NCBI RefSeq assembly: GCF_041381155.1
Contig: NC_091147.1
Span: 13,726,318-13,790,317, forward strand
Reading direction: 5' to 3'
Length of the DNA stretch: 64,000 nucleotides
Source: Argopecten irradians
Lineage: Eukaryota; Mollusca; Bivalvia; Pectinida; Pectinidae
Shown: positions 1 through 64,000 of the stretch, in pieces
How positions within the stretch are numbered: the first letter of the stretch is position 1
Layout of the letters: each line of letters begins with the position of its first letter
Program-made: the position numbers and the translations under genes
The notes under the pieces: generated by a model
What the model was told of the DNA's origin: nothing
Databases searched by the model: none
Seen by the model: only the letters and a program-made list of their open reading frames with translations

Positions 1-155
1 ATATCGTTTGTTATTTTTCAAGAGATTGATAATGCTGAATAGTTGTAAAGAAAAAAACCGAAGTGTTTCAGAGTCTCAAATATGAATTATTACAAGGCAA
101 ATTTCACCTAATACCTAGGCCGCTCCCACCCCTTATTGGTATAAAAATCATTAAT

Positions 156-242
156 TACTCATTTACCCCTGAAAAGGTATAATGAACTCTTCCTTCCTTT
201 GAATCTGTTGAATCAAAATGTGTCTTCAGGGTAAATGAGTTA
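156..242. repeat. 85-bp palindromic repeat
   Basis: It starts 'actcatttacccctgaaaag' and ends 'gtgtcttcagggtaaatgag'. Same family as 13441-13525, 24607-24668, 25638-25724, 38972-39060 and 63434-63520. Confidence 0.8.
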
Positions 243-3200
243 AATTAAATGATGAATATATTTATAAGGTTTTTGTTTGCAAAATTTTATGATGAAGAAT
301 TTACATCCTCTGGTTCAGATCCTTTCAGGGTCATGTACATGTGGATCCGTTTGATAGTTCATTGTCAAGGTGAAGCTTTGCAGATCATTGTTGCTTTAGT
401 ACTTACTAAAGAGTTTTAGTGATCTGAGCTTGAGAGGACACTGACACACAGATTATCTATAAGTAACAAGATAGAGTAAACATCTGTACAACTGATAGTT
501 ATGTATTTTGTTACAGTATTTACATCTCCCCTTCCCCATAAAACAGGATCCCCTTCAAATATACCAAAGGCAAGCACCCATAACCATTTATCAGCACAGC
601 TACAATGGAAAACTTGACCCTTTCATCCAGAGTTTAGTTCCGTTCAGGTGAATGAAATAAGCATTTTTCAAGACGAAAACTGTTTGTTGTAGGAAAGTAA
701 AGATTTCTTAAAGCCTTTTACCATTATGACTTTGACCCAGTTATGAAACGGACATTGACAGCAATAATATATAGTTCACTAGAATACGTATAGATCATCT
801 TATCAGCGCAGTAGATCATCTTAAAAGATCTTCAGAGTCCTTCATGGTTGCATGTATTGATGATATATGTGTTACTAACGTTTTCAGATCAAAAGAAATA
901 TTTATCTGTTACAAGTCTATGGTAATGCATGCATTCTTGTATGGTGATGACCAACTATCTAAAAAAAAAAATTTTTTTTATATAATCTTGATAATCATCA
1001 ACCATGTAAATTAGTTACAACTTTGTCATGTATATGCCAATCAAGGATATCAGTTATGAATTCTTCACAATTCAAACCATTTGTGGATAAATGTTAAAAT
1101 TAAAATTCAATATCTTTAATTAAGGTTGACTTTGTTAACTGAATCATTTAGATACAGATATATAATCAGTGCAGATTTGTAAGGAAAATGTGAAGTTTGT
1201 ATGACACTAAAATGATCATGATTCAGTTCAATTTTCATTTTAGGCAAAATCCACCTCCAGACATTTTCAACAAAGCCTCATCACCTAATAGCAAGTATGT
1301 ATAGTAGCAACCTCCAGGATCAGTGTTGTCCATACCCCAGGCATCGTGTACAGCTTGTGTTTATAGCCAGTCCGCAGTCTTTTCATAACATAGAGTTACC
1401 TGCCCTTTGACAGCAGGAGTTATCTGCCCTTGATTGCAGGTATTGATGTTGTGTCATTGGTTTATGCGGGAAGATTATTTTTGCTCTATTTTATGTCGGG
1501 TTTCTCACAGACTAATGACAAAACAGTTAATACTTGTAAAAAAAATCACTCAGAAAAGGGAGAGAACTTATATAAAGGGAAGTAACTCTTAAAAAGAGGA
1601 GATAACTATAGTGTTGTCAAAAGATTGCATATATAACATTTCTAAAATTAACTGTACTGGAAACTTATATTCAAAAATATTTATCTTAACCAAACTAGAT
1701 TATTGATTAATTATGTATTGATATTTATTATTTCCTACTTTTGAAAAGATGGAACTTTTTAAAAACATGAACATTTTGAGAAGCTTTCCCTTTCCATAGC
1801 TTTCCTATAATTATTATATCTTTATATCTGATATTATTCAGCTTTTAATTGTATATGTGCCACCGTTTTTTCTTATTGAAGTATTCAGTTATCTGACGAT
1901 TTGTTAGAAATGTCTAGTTGCTGCTTAAAATTTAGTTGCTCTTTGTTGTAGCCAATATAAGATTGCTACCAATAAGCACTAAATTTTCCTAATGGTTTAT
2001 ATAATACATTTTTGCTTCACCTCTGATGAAAGTTTTGATGTCAATGTCTGGAAATGTCTGAACCATATGGATTGGTGATTTTTCTTGGGAACTGTGTGAT
2101 TTTTCTTTGTGTAACATGACACGTCCATATTTGGTCATGATTGTTAATTTTAACTGATTGTAAATAAATAAAAACACCAAGGATTTGATGAATCAGAAAT
2201 AGTATTCGTATTTTGTAACTGCTGTAAAACCAGAAGTTTGAGAGAGGAAAAAACAAATCCTAGTTTCACATACCCTCAACAAAAACAGTACTACACTGAA
2301 GAATCAGGTTTCAGCAAAATAAGGGTATGGCTTTCATTGTTGCTGATGCACAGCAGCCCCTATCTACTGGGGAGTGAACCGTGGTAAGCTTCTAGAACAG
2401 GACTGGAACCTGATCTTTGAGGGCTTTATCTTCAGAAATCTGATCACATCAATGATTTCATGTGTGATGACGTAAAAAACTGCATGAAAATTTGTAACAT
2501 AACTATCAGAGTTTTGTATTGTTGACAGTTGTGTTGCCTGCCGGTCTGTCTTTATCTAAAAGATTGGGGTCTTCAAATCTTGTCTGCACTCAACTCAAGT
2601 GCATGCTATCTTACAGAGTTTTATTTGTAAACTATTCATATGACAGGAAATTAGTCTAACCCTTACATAGCCATATATATATATATACCTGGTAAGAATA
2701 GCTAATTACAATGATAAATTAAATTAATAAGCCATATCATTATATCAAAAGGAATGTTGTTAATAATTTGTGAATGAAATTGTACAAATGTTCTTTGTGA
2801 TCCTGTTCATTTAGACATGTGTTTGCATTGAGGAAGTTAATAGCTTTGCTAGAAATTACCCTGCTAAAATCCTTATTCATGGTAATAAGTACAGGCAAAC
2901 TATTTATGTATCATCTGAAGAGGTGACTGTGGAAAAGTATTTTTTAAAGTTAGAAGTGTATCTAAATATATATAAGTGATAGTATGTTTTAAGTAACAAA
3001 ATGCTTGGCCTTTAAATTTGAATTAAGTCATTTAAGTTAACAATGTTTGGATTGCATCTCATAAATTGTTATTTGTTTCCCCAATTAAAAAAGTTAATGA
3101 CATAGTTTTTATAACGACACAAATTTAAATCACATAGGTATATCAGATTGCAGAGGTATCAATTGGAGTAAAGGTGCAAAAACATGTGTTTCTTTTCAGT

Positions 3201-3613
3201 GTGAAACAATTCATTTCCACACACAGATATGTAACCACAAATATTTTGTATGTCACCGATGTAATTGACTACATGAAGTTTTAAGGGAAGGAAATACTTG
3301 AAATTTCAATTGTAGAAAGAATGATGTAAGCTTTAAAAGTATTTCTGTTTGAAATTGCAAGAGTGCAGATTCATATGAAAGTCATTGACATTTCTGTATT
3401 TTTTAGTTGAAATTTTGAAGATCATATTATTTAAATTGTATTAAAAACACATAACCCACCTGATATTTAAGCATGTAATTAATATTTCAGCATATTTGTC
3501 ACTAGTGTATACATGTACATAACCTGGAGTGATTTTCATTGACTCCCAAAAACAAAAATTGTTTAGACTTGTTTCATAAAATCTCATATAAAATGATCAC
3601 TTATTGAACTTCC

Positions 3614-3695
3614 TGTATATTCATGTGTGTCTTATATATAAAGAAACTATGTAATGTATATTCATGTGTGTCTTATATATAAAGAAACTATGTAA
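3614..3695. repeat. 41-bp perfect tandem duplication
   Basis: 'tgtatattcatgtgtgtctt' plus 'atatataaagaaactatgtaa' occurs twice without a mismatch, which suggests a recent event or an assembly duplication. Confidence 0.9.
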
Positions 3696-6599
3696 TATTG
3701 TGTATTGGAATTGTTAAGTTTTTACAATTTCCTGGTTTCCCGACTGACACATACCGGTATAGTAAACAATCTCAATTGAATGGCAGCCTTGAATGAGCAA
3801 ATCTCTGTGCATAACATATCATATAGTTGATGTGGGTTACGCAGGAAGCGGGTACAAATCTTTACAACATTCTGCATACCAATGTAGCAAGTCAAGCTTC
3901 TGTGTGACTCAGACTGTCAGTGATAAATTATAAATCAATGTCCCTCTAACCTACTTTTTCTGCCAGCGGAGTACAGTTTCACATTTACACACAAAATTTG
4001 AGACATTAGGTTGTATGTTACCTCTGTTCTTTTGAGGTTCATTACAACTTATATCCAAAGTAATTGTCACTATGACACTGTCTCAGGGTCATTTGATGTT
4101 TCAGGGTCGTTTGGTTGTTAGACCATCCAGATCTTTTCCCACTCTGAGCTTTATACAGACTTACAAGTGTAGGGATGAAAAGTATCCTGGCCTGTTTTCT
4201 GGTTTCGTAATTATTTTAGAATGAATTCCAGCAGACTCTTGCTTAAAATGTGTCTTCATAATTTCACCTATTATCAGAGTTAATAGGCAGAATATCTGCA
4301 TAGTAATAACTTCTGTATTACAGTAATGGTATGAACCTGGAGCTCATGGAGCTATATGAGATAATGCTTGTTTAAAACTAATATTTTTTGGTCATCCTAA
4401 ATATTCAGGGGGAAAAATTAAACATACAGAGGTGTGTGTGCGTGTACACATCTCTGAATACATGTATTTGATTTAGGGTGGTCTTGTACCGATTTTGATG
4501 TAAAAGGATTAATTTCAAAACACTTGATGCCATCTTTGATTTATGATAACATAAGAGAAACACCACATGTAGATGACACATTATGCTAGTGACGTTACAT
4601 GCAAGGACTGTCATATATGATGAGTGTCAATATTAATTTACCAAAGAGAATATGTGTAAAAACACTTAAAAGTTTATAAAGTAGGGTGGAAAGAGTGATC
4701 AAGAAGGACAGGGTGTGTCCATCATCACATTACTATCAACTATCAAATAATATTTAGAAGTACAATCTAAACTGTCATAAATGAATTTTAAACCTAAATA
4801 TCTAAAAGTGATTTTGATTGATCATGATCAATTCTTGAAGTTTCACTCTTTCATTTTGTTATTGATATCGGTTTGAAGTCAAAGGATAAAACGAAAAAAT
4901 TTGATATTATAAAAAGATGAGACAAGATTGTTTAAGTTTATTGTACATAAAGATGACTGTGAAGTCCCTCTTTGGTAAATACACAAAGTGAAGTTTATAG
5001 TGGCTGTGGGGGAGGTTTTATAATGGTGTCAAGTGATCCGTGATATAAATAGTGTCATTGTAGTTCTGGGCGTAACCTCTCAGGCCTGTGATGGGGCATC
5101 ACCAGAGTACTCATTCTGACCTGCCAGAGTGGCTTCCCTTTGTTTTACCTGGTCTGGTACGGTCAGAATGTAAAGTACTGAAATGTCTGCGTCAAGGTTA
5201 CCTTGATATTCTGAAATATATTTACAAATTGATTATGTTATAAAGTCTTATCTATTAAAACTGATTTCTATGATGCGCGAAAATTACAGACTCCATCGAT
5301 ATATAATAATGTATGTTTTAAACCTTTATAGCTTTGAAGAAAGTAATAAAATATATTTATATTTAAGCTGATATTTCATGGTACGTCGATTGTGTAATTT
5401 CATGCATGGTGACCTGGATAGACAAAGTACAGTTCACAGCTGTGAGATATTTAGGGATTTGTAGTGTAGCTTGTTGATACACATTGGGTCATTGATCCTA
5501 TTCATAGGTGACTGAGTGTGAAAAATGTATTTTTGAATGTTGTGTATTATTGGGGATAACTATAGTACACTAAGATAATCACTGGCTGTTAGGGTTGGTG
5601 TGTATCGTTAATAGTCTGGGGAGCAGGGGGTGGGGGATGATGTACATCAGTGGTACAGTTCAGGTGTTAACAGGTACAACAATCTATATGCCCCTGGGAG
5701 GTATGATGTAGATCTACAATCTATGGGCCCAGGGGATTTTCACAGGTAAATAAACAAGCTACAAAGATTGGCCCAGGGGATGTAAACATAATACAAAATA
5801 CATTAAAATGCAATAGAATTGTGTATGAATTCTTTTGACTTTGTAATACTGAAATAATGTTAAAGATAAAAAATGAAGATATAAAACCTGGCTATTGATA
5901 TTATTTGTAAATGGTTGTTGGATAAATTTTCATCTGAAGATTAAAACTGAAATTGCTGAAAACTTTTATTCATCATTACCACACTGAGTGTCCCCAAAGA
6001 TATTGTTTATATCCAGCTACAAGTTCACAGTGATAAGTGTTAATTTGTTTGAGAAAGCAGGTCAGGGATAGGATGACAAACAAAATCACTATCTTATGAT
6101 AATGCATTGTAAAAGATATTGGTGTTTACTCATAGCGATTTCAGGAGATTTATTTCACCATGGAAACTGGAAGTGAAGAGATGTCAGCTGATGGAGTGTT
6201 TTTGGAGATAAAGCTGGTAGAACAAGGTTGTCTGTCCTGCCAGATGTTGTTCTGGACTGATTGTATTATCTAGGTTTCTCCCAGCCTTCTGACCTGTGTG
6301 AGCCCGACACAGCAGGAGGCTGGGGCAGCTGTACATGTGTGCACCTCAGATATGTGTGTTGGGGGTGGGAGGAGGGGGATGGGCAGTACCTGCTGGTGGG
6401 GGCAGTTGTGGGGGTAGGGATGGATGGTGCAGCTTAGATAAGTCTGGCCACCTTCAATGTATAGGGAGAAAGTTGGGAGTTTTTGGGCAGAGGCAGTTTG
6501 AGGATAGAAGGCAATTGTGAGGTTGATCAAGGGTTATAATTAGGATTCGGACAATTGAGAGGTTATGCAGACTGCTATATATAGAGATGGGGATATGGG

Positions 6600-6765
6600 T
6601 AAAACCTATCTATAAAGACCACCCAAGGGACAAGGGAGAAGTGGTCTCCATACTCGAGTGGTCTTTATGCACAGGTCAAATTGTGTTATAAATAGCCATT
6701 TATGACCCTCTGGAAGTGGAAGCAGGTGATCTTTATACAGGGGTAGTCGTTAATACAGGTTTCCA
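6600..6765. repeat. Repeat of the 'tataaagacca' family
   Basis: 'aaaacctatctataaagacc' then 'acccaagggacaa' and 'gtggtctttatgcacaggtc'. The phrases 'agaccac' and 'gtggtct' alternate in opposite orientation, so it looks like a fold-back unit. Related to 33638-33832 and 22855-22985. Confidence 0.55.
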
Positions 6766-8355
6766 GCATATATTATGGATGTATATTATGGATCGGAGGC
6801 ATGAGAGTGAATCTCTGAAAAGAAAACATAAACCAGAAGTAGACCTTGAACAATCCATTGATTTCCTCACTGAAGGTTATTCGTAAAAGAAACCGCTCCA
6901 TAGAAGCCAATAGTGGCAATTATGTTTTTCCCAAAGCCAGAAATGTATGATAATATTCATAGAAAGCTTCTTACGCACAGCACTTCATAGAGAATGAAAA
7001 ATCTCTTGGATGCTGAACTAAATAGTTTTCCCATCAAACCCCAGAATAAAAAAGCAGTTTGAATGTTCTTCAAAAACCTGCAGAGAGATTTATGTATAGC
7101 AGTAGTTTTAAGTTGGTAATATTTGTTTCAATTCATTGAAAACTTTTCTATCATTAAGTAAAGATCATACTCTTTGGAGTTAATAACCAAAACTTAAGCA
7201 GGTAAATCGTTCAATTTAAATATCGTTAAGTGAGCCAGTGCAGGATGGCAATGTACCTAAATGTAAAGATGTACATCTCCGGCTTGTTCCAAAAATAGAT
7301 TCTGCAACGTGATATAATCTAAAGATTTTCATATTCAGTGTCGGGCATGAAGCTTTTGATATTTTTGAGGTACAGTTGGGGTTTAAGAGTATAGCATACG
7401 TCAATTTTCAATTTGGCTGAATGCATTTGTATGTGATGGTTCTTCATGTTTGAATATCATGGATAAAAACCGCACTGTTGTCATATCATTTGGCGAAAAT
7501 CCAAATCACCTCGCAGAACTTAGGAGATAAGCATCCTCAAAATAACCTCAAGCATCTGCTAAAATATTATCAAAACTAAAGTTTGGATTGTAAGTAGCCG
7601 CAAAATGTCTAAATCTAGGCAGGATACAGCTATAAATAAACGTACAGGTTCTATAACGGTATCTGACAGGAGTTATCTCCCATTATGGCACCAGCTCGTT
7701 GGAATAAAACAAAATTGTGTTCCCCGAATGTATTAGAACATGTAACAATATATTTTCATTTTCTTGATCATCACTAGATTTTCAGGTAAATTGCTGTTGT
7801 TTTTGACAGTGTTTTGGCAGTGAGACAGATCTAGAAGGTACGTTGGATTCAGATTTACAAAACTTTACAAAACTTGAAAGGAGACAATTTTAAGTTACCA
7901 TACATATAAGCCTCAGATGCATGCAGGTGGGAGACTTTCCATATTCAGAATTATAGCATCAACACATCTTAATCAAACAAGGAAAATTCTCCATATCTTG
8001 AAAGCACAAGAGCTTTATGGAAACAAATCTTCAGTAATGGACCAATAGGACCACATACATCTATGGTCACTTGTGATAAATTTTGAAAAGTTTCAACTTT
8101 GCATTGCTTTACTTATTAAACATATTTGTTATAAACCACATCCAAATGAAGTTGAAATTTTGAAGGTTTATAGATAAGAAAAGCAAAAGCTTGTAAATTT
8201 CTCTTTTGAAATTAAACTTAGAAACAGTTTTAATTCCTTTGATCTTTTTCTTTGACTGTGGTTTTGTGATTTCACAAAGTGTATATGGGCCACCCTATTT
8301 GCATTTTTACATGCAATTATGCTCATGCAAGGCTTAAAATGTTGTTTCTGGTACA

Positions 8356-8412
8356 GATAGAGTAAAATTCTCAATGGGGTTACAGATAGAGTAAAAATCT
8401 CAATGGGGTTCT
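8356..8412. repeat. Short near-tandem duplication
   Basis: 'acagatagagtaaaattctc' plus 'aatggggtt' is followed at once by 'acagatagagtaaaaatctc' plus 'aatggggtt'. Non-coding. Confidence 0.75.
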
Positions 8413-11040
8413 ACAGCGAGGAAATTGAAGGGAATTGGACATATCAACATGAATAGAAACAATAAAGGACCACTTAAAACAAAGGATTTGAGATCAAGGG
8501 GAGACAACTGTGGCTGAGTGGTCATAGTTCTAGGGTCAAAAGGTCATCTCAATTCCCAGACAAAATAACTATTGAGTCAACTCTCAAAAATGCCATGTTC
8601 CAAGTACATCTTTTTTCTGACATGTGGAAAAATTTTATTGGGTCAGTCTGAATATGTGTGTGCGTGGGAGTGAGTATAATTAGCTCCATTGAAAATTATC
8701 ATGTTAAAGTACCGTGAGAGTGCTTTTATGTTTGGCGTTGGGAGAATTTTTATGACTTCTTCCATTCACAGTTATGTAGAAAAGTAGAAAAGTGTTTTGG
8801 TTTTTGGATACAGATTTTGAATCGTACAATGAACAACATTAGTGTAATGCAATTAGCTTCACTTTTTGGAGCATTGTTTTCAGAATATTTTCTTGTTTGT
8901 TATACAGGTACTATATAATTATGTGCAATAGAGAAAAAAAAAATTTGTTTAGAATTTTTTTCCACTTCTAATGTGTTGTTGAACACTTACAAAGATTAGG
9001 TGTTATCAGATGCCTGAACAAACAAGAACATGAAATGTGTACCATGTTAACGATTTGTGGGGGACAAAACGACCAATGCAGAGATCCTGTTCTTATTGGT
9101 CTCAAGTTATAGCGGTGGGGGGTTGTATGGACTATGGACAACTTATATCCGGTCTTGGTCATGTTTAGCTGTCAATCTACAAAATGATTATCATTTTTCT
9201 TCAGATTTTCCCAAACAGAATTGTTTTGGATTTTGAATGTCAGTTGAAAAAGTCTTGTTTTATTCCGAAACGATTTTAACAATAATGTATGAAAACACAA
9301 TGCAAATGGTTAAGAATCCCACCTGAGGTATTTGTCAGGTGTCCGAGACCATTCTGGATATATCTTTTGGATTAAACACCATCATTTAACACTTTACTTT
9401 TTTTAACTGAAATTTAGCGACAGAAAAGAAATTAACAATAACTGAAAAATTGCCATCAGCTTATTTTACTAGCTATAATTTTCAGTGTTTCCTGTGTGGC
9501 CGATAACAATCAATGTCATTTTGATCTTGCAATATAGCTTGGTCTTGATGATCTAATCAGATGTCGATGGGTGATAAAATTGAACAAATAAACCAATGTA
9601 TTAAATCTTTCATTCCATCATGCTATCCTGTGATTCGTTTATTTTATGGTTGAGTGTAATTTTACAAAGACAATGACAACTGTTCTAAAAAGGTGTCTTA
9701 ATATGTTTGATGTCCTAACAATGGCTGCATGTTATGAAATGTCAAAATTAAAAAAAAATGAAAGTTGACCGATTTTCATCAGTAGTACATATTCTGTAGC
9801 ATATTATGTGTGTATAAAAGTGGAGTCTGCAGAAACTGGTTCTCTTCATATAGTTCACTATGGTCTGTACATCGTGAAGTGGCCATACCACTACCAGCTC
9901 CTGGTTTGAATTAGCAACCTGTTTTATCATCAATTATAAACGCTGCTTTTCTTCCTGAAATCTGCTGTGAAGAAATTATGGGAAGATGTTTTTTTAACTT
10001 TCAAAACCGGAACTGTTACCGACATTAGCAATTATGAGTTTAACACCCGGTGGTTTCTGCCATTTCCTTTCCCAGGGTTACATGAAAAAAACGTGCCCCA
10101 TGTTTAATAATAATAATTCTATGGTAAGCACATAACCTATTTATAAACCTTTTGTCTGGTTGTGTGAATTCTTTGATTTAGTAACATGTTATAATGATTT
10201 AGAATCAATAAGAATAATTCATCTACTTTATATATTTTGTCATTACCACTTTCCTATTTTGCCCATGTATGATTATGAAAATAAACTCTTCTTATACACA
10301 GTTCAAATTCTGAATTCCAGTATTTGAATTATGTTGTGGTATATGTGTGTGTTTGTTATATGGTCTCCATTGATATGTTTTCATCCTTGAGTTCTACCCA
10401 ATTAACATTTTATTTATCGGTTTCAAATTAAAAGTGTTGCTGTTGTTACTATAGAATTTTAAAGTTCTAATGAATTGGTCAGTTCTATTATAATCTTGTC
10501 TACACTGTTTTGCAAAGAATGGGGAAATTTAACTAATATGTAAATTTTGGAATTTTGGAAGTGTTTGTATGGCCTTGAATTACACAGGCTCTATATTGCC
10601 AATGTTACCGAAAAAAAATTTGAATACCCGGTATGTGATGATTGATTATATGCAATTGTAATATGTGAATTATGAGAAAACAAATTTAAGGTGAAATTTA
10701 TCATTTATCATTAAGCATATTTAAAACCAGGCAAAATCCAAATTTGTGTTACAAACAAAATTCAATGTTTTTGATTACCGTAAAAACAGATAGTATATAT
10801 ATATAATTTTTTTTTATAAAATATCAGTTTTTTGTCAATAAACATATATTCTGACTTCAAATCCAATGGTGCAAAATTAATGAATGGGAAAATGTTTGTT
10901 CAAGTGATGCATATTTTGGAGAATCTATATACAAAGGAAATGGAACCATGTGCTTCTGAACGGTAAGCTTACTCTGCTGGAATGAAATGTATATTGTAAG
11001 TTAACACTTGCTGTGATGTAGAAAAACAATCTATTTCGTT

Positions 11041-11200
11041 TTGTAGCCCAGCTAAATCCCAAAGGGGGCAGTTTCCAGATACTAGCGGCTAGTCGGTGGT
11101 TTTCCTCCGGGGACTCCGGCTTTCCTCCACCAAAACAATCTTGCACTTCCTTACATGACCCTGGCTGTTTATGGGATGTTAAACTAACTTAACTCTAACC
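11041..11200 (+). repeat. SINE-like segment (central domain and tail)
   Basis: It contains 'ggtggttttcctccgggga' then 'ctccggctttcctccac', and ends with 'tggctgtttatgggatgtta' before 'aactaactt'. This is the pattern of the conserved central domain and 3' tail of molluscan SINEs. The same domain occurs inverted at about 12195-12360 and about 23041-23115, so it is a dispersed family rather than unique sequence. It lies about 110 bp upstream of the first yki exon found. The specific SINE family name is not assigned. Confidence 0.55.
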
Positions 11201-11312
11201 CAACATTATCTACCATTGACGGTTATTGTGCATGTTGCAGAAAATATTGGTGTCATTTATGATAAGTGTATTTCACATTTTATTTTATATGGCATCCTTT
11301 TGCTTGTTTCAG

Positions 11313-11542
11313 TCATCTCACACAGACAACAACCTGGCAAGACCCTCGCAAAGCCGTCAGCACAACTGCCCTCAATAGTCAACAAAGCCCACCGTCTTCT
11401 CAGCAGTCTCCCAATGTATCGATGCAGAACCTTAACCTCGACGCCCTGCCCCAGGGCTGGGAACAAGCAAGCACACCTGAAGGAGACATCTACTACATAA
11501 ATCATCATGAACGCACCACAAGTTGGTACGATCCAAGAATAC
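11313..11542 (+). CDS. yki/YAP1: yki exon: end of WW1 and whole WW2
   Basis: The acceptor is ttgcttgtttcag and the donor is AATAC|gtaagt. The first base (T) completes a split codon, most likely Asn of the WW1 'NH' pair, and is followed by HLTQTTTWQDPR. WW2 has its two signature Trp residues at positions 49 and 71 counted from the first full codon of this exon. The WW1/WW2 linker is rich in Ser and Gln. The exon leaves in phase 1. Confidence 0.95.
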
Positions 11543-14500
11543 GTAAGTATTGAAGGTCTCTCTCTTTTAAAAGTTTAAGCATAGGTGTTATAGACTAATA
11601 TATAGAGAAAGGTAAGGAACTCCTCCATGATGCAAAATTGGGTAATTAATTTCAAAATATCCAGCCCAGATATCTCAACAGCTTCGGTTTGATTTTGATC
11701 TTTTTTGACCGACTGACATCACATACAATGTACTTGACGCTGTTAGAGTTAAATTTGTTTGACAGACCCATACATCAGTCTAAATTCATCAGACAAATTG
11801 GTCATAGCTTGCACTACCAAGCTCCACTCCGATTTACATCCAGTTTGGCATGCTGCGTTACTTAATATTGGACAGTATCCAGGCTACTGAATTGATGTTC
11901 ATTTAATCAATGTTATCATTCTTTATACTTTGTTGAAAGTACAAATGTTCAATGGAAATTTTCATGCTCTTGCCATGAAACGAAATTGGGAAGAATGGGG
12001 GTTGTTTAGCATCAATATCCTTTCCGGTCCTGTCTGGGTTCAATGTCTTGTGTCATAATTCCTGGTGGAAGTGGGCTATTGATAAAAGTGATTTCTTCAG
12101 AGAGATATATGTCCTTTGATCATTGAATAGAAAATAAACTTTGTTGATTTTACATCAATTGGAAACTTACGCAAATAACTTTCGATGGTCGGTATGTAAG
12201 CGTGTGAGGAGTCTTAGAGTGAAACCTGTGTGCCTGGAGAAAACCCACATGATCCGGCAGGTGACCTCTGTCCTTTTCACGTCTGTGCTGGGTATCGACC
12301 CCTGGCCGGCTAGGTGAAAGACAAGCAGCTTAACCACTAAACCACTCGATCACCCTAACATCCCTAACCGATCATTGAATAGAAGTTTATTTGACAACTA
12401 AGGTCTTATAACTATACTATTGTTTATCTCATACCTGAGTGGTTTCTCTGGCTTATTGTCGGTTAGATCTTTCACTGGTGAATTTTGCAAAGTATCGGCG
12501 GCAATCCGTAATAGTGTGTTATCAATAAAGCTTTATCTTGACAAAGTTTAGTTACCACAAACAGTTATTTCTTGGAAATACGCATTGCTATTATCGATAG
12601 TTCACTACAAAGATCAACAGATTGTTCAGAGACAGAAAAATGTAAAAATTCCATGCAGTTGAAATTCAATTTCATCACCTCATTCCTTAAATCTTGTATC
12701 GTTACAGCTGAAAGAATGCGTCAACAAGCTAGAATAAACTCAGTAGGTCCTGGCCCTGGTCAGCAGCGACAGATGGGCCAACAGTTGGCTCCGCCTCCCC
12801 AACACCCACAACAACAACAGCAACAACAACAACAGAATGGGGGAGGCGGCACACAACGTTCACAGCAGGCAAACCTGCAATTCTCTAAACTTCAAATGGA
12901 GAAAGAACGGCTGCGCAAGAGACAGGAAGAAATAGCCCGACAGGTAGCTATTGGGGAGGTATTACAAGAAATATTGTAATTCACGCAAATGTTTGTAATT
13001 AACACAAATTTTGTAATTATTGGTTGGGGAGGTTTTACTAGAAATATTGTAATTAATGCAAATATTGTAATGTTTTGGAGAGCTAGTATTATATTTTCAT
13101 TCTTGGAGAGGTACTTCAGGAAATATTAAACACAAATATGCTGTGATATCATGATTACTATGGTTCATACAACTTTTCTGTAAAGGAAAACTCATTCTCA
13201 AGATGACATCTGTTTTAAGTTTTATGTATATAACCAAAGACGAATATAGCCTTCATCTAGTAGAAATTGACAGGTATTATGATGAGAATTTCACATTGGT
13301 TATAGATGCCAAAGGGTCATTATGAAAATTGAAGTTTTAAGATATTTCTAAAAGAAGGCATTAATCAGTATGCATTACTAGGATAGAGTGAAGCTTATTC
13401 ACAGAAAAGGAAGTTAATTAACTTATTGTTAGCTTATTACTTATTCACCCCTGAAGACACATTTAGACTCTTCTAAATCAAAGGCTAGAACAGTCCATCA
13501 TGGAATTTCAGGGGTGAATGAGTTAAACTGTTATGTAAAGGAACTGTTTTGTTATTAATTCTCTTGTGTTATGTAAATCAATGTAAGTTAAACTTCCATG
13601 TGTTACATAACGTTTTGTCATTTAATTCATACATGTGAAACTGTTTTTGATTGAACATTTTGAAGAATCTTTTGATAGATTGATGCATTTTATTAAGTGA
13701 AGAGTAAAGCAGAGTAACTTTAGTTAAAGGAAGATAGATTAGATAGATAAATAGAGAGCCTGAGCTTAGCATTGTTGTTTTACCTCTAGGAGATGCTCCT
13801 GCGGGCACAAATGCAAGCACAGCAACAACTACAGCAGCAGCAGCAACAACAGGACGCGATACCTGTATCACAAAGTATTAACATATCTCAAGCCAACGAA
13901 ATGACATCTGTCACCGACCCGTTCCTGGGACAAACAAACTCATCAGATCACTCGCGGCAAGAAAGCACAGATAGTGGAGTTGGTATGTTGCATCTTTGTA
14001 GGCTGAATTTTCATTGTTTGCTTCCCACAAAAAAATCAGTTTTATACTAGTTGAAATTTTAGGTATATATGGCTGAGCTACTTCAGTTTTGATTTAATTC
14101 CTGACTGAAAATTACACAATGTTCATTTTAGCTTATGGAGGCAACAGTAACAGTAAAAAAAATAGTACAGAAGAAGGAAAGGGGAGCAAATTCTCTGTTA
14201 AAACATGAGCAATAGGTAAAGGGAACTAATTCAGATTTCAGCGATTCATCAAGGAAAATAGCAATTTCCTTTTAGATAATTGGATGTTTGTACAATTATC
14301 TTGGAATGAAGCTCTTTTGGAAGACTTATAAATTATCATTTTGCATGAAAGTGATTTAGTGTGAATTATGATATAGGATATGACTGAAATGTGTTCCAGA
14401 TATTAACTGTGGAATAGTTCTGGTCCAAAAGCTATATCTTACGAAGCTACACTAAAATAAATGTTCGCGAAGCTACACTAAAATAAATGTTCACAATGCA

Positions 14501-16715
14501 TAAAAAATTGATGATTGGATGTTATAGTTTTCTTCTGTAAATTGAGTCTTCTGTATCTGTTACAAAAGCTAAATGGCAATAATTACTAGTAATATCAAAT
14601 GCTATAAAGCTGTACATATACTCTGATTGTAAGGGGAACGCAGTAATGGAGGTATGTATACAGAGGCGTAGTTATATGTGTGTATGTTGTGTATATGGAC
14701 CCGTCTACTTGAGAACCAGGTGTTCTTTTAAGTTTCTCTTTAAATTATGTTGACTATCAGACCAGTTTCATTGCACATGACTAGTAAATTATATGAAGTA
14801 AAAACCAGATAAAAAGAATGCATGGAAATACAAAGTACAAACACATAGTTAACCTTCTTATATATAATATGGCAACATTTTGATTGCTTGAATATATCAA
14901 ATAATTACCTAAATAAATAATTACTGGTTGCTAGGGAAACATCAACTCACTTGAATACCATAGAAATTATGTCGTGGTTAACAGGGCCCAGTTTCATGAA
15001 CATTCCTCAACTTTAAGGAATTTCTTAATTTAGATTTCCCCATAGAAAAGCATTACAACAGTAAAGGAAAAATCTTCAGTTAAGGAGCCTTCCTTAAAAT
15101 CTGCAATGCTTTCCTCTGGAGAATTTTAAGTTAATGGATTCCTTAAAACTTAAGGAAAATTCGTGAAACTGGGCCCAGATTGTGTAACATCAACGTAGGG
15201 AAGTGATGTAGTGTCTAGCTGGTATCATATGGTGTCATTGGGTTGTGTTGAAGGTGGAATGGGAACTGGGACCAACTATAGCATGCCTAGAACTCCTGAA
15301 GATTTCCTGAGCAACGTAGACGAAATGGACACCCAAGAAGGAGGTAGGTCTATCAAAGTGCAGGTGATGTTTAGTATATCTCTAGATCTTGTCACAGCTG
15401 TACATGTAATATATATAGCCTCAGCTGTCACAAGATGTTAACCTTATTATAGCACGCTTGGCTATTGACCACATGGTCACAACTTGGCTGCAACACACAA
15501 CGTACACAGGAGGTCATCCTTGAATGACCCTGGTTGTTGCAAGGGAGACCGTTCTTAAATGACACTGGTTGTTAATAGAAGATGAATCTAATCGGCTATT
15601 GTGACTTCAAATCTCTGTACGGAAAATATGGAAAAAGAATTACGTTAATTTTGTTCTGATATAAAGTTATTGGCATGTTGTTGAAGTAACATCAGTTCAA
15701 ATCCCAGGTTGAGTATTATGATGTAGCTTCAAGCACAACTTGAGCTAAATTTTAAGGTTCACATCCTAGCATGGACATGATTGTTTCCTGGAACAAGAAT
15801 ATCTGGGATGATCTTAAATGCTGAGCTAGTGACAGTGACCCACAACTTAAAATCCCAGATTTTGTATTCTGTAACAAGAATATTACTTGCCTTGATGGTC
15901 CCGCACTGCAGTAGGACATGCACACTTTTGTAGTGACCAAATGGCCAAGAGCTTGTGTCCATCTCTGTACAAATGATAAAGTTACATCTAATGTATTCTA
16001 GTGTCTGAAATATAGATACATGTATTAACATTTAACTTGTCAATTACAGGACACAGACAGGGGGATTTTAATAACATGGACATTGGAGGTAACATAGGAG
16101 AAAGTGGAGAGCCAAGCAACATGGATAGTGAAGACTTGGTACCTAGTTTACAGGTAAGACAGAAACAGATGAGTTTACATTTGAAAAAGACAACATTAAA
16201 AAAAGACTACACTTTCCTCTTGACTTCACATTTGTATACAGAACTTTCTTCATAATGTAGTAGGAGGGGAAAAATGCACAGCTAAACTGGGATTTGATCC
16301 CAAAACTTAATGTTCAACCTGATCTATCACTGTTCCAATAAAGCCTTATAAGCTGACCTCTTAGTCTTTCAAAATGAAATATCTTTTATGACACGTCAGT
16401 GTAATATTGGCTTGATATATCTTGAGAAAATGACACATTGATGTAGAATGCATATTTCTTTTCTTTTGATTCTGGTTGGAATATTTTGGTTTGATGTCTT
16501 CAAATGTTCAACTTTTAGATACTGTATTCTTTTTATAACATAGAGGGTATAGAGTATAGACACCATTATATGATAAAATTATTCCTTTTTAAGATTCTTA
16601 TTAATTCTTTGGGTTTTTTTCTTTGCAGGAAGATATTAGTAATGAACTGTTAAATGACATGGAGAATGTGTTAAATTCGAACAAGCTGGAGGACAATCTA
16701 CTGACCTGGTTGTGA
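11313..16715 (+). CDS. yki/YAP1: Yorkie/YAP1 transcriptional coactivator, C-terminal part (5' partial)
   Basis: Hippo-pathway coactivator. In the family, LATS/Warts phosphorylation keeps it in the cytoplasm; unphosphorylated protein enters the nucleus and binds TEAD/Scalloped. Six exons join with consistent phases: 11313-11542, 12708-12943, 13790-13982, 15254-15343, 16050-16153 and 16629-16715 (stop TGA). They give about 312 residues in the order: second half of WW1 (HLTQTTTWQDPR), complete WW2 (LPQGWEQ to TTSWYDPR), polyglutamine tracts around a charged helix (LQMEKERLRKRQEE), HSRQESTDSG with the LATS pattern HxRxxS, the family block PRTPEDFLSNVDEMDT, a C-terminal activation segment (EDISNELLNDMENVL) and the PDZ ligand LTWL at the end. 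The TEAD-binding N-terminus and first half of WW1 were not found. The presence of both WW domains and the C-terminus makes the YAP/Yorkie assignment secure; TAZ is a vertebrate duplicate. Confidence 0.95.
12190..12358 (-). repeat. tRNA-derived SINE in a yki intron
   Basis: On the minus strand it starts with a tRNA-like head 'ggtgatcgagtggtttagtg' followed by 'gttaagctgcttgtc' (box A-like), then 'ggggtcgataccc' (box B-like), and continues into the central motif 'catgtgggttttctccaggc'. A tRNA head with internal Pol III promoter boxes joined to an unrelated body is the standard SINE design. It is not a tRNA gene: there is no cloverleaf with acceptor stem, and a body follows. Confidence 0.65.
12708..12943 (+). 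CDS. yki/YAP1: yki exon: glutamine-rich linker and coiled-coil helix
   Basis: The acceptor follows 'gtatcgttacag' and the donor is CAG|gtagct. It starts PERMRQQARIN and carries a polyglutamine run (nine Gln after QHP) written mainly in CAA codons, then a Gly cluster, then the charged helix LQMEKERLRKRQEEIARQ that matches the YAP leucine-zipper-like segment. An ORF reads through the donor for 10 more codons, but the next exon joins cleanly in phase 0 here. A second in-frame GT at 12959 is a less likely donor. Confidence 0.9.
13441..13525. repeat. 85-bp palindromic repeat in a yki intron
   Basis: It starts 'ttattcacccctgaagacac' and ends 'aatttcaggggtgaatgagt', inverted ends of about 16 bp. 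The interior 'tagactcttctaaatcaaag' is shared with the copies at 25638 and 38972. Confidence 0.85.
13790..13982 (+). CDS. yki/YAP1: yki exon: second polyglutamine tract and LATS site
   Basis: The acceptor is tttacctctag. The exon opens EMLLRAQMQAQQQ, continuing the helix of the preceding exon, then a run of seven Gln. It ends with TDPFLGQTNSSDHSRQESTDSG, which matches the region of vertebrate YAP around its C-terminal LATS site (HxRxxS). The donor is GTTG|gtatgt, phase 1. Confidence 0.92.
14441..14492. repeat. 26-bp tandem duplication in a yki intron
   Basis: 'cgaagctacactaaaataaa' plus 'tgttc' occurs twice back to back with one or two changes. It has no coding content. Confidence 0.8.
14984..15178. 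repeat. Palindromic repeat with 'gggcccagtttca' ends
   Basis: The left end reads 'gggcccagtttcatgaacat' and the right end, inverted, 'gggcccagtttcacgaattt', with further inverted similarity inside ('ttaaggaa' blocks). A second member with the same right end is at about 39836-40000. The pair with inverted ends suggests a non-autonomous fold-back or MITE element inside a yki intron. Confidence 0.7.
15254..15343 (+). CDS. yki/YAP1: yki exon: PRTPEDFL block
   Basis: This short exon encodes GMGTGTNYSMPRTPEDF followed by LSNVDEMDTQEG, the family-conserved block. The acceptor 'ttgggttgtgttgaag' is weak because its pyrimidine tract is short, but it is the AG that gives the right phase. The donor is GGAG|gtaggt. 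The exact 5' boundary is the least certain in this gene. Confidence 0.85.
16050..16153 (+). CDS. yki/YAP1: yki exon: acidic transactivation segment
   Basis: The acceptor is gtcaattacag and the donor is TTACAG|gtaaga. It encodes GHRQGDFNNMDIGGNIGE and then SNMDSEDLVPSLQ, equivalent to the vertebrate YAP stretch 'GMNIEGEELMPSLQ'. It is rich in Asp/Glu/Asn/Gly and leaves in phase 0. Confidence 0.92.
16629..16715 (+). CDS. yki/YAP1: yki terminal exon with PDZ-binding C-terminus
   Basis: The acceptor is tttttttctttgcag. It encodes EDISNELLNDMENVLNSNKL and then EDNLLTWL, followed by TGA at 16713-16715. The terminal LTWL is the conserved PDZ-domain ligand of YAP, used in the family for ZO-2 and NHERF-type partners and for nuclear targeting. 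Confidence 0.96.
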   Translation, partial: EDISNELLNDMENVLNSNKLEDNLLTWL

Positions 16716-18815
16716 GAAATTAAGAGGTCAAAAGTTCATTATTACATTGGAAACCATCACAGGGTCGGCAGGGGGCGGAGCCATATCCTGCCAATCATTT
16801 TGGCAGAGGGCAGAGTCATCTTTTGTAAAGTCATGATTGGAAGGGCATTGATGAGAGGCGGAGCTAAGCCCTGTCAATCATGATTTCAGGAGATTGGAAC
16901 TCCCTCTGTCAGTCTTCTTGTTTTATATCACTGTTCCATGTTGCCAGTTGAAATTATTTCTGGTGAGAGTATTCACTTGAAATAACTGATGGAATCATTG
17001 TTAAATAATGTTTTCTTTTTTTTCAATATGAATTATTTTTCCAATAGACTTTTTTTATAGAATATCAGGGAAAAATATGAAAACAATTTAAAAAAATATA
17101 TTTTGTATTCAAGTGTATGATAGAGTATTTCACTCGTGTATGACAGTACCATTGAATTCTTGTTGTTTCTACACGGTTGATGGATATATCCATCAGTGTG
17201 GTTGGTCGTAATATAACAAGGTTTTCCAATCTTGTATTTTGTTGCCCCTATAAAAAGAATTGTATCTAAAGCATGATATGTAAGTGTTTTTTTCGTATCA
17301 TATGTGGTTCAAGCGGTGCTCTGAAGTACAAGTTATGTATATTTATTTCGTGTTTAGAGATTTTTCGAGCATTTTGCTATAGCGTACTTGTGTGTAATTT
17401 GGCCGATCACTTCTCTGTTGGTATTTAGTAATGGATTAAAATATATACAAACTTGAACAACAACATCATCAAACGTCAATGACAACTTATAGCATCATTA
17501 ATATACATGTATTCTTCAAGGAGGAACATTCAGATTCATTGGGGAGAAACAAAAATGCTATAAAGATAATAATTGAATAAGCCACCCTCCATAAAATCAT
17601 TTGGTTTGAGTTATGGAATGACATTTGATGTGGTGGTCCCCTAACTTGGTGATATTATTGTTCAAACGAAGTTATACATTTCTTTCTTCGAAACTGTGTA
17701 ACTCTTAAAAACTGCTGATTTTTTAAAGCATTTTCATCTTAATGAATATATGTAATTAATTTAATGCCTTTCAATTATTTTACATCTAGTAATTTCAATA
17801 TAACAATATGCATTTCAGACTTTTTATGAACTTTTTCAATTGTTGTATACTATTTAAAAAAAGGAATGTTGTTTTTCATATCTCTAGGATTCTTTAAAAC
17901 TGGGGCAGGCTCCCCAATCGATTTAAAGGAAGTGGAAAAAAAAAAGAGTCTTGTATCAAATACTTTATGTTGTCATTCATAAAAAGAATGTTTCAATTCA
18001 GTAAAATCTGTACAAACCTTGTATTTCAATGGAGACATCAGTGTATTCTCTACTAAAAGTTATATCAGTGTTATATGTTTATTTTGACAATCCCTCACAG
18101 CGAGGGATAAAGAAGTTTCTTTTTTCCTATTGACCAACAGTCAGCAGCCAATACGGACTGAAGTTTGTTCGTGAATTTTTTTCTTATGCTGCTATAGGAA
18201 TTACATCGAAGTTCTGTTTAGCAGTTTTGGCTGGTATGAATGTTGTCATCAATCATTCGCTGGTGTAACTTTTAGATTCGATAGTATCGTCAAGCTTTTC
18301 GTGTTAGGTGTCCGAATTTGTCCAGCTTTTTGTATTAGATGTTCGACTATGCAAAGTTGTCGGTTATTTATTGGAAAAATGGGGGTTTTAGAAGTTTTTT
18401 TCTCTTTGTTGAAAAAATTGTTAATTCTTTTTTATATTCAAATTGCAATATTTGTATACAACAAAAAAAGAAGAATTAGATTTTGGTATGGAAGAGTGTA
18501 TATATACATATAATCCCAATATATTAAACTACTAGGGTCCGTACCTCTATACAGTTTATCACTTGTGTTGATGATGATATGATGAGAATAACAATTTTAT
18601 TAATTATCTAGTAGAAGTTTAAGATTTTATCTGATATTTTTTGACATTAAGCATGATTGATGTAGAATTAGATGTTAACAGGCAGTATATAACAGTTTTA
18701 AATATCTTTAATTAAATATTAACCCCAGAACTTTTATTCATTTCGGACATAGTTTTATTTACTAACGAATGTTCACTTAGAGTTAAGGGAATATAGTCCT
18801 TGTGTATAGTTGTTC

Positions 18816-18821
18816 AATAAA
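18816..18821 (+). terminator. Candidate yki poly(A) signal
   Basis: AATAAA about 2.1 kb after the yki stop, followed by GT-rich sequence (gggacgtggtgatatgtttt). Long 3'UTRs are usual for YAP genes, but other AATAAA hexamers occur nearby, so the choice is tentative. Confidence 0.3.
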
Positions 18822-21800
18822 TGGGACGTGGTGATATGTTTTCTTTCATTTCCTTCTTTCCTTTTTTGGGGAAAAAAGGTTAAAAAAAATCTTTCAAAAT
18901 CAAAAATCAATGAAAAAAGTGATAGGTGACTGTTTATGACTATTTTCAGTGTATGTTTCATTGGGCCGATTGTTTAGGTATCTTTAGGAGTCTTGATTAG
19001 GAGGTCGCAACAAATCCCATTGATAACTAATTATTTTAAGCGGTTGTTATAGACACCTATATATAGATGACTTTTCTACTGTGAATTTTGGTGTTAAGGT
19101 TGTACAATAACTTTGTAGAGATTTGTCTCCTGAATACTGGAGGTAAAGAAACTATCTATTGTTGTGACCGCCAAGTATTGAGGATATAAGTAAGGCCAAC
19201 ATTTGTGATAAAGAGTTGTCTCCCCTCCAGAGTGCTGTAGCATTGACGACTAAGTACGTGATTTCGTTGTTGTGGTGGTATTGTATAAGTAGTCTTTTGA
19301 TACGCAGAGAGCACCCGCATGAAAGATTTGTTTCTGAATGCTGATGATAATTCACACTTACAAGTGCATTCAAAAAGTGCCATACCCAGTTAATACTATT
19401 TACATCTGGAGCCTGTGGTCATTGAAACTTGTGTCCGTTGAAATTAACCTGGACCAAGACCATAAACAATATGTTGGTTCCTTAATGTCAAACCGTCCAA
19501 TCTGACTGGGTATTAATAGTTATTTTTCGTGTATTTCGGGGCATTCAGAAATAAATGTTATTCAGCATTTTTATATTTTTATCGATATTTTTTTTAAAAA
19601 TACCAGACCCACAAGAATTGTCCATTTACAATTGTTGTAGGTACCTGTTAAAAAGTTAAATGCAAATATTGTCTGCATTAACTTTTTCATTACATGATGC
19701 TTGGAAACAATATCATACGTATTGTTTTCATGTCATGTATATTACAATGATTCCAAAGTTCACGACTGTTGAAATGTTTTAAAAAGATTTTATTTTGGTA
19801 CACTGTGGAGACTTTTGATACCTGTGCTTTGGTAGCACATATTTTTTATGAGAAAGGCAGTCTGGGATAGGCCGTTACATAAAACAGTATACATTCCAAA
19901 TGTCCATGTTATTTTGATGGCTCCTTTCTCGCTGAAGAAATTCTCCAGACGATTCTCGAGAGATGTGATGCTAGGGAAAGTCGTACTGATTAATTAAATG
20001 GTAGTTAATTAATGAATTTATGATGCCAACAAAATGTCTTTGTTGAGCACAACTACCACAGACGGAAAAAGTCTGAAACAAAAAGGCTAAAACACGATAT
20101 TGTTTAATAAAACAGGTGTTTTTGACTGCTATGGGAATGAAGATTATTACGTTTCGTTAACACAAATCCTTTCATCTCAAAAACTTGTAACTTGTCCTTC
20201 GCTTCACTGATCTGACTCAATTGTAACTGGGGTCAGCCAGTGAAGGAAAGGACGTGAAAGGGTTTAACACTTCTCACCCATTTTGGATTTACATAATCCT
20301 AATATTTGTACAAATGTACATTAAGAATTATTTCTGAGATGGAGATTTAATCTGTCTTGGGGATAGTGAGGGTTGATTTAATTGTTTCTCATGATTATTA
20401 GTATGGACAGTTCTGAATAGCAAATTAACTTTTTAAGATATAAAGATTTCTGTTAATATGAACTGATGTCACAATTCCTTTATGCCCTTATTGTTTGTTT
20501 TTATTAAGTGCTATGATTTATACCATAGAAATTGATACATGTTTGAATGTTTTTGTGCATAAAAGGTAAAAGAAAATCAAAAAAAAGTTTTTTTTACTTT
20601 GTAACTTCAACAGATGACAATGATACTGGTGATATTTCATATAAAATTGTCATCGTGTTGGTGCTAATTCCGAATCGGAGGTATTTGAACTTTTAACACA
20701 AGTCATAGTTGAATTGGTGTAAGAGTATAGGAAAATGGTTTGTGTTTTAAATGTTTCTGAAAAACCTGGCGATTTAAACCCAACTTTTATGCACAAATGT
20801 ATTCTGCACTTTGCCCTGTAGTCATTTTAACCTCGTACATATTTTGTCCTTGACCCCATTAATTTCTACCCTGCCCATTTTCATTTTTTCCATGTACCCC
20901 TTTGTAGTACCCCATCCCCATGGTTACCGTCCTCGATATTGACATTGAATGGAGGCAAAGAAATTGTAGGAAACTAAGGGAGACCACTCGAGTGCACGTC
21001 AGCTGGGCTGGCAAAGCCTGCAGGAAAAATGATTAAAAAACCAATGAATTCTTGTATCAAAATGTCTTTATACAAAACAATCAGCAGTTTATCCTTCCGT
21101 CAGCAACACTTGCTTTTAGTCATAAGCAAATATACATTCCAAAATTTTTGTATTCATAGCAGGATATTTTAATGCTGCTCCTGTAATTAATTGATCTTGT
21201 GTGAATAGCTTCCAATTATTGCCACTTTTTTTCCTACAATTTTTCATTTGCAGTATAAACTCCATTTGAAATCACCTCATACCCGTAGTACATTATGATA
21301 TTTTTTCTCCCCATAGTCATTTTTTTATCAGTTTTTTTTTTGTCCATCAGTGAAAATGACATTTAAATACATATATAAATATTATAGAAAATATATATCT
21401 TTTGTCTATAAAAAAAACATTGACCCTAGGGGTCAATAGTAAAACTCTGTTAGCACTGAAATGTAAATACGATCTCAACCAAATTTCACCTATCATAGAT
21501 TTTACATTATATTCAGTGGTGAGATGTTTGTTCATTATATTTGTATCCCAGTTATGGGTAAAAAAGAAAATTAAAGAGAAAAAAATGTAAATAAAAATAA
21601 GCAAAAAGAAGTAATTTGTTTGTTGTAATTGAATGGTTTGGTTTGATTGTGTTGTCTATGAATAACCAAGGTCATTTTAGGATGGGCACGGTTTAAAGAC
21701 ATGGAGAAAGCAGGAGTACTAGAAAATACAGACCTGCTGTCAGTACTGTCAGCAATTGCCCCACACACAGGATTAAAACTTGTGACCGAGAGGTGAAGGA

Positions 21801-21971
21801 TTTGTAGGAGGAACATAATGTGTCTTGATGTCTTAACCATTCAAACACAACAGTCGCATGAAGAACCGTCTTTAAAAGCAGACACTATCAACCAATAGGC
21901 ACTAATTGACTTGTGAACATCTAGAACTCCCACTCTGTCTTATTTGAGCAAGATTGGTGAATAGCTATACT

Positions 21972-22150
21972 GGTCAGCGACCAATTCTTGTCAATTCTCA
22001 CATGCATGATTACACATGATTTTTCAAGCCATTTTTTGTGAACACATTCATGGCAGCATCTTATATTAAAATGTGACTTTATATATGGAAATTTATGTGT
22101 AACCATACAGATACACAAATGCGATGATGAGAATTGGTTACCTGCCAGTA
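21972..22150. repeat. MITE-like element, 'gcgaccaattctt' family, copy 1
   Basis: It shares blocks in the same order with 31921-32170: 'gcgaccaattcttg', 'gattacacatgatttttcaa', 'gcagcatctt', 'atgtgactttat', 'gtgtaaccat', 'gcgatgatgagaattggt'. The ends 'ccaattct' and 'agaattgg' are inverted with respect to each other. Confidence 0.65.
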
Positions 22151-22854
22151 GTCATAATAAGGAAAAAGGTATCAACCAATCGGAGGCAGTGGTGGCCATC
22201 TTCGATGTAGTTATCTTAACTTTCTGTCTATCATATTCTGTTAAGGGTAAAGTCAGAGCAACTATGTTCCAGCCATTTTCTCAAGGATGAGGTCTTAAAT
22301 CTGAAACTATTTTGATTTGCCTTTTCAGTTAAAGACTCGGATTACTAGAAATTAGGACCAGACGGTATAAACACTCGTTCTTCAATCTCAAAAACTACCT
22401 ACTAGGAAACGTGGTATGCACTAGATGACTTTTCAGGAAATGATGCCATGGCATTAAATCACTGCGCACTCTCACTGTTGTATGAAATGTATACCTTGTT
22501 CTACATATGTATAACTTAGACAGTCCTTCAGACAAAAAAAAATGCTCATTATCGCAGGTATGCCTTGTCTAACAACACTTCATTATCTAGGCTTAGAGTC
22601 ATGTCATACATCTGAAGGTTAAGCCAGTGCTTGTAAGTGTCTGAAAAAGCCATAAAAATCTGCATTATTGATTAGTTAAAGATAATCAGAACCACCAATG
22701 ATTAACCAGAAATTTTAAAAAGATTTATGACCCGCAACCTTGTTCCAGTTATAACAGAAACTAGGACATTATATGAACATTATACAACTCGTGTACTATT
22801 GACATTTCTTAAATTTGCTATGATGTTCAGTCAAACCAGGTAAAAGGGGCACCA

Positions 22855-22985
22855 AAGGGTCACAGAAAAGTGTCCTTTATAGATAGGTGTCTAAACAGTA
22901 AAGTATATTGCACCAAATGAGAGTCTGTCCTTTATAGACAGGTGACTTTAATATAAAGGTATCTTTTATAGCAAGTTAGACTGTA
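22855..22985. repeat. Repeat of the 'tataaagacca' family, diverged
   Basis: 'gtcctttatagataggtgtc' and 'gtcctttatagacaggtgac' appear about 60 bp apart as two imperfect units, matching phrases of the copies at 6600 and 33638. Confidence 0.5.
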
Positions 22986-23040
22986 TATGGTATAGCAAAA
23001 ATGAATTTGTTGTTTTGGTTTTGTCTTAAAAACAAGCTAG

Positions 23041-23115
23041 GTTGTGCCAAGTTTGTAAGATGGAGGAATGCTTGAGTACCCTGAGAAAAACCACACATTA
23101 ACCATGTGGCTTCTG
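23041..23115 (-). repeat. SINE central-domain fragment
   Basis: On the minus strand it reads 'tgtgtggtttttctcagggt' then 'actcaagcattcctcc', the same core pattern as the SINE at 12190-12358 and the segment at 11041-11200. The tRNA-like head is not seen here. Confidence 0.45.
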
Positions 23116-24263
23116 TGGCCTTATCTTACGAAAAAGATTTGACTCAGAACATCAGTTCAGCATCACAAACTCCAACTCATGATGAAACATGGGCCTTGGC
23201 ATCTGTGTAAAATCAATTTTGTGAGATCAATATGAAGGCCAATGGTTAAGATATTTACAGAGATGTTATCATTGCCGGTACAACATGTATCGGTAATTCC
23301 TTTCACTATAATATATAAGCCGTATGCCCTTTTTCCATGTAAACAAGTAGTGATTTGTACAATGGAAAACACAGTAAATGTAACTGTTATTGTAGTAATG
23401 TTTTCCTTTGTTAATCCTTTAGGAGTGTATAAAGGTACCATTCTGATCTATCAAACTTTCTTCCATTCCTTTCACAGTCAGACAAAGGAAAGTAACTCGA
23501 ATAGATCAGAATGAAAAAAGGTGAAGCTCATATTCACTATAAATATTTGAATACTTGTACCTTAGAATACCCTGCAATCATGGTCCGTTTTATCAGTGCA
23601 TAGACAGTTTATGTGACATATTGCTGTCACAAGAAATAGTTTACAAAATACAACATGGATAAACAGCCAAATAGATATACCATATTCGCTGTACTTCCTC
23701 CCCTAGGCCTCTGGAGGACTTAAGTTATATAAGCACACTCATCCCATAGATTTAATGATGTTTTACAATTTTATGATGCTTTTAATATCAGCATTGTAAC
23801 CGGACTATTCTTCAAAAATTCTATTTGTCTGTTGTGGAAATAAAAATCAACAAACAAATTGATAGATAATGATGTATTGATGAATCGTTTTAAAAAGATA
23901 TTTACACAGATAAATACATTAATGATGTAAATGAAATAGTCTATATTGTGATGATGACATAGATATTCTTCAATCTATGCTTTTTTAAAATACATACATC
24001 TTCAGTATCAAAAGAGCGTATGTTCATATAACAAATTCTGCAATAGTTCATCTCCATCATGATACCAGCACTGGAGTATTTGGCTCCGCCGTACGATCTG
24101 GACATAAGCTTAAGGACAACAGGTCTATCACAGTCTAAAAATCTCCTGCATTCATACTTCTGTAACATTGTTTCGACCTCTCTTAATATTTTTTTTGAAT
24201 TTTTTTTTATAAGTCCAATGAATGGTTGGAAATATTTTGGGAATTCTATCTGTCCACACCAGA

Positions 24264-24296
24264 TCAGCGATTGAGGATTCTGAAGAAATATTCAAC
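24264..24296 (-). CDS. NME7: NME7 terminal exon
   Basis: Very short coding exon. The acceptor is acttgttttccag, then V-E-Y-F-F-R-I-L-N-R and stop TGA (24264-24266). It corresponds to the family ending 'VQYFFKIL..'. It was recognised from its match to the expected C-terminus and the phase-0 join. Confidence 0.9.
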   Translation of the reverse strand, partial: VEYFFRILNR

Positions 24297-27200
24297 CTGG
24301 AAAACAAGTAAGATACCACATTACTCACAAAATCATGTATAAATTATCTTTAATGATCATCTGGACATTATTAAAGATGCTCCATTGCCGACAGAGCTTA
24401 AATGATATTCATGATTTAAACAATAATTGGTGTTTAATTGTGTATATATCTGTCTAATTAACACAAAAATACTATAAAATAATTTATCTTCCCTTTTGTG
24501 TGCATTGCACAATCAGTGTATTTTTTCGGGATGCAATTAATTATTTTTATACATATTCCAAATGTATAATTTTATAATTTATTATGCGCCCCCCCCCCCC
24601 CCCCCCGAAGTTTCATAATGGACTGTTCCACTCCTTGATTTAGGGAAGTCTAAATGTGTTTTCAGGAGAGAACAGGTAAATATTGTACCTCTAGTACTCC
24701 ATCCTCTGGTAAGTCTGTGCAGTGTACAGCGTTCTGTATCTTGTCAGTTCCAAACTTAGCTCGTAACGTCCTGGGCCTCAAGTGACGAGCAATTTCCTAT
24801 CAACAAACAGACGAAAATTTCAACTAACAAAGAGTGTTGAAAACTGAACCACTTGTGTATGTCGTTTGAAAACTAATGAAAGCAAAACTTTTATTAAGTT
24901 TGAAATTTGACAACCTATAAATTGGTTTTCTATGATATGTGTATTATATATTCAATATTACAGAGTTATCTGCCCTTGTGTTTAGGTATTGATTGTAATA
25001 TCATGAGCCTGTAGGTGTATTGTCAAATTTTTAAACGAAAATGACGTAAACTAAATGATGATGTCAAAACTGATACCTTCCCACAAGGAGATAACTCTGT
25101 GACATACAAAAACAGAATACCAGTAAAAGTTTTCATTTGCATCTTTTGAAATCTGTATTTGTGTATACCCCTATGATTCCACCAGTGATATTACTGATCA
25201 TATACCCCTTAGGGATTCTAGTACTTACAGGGTCTGTTGGGCCAACCATTTGTCGGAAGGTGACGGGCGCATCCTTGGCACGAACCTCTAATGCTATACA
25301 TGGTCCAGATGTCAGTTCGTTAACCATGGCACCATATTCCTGGACGACACCCTTGTACACCTCGAAAAACTCCTCGGCGTTGGCCTTCTCCATGTGGAAC
25401 ACCTGTAGCATGGAGATCTCAAAGCCTGTCTCCATGATTTGGCTGATGATTTCACCTGCATTTCCTGTTGGGAAATAGATTGCTAGTTAGTTAAATTGGT
25501 TCAAGTTTGACATTTTTTGTCCAATATTCTACATTATAAAAGCAGTAAAGATGATAGAAGCATCTCTTCCTCTGTATAATGTTTTATTTAAATATCTTCC
25601 CTGTATAATCTCCTATTGCGATAACCCTGCTGCCCTAAACTCATTCACCCCTGAAGACACAGTTAGACTCTTCTAAGTCAAAGACTAGACCAGTTCATTA
25701 TGAATTTAGGTGGGAATGAGTTAGGGATTGCCTCTTCTATAAAACATGATGTATTATCAACAGCTAAAACACATGTCATTTTCTGTAAAGTTCATTATTA
25801 AATGTTAACTTAGATAACTAAAAATAAAACTCTCATTATTATTTTACCTGATTTGACTGCATGAGGCTTGATAACACAGCATGTGCACTCGCTGAATTTG
25901 GCTGTGCTACGTTGTACTTGGCTTCCATTGGATGGGAAAAAGAATTCAATTTCTCTTGCTGCTGAACCAATACTATCTGAGCCATGACAGGCATTCCTGA
26001 TAGCATCTGTAACAATGAAAATAACACATATAACCTTATATGGATCTGATATGTGAAAATGACCCAAAATATGTACTGAAAATACAACATATTTTTGTTG
26101 TGTATTTTGTTTTCATGCCAAGTGACATTTCATTTAATTTCATGATTTACAGGTAAAAAGTTCAATTGCACTAGTAGTTGATTTTTTTATAGCAAACTTA
26201 TGTTCATGAATTCAATTTGGATGAGACAATGATTTGGCTTACATTATCTCCCAGTTCAGAAAACTCTTACGGGAGTTATGAGTTATCTCCCTTAATTATT
26301 TCAATTTCCAATACTATGTTTATATTCTTTTTCAAAATGCAGCATATACCGGTACATATTTAATATCGAGTGGTTTCTTTTTATACAAATACTGACAAAT
26401 TAGATTTAATATAAGCACAAAATAAATTTCTGAGCATCTACTAAGAGCAATAATGTTTCTATTTGATAGAAATATGAAAATCAGAAGATACAACTGAATC
26501 TATCAAGATTTGTCCTGCGTTACAGAGATAGAATGTGACTTACCTGTCCCAAATCGAGCCCTAATGGAGTTAGGTGCCTGTTCTCGTGCCGCAGCTGGGT
26601 CAGTCGGTCCTAGGAGGTCCGCCCACTGGGAGACACAATCTGGTCCCATCAGTTCTATCGCTATTAGTGGACCACTAGTCATGTAGCTCAAGAGATTACT
26701 GTGAGAAAAGTCAAAGACAAGAAATTTAGAATTATTTTTACCAAGGATAAGTTAGGTCTATCTTCTGTATGGAGCCCTACCACTCCAATTTTAATATCAT
26801 ATCCTGGTCTTCCAATGGACCCCCATTGACACCCTCTCTCCCATCTCAACCCTACATTGCTACAATACACTTACTCAAAATATGTTTTCCCTTGATGCTC
26901 CTGATAGAACTCATAGGCTTCGTTACGAGTCAATTGGCACATCTTCATGTTGGCAATCAGGAAACGGTTCTTAAACAGTAGATCGAGGACCTGGCCCATT
27001 TTGGGAACAGCATCTGGTTTTATTAAGCCAAGCGTCCTGAAATAAAAGTTTTTAAAGGTGATTAAAGCAATTATTCAGTTTCTGAAGATTACAAATAATT
27101 ACATCATGTCAGTTATAGCAGTGTACTGATCAATCTCTTTTAACAATTTATCATTTTATTCAATCGATGAAAAATTGGATAATAAAAAGGTAAATCAGTA

Positions 27201-29683
27201 AAAAAAAGAAGAATAAAGAGCAGAAAAACACCTCAAAGAACACAAAAGTTTTATCAATCTCATTTTTGTCTTATATTCTGTGTATTTTTTTAGGAAAATT
27301 GCCATTCTATGTAAACTAATTATAAAGTTTATTACTGAAGTGAAGGGAGGTAACTATATTACAATATAATTTTTTTCATTTGTGTTAAAGGAATTTCTTT
27401 AACTTATTAACATGTAATGTCTTTATTGATGGAGATTTGATACTAAATGAATGCATTGTACAGTTATCTACGTATTATGTGAACCATTTTGACGAAACCA
27501 AATTCATTCATATTTATTTTGAAACCAGTTGCATACCTCTCTTTTTTGTTTGCTAGTCGCCTTCTTGTAAACTCATCACCGTAGTCTACAAAATTAAGCT
27601 GTCTAGAGAATACATTTAGAGTGCTGTTGATGTAAAGGTCCTCAAGTCGCAGATCATCCATCTTCGTTCTTTTCAAAAACACTCTGTGGTTTTTGACATC
27701 AAACTGAAAATTAACGATTTAAAAATATTAAATATGATCTGTCTCTTCAGCTTGAATGATTATCACTAAGATTAGTATTTTCCCTAGTTTTCAACAGAAA
27801 AACATTCAAAGCCACAAACTTATTAATCTGAAACATATTTATGAATGATGTCACTAATTATAGTCTGAACATGTAGTATTAAGTTTTTAGGATATCTTAA
27901 AACAGATTAGTTATAATATTTTCCAATGATACAGTGTGTAAACAAGTATGGAGTTTTAGATAGCAGTGATTTTTCAGGATATTTTGTGAAAAAAGTTTTT
28001 GACACAAATTGGGAATTTTTAATTGCAAATACACTGTAGTGGTTTAAGGGAAAAGTTAACCAATACTGAACATGGTGTTATACCCAATAGGTAATTTATT
28101 ATTGTAGAACTGTTTTATTTTATGATATATACTTGTTTTTACATTGACCTGTATATCATCAACAAAACAATCTTTTATCTTTTTTTTCCCTCAGCAATTC
28201 AATTAGGGAATTTTTCATTGTAATTGGGAAAAATATAGGGGGGTTTGGCATTGGGAATGGGGTCGTTTACCGACCCCAGTTATAGAAGGAGAAAAATCAC
28301 TGAATAGCATACCATCTCCACAGTTTTGTCCTTCACATAGTACATGAACTGGTATCTGCGTTTGAAGGCAGCATGGGGATCATACCACTCTGCAATAAAG
28401 CAGTATCTGTCTTCACAGCCCTCACTCTGAAAGGAAACAACGGAGGTAATTCAAGTTTCTGAAGAACAATTTCGAAAAGTACAATTTTGTTATCTCATTT
28501 TGTTTCCAATGTTTATCAATGTTACCATCATTCTTTGAATCTAAAAGTATATAAAAATCGTGAAAGCCTTTCTATATCTATGATAAAGAATCACCTCAAA
28601 GTTCCAGTTAATATGAATACCCATACAATATAAATGTACATGCATGTCAGAACAGACAATTTGTGTTCATGTTGTAAATGCAGAGTAGCACTAATGAGTA
28701 TACATGTATTGTACTCTAAAAATATTTTCTCAAAACAAAAAGGAATATAAAGTTTCTGCTCCTTTATATATATAATGGACAATTCCTATGGTCAACTGAA
28801 CTGACTAAGTATGTAGTGTATGGTGGAAGTTAGGTTCAACGTCACTAAAATTCTATTACAGGTCATAATGTGCATCTTTTACTAAATGTGATTTGATGTA
28901 AATACACGTATTCAGTTTCATTATACATGTACAGTAGCTATATAGCTAGTCACAATGCCTAAATTTAGGGGGATTTCCTCAGCAGTTTTTCTTTGAGGAA
29001 GGTGTCAACCCCAGGATGTGATCGATGCATACTCAGATATGTACTTTTTTTCATTAATTAAAAAAAAAATTAACAAAAATAATGATCGCGTGTAATGAAA
29101 GCATTTGCTTAGCTATGCACTATATGCAGATAACTGAAGAAACACCGTTCATCTAAGCAGTTGCAGATTGTCAGATATCCAGTTACCAAGTAAATTAAAT
29201 TTATATATACATCTTCACATAAAACTCACATGATGTCGGACAGTCTTGCTACTGGTAATTACTTGTTTCTTATAAGGAATCTTAATCGTTAGCATACAGT
29301 TGAGCTTTTGTACATATCATTCAATTACCATATTAACCATGATATTATTAGTGATCATCAATATCTGTGCATAAACTCTATCAGCTATATATTGCTGTAC
29401 AAGATAAACAAAACACACATTTTTGGTTTCGTTAATGTTGCTTCTTATCAGTTTGGCGATATTGTCTGCGTCAGTAATGTTAATAATGTGATACCAATGT
29501 GTGAATTTATGTTAAAAATAATCACCATGTGATGAAAAGTAAATCTGTGATTCAAAACATGTTCAAACTTCGCTGACAAAGTCAGAAAACAGCTTGCATT
29601 TTCCATTCAAAATCATGCCACTAGTAACATGTTTCATCCTAGTTATTAACATATATGTCAACGTAAGTGTTTCATCTTACCAT
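24264..29683 (-). CDS. NME7: NME7, nucleoside diphosphate kinase family protein
   Basis: Ciliary/centrosomal member of the NDK family; in vertebrates it is a gamma-tubulin ring complex component and an axonemal microtubule inner protein. Exons in transcript order: 29681-29683 (ATG only, tentative), 28313-28426, 27537-27703, 26875-27036, 26544-26698, 25848-26006, 25229-25464, 24689-24796, 24264-24296. The phases agree throughout and give about 378 residues (human 376). Domains: DM10 at about 2-91 (DRYCFIAEWYDPHAAFKRRY), NDK A at about 95-235 with NACHGSD (His at about 208), NDK B at about 240-370 with NAVHCTD (His at about 357). Both domains therefore keep the catalytic-type histidine. The C-terminus is VEYFFRILNR. 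The gene is head to head with blzf1. Everything from exon 2 onward is secure; only the initiator exon is inferred. Confidence 0.96.
24372..24589. repeat. MITE-like element 'taaagatgctcca' family, truncated copy
   Basis: It begins 'taaagatgctccattgccga' like the complete copies at 40152-40530 and 57030-57391, shares 'aacaataattg', 'attaacacaaaaa' and 'tttttcgggatgcaattaat', and then breaks off before the far inverted end, shortly before a poly-C run. It lies in an intron of nme7. Confidence 0.7.
24590..24606 (+). repeat. Poly-C run
   Basis: About 17 consecutive C at the junction between the truncated element at 24372 and a partial copy of the 85-bp palindromic family. Homopolymer length is error-prone in assemblies. 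Confidence 0.9.
24607..24668. repeat. Partial copy of the 85-bp palindromic family
   Basis: 'gaagtttcataatggactgt' then 'tccactccttgatttag' and 'aagtctaaatgtgttttcag' match the interior of the 85-bp family. The usual left end 'actcattcacccctgaa' is replaced by the poly-C run. Confidence 0.65.
24689..24796 (-). CDS. NME7: NME7 exon 8, active-site histidine of domain B
   Basis: The acceptor is gtttgttgatag. It has 36 codons, EIARHLRPRTLRAKFGTDKI then QNAVHCTDLPEDGVLE, with the active-site His in NAVHCTD. The reading frame runs on into 'VQYLPVLS' and a stop, but the donor GAG|gtacaa and the matching terminal exon give the family C-terminus, so splicing is preferred. Confidence 0.95.
24960..25102. 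repeat. Inverted-repeat element with 'cagagttatctgccctt' end
   Basis: The left end 'cagagttatctgcccttgtg' and the right end, inverted, 'cacagagttatctccttgtg' are nearly the same, and 'ggtat' continues the match. It is a compact MITE-like element of about 143 bp in an nme7 intron. Related 'gagttatctgccctt' sequence occurs near 1395-1440 and 'gagttatctccctt' near 26280. Confidence 0.6.
25229..25464 (-). CDS. NME7: NME7 exon 7, NDK domain B
   Basis: The acceptor is tttcccaacag. It encodes (G)NAGEIISQIMETGFEISML, then EEFFEVYKGVVQEYGAMVNE and SGPCIALEV, ending in MVGPTDP. EVYKGVV and SGPC(I/V)A(L/M)E are typical of domain B in NME7. The donor is GACCCT|gtaagt, phase 0. Confidence 0.95.
25638..25724. 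repeat. 85-bp palindromic repeat in an nme7 intron
   Basis: It starts 'actcattcacccctgaagac' and ends 'gaatttaggtgggaatgagt'. The ends are inverted with mismatches, and the interior 'tagactcttctaagtcaaag' is shared with the copies at 13441 and 38972. Confidence 0.8.
25848..26006 (-). CDS. NME7: NME7 exon 6, active-site histidine of domain A
   Basis: The acceptor is ttcattgttacag. It encodes (D)AIRNACHGSDSIGSAAREIE then FFFP, containing the NDK active-site motif NACHGSD, followed by the inter-domain linker and the first strand of domain B (CTCCVIKPHAVKSG). The donor is AAATCAG|gtaaaa, phase 1. Confidence 0.95.
26544..26698 (-). CDS. NME7: NME7 exon 5, NDK domain A core
   Basis: It encodes (D)NLLSYMTSGPLIAIELMG, then LLGPTDPAAAREQAP and SIRARFGT. 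SGPLIAIEL and the LLGPTDP / SIRARFGT blocks are NDK core motifs. The donor is GGGACAG|gtaagt, phase 1. Confidence 0.95.
26875..27036 (-). CDS. NME7: NME7 exon 4, start of NDK domain A
   Basis: The acceptor is cttttatttcag. It encodes (R)TLGLIKPDAVPKMGQVLDLL and then FKNRFLIANMKMCQLTRNEA; LIKPDA is the NDK fold's first strand motif. The donor is TTTTGA|gtaagt, phase 2. Confidence 0.95.
27537..27703 (-). CDS. NME7: NME7 exon 3, DM10 domain end
   Basis: The acceptor is tcagttttcag-type and the donor AAAGAGAG|gtatgc, phase 2. It encodes FDVKNHRVFLKRTKMDDLRL and continues through EDLY, NVFSRQLNFVDYGDEFTRRR to ANKKER, following the family sequence closely. Confidence 0.95.
27962..28304. repeat. 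Possible inverted-end repeat in an nme7 intron
   Basis: The left end has 'agcagtgatttttcagg' and the right end, inverted, 'attcagtgatttttctcctt'. Inside are 'aattgggaattttt' and the hairpin 'ggggtcgtttaccgacccc'. No second copy was seen in the window, so the boundaries are tentative. Confidence 0.4.
28313..28426 (-). CDS. NME7: NME7 exon 2, DM10 domain start
   Basis: On the minus strand: acceptor tttcctttcag, donor GAGATG|gtatgc, 38 codons in phase 0. It encodes SEGCEDRYCFIAEWYDPHAA then FKRRYQFMYYVKDKTVEM; IAEWYDP is the signature opening of the NME7 DM10 domain. Confidence 0.95.
29681..29683 (-). CDS. NME7: NME7 putative initiator exon (Met codon only)
   Basis: Exon 2 begins in phase 0 with SEGCEDRYCF and has no upstream Met. 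The nearest suitable upstream structure is AACAAAAATG|gtaagatg on the minus strand, a good donor directly after an ATG with a purine at -3. This gives M-SEGCEDRYCFIAEWYDP, close to the family N-terminus. A separate unseen exon is possible. Confidence 0.5.
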
Positions 29684-29760
29684 TTTTGTTTCATTCACTG
29701 TTGTAATCCAAAGAACAATCGCTCAAATTCGATCTCATCAATGTCCCTCCAAAGCCCGGT

Positions 29761-29775
29761 GTTGTTGTTGGCAAC
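29761..29775. promoter_or_regulatory. RFX X-box-like motif
   Basis: 'gttgttgttggcaac' fits the X-box layout RYYNYY-N3-RRNRAC with a perfect GGCAAC half site. It is 78 bp upstream of the putative nme7 ATG. RFX factors drive ciliary genes through such sites, and NME7 is a ciliary gene. It could fall within the 5'UTR, as the start site is unknown. Confidence 0.5.
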
Positions 29776-29810
29776 AGTCTGTCCACTGTTAGGACGTAAC
29801 AATGATTTTG

Positions 29811-29815
29811 ATTGG
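29811..29815 (-). promoter_or_regulatory. Inverted CCAAT box (NF-Y type)
   Basis: Plus-strand 'gattggctg' is CAGCCAATC on the minus strand, 128 bp upstream of the putative nme7 ATG and 36 bp beyond the X-box-like site. CCAAT boxes are frequent in bidirectional promoters. Confidence 0.4.
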
Positions 29816-29825
29816 CTGACCAGTC

Positions 29826-29871
29826 TACTTCCTTTCTAGATCAAGGGAGGTAATAAATCAACAGGAAGTGA
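29826..29871. promoter_or_regulatory. Paired ETS-type sites
   Basis: 'acttcc' at about 29827-29832 (GGAAGT on minus) and 'aggaagtg' at 29863-29870 (plus) face opposite ways within 45 bp. ETS cores are typical of bidirectional housekeeping promoters; chance occurrence is possible. Confidence 0.35.
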
Positions 29872-31920
29872 GTCCATAATTTCCAACTTCGGCGAATGAT
29901 GAAAATTGTGAATTTACCGGGATAACTTGCGCTCTGATCCGTATTTTAATGTAAGTTTCCAATAATATCATCATTTATAATGATCAGCAGATAGGGACAA
30001 AACAGCCCCACTTTTTTTAACATGATGTCCGTTTTTGAGGTCTCTTATTAGAGTCGATCTGTCATTCATCTATTTGTCTGTCGCACCTCAGCTAGCATAT
30101 CACTCATCATTGTCTGTAGAAACAGAGGGAAATAGGTATGGTCATCACTTTAGTATGACATTAGGTTCTAAAATATGACTTTTTTTTTTTATCTTAACAT
30201 GAAGTTCATAAGTACAATTTAACTGTTTGATAATTGTTACTTGAACCCTGCCTAATACTCTTGAGCTGTTCAGAAAACAAGACCTCCAAATAAAACATTT
30301 TTTATCACCATTTGTCTTAGTGCAGCGAACCGTGACGACCTTATGATATGTGAATGATGTCAATCACCCTACGGCAATTGTCATTTCTGACCATCAAGTG
30401 TACATGTGGATAGAGATACTTACTTAATGTACAATATATGTTATTTATTTAAGCATTGATGTCAATATTTTTTAACTTCATCGGGGTATGACAGAAATTT
30501 GGTTTGCAAACTGTGTGAATCCACGTAGTTACATCAATGCTAACAATGAATTTTTCAGACTACTTGATATCACAAGATATGTTTAAACGTACAATTCCAT
30601 TGATTTTCCAAAGGATTATTATTTCTAAATCAATACGCAACGTCAACGTCTCTATTGTGACTTCATGATAATGTCTGCTTTTCGCGCCAATCTCAAACCT
30701 TTTCTTCATAGTATATGAAGAAAAAGAATCTACCAATAGGAAAGTCAGATTTAGTATGTAAACAAATCAAAATTAATAATATAGATTTTTTATCAGAATA
30801 ACTTAATATGTACTGTATAGAAACACCTAGGTTTTTTTTTGTTTAACTTTCGCAAGCGCACAGGCATACTCGTTACATCATACTTCCATGGTTAAATACA
30901 TCTGCTAGTTGCCGAAGGTAAATCGAGTAAATGAAAAGAGTTACTCTTGGCCACATAAGTATCTATTTAGTATGAAAATCATTCGCAAATGTAAATTTAC
31001 CCGTGTTAACTAATACTTAATTTTGCTGTAGTTCAAACACCCAGATAATGTAAAATCATCGAAAACACAGAAGATGAACCGACAACACATGTAGTCTGAC
31101 CTTTACCTTATCAGATTTAACCAATCACAAAGCAAAGTTGCCAGCAAAATTTTACATACATTGTATGTGGTAGCATTGAAGTGCCGTCCGTTATGTACTT
31201 TTTTGGCATGTGCGGAAATGCCAACACCAAAGTTTCTAATAAATACAAATTCAGAAATTGATTTGTACTTATTATACTGGATTATGGATAAGATATGTTT
31301 TCAGTTCTTAGATATAGGTAGGTCTCACCAACAACGATACAAAATAAGTTTGCAATCTTAGAATTTAAGTAACTTATATTCGCTAATCCCAGAAATGATG
31401 TTCTCACTAAAAACATGTCTGTATATAAATAATTTCATTTGAAATTTTAACATTTTAAGTATATCCGATAATCCTATTTGACGTCTTGGATTTTTGTGTG
31501 AACAGAATCGAAAGTATGACGCATATGGGATTCTGTACATGTTTTTCACTGACACAATACCACAAAAACTGGTGACGTCACGTACACATAAGAGAGTTGA
31601 CCCTGATATACAACCTGAGGTAAACAACAATAACTAATTTAGATAAAATATAGCAGGGAAATCCACTTAAGTCATACACTAATGTTTTTTCTTCCAGGTT
31701 TTGTTCTTATTTCGGAATATTACGTGCTAATATCTTAGCTTAATACCTCAAAAACTGGGGACTGGCTGGTACAGTAGTATGCTGTTTAGCTGAAAAAGTT
31801 AATTCAAATTTTGCTGTAATTATATAACTTATGGGAAATTTCAAAAATTTCCAAATTTCGCAATAAAAATTAATTTTTTTCTTATTGTAAATCAACATGT
31901 ACATACAGGTCATGATCATG

Positions 31921-32170
31921 CAGCGACCATTTCTTGCTATCGCCAAGTACCAATTCTCGGCATTGCATGCCATGTGTATTTGTATGATTACACACAAATT
32001 TTCAAGCAATATTTTGTAGGAACCTGCATGGTAGCGTCTTCTATCAGAAGATGACTTTATTCATGAAAATTTGGGTGTAACCATATATACACATATACAT
32101 GTACATATATAATATGTACACATGCGATGGCGAGAATGGGTACTTGGTGAGAATTGGTCACCTGTCAGTA
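31921..32170. repeat. MITE-like element, 'gcgaccaattctt' family, copy 2
   Basis: It shares ordered blocks with 21972-22150. Here the inverted ends are clearer: 'cgccaagtaccaattctcg' on the left, and 'gagaatgggtacttggtga' plus 'gagaattggtcacctgtca' on the right. Confidence 0.65.
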
Positions 32171-33053
32171 GATCGAGTAATAGAAAATTAAAAATCATGA
32201 CACTGACTTAACTTTTGCAGTTTGAGATATTCTTTATAACCTTGAGGTATCAATTTTTGTGCACCCTAACTGTCAGGCTGTGAAAAAGAAATAAAAGAAG
32301 CTCAAACTTATCATTATCCATATAATATTATTTACTCAATACTGATGACCAAAACTAGGGCATATTTACCACATCTCCTATATACATGACAGTTGGAATT
32401 ACTTCATTGTCCCATGTATTCATTATTTGTGCCTCAACACTTGTAAGGCATACAGTGTTCAATCTACGATTATTTTTCGTGGGCCCTTTTCAATAGTTTT
32501 TGTGAAAACAATGGGTTCCACAGTGTAATAGATACCCATTCCCAGAAATTTCATGGGTCCTTTTAAAATTCTGTAAGTCCAGGACTCACGATGCGCACGT
32601 AGATTTATCACTGGGCATATATTGACAGATAAGTCCTGCGGTCAATCTGTTGTTGCAGGTTAATTGGAATTCATTGTACAAAATCGAAGAAAATACTTGT
32701 TTAAGCGTTTTGCGGACTTTACCCTGGTGTGGATAATATACGGGAAATTTATTATGGTACAAAACTTGTGTCCAAATATAAAAGTGTTTTTGGTAGATTA
32801 AAACTGGCTAGCAGACTTTCTTTTATCGTCATTTTTCAATGATAAGGAATAAAAAGCCGTTCTGCTATCTAATTATATCTGGATTAATGATATCATTGCT
32901 TTCTGTGAACATAACATCAACCAGAAATCAATGTGTACAGTTAATGATGTGTGTGAAAATGGATCACCTTGGAAAAGCATTGTTAATGAACTGAAACTAA
33001 CTGATGTTTATACAGGTCTGCTTCTTTATTCTTGTAGAAACTAGAAAGCAGAC

Positions 33054-33569
33054 ATGGACTCTGCTGTACCAATGAACCCACCGTCAAAACGGGTGACCAG
33101 AACACAATCTATGACAAGTTTGAATGGCAAAGGAACAATACTGCTGAGAGAAGCAAAGCCAAAATACAGCTTCCTAACCCAAAAACCCACAGCAGTTGTA
33201 GTCTCAACTCCTAGTATGCCAAGCATAACAGATCTGGGAAACACCGCCAGTCCACCTAAGCCTATCAGTAAGGTAGAGCCGCTTCCGGGAAAAGCCAATC
33301 CACTTTCTGGAAAGGTCATTCCACTTCCTGGAAAGGTCAATCCACTTTCGGGAAATAGTGCCACCAATATCCAACAGACAAGTTCAAGTCCGAATCTCAA
33401 TTCCACAGAGCTGAAAAAGTTTCCTTCTCTGGAGTGTCTGCCATTTCCTGATTTATTGGGGAATCAACTAAGCTCCCTCCAAAGTCAAAATACAGAACTA
33501 AAAGATGAGAATGAAAGACTGAAGAAAGAAATGGAAAACATGAAAAGACAGCTTGACGTTCAGTTTCAA
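33054..33569 (+). CDS. BLZF1: BLZF1 first coding exon
   Basis: 172 codons after the acceptor ttctttattcttgtag (exon starts 33038). It starts MDSAVPMNPPSKRVTRTQSM, is basic and Ser/Thr/Pro-rich, contains the PL(P/S)GK heptapeptide repeat, and enters the coiled coil at SQNTELKDENERLKKEMENM. The donor is TTTCAA|gtatgt, phase 0. Confidence 0.93.
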
Positions 33570-36454
33570 GTATGTGTGATCAATAAGTTTTCAAATCAAG
33601 TGCAAAACAAAAATTATGTGTGTGAGTAATACAGTAGACGTTTGCGACCACCTCTATATAATGACCATCTGGTTAATAAGATTACTTTTCTAGGGTCTCG
33701 CAAGACCAATTCCAACACAATTCAAACTGTATATATACTAGTATATAAACACCACCTTGATATAAAGACCATTTTCCTCTGTCGCTTGAGTGGTTTTTAT
33801 AGACAGGTTTGGCTGTACTGATATATAGCTTGTTCAAAATACAATTAAGCTTTACAAAGGTAAGTTAAGTGTTAAATCTAACGGTGTATAATGTCTGTGT
33901 TATTTGCTTTTTCAATGTTAGAATTGGTCATATGAAATACATTTAATTAATACTTAAGTTAGACATTATGATTACTATTTTAAAATGCTGTAAGACTTTT
34001 TTTGTTGATTTTTCAGGTAAATACTGAGCTGAAGAAACTACTGGTAGCCTCAGTCGGGGATGACTTACAGTTTAGAGTAGAGAACCTTGCCAGGTATGAC
34101 AGCAGTATTATTTTTTCTATAATGCAGTCATCTGCTTTTGGTACCTGGTACTTGATACAAGTACCTATTGTTGTATTATTTGCAGAAGATCTTGCTTTAT
34201 TAGAAAATGATATACAAATGTCACACCAATCAATATCTGCTCTTAAGAGAAACTAATTTTATGAATAAGACCTAAATTGTATTAACCTAACCTAAGAATC
34301 CTGTGTGTGCTAATCACTACAGAGCATCACGACAGCCCTGCTTCAGCAGGATTAAACAAATCTGCACTTTCTCTTCCGTTATTGTTTGCTTGTATTTGGC
34401 CCTGATTTCTACAATAATGGCTTAGAAATATGACTTAGAAATCCCGATTCAAAAGGCTCTAACAAATAATACCTATATTAATTTGTGATATATGGTGCAG
34501 AGACAGAGCCCAGCTTTCAACAGAGATAGGTACGTTTGCTAAAAGACGAACAGAAGACTATGAACATATAGACAAAGTTTCCATCCAAGCTGACATGTGG
34601 AGGAGCAAGTTCCTTGCAAGCAGGTAATTAACATATATTTACTTATATAAATGCAGGGGTTTCATTATCTTTCAGGGGAGGCGTTGCAATTGCAAATTCA
34701 GGGGGTAGTTTTCTGTACTATCTGTATGCTATCTAATGTAATCGAGACCAAATCTGATTGGTTTAACAGGCAAAAAGTACTGGTTACCGCCTGATATTGA
34801 AACCCCTGTAGATGTTTATTTAGATATACTAACATATCACTGAACTAATGATTTGAGATTTATCGGATGTAGACTCTGAGCGAAACATACTTTAAGCTCG
34901 GACCTTCACACATGCCTTGAATCTGAATAATGATTACCCTGACCTTGCTCTCACTTGATTTATTCATAGACTTATAACCTCTGCCTTTTAGTTGTTCACT
35001 GAATGTTAATGGTGATCACGCTACATTTGCTCTGACTTGATTGGTTCACAGAATTGTAACCTTTGACATTTGACCATTAACCTTGATTGGATTTGCATAC
35101 TTTGATCATTTTAACCTATAACCTTTATTGGTTTGCTCACTGACTTAAGTTTTGTTCACATATTCACAGTGATAATAAGATTTTAATTTGAACTCTGAGT
35201 CTGAATATCAGTTGTTTAACTTATGACCTTTTGTTGCCAGGGTGATGATTGATGAGTTAGCTTCGTCTAAAGCCTACTTGTCTATGCTGAGTCAGGAATC
35301 ACAAAGTGCTCTCCAACAGATGCTGAATGAACGTCATGAAATACGCTCAAACCTCCTGGAAACGTACAAGTATGTAGTTATCAAATCGCCTAAGAAAGTT
35401 AAGAGCACTTGTTTTATGATTCAATTAGCAATAAAGAGATAAATATCGTTTAACAGTCTTTACTAATGATTCTTAATCTATTCCACTTGACTTGTGTCTC
35501 ACTCAATGAGTACATGATAGAGAATTATAAGAAAACTTGTTTATATATAGACATAACATACATTGGTTTCATTACAGATCCAATTATGTATTGTTCACTG
35601 AAAATATATATGTAATGTTATCGTTTATCAGGACTCTACAGCAGGTCCGGTCAGCATTTGACCCCTTGAACTCCCAGAAGTCAATGTGTGTGGCATCAAA
35701 CAACAGTTTAGATCTGGCTCGGACAAACCAGCGATTGACAGAGGCCATTCGGTATCGACTTCTCCCCAGCCATGTGACCCTGGACACCGTTGTTAACATG
35801 GACCATTGGACAGATAGTCTGACACTGGCAGAGTCACGTGCAAACGAAGTATGTATTACACTGAAATGTTGTTTAGATTTGTTTATTGATTCTCAGGATT
35901 GAAGGGGACTGTAGTTCATATTTTAGTGTCCCCTCCTTCATTATCTTGTCCTGGCTCTTCTATATTCCTATGTCAGTCCTTCTTTTCTGATATTATTACA
36001 TACTATAAACATACAGATTTTAGCAGTAATCTTACATTTGCTAATATTACGTCGTTATACTAATGGTATTTGTATTTTCTGTGTATGTTTTAGATAGCTT
36101 TTATGTGTGCATTCATTGTTGTGTAAACCTATTCAAGATTACTTTAGGCCATTAAAGGTATAATTACAGTATTTTGCGTAATTTTCTACTTACTTTTCAG
36201 CAATCTAACAAAACTATGTAGATGATTGCTGATAATTAATACTGAAATAACTATATCCTTACTTAGATATTTACTTTAAATCATTATTATTTCAGTTATT
36301 GTCCAAGAAATTTGACCCAGAAGATGGTCAGGTTGCAATCACACTCCGTGATCCATCCATCAACGTTATCGACAGATTCCACCCTTTTACTCGCTTTGAT
36401 AACCTGACTCTGAATTGTTGTGTTAAGTGTCAGGGAGAGATGTTCGCTGTTTAA
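33054..36454 (+). CDS. BLZF1: Golgin-45 (BLZF1), Golgi coiled-coil protein
   Basis: Golgi matrix protein that, in the family, binds GRASP55 and Rab2 and is needed for Golgi structure and secretory transport. Coding exons: 33054-33569, 34017-34093, 34501-34623, 35241-35369, 35632-35848, 36296-36454 (TAA). The phases agree and give about 406 residues (human 400). Residues 1-140 are low-complexity and Pro/Ser-rich, with a four-unit 7-residue repeat (76-103). A coiled coil runs from about 145 to 300 and includes the family blocks ELKKLLVASVGDDLQ and ADMWRSKFLASRVMIDEL. The C-terminus RFHPFTRFDNLTLNCCVKCQ followed by GEMFAV matches the family GRASP-binding tail. ATG 33054 is the first in the exon after the acceptor at 33037, which indicates an untranslated exon upstream. 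Confidence 0.95.
33279..33362 (+). repeat. 21-bp in-frame tandem repeat in blzf1
   Basis: Four consecutive 21-base units encode PLPGKAN, PLSGKVI, PLPGKVN and PLSGNSA (residues 76-103). The period is exactly 21 bp and the units differ by a few bases each, so this is an in-frame minisatellite. Confidence 0.9.
33638..33832. repeat. Repeat of the 'tataaagacca' family in a blzf1 intron
   Basis: It contains 'gcgaccacctctatataatg', 'tgatataaagaccattttcc' and 'gtggtttttatagacaggtt'. The same phrase set occurs at 6600-6765 ('ctataaagaccacccaaggg', 'gtggtctttatgcacaggt') and 22855-22985 ('cctttatagacaggt'). Confidence 0.55.
34017..34093 (+). CDS. BLZF1: BLZF1 exon: LLVASVGDDLQ block
   Basis: The acceptor is gttgatttttcag and the donor GCCAG|gtatga, phase 2. 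It encodes VNTELKKLLVASVGDDLQFR and then VENLA, nearly identical to vertebrate golgin-45. Confidence 0.95.
34501..34623 (+). CDS. BLZF1: BLZF1 exon: coiled coil and WRSKFLASR
   Basis: The acceptor is atatatggtgcag. It encodes (R)DRAQLSTEIGTFAKRRTED then YEHIDKVSIQADMWRSKFLA. The D(M/V)WRSKFLASR block is the strongest golgin-45 signature. The donor is GCAAGCAG|gtaatt, phase 2. Confidence 0.95.
35241..35369 (+). CDS. BLZF1: BLZF1 exon: coiled-coil continuation
   Basis: The acceptor is cttttgttgccag. It encodes (R)VMIDELASSKAYLSMLSQE then QMLNERHEIRSNLLETY. The donor is TACAA|gtatgt, phase 2. Confidence 0.93.
35632..35848 (+). CDS. BLZF1: BLZF1 exon: variable linker
   Basis: The acceptor is tatcgtttatcag. 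It encodes (K)TLQQVRSAFDPLNSQKSMC, then ARTNQRLTEAIRYRLLPSHV and ends ESRANE. This region is less conserved than the flanking exons but keeps the LA(L/R)TN(H/Q)(K/R)L-type segment. The donor is AACGAA|gtatgt, phase 0. Confidence 0.9.
36296..36454 (+). CDS. BLZF1: BLZF1 terminal exon, GRASP-binding tail
   Basis: The acceptor is attattatttcag. 52 residues plus TAA at 36452-36454. It ends RFHPFTRFDNLTLNCCVKCQ and GEMFAV. The CC-x2-C cluster (residues 395, 396, 399) corresponds to the cysteines that in mammalian golgin-45 join the zinc site with GRASP55, and the last residue is hydrophobic as a PDZ ligand requires. Confidence 0.95.
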   Translation, partial: LLSKKFDPEDGQVAITLRDPSINVIDRFHPFTRFDNLTLNCCVKCQGEMFAV

Positions 36455-36582
36455 GGCTCGGCCTTTAGGAGGAGAGTTGTGAGGATTGTGTTACAGGTCC
36501 TATGTGATATGCACCAGTGATATTTGAATGTTGAGCATTCAATGTCAACAGTAGCTCTTAGTCGGGACTTCATAGCAATACT

Positions 36583-36855
36583 CATCCTTAATACTCCATG
36601 GGTTACTATCACTCTCCTTATATCCAACCCTTGACTATGCCACAGCCAAATTGAAGGCATTTCAGGAGATAAAAATGACCACAGAGACTTGCTTTGAAGA
36701 TAAGAGATCAGAGAGTGAAGCCCAACATTCTATTCTTCTGATTACATCAATGGACCAAACTACTGGTCTACTGCACACAGAGCGTTCAGGTTTGCTGTGA
36801 CAGAGTCAGGGTAGATATTAGGAAAGTGATAGTAACCCCTGAAGATCATGGATGG
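36583..36855. repeat. MITE-like element 'gatactccaggggtta' family, copy in blzf1 3'UTR
   Basis: The left end 'catccttaatactccatggg' plus 'ttactatcac' and the right end, inverted, 'catccatgatcttcaggggt' plus 'tactatcac' are near matches. Interior phrases ('aggcatttcaggagataaaa', 'acttgctttgaagat') match the copies at 41027 and 44562. It starts 129 bp after the blzf1 stop codon. Confidence 0.75.
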
Positions 36856-37291
36856 ACAGAGGCAAACAACAAAGCAAGTTAAATTTACATTTGACATTTT
36901 AATGTTCATACATATCAACTTTTTCATAGCAAATTTTTATTAGAAAATTCAGTTTGGCTACGAAAAACCTTTGATATGTATTCTTTTAATAGATTTTATT
37001 TAATGCAGATTTTAGGATCATCATTGTGATATTAGAAAAATCCAAACAATTATGACCAGAGCTCAACTCGATTTGTACTTTTCTGGGAAGAGAAGTCTTC
37101 TTGGAAGATCTTCCACTTCATGGATGGAAGATCTTGCAGAAGAACTATAATTCAAGTGCCTGGAAGTTATATTTTAGAAGTAGAATGCAAATCAGTAAGG
37201 CTCGTTTCTGAAAGAGTTGCCTCCCCTTGCATGTTGTGCATTTGGACCAAACACCCAGTGCAAACACCATACATGTTAACGATATGTTGCT

Positions 37292-37297
37292 AATAAA
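37292..37297 (+). terminator. Candidate blzf1 poly(A) signal
   Basis: AATAAA about 840 bp after the stop ('gctaataaagttaatt'). If used, the inverted-end element at 36583-36855 lies inside the mature 3'UTR. Confidence 0.4.
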
Positions 37298-38971
37298 GTT
37301 AATTAAGACGGGCACTTATGACAGGAATACATTTTAATGAATTATAGATATTACATTGTAATGGGATTATTAGAAATCTTCTTTGAGAGTTTGAACAATG
37401 AACAAACATCAATTTCTGATCAACAGTTTTGCATGTAAAAAAATTTTGAACACTCTCATTTAATGACTTCAATTTATATTTGCATGAATGATGATTTGTG
37501 ATATTTATTGAAATTTAATGATATCAAGGGTAATGTATTCAAATCTTTCTGAAACAATACATGCATCAATTAACTACTTTGTTACAAGAAATGGACAAAA
37601 CATGGACGTTGTATAGTTGAAAGTTTGGACTGCTCTGTGCAGTGTATGTATATATATGTAATCATCTTCATTTCGTGTATCTAAATACATTCCACATATA
37701 AATTCGTAAACTATAGGGCAAGGGTTACTTTCATTAGAATCAAGGGCCTCACTAAGGGGAGATAATTCATAATTAGTTCTAAGAATTGTCCGGATTACAT
37801 GCCTGCTATTTTCTTTATATTGTTTTGCAGAAGTTGTGAAAGATTATATCTTATAATACTTATCATTGCCCTTAGTAAATAGCTTTTGGTGTTGGGATGA
37901 CGTGGGACTATTTTACAAGAAGTTTCAAATATAATATCTTAATATGTATGAAATAAGGTAATAGGAGGACACACATATTTGACAAATTGGGATTGGTAGA
38001 GAAAAGTCATGTGATACATAAATATAGGCAAATATGTTTCAGACTTATGTGATGTCACAATTAATCATTTAACAAAAACATGCTTTTTAACAGTCTTTGG
38101 GTAGTATGACATCAAACATGTGCATATTGCATTTGCTTTTTGTACTCTGATCTTTATGACAATTACTGCATTTTTTATTGTCTATGATTACTGTTATGTT
38201 CCGTGACCTTGACCTCAAGCGTCAATTTGTATACAGAAGAGAAAGTTTGAATTTTTCTATACGTTTTGTTCATATGAAGTTTTTTTTTAACATTAATGAA
38301 AATTGTAGTAAACCTGGATGATCAATAGATGATGCACTTCACTTCATGCCTTGGCTCCTTGTCTTTGAAACTTTTAAAGGTATACGTAAAGTTGATGTCA
38401 TTGAGCTTTCAATTTTCAAGCTATAGGGAAGGTGTTTTTTGTTCACAAAGCAAATCTACTTATAGTAGACCCTACCATATATGTTTATCTTAATTATTTT
38501 ATAACTTAATTTATAAACTTAATTTTATAACACACTATTGTAAACTTAACCATCAATGAATGGTATTCAAACCATTTGTGATAAAATTTGACTATTGGTT
38601 GGTATGTCATTTTGGCTGAATATATACCAGATAAATTGACTTCATTAATAAAACCAGAGGTCATCAAAAGCCAATGTGAATGACTTATAATTATTACATG
38701 TATATAAAAGAAGTAACAGTTAACACGAAATCAGGATATTATGTATAGTAAATGACTTTCTTGTGCCATTATTTATTTCACAAATAACTTACATATATAT
38801 CTAGCTTTTGGTAAGGACAACTTAAAAAATTTTTCCTTGCATGCGAGATAAATCTTCTAAACAAATTGTTGTGATAAAACTTTGTTGTTGTTGTTACATA
38901 GATGCATTTATTTTTATAATAGTAAACAGATAATTTTAAATAAATTTGTACTTAGGCGCCATTGTGATTTT

Positions 38972-39060
38972 AATTTGTTCACCCCTGAAGACATATTTAG
39001 GCTGTTCTAAATCAAAGACTAGACCAGTCCATTATGAAATTTCAGGGGTGAATTGTTTAA
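38972..39060. repeat. 85-bp palindromic repeat
   Basis: It starts 'ttgttcacccctgaagacat' and ends 'aatttcaggggtgaattgtt'. It shares 'ttctaaatcaaagactagac' and 'cagtccattatgaaatttca' with the other members. Confidence 0.85.
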
Positions 39061-39770
39061 ATAAACATGAACAGCTGCTGTAAACATGCTTTATTTTGTT
39101 CATTACAATTTGATATTAATACCCCTGTGGTATACTTGATCGCTCATCAATTATTTGTACAAGAGGTAGTTCCAATTATTGTGCTAAAAAAAACCAAAAA
39201 AAAAACCCCAATACCAATGAAATCTCAAATGAATATGGGATACAATTTATGCTTTTTTTTCAGCTAAAATCTAACCTCATGAATAATTTCATGTTTACAG
39301 TATGGGATAACTAAATAGAAATGAGCGAGAAGGGGAGATTCTACAAACATACATATTTTCGTGGTACTCATATACTGCATTTGCAATGCTGCACAAAAAC
39401 AAGACTGTGCCAATTGTATTTTCTGTATATCATATAGCTACCACGATGTTTGCACAAATACATCATTAGATTAGCCACTTTCAAGATTGCCTAAAATATG
39501 ATTGCACCAAAATTAGTAGGTTTAAGTTCTAGATCTGGTAAGAGTCGGCAAACTTCTTGATGGAGAAGACTAATATGATATAGTTTTAGAGATGAAAGGA
39601 GTGCAATAATAAATGTGTATTCTATCTTTTGGATGGTATCAGATATTAGTAATATCACTGTAAAAAACGTTTCAGAGATTTCACTCGGAAGCATATAACT
39701 CTATGATATACTAAGATGGAATAAATGTTTATATGGAGAGAAAAGATGAGGGAGAAAAGTTGGATAGACA

Positions 39771-39796
39771 GAGAGAGAGAGAGAGAGAGTGAGAGA
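39771..39796 (+). repeat. GA microsatellite
   Basis: An uninterrupted run of about nine 'ga' units then 'gtgagagag'. Confidence 0.85.
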
Positions 39797-39835
39797 ATTT
39801 ATCTGTATACCTACCTAGCTGCAGTTACAATATTT

Positions 39836-40000
39836 TAAAAAAATTCTCAGAAAAGCTGCAGTTACAATATTTAAAAAAAAGTTCACAGAAAAGCATTACA
39901 GAAGTGAAAGAAATATTCTTAAGTAAAGAAGCATTCCTTAAACTTCTGTAATGTTTTTTCTAATTTTTCAGTTGAGAAATGTCAATGAAACTGGGCCCAG
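39836..40000. repeat. Second 'gggcccag' element
   Basis: The right end 'gtcaatgaaactgggcccag' equals the right end of 14984-15178. The left end is diverged and overlaps a roughly 38-bp tandem duplication ('ctgcagttacaatattt', about 39820-39895). Confidence 0.55.
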
Positions 40001-40151
40001 GAGATAGTCTGTACCACAGTATCAGATAAAATAAACATGATAAATGTAATGGATTCATTTGTTCTTCTTTTACTTGGCTAACCTAATGTTGTGATGTCGT
40101 GTTTCTATTTAACATTAGTTAATATGACGTATATTGGCTTTGGTATTTAAT

Positions 40152-40530
40152 TAAAGATGCTCCACTGTTGACAGATCATAAACGATATTGGTTAATTTAA
40201 CAATAATTGACGTTTTATCATGTATATATACACATGAATGTATAATTAACACAAAAAAATAATATGAAATAATTTATTTTGCTTTTGGTGCATGCGCAAT
40301 TAACACTTCATTCCATATAGGACATAGTGCCACAGTTTTTTTTCAGGATGTAATTCATTATTTTCTATATTTTCATCTTGAAATAAGGTTAGAAGCTCAA
40401 ACTTTACGATGGTGGTAATGGTGTAAAGTAAGGAAGTTAGTAACTTTTGTAACTGTTGAAAAATACTAATTCGTCTGCCCCTGTTTTTGATAGCAAAAAA
40501 ATGCCATTTGTCAGTGGTGGAGCATCTTTA
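40152..40530. repeat. MITE-like element 'taaagatgctcca' family, complete
   Basis: The left end 'taaagatgctccactgttga' and the right end, inverted, 'taaagatgctccaccactga' match over more than 20 bp. The interior phrases 'gtgcatgcgcaatta', 'ccatataggacatagtgcca' and 'caggatgtaattcattattt' occur, reverse-complemented, in 57030-57391. Confidence 0.85.
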
Positions 40531-40669
40531 CCATCAAGATAATGACTAATCTGCTGAATTACAATATTTAAAAACCAACATTACATCAAAATAATAGGTC
40601 TTGGTGACTTCACCGTATACCATTATACAATTCCATAGACATACATCAAAGGATCAAATTTACTGTGTC

Positions 40670-40752
40670 TCCTGCTGCCCCCAGTTTTAATATGAGATTG
40701 TCCAGGGGTGGATATAATGTCAGTGATAGTAACCCATGAAGCATTGAGGATG
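40670..40752. repeat. Partial 'gatactccaggggtta' element (one end)
   Basis: 'gagattgtccaggggtggat' plus 'ataatgtcagtgatagtaac' and 'gcattgaggatg' match the right ends of 41027-41352 and 44562-44894. The other end was not clearly found. Confidence 0.65.
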
Positions 40753-41026
40753 AGGAACAAACAACTATTAACTTGCTGAAAATCACCATAAAAGGCATTG
40801 TGATTTTAAGACATGGCCTTGTTGCAATCCTAATTATAGAAAATCCCCAGAATTACACCAGACCAGAACGTTACTGAACACTTTTTCATTTGTTACCCAG
40901 TTATACACAGAAACATTTTGATTAAATTGTCTACATACATTAAACTTATCTTTGTGTATGTAAAATATTGCCAGATGTTTTAAGTGCCTTGATTAAAATT
41001 CAGTAAAGTTATACCTCTATGTGGTA

Positions 41027-41352
41027 CCATCCATGATACTCTAGGGGTTAGTGTCACTGACGTTATATCAACCTCTGGAAAATCTCATTGCAAAACTAAA
41101 GGCAGTTCAGGAGAAAATAACTGACCAATCACAGGTCTGTAGAAACTTCCTTTGAAGATTACATAGAGTGTGGTGCCCAACTTCGAAACAAAACTTCAAT
41201 AACAGCGTTCCGTTATACGATTTTTTTATGTACTGTACATCTAAGAATAAAATCACATGTGTCTTTACTGCCCTCTGGTGCCATCAATTTACTATGAGAT
41301 TACAGATTTGGATATAATGTCAGTGATAGTAACCCCTGGAGTATCGAGCAAG
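41027..41352. repeat. MITE-like element 'gatactccaggggtta' family, complete but diverged
   Basis: It begins 'ccatccatgatactctaggg', ends 'gatagtaacccctggagtat' plus 'cgagcaag', and carries 'ctgaccaatcacaggtctgt' and 'ttcctttgaagatta', the interior phrases of the family. Confidence 0.75.
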
Positions 41353-42396
41353 ATGTGGTACATATAGACTAATTCACATGTACCTGTGTTGTGATTAAGA
41401 GTTATCTTTCTTCGTCTATATCGAGTTTTAACTATCGCTTGACCGCATACTGCATGGCCGAAATGTAGAATTGTATTATGGGTAACTAGTTATCGCGTGA
41501 TCGTGTGTTTACTTCCAAATATAGTGATAGTTTGCTTGCCATTTTTTCGGAAAAAATGATTTATTTGAAAATATTTAGACTCCAAAATGTAATTATGTAT
41601 TGCATGCATTTCACTTTGACTTGTACATATGTACTGTTTTACTATAAGTAATGGACTGAAATGATTTATAAAGCTGCTATTTCCATGTTTAACTATAAAT
41701 TATACAATGCGAATTGACATATTCAATCGGTCTAACTGTCTAATCTAGGATCAGCGAAGATCGGCTACTCCCGGCTAAATTGGTAGAATTCTAAATTTAT
41801 ATATATATTTACATGCTTTAGGTTTCAGAACAGATAAATATAACACTAAGAAAATAAGATCCCCGTCAAAAGGCCAAATTATATACTAAACACCAGGTCA
41901 GAGAAATCGTAAGCACGTGACTTTTTTTTACTACGTTTTACTACAAAGAACGCGTGTTTTGTACCATTATGGGGAAAATCCCCCGCGAATCGTGGTTTCA
42001 TTTCAAACATTTGAGAATTGCTAAGCAATATTATCATATCATTGTTTAATTTCCATATTATTTCCTACCACAGGATTAAGCTTCCGCGTAGCCCACTTAG
42101 CTTTTTGGGAAGCTAATACTTGTGCATGTAGGTTTTGTTATATTATACTATAAAACTAAATATATAACCGTTATGTACAATGTAGTAAATGTGACAACCA
42201 AAAATTGCTAATATTTTTTGTTTCTTTCTTTCTTTCACATATAATTTGATATACAATCATTAATGCTGCTATTGTATATTTCATTATGTAACATCATATA
42301 CATTTGTATTGGAGAGGGCAACCCTAAGTTGTATAACTTGTGCCCAATACCTTTTGACTTTGTTCAAATAAAATTAGTTTAAACTAAACTAATACT

Positions 42397-42570
42397 AAAT
42401 ATATAACCGTTGTTTGAAAATTTGTACCAAGTCCCTGTGGATGACTTTAGATATGTAAATAAGTGATTTATTAGTAAAGCATATATCGAAACATTTTGTG
42501 CGAAATCATTTGCAGATATCAAGAGTCCACAGGGACTTTATTCGAATTTCCAAACAGCGGTTATATATCT
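42397..42570. repeat. Fold-back element, about 174 bp
   Basis: The left arm contains 'atatataaccgttgtttgaa' and 'agtccctgtgga'. The right arm is its inverse, 'agtccacagggact' and 'ccaaacagcggttatatat'. The arms cover about 45 bp each with few mismatches. No other copy is obvious, though 'atatataaccgtta' also occurs at about 42160. Confidence 0.75.
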
Positions 42571-43667
42571 AGTATATGTTGTTGCACTCATTAGCATTTT
42601 GTTTAGGAATTTGAGGCATTATTTGCCAGTATAATAAAACAAACACGGCCGTATAGGGATGAGTTAATTGAAGGAAGTTATATATTTACTCGTGTTTCAG
42701 ATTCAGATTAAATACCCTACGTGTAATTACTGGGATTTGTGTAGCCAATTAAGCATACAAAATCCCGATATGTGTACTTTCAATAATCTCAACCGATAAT
42801 ACAACATTCTACCAAATAAATCAAACCCTATATGTGTCTTTGATTGCCAGCCGACAATACACTTTATCGATATATACCCCCAACCCGGTGCGGCTATCTG
42901 AAGTTCCGCTGTACCTATATCGACGTAACTATGACCTTTTCGCTCCAATTAAAGACTAATTAAAATCGTCGTGTGTTCATATTGATTCTATAGATTTGCG
43001 AATATATCTCAAATCAAAACCGGACCTAAGGGTTCCATTAAGTAAACTATTCCGCTTTCATATATCATTAATAATTAATGCTTGCTTTGATTTTTCAAAA
43101 AGAATCCGATTTCATTAGGTTTATTGACGGATCAGATCCGTTTGAGGAGCTGAAACAATAGAACTTGAGAACTTGGAAACAATGAGACTTTCCGTTGACG
43201 TTTTTTTCCAATGGGAACTCACTGACTGTTACAGACACTGCGGATAGACATCAGATGATGCAGTTTTCCATCTTATTGCATGATTTTGTTAATTACACAA
43301 TGCGCAGGGACTTGGGCCATTTTGCCTAATCCGGTAATATTTTGAGATGTTTTTGAAATTAAAAAAAAAATTCTCATAAAAGTACTGAATTATCATAAAA
43401 CGCTAATTAAATTTTACAGCATCTAATTATACTCTTCTCCGTATACAAATACATAACGAAGCGAACGATAATCGATTTTCACTAATCAATTTAGAAACTT
43501 AAAATCACCTACATATTTATGCACGATGTGTATATTTAAGCATATATTTTAGGTGTTTTAGGCGCTAAGTAATAAAAAAAAATAACGATGTCGTCCCGAT
43601 GTCCATAAATAAGAGACAGAGAAGTCAGATTGGAAATTATATACAATGACTGACATATCTAATTTTC

Positions 43668-43753
43668 AGGTCCCTGTGTTATGTAAATAAACTAAAACAA
43701 CCCAGGTCCCTGTGTTTTGTAAATAAACTAAACAACCCAGGTCCCTGTGTTAC
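43668..43753. repeat. 36-bp tandem repeat, 2.4 copies
   Basis: 'caggtccctgtgttatgtaa' plus 'ataaactaaaacaaccc' occurs twice and then starts again ('caggtccctgtgtta'). It lies about 120 bp upstream of the doubtful ORF at 43871. Confidence 0.85.
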
Positions 43754-43870
43754 AATCCACATCATCGAGTCGAGACTTTCCCTTTTGATCGAGGAACTCC
43801 CCTGCACTTACTTGTGAGGCCCTAACACCTGTCCGTTCACAGCCCTAACCCAATAGGGAATGAATTCATT

Positions 43871-44116
43871 ATGGCGGGTCAAAGTAAACAATCTCAACAC
43901 AATACACAGGTAATCACACACTCACTACAAACCACTGTGGAATCAATGCTCATTCAGGGTAAACGCACCGACGATGCCCCTTCCCTTAGAACAGAATCCC
44001 AAAGTCCTCCACCATCCTCGATATTCCAGGCCTTAACGGAATTATTTTCCTTATTTGGGATGCGACAGGAGAATCTCAATACAAGGGGTACGATTATTAA
44101 ATTGTTTGATAGCTAA
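43871..44116 (+). CDS. Doubtful 81-residue ORF, unrecognised
   Basis: Not recognised. It begins ATGGCGGGTC with A at -3, a good start context, and reads MAGQSKQSQHNTQVITHSLQ, is polar and Ser/Thr/Gln-rich in the first 55 residues, then has a hydrophobic segment (SSIFQALTELFSLFGM). An internal 'AGGG|gtacg' could be a donor, so this may be a first exon; alternatively it is a chance ORF, since repeats lie on both sides. No partner exon was found downstream. Confidence 0.25.
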   Translation: MAGQSKQSQHNTQVITHSLQTTVESMLIQGKRTDDAPSLRTESQSPPPSSIFQALTELFSLFGMRQENLNTRGTIIKLFDS

Positions 44117-44561
44117 AGAATCTTATCCCGAGTATTCTCCTGTCTCATCCCGAAGGGGATGAATGATTCTTTTTCTCTTACACTGTACGCAACTTGTCTC
44201 TAATAACATCGCTGCCATGCACATGTGTTGCTGAGAAGATGCAAAGCTTATCTTTACCATTGAGTGAGATATGGGTCTGTCAAGTGGACAGGGATATCTC
44301 AACCCGAGTGAAAGATTTTGGCTTGTTAACCCGAGGCTTGTCGAAGGCTGACGGCCAAATTTTTGAAATATTTTTCTCCAATGGTATTTCCCCGACAATA
44401 ATCTCCGCATGTTTCGATGGCGTGATTGTCAAGCGCACGTGAGCTGTCTTTTCCCTACACCGATAAAAGACAAGGTTATATTTTACCTAGCAACCACGGG
44501 ATACCCTGTCAAGTATGGGAGAAAGAAAAATGTCACACCGATAATACTGCGTATATCCCTG

Positions 44562-44894
44562 TCCTGGGTCATCCTCGATACTCCAGGGGTTACGATCACA
44601 TACGATCTCTACACCCCTGGACTATCTCATAGTAAAACTGGAGGCAACATAATAGAACAGATAATTCAGCCTTTTGATATACATCAAAAGAGCTGTATAA
44701 CGGTACACTGTGGTTGACTGTGTGGCTTTGAAGTTGGGCGTCGCTTTCTCTGTAGTCTTCAAAGGAAATCCTTGCAGGCCTGTGATTGGTCAGATATTTT
44801 CTACTGAACTGCCTTCAGATTTACTATGAGATAGTCCAGGGGTGGATATAACGTCAGTTATTGTAACCCCTGGAGTATCGAGGATGGCCCTGGG
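44562..44894. repeat. MITE-like element 'gatactccaggggtta' family, best-preserved copy
   Basis: The inverted ends are about 30 bp: left 'catcctcgatactccagggg' plus 'ttac', right inverted 'catcctcgatactccagggg' plus 'ttac', with the outer 'cctgggt'/'acccagg' also mirrored. Length is about 330 bp and no transposase ORF is present, so it is non-autonomous. Confidence 0.88.
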
Positions 44895-45246
44895 TAAGTA
44901 AACACTATATTCTGTCGTTTATATCCGCTAAAACCTTAAAAAAAAAAAATCCATCAACATATTTTCAGATTTCGTAATCCCGAACTCTGCTGAACTCAAA
45001 GTAAAATTCTTTCATATAATCAGGGTGAAAACAAAACAATATCGAATACTCTGAAGCGCTCGCAAAATTACATAGATCAACAATGTTCCGATAACGAGGT
45101 CGTCAATATTTCTTTATAATACTTTAGGTTTGTTTACACGTTTACTGTGTGACTAGTCGTGTGTTCCATTTGCGAATTCATACCAGTTTTACTAAAAGTA
45201 ATACGGCATCGCCTAATGGAACGCTTTTGGATAGCGACTAACTTAG

Positions 45247-45365
45247 CTAGCCAAGGGTATTAGTCCGATCCTCTCTCTAGTAGTAGAGAGAGATCCCTAG
45301 AGAGAGAGTTAGTCCGATCCTCTCTCTAGAAGTAGAGAGAGGATCGGAATAATACCCTTGGCTAG
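45247..45365. repeat. Composite palindrome
   Basis: The left arm 'ctagccaagggtattagtcc' plus 'gatcctctctct' is mirrored by the right arm 'agagagaggatcggaataat' plus 'acccttggctag'. Between them, 'agtccgatcctctctctag' is repeated directly and further 'agagagag'/'ctctctct' pairs allow alternative stems. Confidence 0.85.
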
Positions 45366-46846
45366 TGAAGTTGGATGGCGGCACTCATATGAAAGACACG
45401 CTTCGAGTACAAAATATTTGTTAACAAGAAATGGACTGAAACGCTTTACCTTTATAGTTTCGATATACATTGAAATAAATAACCCATGTAATTTCATAAG
45501 ATAAAAATATTCTCGGTCTTGTTTTTAACAAAGAACACATTCCGTTGACATATAAAATATCTCGAGCCCGCCATCTTGGATCCATGTGATACGCTTCAAC
45601 TTGAAAATAATTTTGCATAGGCCTAATGATTTCGGATTCTTAAGCAATACCGAGCTTCTATTCATACCTATTCACCACCCTAGATATCCTGGCAGGGTTT
45701 ACTATCACTGTCGAGCATCTGAAATGTCGACGATGCTACATCTATTCCATACTAGTATTATTTTCAACTGATGATATATAAACAAAGAAGATGCACAATG
45801 AAGGTAATTTATTCATTTTCATAATTCAACATTAAATAAACAAACAATATTAAACACATAAAAATATGTCACTTCATGTAAAACAAATTAAGATCAAGAT
45901 ATAATTGAAAACATCAATATTTTTAATTTAATAAATATCATCTAAGTACAGTGTTTATCTACCAAACTGTAATGGTGATGATAGTGTTAGAATCATAACT
46001 CACGAAGCTTGATACATAATAAATAATTTAGTTGGAATGTAATGACAGTGATGATGCAAGATTAATATTTTTTGACGCTTTAAACATGAAGACATCTTAA
46101 AGAATGAGCTATTTTTTGCTTGCTACTATAACACGCTAAGCAGTTTGTTTGGTTAAATGAGATAAATATATAAAGTGTTCATTCCATGGTCACAAATATT
46201 ATGTTATTAATATCACAAAGTCAAAAGGCAAACATGTTGATCTGTGTCAATAAATATAGATTTTGGCTGACAGTGCAACCTAAGTAAGATTTACACATTA
46301 TTGAAACATTATCTCCCAATGGAATAGCACGTAATGTAAAATAAGATTTGTGTGCCTGTTGTAGATCATAATGTCTGTACAATATTGTAAAATGTGAAGA
46401 CTTAGAACTACACCTTGGAATGTCATGGAATATGTAGAATATGGCGTCTACTGCACATCAAAGTGTGTTAAATAGAATGTATTTCTTACATTTGGTATTG
46501 ATGACACCAATCTATATTGTTACGACACCTTCAATCTCCCAGGAATGTAAACTATGACGTCTTCTGTTGTACAGGAATGTAAAGTAGGACGCCTTTCGCT
46601 TTCAGATTTGACGCCCGCCATTGTTGCGTCTGTGTAGATTTTGACGCCATTTTGAAAACTTAGGTATGAAATGCCACGCCGACTATAGCTGAAAAATGTG
46701 GAATGAAAACTTATGTCACCCGCAATTCGAATTAAAAAACTACCTTGACAAGGCTTGCGCGGATTGTGCCGCCTACTACATCCCGGAATACAGGGTATGA
46801 CGTCACACCGTAAACATCGACTGTTTAAAGTCCTCGACTATGACGC

Positions 46847-47082
46847 CTACTGTCGCCCCTGGATATGAAATGGCAGCATCAGAGACTGCCGTAGACCATT
46901 GTCCATTGTCATGCTGTGTTGGGTTTCAATGTGACGTCGAAGGTCGACTTTCCTCTGAAAGGCTCGACCACATTTGTCGCACGCGAAAGGTTTGAATCCT
47001 GTGTGTTTCCGACTATGTGTGATAAGGTTAGACGATTGGCTGAATGCTTTACCACACTGCAGACATTTGTGAGGCTTCTCAC
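46847..47082 (-). CDS. gfi1: gfi1 terminal exon, zinc fingers 5-6
   Basis: The acceptor is tttgtgttttcag. It encodes (G)[19 protein letters not shown] then [20 protein letters not shown] and [16 protein letters not shown] 22-residue tail, ending in PFHIQGRQ, follows before TAG (46847-46849); vertebrate GFI1 ends soon after ETQH, so this tail is longer. Confidence 0.96.
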
Positions 47083-50000
47083 CTGAAAACACAAATTTGC
47101 ATTATCAATTTCTTGATAAACCTTAGCAAATAAATAAAACCATAAACAAAAAATATCCAACTTCAATACAATTATTTTATACATCGAAGAAATCAAAATC
47201 ATTTGCATAAATGCATAAATCTGTATGAAAGGAATAACATTTAAAAAAAGAGGTAATATTCTATGGAAATAATGTCAGTATCACCTGCATTTTAATTTGT
47301 TCAGTTTGGATGTTAATAAATGGATGCTTATTGCTTTGGATGCTTATTTTTAAAATCTTAGTAACTGAAGTGGAACTATTTTCCTACACAGATCATCAGG
47401 TCCGTATACTTTATACTCACAACGACCTCAAAAGTGCAAAATTTTCCATTTGTATAATTGAGCTTTGATTAAAAACTACCAAGACCTAAACATAATCTAA
47501 TACATGTGTGTCTAAACGAGTATGCAATCCCATGCTACGCGTAATTTGTTTCAGGAAAGACCACATCAAATCAAGTATTATGCATCTGATGAATTAATAA
47601 TTTATTCCATTCATTCAACCCTGGCCTATTCTATTGTTCACAACGCAAAATCAAAAGCGATGAAATACCACCGTTTCCCTCTTCAAACACCCAGACGACT
47701 GAAACAATTTTGTGATATTATGATCTTGCTTTTGAAACACTAACTGATTGTCTGTATGACGTCACACACGACAAAGCACGTGACACCTAAAGGTCAATGG
47801 TAATATGAGAAAAGGAAATTCATTTCCCTGATTTCAAACTCGTCATCTAGTCTGCAGCACTGATATTGATGACGTCCCCCGCGGTAATGGCGGGAAAGGT
47901 CACGTGGCTTTAAGGTCAGGGAGTGATTGTCCTTGCGGATTTGGACGGTGCTAACTTCGCGTGATTTTTAGATAAATGCTGGCATGATAGTAATACTGAC
48001 ATTTAGAAGCTTAAGCTCAATTTCGGACCAGTCCTAGCCATGTCATTATAAATTAATGATTTTGTATTGTCTGAACGCTGCAGAAATGATAAATCGAGAC
48101 CAATCTCTTAACCATACAATCTTATAATACAAAGTAAGAAAACTTTGGTTAGTCGGCCTTTACGTCCTCGACCAGGGACATAATAAACCACATATACTGT
48201 ATGCAGTGCGTTGCAGTGTACTTATCTGTATGTTTTGGGAGGCTGCGGTATACTGGAGTTGTGTCAGTTTGTTTAAATAATGGAAATTATTGCCTATTTC
48301 ATAGCGCTATCTCAATGAAACATACCAGCACGATCACATTATACTGACATTAGGTGTATCAGTCATTCTACTGACATTAGTAAGTAAAGGTACAACATTT
48401 TGCATAGCAACTTTAAAAATAACCTTCAAATTGCTAATTGGTATGACATGAAAACAAAACGAATAAAATGACAAAAATCATAATATTCAATGTAAAAGAG
48501 TAGAAAAAACGTATCAACACATTCTATCGATAAAAAAGATATATAGGGATTGAATGTATTTTACTAATTATCATAGCGGCTATGAATAGCAGAAGCTATC
48601 TACATAACGCGCTCCACGGAAGATATGTAGATAGCTTCTGCTATTCATAGCCGCTATGAAAATTAAAAAAAAATACATTCAATCCATATATTTACATTAG
48701 AATAATTTATGAAAATAAAATTATTGAAAGGTTTTTATATTATATTTAAAATTATGACACCCATATACGACGAGAAATGAGATTAATGGAACAGCTAGAT
48801 GACGAAGTCGTTCTGCAACGTCGCGTTTTCAAGCTTCCGCCTTCCGGTCGAATTTTTTGTTGTTGCAAATGGCAAACGATAAACAAGAAATATAGTTAAA
48901 ATAAGATTTGATTGACTTATTACAGTAAACCCAAGTTGATTCTATATAAAGAAATAACGCATTAGATATTATACATTAACATATTGTAGGGGACTATTTT
49001 TATTGATATGAAACTGGCGCATTGTTTGAAATCAGCTAATCGATGCACGAGAATCGTTGTATTCATGTAGCGTATTCTTAGTGTTTTCATAGGCAAATGT
49101 TTGTTTTCGTCAGTTGGTTGATTCATATAGTGACGAAACACTCAGAATGTAAATATAGGTTGATATAGAGTCTATTAGGATTAAAAAATTATCTTGCTTT
49201 GTTTTTGTTAGGATTCATAATATAAAAAATATAGTATTTCAATTAATCCATATGTAGAAGAAAGCGTTACGCTCACCAATGTATGGAATAATATTATAAA
49301 CGACGTGTCATTATTTACGATATGGGATGATAAAGGGATTTTATAAGCCAATCAAAATGTTCGTTACATGCAAGATTAAATGCTTCTGATATATTGTACA
49401 CTATACATTGATCTAACTAGTAATATGATGTGTAGTGTAGAGTTCCGTCGATCTCTGTACCAAATCATGTGCTGATGATTTTGACCTTTACAAGCGTTTG
49501 TGCGAGATTGCATGCAAAGTACTCCAATCAATTAGTGTGACTGCAAGGGCCCCCACAGGACGTCATGTGCCGAACAGCTTTATGTAAAATAGATTTGATG
49601 GAAATTTTCGGTACATATATCCGATACACCGAACGTGCCCAAAGTGTATTTCCGCAGTATTAAGCTATCATAATATGGGATATTTATTTTTGAAATGTCC
49701 TTTTTTGATGAATAGGTGTTTGATGTGATGATTACATAACAATACAACAAAACGATAACTAAAAATAGAAATAAAAGAAATTAAAAAATATTAAGAGAGC
49801 ACAGACATGTCCTCTTAGCCCTAAACCCTCATACAATTGAATTTAGCATACAGTTGACCTCGAGGTCAATACCATTATGATACAATGACGGAAAATGTAG
49901 AAGGTCGCTATGATAAATAAAAATAAAAAAACCCCAAAAAACCCAACATCTGATATCAACTAGTTAAAACAAAGTTGTCAGTCTTTAAATAATTGTTGGA

Positions 50001-53000
50001 TAAAAACTACATAAATCATTTTGACTTTTAGTTTAAGGTTAAACTGATATAACCTTGCTTTGGTTTACAAATATTATTTTAAAATGTTCCGTTATATTTG
50101 ACAGTTGATCTAAATGTGAACGTCAAGGAGAGCAGAGAAGAAGAAGAGGCTGAAGAAAGAAAAAGAAGATAAAAAAGAAGAAGAGAAAGAAGAAGAAGAA
50201 GAAGAAGTTAAAAAGGAAGAGGAAAAAGAGGAAGAGGAAGATGAACAGAAGAAGAAGATCAACAGAAAATCAGACGCATTCTGTTCGAGATGAGACATAC
50301 CTGTGTGAATGTAGGTATGTTTCTTCATATCAGATTTCTGGTGAAATCGCTTGCCGCAGTAGGGACAGGGGTACGGTCTAGTATCACTGTGGATGAGTAA
50401 GTGTGTGGACAGTGTTGAGGAACGCTTGAATCCCTTTCCACATTGTTTACACTCAAATGTCCTCTCGTGAGTGTGGACAAGCTTGTGCTGGTCAAGACTG
50501 ACCGCGTGACCAAAAGTCTTGTTGCATATTTCACAGGCGTAAGGTCTTGTGCCGCTGTGAGAACGCCGCACGTGCACCTCAAGGCCATGTGACGTACTGA
50601 AAAGTTTGTTGCATTTGGCGCATTCGTATGTGCTTTCGCACATTCTCGGTGACAGCTCTTCCTGTATGCTCTCTTGGTCTTCATTGCAAGTCTCCTTTTC
50701 GCGAGCGTTATCCGGAAGATACGGGTAACGAAAAGGGTATCCACCAAAATAGTTGTACGATAACAAGAAGTTCTGTAGAAGATACCGTGTGTCCATTCCA
50801 AGGCTCCCAGTCCAACCGCCATACATGAAAGGTAACAGGTGCATCGGCATGAATTCGGAGGATTCTACAAAGAGAAAGACATAACTTATTTTTCAACGTC
50901 TCGAAACAATAGCTAGTTTATAAATTTAGATTTGATATTAGGTGTGTGCAAGAGAGTGAACAAGATTGATGAAAAAATATATCTACGACCAGAATTCAAT
51001 ACACTATCGATTTTTTAACTAAGATTTAATGTGATTTTAAATGGAAAATCAATCCGTCATAATATTTCCTAACAAAACATCATTTTAGATATTATTTCTT
51101 TGCTTAAATATTGTATATTTACATATTGGAATCAACATATTGAACATCTAATTATCAAGTAATGTTATTCATTGTTCTTTTGGAGACCTAATAGCATTCA
51201 CTGTATCAACAAAGTCTTACAAGTCTTTCAAGTGCTATTGTATTGCAGAAAATATAATGAGGATACATTGTATTATCAATTTCATTTTATATCTTCAAAA
51301 TAATGCCATAATGATTTTCATCGCAATGATATGTAAATGCTCCAATTACTGTAAATGATCTAAAAGATGAGGTATCCATGATACAATGATGTCAATTTCA
51401 ACACCTGGAAGTACCTTTCCATGAAAATAACGTTTAAAATTGTGGCAAATGTGTGAACAAACCTTGCTTTTCAGTTTAACAGGAAGACGTTCGTTTTCAT
51501 TTTTCAACTTTCATTCAAAAACTCTTTATCATTTTCAATTTTCTTTAATTTCCATATTTCCTAACAAACAAATCCTAATGTTTATAAAATGATATGTCAT
51601 CTACAAACAGGCCGATTTGTTTTTACTGAAAAAATATCCTATTCATATTCTCATATTTGTTTTTCAGATTCATCGTGATAAACGCGAGTAAAATATTTAT
51701 TTCATCGTGACATTTTATTATGTAAAAGTCTTATCAAAATCTATGACTATGACTTTCCATGATATTTTGATGCTTACAGAGAATGGCTCTCGAAACAGTT
51801 ATTGCGCTTTATTTGGACGATAACTCAAACCTGATGGTTATTTTAAAATGAACCATATATGTCTTGCTAATTGTGTAATAAAAACTTACTAGGATGTTTA
51901 AACCAGTGAAAAGACTATTTTATTAAGCAAAGACTTTGTTCCTGATAATGACATGGTTTGATACCGTTTACGTGTATATAGACTCAAAAATATTTTCATC
52001 ATAATACTGTAAATGACTTTATTGTCGCGTATACTATATTTCGCGTCTTCATTTATTTCAATAAATTGGCGGATATATTTATTCATGATCAAGGGTTGTT
52101 AAGAATAATGATACATTCATATTCATTAGCATAACTTAAGACATGGGTGTGGTTTTAAGTCACCAAATTAAAACACCGCGGTTTGGGACTAATCGTCAAA
52201 TTTTAACTCGCCCAATTGTAACATTAAATCTTAATGCTAAATCTCCAAATATCGCGACCGCGAGATTCTCCGCGTGAGTGTAATATTATGTCAAACCGAT
52301 ACAAGTGCAATATTCTTGACATTTAGGTATGGTATGACATGATAGGCATGACATGATAGTTATGTCGACATTATTTAAACTGTGAAATGTATACTACCTG
52401 CTAATTGATACTGACTTATCTTAGTAGAAAATGTGTTGACTATCACGGCTTACGTGATAGTTTGTCAATTGACAAAGCCTTATACAGACGTCCTAACATC
52501 TAAACATAATATCAAAATCATGAACATGCCATTAAGATGAAATGTAAAATTTATTTATAAAATGTACTTTTTTTATTTTGAAGAAAAATGTGTTGAAATC
52601 AAAGTGGGTGTTAATTTCCTCATTTAGCAACTCTACATGCAATAAAAATGATATTTTGACATAGTCCCATAGTTATGAAAACATGATTAAAATAGTGAAA
52701 TGTTATGAAAACTTCAAACCTGATTAAAGCCAGCATTTACGTAAATGGGTTCGTTTACTATTACTAATACATTATAGCTTTGACGGTTTTACAAAGGCAA
52801 ACTAAGAACTATAAACCTGAAAAATTTATATTCATGTAACGGTGGTAACGAACAAATCACGAACAGGCGATTTTAGTCATTTGGTTTGCTTGTGTTCCCT
52901 AATTGCTTTAACCTCCTAAACACTTACGGTGAAAAATTTAATAGCACATTGATTTTGCCGTCCATGAAAGTCTAATGAATAAGTTTAATGGTATGCGATT

Positions 53001-55875
53001 CTTACATATGAATGTGACTGGTTGTGGTGGGAGAAAAAAGAAATATGAAACAGAAAAAGTGTAAATCATAAATAATAATAATAAGAAGAAAGTATCAAAA
53101 TATATCAATATAATCCACTGGACAAATGGCCATAGATATCTGGACTCTAGCCTATGAATTTGATTGGGCGAAAGTGTTGTTGTATTACTGTAGAAGAGCG
53201 AACAATCCTTAGGCATGGCATATTAAATGTGCCCGAAGTAAACAAATATAGCATTTTGTTTACATTGTAATTGAAAGGTAGCATTGTCCACTCAATCTGT
53301 ACACCAGACTGGGTTTGATTGCAAGTGATGGTGAAAAAGCAAATCCGTTCTTGTTATAATTGAAAATTTGTATTGTTATGTACACGACTAAATTTGATAG
53401 AAAGTGGGAAGAAAAAAAGACTTTTTATTACAATAATTGAAAGTATGCCTTGTCTCATCAGACTACTTGCTCGGTACTTGAGGTTAGAATGACTCTGCTT
53501 ACAAAAGAAAGTGGGATGTCCCTTTCGTTGTTAAGTAAATACCGGCTCGGGAAATTAAAGAAACACCTGTTTCGCATGAAAGCGTGTCTTGAGATACATT
53601 GGCTATCAGAAACTATTCTATGAAGGGGGTTAGGCGGTATTTATGTCTACTTAGGATCGCTTTAAGCACATACTGTAATTATACAGCTGTCAAATCACAT
53701 ATCTTATCATTATAAATCTATCGGAACCAAAAATGTCTAAGGTCAATTGAAAACAAATTAAAAGGCATTTAAGGTTTTTCAAAATCAAAATGAGATGAGT
53801 AATGGAAGTATTCGTATTAACAATATCACAGATCATGATTATTGCTATGGTCGAAATATCGAATATTATACCAGGTCATACATTATGTACCCCAGGATTC
53901 ACATCAACTTAAAATAGGTAATATGTAGGATCAATATATTGAAATTGAAAAAAGATATTTAAGAATTTCTATCTTTGATTATTTTATTAATTAAAATCGC
54001 TGTTCCTGAACCATGAAGCGGTCTTGAATCTTAAAATCTTATGTTTTGATTCAGCCAATAACAAGTGGCGTTATGGAAAGTAACGCCATTGTTAAGTGGT
54101 TTCGAAAAACTGTAAGTCCATCTTTTAATTACGTCAAAATTTCACTGGGACACAATACTAAAGATAAGCAATAAATGCAATGATAATTCTAAGTTTATAT
54201 CAATGGCAATTTGTAACATTAAAATTCACCTTTGCGCTCCTGCCATGGTCTAAATGCTGCAAAGTTTCCTCCCACTGTGCTTATTTTCTCTCCGTCAATC
54301 GATGCACGTGCCGGCCACGCGCTGTCTCGGAAATGTAGTAAGGACGCGGCAAATGGAGCGTGCTGAAGATCAGATTTAGAACCCTCTGGTAATAGAAATA
54401 AAATGTCAAAAGTTACAAATAATTTCTATATAATGTCAATGATAATGAATTCTAGTATTATAATTAATATGTTAATATCCTAAATAAGGTCAACAGCCGT
54501 CAAATCAAATTAAGATATTGAAATATATTAATGTGTTATTTCATAACACGTTACTTAAAGACCCAACTACCTTTCCGGAGCCAAATTTATAGGTTTCTTA
54601 AATGCATCAATAACATAAGAAAATACATATCAATGACATAAGATGAGGTAAACATATGCAAGATTTCCTGCATAATATATAATAACTGTGGAGATTCATT
54701 TCACCGTTTTGCCGTCTGGCGCAGTAATATTCAACTACCGGTATTTAGGACGAGGGCGGGAATGAAAAATTAACATTTTGTTTATTTTAATTTTTTTTTA
54801 TCAGAAGGCAATGATGACTATAGTTTTAACGGTATGTTAATAACTTTTGCGACTCTCCAAAATCATCGATCTAGCTTTACATTCCCATTATAAAAATTAA
54901 TAGCCGTTTCGGAAAGGAAATGGGCCTTTAAGACCCTCAAGAATAACTACCATATATAACTATATAAATATAGAAACAATTACTAATATAAGTTATATAA
55001 CCCGGGTATATTGAAGTCCTCAGGAAATGGAAAATTTCTTTAAATTATCCAGATTTTAATTTAACAAAGAACAATGCCAATAGATATTAGCGAACAATTA
55101 ACAATTTCAACATTACCGATTTCAACTTAAGTTGGTTCCACTGTACATATATTATTCTTTGATTGAATTATTTTAATTAAAACATAAACATATACAGCAT
55201 AAAGGAATTCTGGCGTTAAGATATCGCGGAAATACAAACCGCAATATATAGTTATAGGTTACGTGTAAATGACGAATAACTGTAAAGCTGCTATGTAAAA
55301 CTTTTTTTTCACATAAACTTGTCCATATATATAAAAAACTTATTATTGTAAAAATTGGAAAGACATTGCTGAAATACATGAAATCAGGTTTTGTTATGAC
55401 GGGATGATAAGATCTCAATGAACGAACATTCGCGGAAAATAAAAATGATATTGTAATTATAATCAATCTTAAAATGAACATTAATGAACGCAATTATTAA
55501 AATGAACACATGTATTATCTTTTAGCAGTGATTAGCCGAAACACTTGAACAAAAAAGGAAATATTTTTAAAATCTTATTTCAACGTTTATGTGATGTAAA
55601 TATTTAGAACATAAAATCCGATGATTTAAACAACTTTTTCCAACGGAATTATTGCATTCTTTACAATCAAGTTGCATTGAAATGAAAATGACGGTTTTAA
55701 TGAAATCAACTTGCACTAGTACATCATTATATTTTGCTCACATAATACGTTTGCAAATCAAATTCTTACCGGGTTTTGGTACCACCATCTGAAATGCACT
55801 AGTTAGAGCATCCATCCCGGCCGTTTCTTCTCCAATTTGACGAATCGTATTTCGCACCAGAAAGGATTTTGGCAT
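46847..55875 (-). CDS. gfi1: GFI1-type zinc-finger transcriptional repressor
   Basis: SNAG-domain repressor; family members recruit LSD1/CoREST and HDACs through the N-terminus and act in blood-cell and sensory-cell fate (GFI1, GFI1B, Senseless, Pag-3). Coding exons in transcript order: 55770-55875, 54230-54385, 50301-50864, 46847-47082 (TAG). The phases agree and give about 353 residues. It begins MPKSFLVRN, the SNAG motif. Six C2H2 fingers start at about residues 169, 198, 226, 254, 282 and 310, with the family phrases [79 protein letters not shown] and [15 protein letters not shown]. The presence of both SNAG and six fingers is the GFI1 layout; Drosophila Senseless has four fingers and no SNAG motif. 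Confidence 0.97.
48539..48691. repeat. Long hairpin in gfi1 intron 3
   Basis: The core arms 48571-48605 and 48625-48659 are a perfect 35-bp inverted repeat (starting 'tcatagcggctatgaatagc') around a 19-base loop. Flanking bases extend the stem imperfectly ('ggattgaatgtattt' mirrored by 'aaatacattcaatcc'). It may be a fold-back element or a transcribed stem-loop. Confidence 0.92.
50114..50265 (-). repeat. Purine/pyrimidine tract (TTC)n in gfi1 intron 3
   Basis: The plus strand is almost pure purine (gaagaagaagaag blocks with aaagaggaagagg variants). On the gfi1 transcript strand it is a CU-rich run beginning about 35 bases after the donor. It could bind PTB-like proteins or form triplex DNA. 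Confidence 0.9.
50301..50864 (-). CDS. gfi1: gfi1 third coding exon, zinc fingers 1-4
   Basis: The acceptor is tctttctctttgtag. It encodes (E)[19 protein letters not shown], an aromatic-rich segment ([14 protein letters not shown]), then fingers 1-4: [40 protein letters not shown]. The donor is CACACAG|gtatgt, phase 1, inside the linker after finger 4 (HTG-EKP). A long ORF continues past the donor into a polypyrimidine tract as poly-Ser/Phe; this is intron. Confidence 0.96.
50865..54229. other. gfi1 intron 2
   Basis: No coding content seen. AT-rich. It holds a small inverted repeat 'ctatcacggcttacgtgatag' at about 52440-52460 and a 'tttcgcg'-type phrase near 52020-52060 that also occurs at 60830 and 62200. 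Confidence 0.6.
54230..54385 (-). CDS. gfi1: gfi1 second coding exon, linker
   Basis: The acceptor is tctattaccag and the donor CGCAAAG|gtgaat, phase 1 to phase 1. It encodes (E)[19 protein letters not shown] then [11 protein letters not shown]. Between SNAG and the fingers GFI1 proteins are poorly conserved, so this exon is placed by splice signals, phase and open frame; the 'R(D)SAWP'/'FRPW' aromatic patches resemble vertebrate GFI1. Confidence 0.85.
54386..55769. other. gfi1 intron 1
   Basis: AT-rich, no recognisable exon or named repeat on either strand. Confidence 0.6.
55770..55875 (-). CDS. gfi1: gfi1 first coding exon, SNAG motif
   Basis: Start chosen at ATG 55875-55873 because SNAG works only at the very N-terminus: [15 protein letters not shown]. 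The frame is open upstream to an ATG at 56022, and an ATG lies two codons before the SNAG Met (ATGACGATG); both would bury SNAG, so they are rejected. The donor is AAACCCG|gtaaga, phase 1. Confidence 0.93.
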
Positions 55876-56300
55876 CGTCATCGAAATCTTTATCTTATGT
55901 CTTTTTTCGCTATTTGACGAAGATGAAGAGGGTCTCGTGCCTTGAGTGGATTTAAATCCCGAAATCCTGCTCACAATTAAATAGTCACACGCAGACGGAC
56001 GCCCCGCACGCGCCAGCGACACAATTCAACCAATCGGCATTGTTGTAACAACGGTTCGATATTTGCTTACAAATGATCGGAAATGGGGTAAATATTTGTT
56101 TATGAGGTAGTGCTTCCGATGTTGCATTGTACTGATCCTTTAATGGTGTGTAGTGCTTATTAGACGAATATACAATACCACAGCTAAGTTGGAACTGTTT
56201 GAGCGGGACCCTAAGATAACAACAGTAAAAGACGCACCTAACCAAACGTGTTGGTCAATCTCCACGACCGTTCGTAGAGAACAAAGTGATTTGCAATGTG
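55876..56300 (-). promoter_or_regulatory. gfi1 promoter and 5'UTR region
   Basis: Minus strand: TATTTAA at 55983-55977, about 105 bp upstream of the SNAG ATG, would place the start site near 55950 and exclude the in-frame ATG at 56022. A local GC-rich patch (ggcgcgtgcggggcgtccgt, 56014-55995) lies just upstream. 'gcaaatcacttt' at about 56295-56284 resembles the GFI1 site (AATC core in TAAATCAC), a possible autoregulatory site. Confidence 0.4.
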
Positions 56301-57029
56301 TATCTATGTATCTACTAATTCTCTGATCACCTGTTAAAATTCACACACAGCATGCGTGTGCTAACACTGACGTGTTACCTGAGGTACTCTTTGTTGAATT
56401 CCATCGTACGCTTTCACATAATACTCTCAGTTTGACTTCATGTTTAACCGTTAACTTTGGAAAACGATTTTAATTGTTTAGCTATCACTGCATTATATTT
56501 TACTAACACTGTGCTACTTCGTGAATAATAAACAAAATTCGAATGCTGCTCTGGTAGTCTATTAAACATAACATTATCTTACTCTAGTAGAAGTTATCAC
56601 CTAATTAATATGTATCTATCAAAGCTAACGAGAGACTTGACTTTTCTCATCTTGAAGTGATTTTTTACTTTAGCAATATGCTACTCGATGTTTAATAAAA
56701 CTGTGCATTTAAGCTTATTACTGTTATTACTATTTCCTTTAAATAATCTCGTATGTTTTACAGAAAGAAGAATGAATTATATTATCATGTACTTCAAACA
56801 TTTTTCGAGACAATCAGCCATTTAAAAACAATAACATATACAATATATTTTATCATATTGTATTTGTTTTGTTACCTTATTTCTTTTACCAATGTTTCAA
56901 TTTTAATGATTTTTGATAAACGCTTACATGAATTAAAGGTTACCAAACTAAGCATTTTTATATGAAAAAGAATTATACTCCAATTTCCCGCCGCCTTAAC
57001 TGAACACTACGTCATGTCATTATGGAACT

Positions 57030-57391
57030 TAAAGATGCTCCACCGCTGACAAATGGTATTTTTTCACTATCAAAAACAGGAACAGACGATTTAGTATTTT
57101 TCTTCAGTTACAAAAGTTACTTACTTTACACCATTACCACCATTGAAAAGTTTGAGCTTCTTATTTTACTTCAAGTTAAAAATATGAAAAATAATTAATT
57201 GCATCCCGAAAAAAATCCGTGGCACTATATCCTATATGGAATAAAGTAATGATTGCGCATGCACCAAAGGCGAACTAAATTATTTTATGTCATTTTTTGT
57301 GCTAATTAGGCATATATATACACGATTAAATGCCAATTATTGTTCAAATGATGAATATCATTTACGCTCTGTCGGCGGTGGAGTATCTTTA
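57030..57391. repeat. MITE-like element 'taaagatgctcca' family, complete
   Basis: The left end 'taaagatgctccaccgctga' and the right end, inverted, 'taaagatactccaccgccga'. It is in the opposite orientation to 40152-40530 and about 1.2 kb upstream of the gfi1 start. Confidence 0.85.
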
Positions 57392-59909
57392 AATAAAATG
57401 TCCGTTTTGTTTTTACTTTGTTTCGAAAAATCGGGACAAGGTCTTCAAAGTTGTAATGCACTTTGGACCACTACTTCCAATTGAGCTACACCTGAAAACT
57501 TAGATAAGAAAGCTTTGACTAACTCATAAACAAGTAAAAAATACACAACTGTTATTTTTGTTGTCATTTTTGACTTCTTTATTTGCTCGGAAATATCCAG
57601 AGGTTTCGATATGATGTAAAATGGACAGACATAATAGAAGAATATCTCTTTAAATCGGCAGGAATGCGACAGACTATAACTAACGATGACACGATAAGCA
57701 AATTGAATGCATTTAACAAAAAAAAAAATAATAGAAAAGATACAACATGATATTGTTTGAAAATAATCAGAAAAGTAATTATGTCATATCAAACTAAGTA
57801 AATAGCATCAATGACAGAATGTTGCAATTTACGCTTTTGCATTTTCTTGCTAAAACGATAATTTTTTTTGTATATACCTTGTTTGAGTTTGATAATGAAA
57901 ATAATACTTTTGATAAAATGTGATGTTATCAATTAGTTAATCCTTAAATCATATTAAGTTGAGGATGTTAATGTTCTTTATTATATTATCAATAAGTTCA
58001 ATCCCTATTTTACCTTTATATATCTGTATGGTGGTCGATGATTACATTTCCGGAAATCTCTGCTTTATTTTCTTCATTGTATTTGTTCATGAGCCAACGT
58101 ACAGATCTGTATACAGGTATTGGTCATATTTTGTTATTATAGACATGATGCATGTTTGTCATTACTTGATAGACTTTGATATATGATAATCACTATTTAG
58201 TTATTGTAGGATTACCTTTTAAGATTTAATTATTTCATCAAAGTCAGCCAACGTACAATTGACTGAAATATCGCATTCTTAGACTATGATAGTATTGAAA
58301 ACTAATGAATATAAAAGGAAACATACAATTAGAATTACACCACTTTATACTATAAATATACACAATGAAGCACTATCAAACCAGACTACTTATTATAAAT
58401 ATGATCGCACTAATTCAATTTTATGTTTTCGTTATTACCATATACATGTACATGTATAACAATAACAACGAATTCATCCTTGCATGTTCAAAATTGTGTT
58501 AGCCCTGATATTTAATTGCGCTACAATAAGAACGTTTACACTGGAATATTTGTCATGATAGATATGATGTACTTAGTCACATTTCAATGTAAAGATTTAA
58601 CTATATATAACTTCTGCTTTGATTAGGAATCATGTATCTTTGTAGATATATGTGACAAATTATTACAACATGAAATCATTGTCAATAAAATCTATTTCAC
58701 CAGACAATCATATCTAAACATGGTCATATTCGATCGTGAATCACTTTCGTCAAAAGCAATTAATCACTAACAAAGCATAAACAAATCATTCTTCAATCTG
58801 ACAAAACGTTTCATTCATCAGTTCTACACAGAACATCTAGTCAAATATTTGAATTTAAAATTGAATCAGTTGAATATAGTAAAAACGATATTTGACAAAC
58901 CTTACTGAGATACGTAACAAGCCAACATTTATCATGGAAGCATTGATTGAACAATTTATACAGTATCAACAAATTGTCAGTTATGTTCTATTTTCACCAA
59001 ATGAGGATTGTAATAAATGTTTGAAAAATAAACAAATGTTTATAACGAGCCAAGCTTTGCAAGGCAGATGAATTTCTTTAAATAACATTTTTATTGCAAT
59101 CTTTTTCCTATTATCTCACGTTTTTTTTATTACCTAACATATCAAGGCCAATCATCTATCAAATCACGTAAGGAATGTTTCCATATTAATCACCTACGGG
59201 TATTACTATAACCTAATCTTTCCGATCATTAGTAATATTCATATCATTTTTGTACACACTGGTTAGTGGTTATAATAACTGTTCTATCTAACAATATTTG
59301 ACGGATGACAACATTATGAACCCTATGGAAAACTTTATGAAAATGTAGAACTAATTGCCCATTGTCCGACTGAAGGTCGTTTATATTCACATATATTGAT
59401 ATCTCGTCAGATCGTTACAATAACATAACTTTTCTCTTCTTTTTTTGTGTAGACATAGATCACCCATGTTGTAATCACTCGACGCAGGGTAAGGTGTCCG
59501 TCCACAGACAGATGGCGCTGGAGTCGAACACATCAATATTAGAACTTCCCTGTGACAATGGCTAGAGGATAGATTGTTTAAAGTTGATTTATATGGAAGC
59601 CATTAAAAACTACTTTGTAATATTTATTATTTTTATAACTCTTATATATTCAAAAATCGTCATCAATTACTGTACATATATACGTGTGTTCGAGCTCTCA
59701 AAGCTTTAGCATAAACCTAATCCTGATCATGGAAACAAGTAAAAATGTAATTATAGCAATAACGAGTTAACAAAATTCACATGTAGCTGTATTGTAAAAG
59801 AAAGGTGCACGTATTAATGGGTTTTGTTTAGGGGCCCCCTCCTCCCCCCCCCCAAAAAAAAAAAAAAAAATCAAAGAAACAAAATCGAACTGTAGGGGAC
59901 TAAATCAAT

Positions 59910-60360
59910 AGTTCGAGGAATACAGGGTATTCGACTCATCTAAGATTGGTCACGATCGATCATGATCATCAACACTCAACATATCTGGTCTCAAACTATG
60001 ACAAATAATGAATGTCGATGACATTTTAATTACCGTGATTTTCAGCATTATGGATTTTTATAAAAGAAGTTTTTGATAGCAATATCAAATTGAAAAAATA
60101 TTGTATTACATAAAAAATGAGCGTTTGAAAATTTTCTTAGCACCGAAGACTTGTTCGACCAATATATGGTTTAATTTGTATGTATTTGAACAAACGGGGA
60201 TATATTTCTGTCGAGGAATAAGAGGTATTCGACGCATAGCTGTTCGAGCAATTCAGGGTTTTGTTAAATGGAATGTATAAGGACACGATCGGGACCATGT
60301 GATCAGTTCGACGAAATGGAGTGTTCGAGAAATACGGGTTCGAGTTAGATGGGTTATACT
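59910..60360. repeat. Dispersed 'gttcgag-aatac-ggg' units
   Basis: 'gttcgaggaatacagggtat' (59911), 'gtcgaggaataagaggtatt' (60209), 'gttcgagcaattcagggttt' (60241) and 'gttcgagaaatacgggttcg' (60322) are variants of one short unit. This explains the 87-codon ORF on the minus strand here as repeat-derived. Confidence 0.55.
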
Positions 60361-62684
60361 GTATCATATAAATTGGATAAGCGGACTTCACTGGAGCCAC
60401 CTTCTAAAAGTATTTCTTATATCATCGGTAATTATCATGAAAAACAATCAAAGATATGATCAATTAAAAACACAAATATTAAAATTCTTTTTCTACGCAT
60501 GTCTTCTTTATTTAGTGTGTGATTTCATTAAAACATAAATAAATTCTACATCTGTAAACAAAACTATTATTGATGTTAACAGGTTTGTGTTTTCCAAGAC
60601 CTTGAAAAATATCACATTTTAGATGTAAAAAGCAGATAGTACTGTCGTTTTTGAACGATCAATATAAACAATGGGTTTTTAATTTGCGATTTATTTAATT
60701 TTGCTTCTGACGGAAAATGAAAATCAGGAAAACATTTAAAGGTCTATTTTTAACAGATTGTTTTCTTTAATATTTCATATTTCATTATTGTTTAGTTACC
60801 ATATAACCCGTTATTTTCGCGGGGACGATATTTTCACGATTTCGCGGCACATTACATTCACATTTATACAGTATGAATGAAATGGATGATAGCTGTTGAA
60901 AACAATGGTATGTCATAATTTGATTTAATATAATAAATATGAGAATCTCGTTTTTGAAGTATACATGGAAAAGATTTATTACAAAGTGTATGTGATCATA
61001 AATTATAACTTCCCCGTATCACTCCTTTCACCCTTTATTTACCTTTGAAGTGTATATGTTTATTATCCTCAGTGTGAAAGATTATATAAAAGATAACTGA
61101 GAAATTATAATTTGAAAACATGTTGGATTTGTATAAATGTTTGTGTGATTGTTTATGTTACTGAGAAATAAGAAATTGAAAAAATGTTAGATTTGTATGA
61201 ATATGTGTGTTATGTCTAAATATATCATGTATGTGTTTTAAAAATCTGTGAATAAAAAAAAAATGAAAAAAAAATGTACATCAATCCTAGATTAATTTTC
61301 AAATATAGATAAAATGACGTTCATGGTTCAAATGAAAGCTCTCCATGACCAATTAGGTTGCTGCAGTGGTACGAGAGCTTTGACTATTGTTTCCTGCAGT
61401 AGGAATCACTACAGGAGTGCGGGACCCAACATCTGGTTGTCTACCTGGGCCTAAATACATAACCAACAAAAGAATTGCTCCCTACTGAGAGCAAACTTCT
61501 CCAAATTGTTTGACACACAGCGTCACTGTCGCCAAACCGCTGCTTTTCAAAGTTTTTATGATATTTATTATTAACAGTATTAAATAAAACAAACGATTCA
61601 TTCATATTAAATCAATTCTAACGGGTGTTTAGTTTTGTTTTTATCGGTGTTAACTTTTGATATTTGAAAGTGAATACATTATTCGTATTTGACTCTGATC
61701 AACACATATTTGCTCGTGTAACTGCGGGATTTTTTGTCAATAATCAAAGGGACGTAAGCTTTACAATCGATGGCAGTCAAAGTTTACTTTAAATGTCTGA
61801 ACAATACAAGATTACATACGCTAAGATGGCAAATTCCAAGGCATTGTACGGGCGTCGTTGACTTTGTGTGCAGATCAATCTTGATAATTGTAGCCATTCG
61901 ATGTTTATATGGAGAAATAAAGTGATATTTCCTCAATAGCTGGTCCTTTTGTAGAAATTGTGTGTTGTTCGATAAAGGCCAATGTTAAACCAATTTTGTT
62001 TTATTTACCCGATTGATCAGTGTATCACACAATAAGGGACTCGTAACCCAGAAATGAAAATAAAGTCCCTAAAATCTTACTCCGATAGCAGGTCGGTGTC
62101 TGATATAAGGCTTTGTTTACATATAATAATATTACAGAAACAAAACATTAAAGAAAAATAACATAACTAGAATACTGTATAGCAATTTAAAATCGCGGGG
62201 TCATTATTTCGCGGTTTCCTATACGGAGTATAGTCGCAGTGGTTAAATTTCGCGGTTCACTAAATCTTATAAATCTTTTGAACTATTGTTCATAGGTAGT
62301 CCTGCTTCAATTAATTTCTCTGAGTATTTCGCAGGTGTTTATAATTAGCGGCGGATTCCTATCAAAACGAATATTAGATCTAAAATAAGTTACGCGTGAA
62401 CTGTTATAGCTATGCAGTATATAGATACAATTGTGTAATTCTACTTTATGGATTCAATGAAACACATATCAAGATTTAATAATAGGTTTAGGAAGAAATA
62501 TGAGAAAACCCCAAAACAACAAAACAATAAATAGTTAACAATAGTAAGTTAAAATCAATAATAAAGGGACATTGTGTAGGACAAGTTAATAAATAAAAAA
62601 AATAAAAAAATGATAATAGTATGGCAAATAATGCACCTTTAAATGATAAATAAATATATCACAATTCTTTTAATTATGCATTAA

Positions 62685-62735
62685 AAGATTAATAAATAGA
62701 TAAATAGATAAATAAATAAATAGATAAATAAAATA
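62685..62735 (+). repeat. AAAT/GATA microsatellite
   Basis: Alternating 'aaat' and 'agat' tetramers for about 50 bp. Confidence 0.85.
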
Positions 62736-62793
62736 ATTGTACTTGAACAGTTGAAAAAACTTTATATGCATGCATCGGGTGTAATATTATAAG

Positions 62794-63050
62794 ACTCTTT
62801 CATATTTGGATATGAAGGATAGGGATATTCTACCCGAGAGTCACAAAATGTTGTAAAACCCGAGGCTTGCCGAGGGTCACACAATGCAGTAAAACCCGAG
62901 GCTTGCCGAGGGTCACACAATGTAGTAAAACCCGAGGCTTGCTGAGGGTCACACAATGTAGTAAAACCCGAGGCTTGCCGAGGATTTGAAAGCAATTTTT
63001 GAACTCGTGGGTAATATATCCCTATCCTTCATATCCACGTATGAGAGAGT
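62794..63050. mobile_element. Fold-back element with a 36-bp tandem core
   Basis: The arms are inverted: left 'tttggatatgaaggataggg' and right 'ccctatccttcatatccacg', extended by 'actctttcata' / 'tatgagagagt'. The core has three full 36-bp units and one partial (62855-62890, 62891-62926, 62927-62962, 62963-62984), each starting 'aaaacccgaggcttgccgag'. On the minus strand the units read QASGFTTLCDPR, but there is no sign of selection as protein. Bivalve non-autonomous elements with tandem-repeat cores are known; this has that design, but I cannot assign it to a named family. Confidence 0.7.
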
Positions 63051-63433
63051 ATTTTTCAGCTATTTTGAAATGAAATCGAAAAAAATATGACTTCAAGTCA
63101 ATTATACATTCATGATAATTGCGCAATATTTTCAACGAAAATTCTGTTGTTTGTGTCTTTTATTGTCAATCCAGCATAGTTTCTAAAAAAAAGTTGAAAT
63201 TGTACCGAGACTATAGTATTTTTTGACGCTGTGACGTCATGAGGCTTTATTGCATGAGTAGCCATACAACACAGCTTCAGACCACACGAGTGTATTGCCG
63301 CAAACCAGCCAGTATTACATTTGTAGACCATTTTAAAGATAATATGAATATATATGATTCTACTTTGATCCTTTCACACGTAATACTCTTAGTCTCACAA
63401 CATCAGAAATTGTCAGACCCGTACATCATAGCA

Positions 63434-63520
63434 ACTCATTCACCCCTGAAAATTCATAATGAACTGTTCCATCCTTTGTAATATAATATTTTTAATGTGT
63501 ATCTAGGGGAAAATGAGTTA
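63434..63520. repeat. 85-bp palindromic repeat
   Basis: It starts 'actcattcacccctgaaaat' and ends 'tatctaggggaaaatgagtt'. It shares 'tcataatgaactgttccatc' with the copies at 156 and 24607. Confidence 0.8.
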
Positions 63521-64000
63521 AAACATAATTAAATATTAAGGCTATAGCATACTTTATAACATGGCATTTTCCGTTGTTTTCATGGTTGTTATAAAACAAC
63601 GAATATAAAAAGAACAACATTTATTATTTCATATATTGGTGTACAGTATAGATGCGTGTATTTCGTTATATTCTAGGGCTAGTTATATTCCACGAACTAA
63701 TTTATATTTGTATAGCTTAGGATTGTTAAAAATCGAAAAATGTACGAACATTTCTCCTCGCTAATAAGTATCAAAGAGAAGACCGCAAAATATTCTTCAT
63801 ACGCAATACAGTAGTCTCTGTTACATATAAACCATGGATATTTCAACTCACGAAAAAAATAATCACAACTATTTCATGTTATGCAGTATATAAAAAAGAC
63901 TGCTGTTTCACAACGACTATCGATGGTCGATTCTACAATAAAGCACAGTTTCCATAATTAACACATGAGACAAGAATGTTAAATCTTAAATTATTAACAA

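Follow-up and report, generated by a model that had tools for sequence, protein, structure and literature searches.

A head-to-head nme7–blzf1 gene pair in Argopecten irradians, conserved with mammals, and its possible shared promoter region

The nme7 and blzf1 genes of Argopecten irradians are immediate neighbours with their 5′ ends facing, and comparison with mammalian gene orders supports an old head-to-head pair that has been conserved in both lineages. We analysed a stretch of 64,000 nucleotides (positions 13726318–13790317 of C14 in an 846-Mb genome; hereafter the window, with position 1 as its first letter). A preliminary description of the window had placed nme7 on the minus strand and blzf1 on the plus strand, and both the exon models and the homology bear this out. 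The coding starts are ∼3.4 kb apart (3.1 to 3.8 kb with alternative nme7 first exons), and the two genes are divergent whichever nme7 start holds. The limits proposed beforehand, 24264–36454, are exact on the right, whereas the left limit lies ∼400 bp beyond the nme7 stop codon at 24662. Inspection by eye of the open reading frames in the gap, not all of which were used as queries, revealed no further recognizable gene, and a transcript is possible there. The pair is a further example of the conserved divergent pairs, a kind that is already known.

The nme7 gene contains seven homology-backed coding exons on the minus strand, running from 28426 to 24662 with in-frame joins and GT–AG borders: exons 2 (28426–28313), 3 (27703–27537), 4 (27036–26875), 5 (26698–26544), 6 (26006–25848), 7 (25464–25229) and 8, which includes the stop codon (24796–24662). 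As judged from its translation, this set covers nearly all of an NME7 protein. A PDB search with a 375-residue draft returned the NME7 chains 8snb (E = 1.7e-154) and 7ung (E = 4.1e-148), which we take to be the sea urchin and human proteins, respectively; the top matches carry the names nucleoside diphosphate kinase or NDK 7, and the product is 57% identical to the NME7 stretch of 7ung. Pfam assigned PF25364 (E = 3.1e-36) and two stretches of PF00334 to the 376-residue model, and the N-terminal NDK7-type PH domain together with two NDK domains identifies the product as NME7. No stray eukaryotic relatives were found in IMG/VR using one nme7 protein as the query, a search with a reach of close relatives.

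Exon 2 runs into an upstream stop without any in-frame ATG, and an additional upstream coding exon is therefore needed. Its coding part is predicted to comprise only the ATG at 29683–29681 (minus strand), followed by the donor GTAAGA with a score of 7.4 on splice-site profiles built from sites of the window together with a general profile. This ATG is preferred because it results in a short N-terminus, as in most of the matched NME7 chains. Between 28.44 and 31.0 kb, 70 combinations of an ATG with a donor have the phase required, and three of them, amounting to two first exons, outscore it. The minus-strand alternatives use ATG 29295 with a donor after 29230 (score 8.6) and ATG 29974 or 29971 with a donor after 29918 (score 8.0). 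The gene would thus start near 29.2–30.0 kb.

The blzf1 model on the plus strand starts with the ATG at 33054 and consists of six coding exons (33054–33569, 34017–34093, 34501–34623, 35241–35369, 35632–35848 and 36296–36454), which encode 406 residues. A segment of 25 residues that stops one residue short of the C-terminus matches the golgin-45 chain 5h3j_B (E = 9e-9), the single PDB match of blzf1 up to an E value of 1. This C-terminal peptide contains the CCxxC motif that characterizes BLZF1/golgin-45, in which the CCxxC peptide binds GRASP55. The central block aligns at 35% identity over 286 columns with a provisional human golgin-45 reference sequence, and no Pfam family was matched by the model at an E value of 0.001. 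A 21-bp tandem repeat, in approximately three copies, is also present in the first coding exon (33288–33355, plus strand).

Outside the pair, a YAP/Yorkie-like gene (11260–16300, plus strand) displays a WW domain, glutamine-rich stretches and PDB hits among both NEDD4-type and YAP1 chains. A GFI1/senseless-like gene (46850–56025, minus strand) contains zinc fingers at 46850–47101 and 50113–50892; the Gfi-1 chain 2kmk is its sixth PDB match, behind other zinc-finger proteins. Both names are presumptive. Inside the limits of the GFI1-like gene, an open reading frame without a Pfam match (55741–56025, minus strand) reads MPKSFLVRN, which resembles a SNAG repressor motif. The CpG observed/expected ratio is ∼1.0 at 46.8–64 kb versus 0.3–0.5 in most of the measured stretches to the left (1–43000), which is a marked switch, and a 36-bp tandem repeat (4.2 copies, 93% matches) is located at 62834–62983.

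Our comparison of bilaterian microsynteny comprises the present genome and mammals as described in published papers, which are cited here for the excerpts and abstracts consulted. The gene order in the cow is given as ATP1B1, NME7, BLZF1, CCDC181, SLC19A2 and F5, with tRNA entries omitted (PMC5395145), and NME7, BLZF1 and CCDC181 appear in the same sequence in an excerpt from PMC4831767. Human NME7 is described with BLZF1 upstream and ATP1B1 downstream (PMC12524336), and the 3′ end of human BLZF1 is reported to overlap C1orf114 (PMC2151771), which is CCDC181 according to a published abstract. The position of BLZF1 upstream of NME7 and its 3′ overlap with C1orf114 imply a head-to-head arrangement in mammals, so the `as in human' orientation asserted in the preliminary description is upheld. 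Thus, in the excerpts used, the mammalian locus (human chromosome 1; cow BTA16) shares both the adjacency and the relative orientation found here, whereas the outer neighbours differ, with YAP-like and GFI1-like genes in the window versus ATP1B1 and CCDC181 in the cow. BLZF1 is also found beside CCDC181 in snakes in the part of PMC13320979 consulted; in zebrafish BLZF1 and C1orf114 are placed on different chromosomes (PMC2151771), which indicates that the CCDC181 side of the pair is not fixed. As a rough estimate, any given pair would be adjacent under random gene order with a chance of ∼2/20,000, or ∼3e-4 for the three neighbouring pairs of the window, a figure that could rise by a factor of perhaps ten or more if ancient linkage groups have been kept.

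A cluster of four predicted factor-binding sites (29761–29870) has its near edge 78 bp upstream of the ATG preferred for nme7. It contains an X-box-like (RFX) site, GTTGTTGTTGGCAAC (29761–29775), with one half-site that fits the X-box consensus (one of five such places in 64 kb), an NF-Y-type CCAAT box (29808–29817, minus strand; one of 20) and two ETS-type sites, AGGAAGTA (29826–29833, minus strand; one of seven ETS-type sites) and AGGAAGTG (29863–29870, plus strand). The combination of two ETS sites, a CCAAT box and an X-box-like site within 120 bp occurs at a single place in the window and in none of 200 first-order Markov simulations, for a motif set that was picked after the sequence had been read. 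Likewise, no ETS site had both partners within 110 bp in 229,001 bases sampled from 23 further loci of this genome. On a panel of nine motif classes, the best 200-bp score of four sites was equalled at 47757 and reached in seven of the 200 simulations, three distinct classes were reached in 54 of them, and in the background loci the count rose to 5–6 sites, drawn from one or two classes. A second dense cluster (CRE, two E-boxes and E2F; 47757–47901) is located inside the span of the GFI1-like gene, and another ETS pair (33281/33322) is within a blzf1 coding exon. A genome search with 29690–30300 matched only itself.

Ciliary and bidirectional promoters typically carry ETS, CCAAT and X-box motifs, and the nme7 promoter is probably located at 29.75–29.87 kb; with the ATG at 29974/29971, the cluster would instead fall within intron 1. 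NME7 is counted in the ciliome in the abstract of PMC8067621. Overall, the cluster argues fairly well for a promoter of nme7 itself and less strongly for one that both genes share. The preliminary description had also suggested that a shared regulatory region, or a block that resists separation, kept the pair together since the bilaterian ancestor: its conservation holds for mammals, with different outer neighbours, and a shared region is plausible, the motif cluster being just upstream of the preferred nme7 ATG and ∼3.4 kb from the blzf1 coding start.

We infer that blzf1 transcription begins somewhere within ∼29.87–33.04 kb. The bases at 33038–33053 (plus strand) lead from a possible acceptor to the ATG; the acceptor score of 8.3, reached by 64 of the 3313 AG sites, is at the level of the weaker known acceptors (range 6.2–13.2), and a 5′ intron ahead of the ATG is therefore likely. 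The top-scoring plus-strand acceptor of the window among these 3313 sites is at 31698 (score 13.8), a hint that a spliced plus-strand transcript originates upstream of 31.7 kb. A weak candidate for a non-coding blzf1 first exon is 29870–29950 (plus strand; left end arbitrary), with the donor AAT/GTAAGT (score 7.7, the sixth best in the gap, behind those at 30485, 29867, 31317, 30135 and 32726). A rival start has a CRE, TGACGTCA (31573–31580, plus strand), followed by the donor GAG/GTAAAC after 31619 (score 7.2, ninth). Splice-site scoring across the gap does not discriminate among these candidate first exons.

Sequence similar to ∼0.75 kb of the gap is present at other places in the genome. 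A dispersed repeat (30439–30790) has its main matches at 75–86% identity on contigs C1–C16 (40 of 3608 candidates scored), and a second repeat-like stretch (30836–31241) has one copy, at 80% on C2, among the matches listed. Several copies of the first repeat (∼350 bp) also match on the opposite strand at query positions 144–229, suggesting a palindromic, MITE-like element, and an inverted-repeat search in the window copy identified just one 16-nt pair. The gap was considered as a CpG-retaining promoter zone, with a peak of 0.99 at 30301–31100 (the highest 800-bp value in the first 37.5 kb); this was withdrawn as promoter evidence because the repeats carry the peak. In background DNA, too, a value of 0.9 or more is reached in 25% of 527 stretches of 800 bp. 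A second pair of a CCAAT box and an RFX half-site (31119 and 31137) was dropped since it is inside the second repeat.

We tentatively propose, at somewhat less than even chances, that nme7 and blzf1 are an ancestral pair sharing one promoter region; the proposal is advanced on account of the motif cluster and of the pair having stayed together as its neighbours changed. The divergent pair would have come from the common ancestor of A. irradians and mammals and would have been held while its outer neighbours changed. One promoter region at ∼29.75–29.95 kb would be common to both genes, with the X-box-like, CCAAT and two ETS sites driving nme7 leftwards and a non-coding blzf1 first exon rightwards. 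Splicing would then join this first exon, across a blzf1 intron of ∼3.1 kb that is partly repeat, to the exon that carries the start codon (33054). Splitting the pair would cut one gene from its promoter, and this constraint would keep the two together. About equally likely is an ancient pair in which each gene has its own promoter, that of nme7 near 29.2–30.0 kb and that of blzf1 near 31.6 kb (at the CRE) or ∼33.0 kb, kept adjacent by slow turnover of gene order. The CRE at 31573 with its usable donor at 31619 and the distance between the coding starts agree with two promoters, and an excerpt from PMC8851819 calls it unclear whether microsynteny reflects function or merely low recombination; however, inertia alone does not predict that the pair stays while its outer neighbours differ from those of the cow, and, of the motifs scanned, the densest grouping within the gap adjoins nme7 and is not at 31.6 kb. 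In human liver cell lines with interferon, NME7 and BLZF1 belong to one co-expression module of 346 of 6168 genes (PMC8433181, in part), which would occur by chance in ∼6% of cases and is only suggestive of co-regulation; NME7, not BLZF1, is one of seven genes with raised levels in every one of the three interferon sets in the same excerpt. No shared promoter is described in the excerpts of the literature that name both NME7 and BLZF1, and closely spaced divergent pairs are reported as not enriched in fishes or non-vertebrate animals (PMC2871058, in part).

A third reading, in which the pair is a bystander anchored by enhancers of one of the two genes, or of the YAP-like or GFI1-like neighbour, that lie in the introns of the pair, is distinctly unlikely. 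Such arrangements are described in an excerpt from PMC8851819 and a GFI1-like zinc-finger gene is located downstream, but both nme7 and blzf1 are compact here and the cow pair is adjacent despite other outer neighbours. That the adjacency arose independently in the A. irradians lineage and in vertebrates is highly improbable: the one window with both genes is the whole non-mammalian sample, which leaves room for coincidence, yet the rough estimate under random order is small (see above) and the orientation agrees as well.

Golgin-45 is a Golgi protein. NME7 is associated with the centrosome, the γ-tubulin ring complex and the cilium (PMC11742093, in part). A rather unlikely extension of the shared-promoter proposal is that an RFX/NF-Y/ETS promoter has been conserved from the bilaterian ancestor onwards and acts on both genes, one concerned with ciliary microtubules and the other with Golgi tethering; it would thereby couple cilium building to Golgi organization. 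Head-to-head pairs that have long been kept although their products share no obvious function offer a natural way to test whether gene order is preserved by shared promoters rather than by joint function, and NME7 with golgin-45 would be a clean case.

Compared with ciliary genes under RFX/X-box control, nme7 likewise has an X-box-like site, 78–92 bp upstream of its preferred, predicted ATG, but differs in that only one half-site of this predicted site fits the consensus. Relative to other conserved divergent pairs, the nme7–blzf1 gap is similar in having ETS and CCAAT sites between the genes, a feature typical of such promoters, whereas the products have no obvious common function. The usual limit of <1 kb applies to the transcription starts, which are placed here at approximately 29.2–30.0 kb for nme7 and at ∼29.87–33.04 kb for blzf1 by prediction. 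As in HSPD1/HSPE1, a conserved divergent pair given in an excerpt from PMC2871058, the head-to-head order has been long kept.
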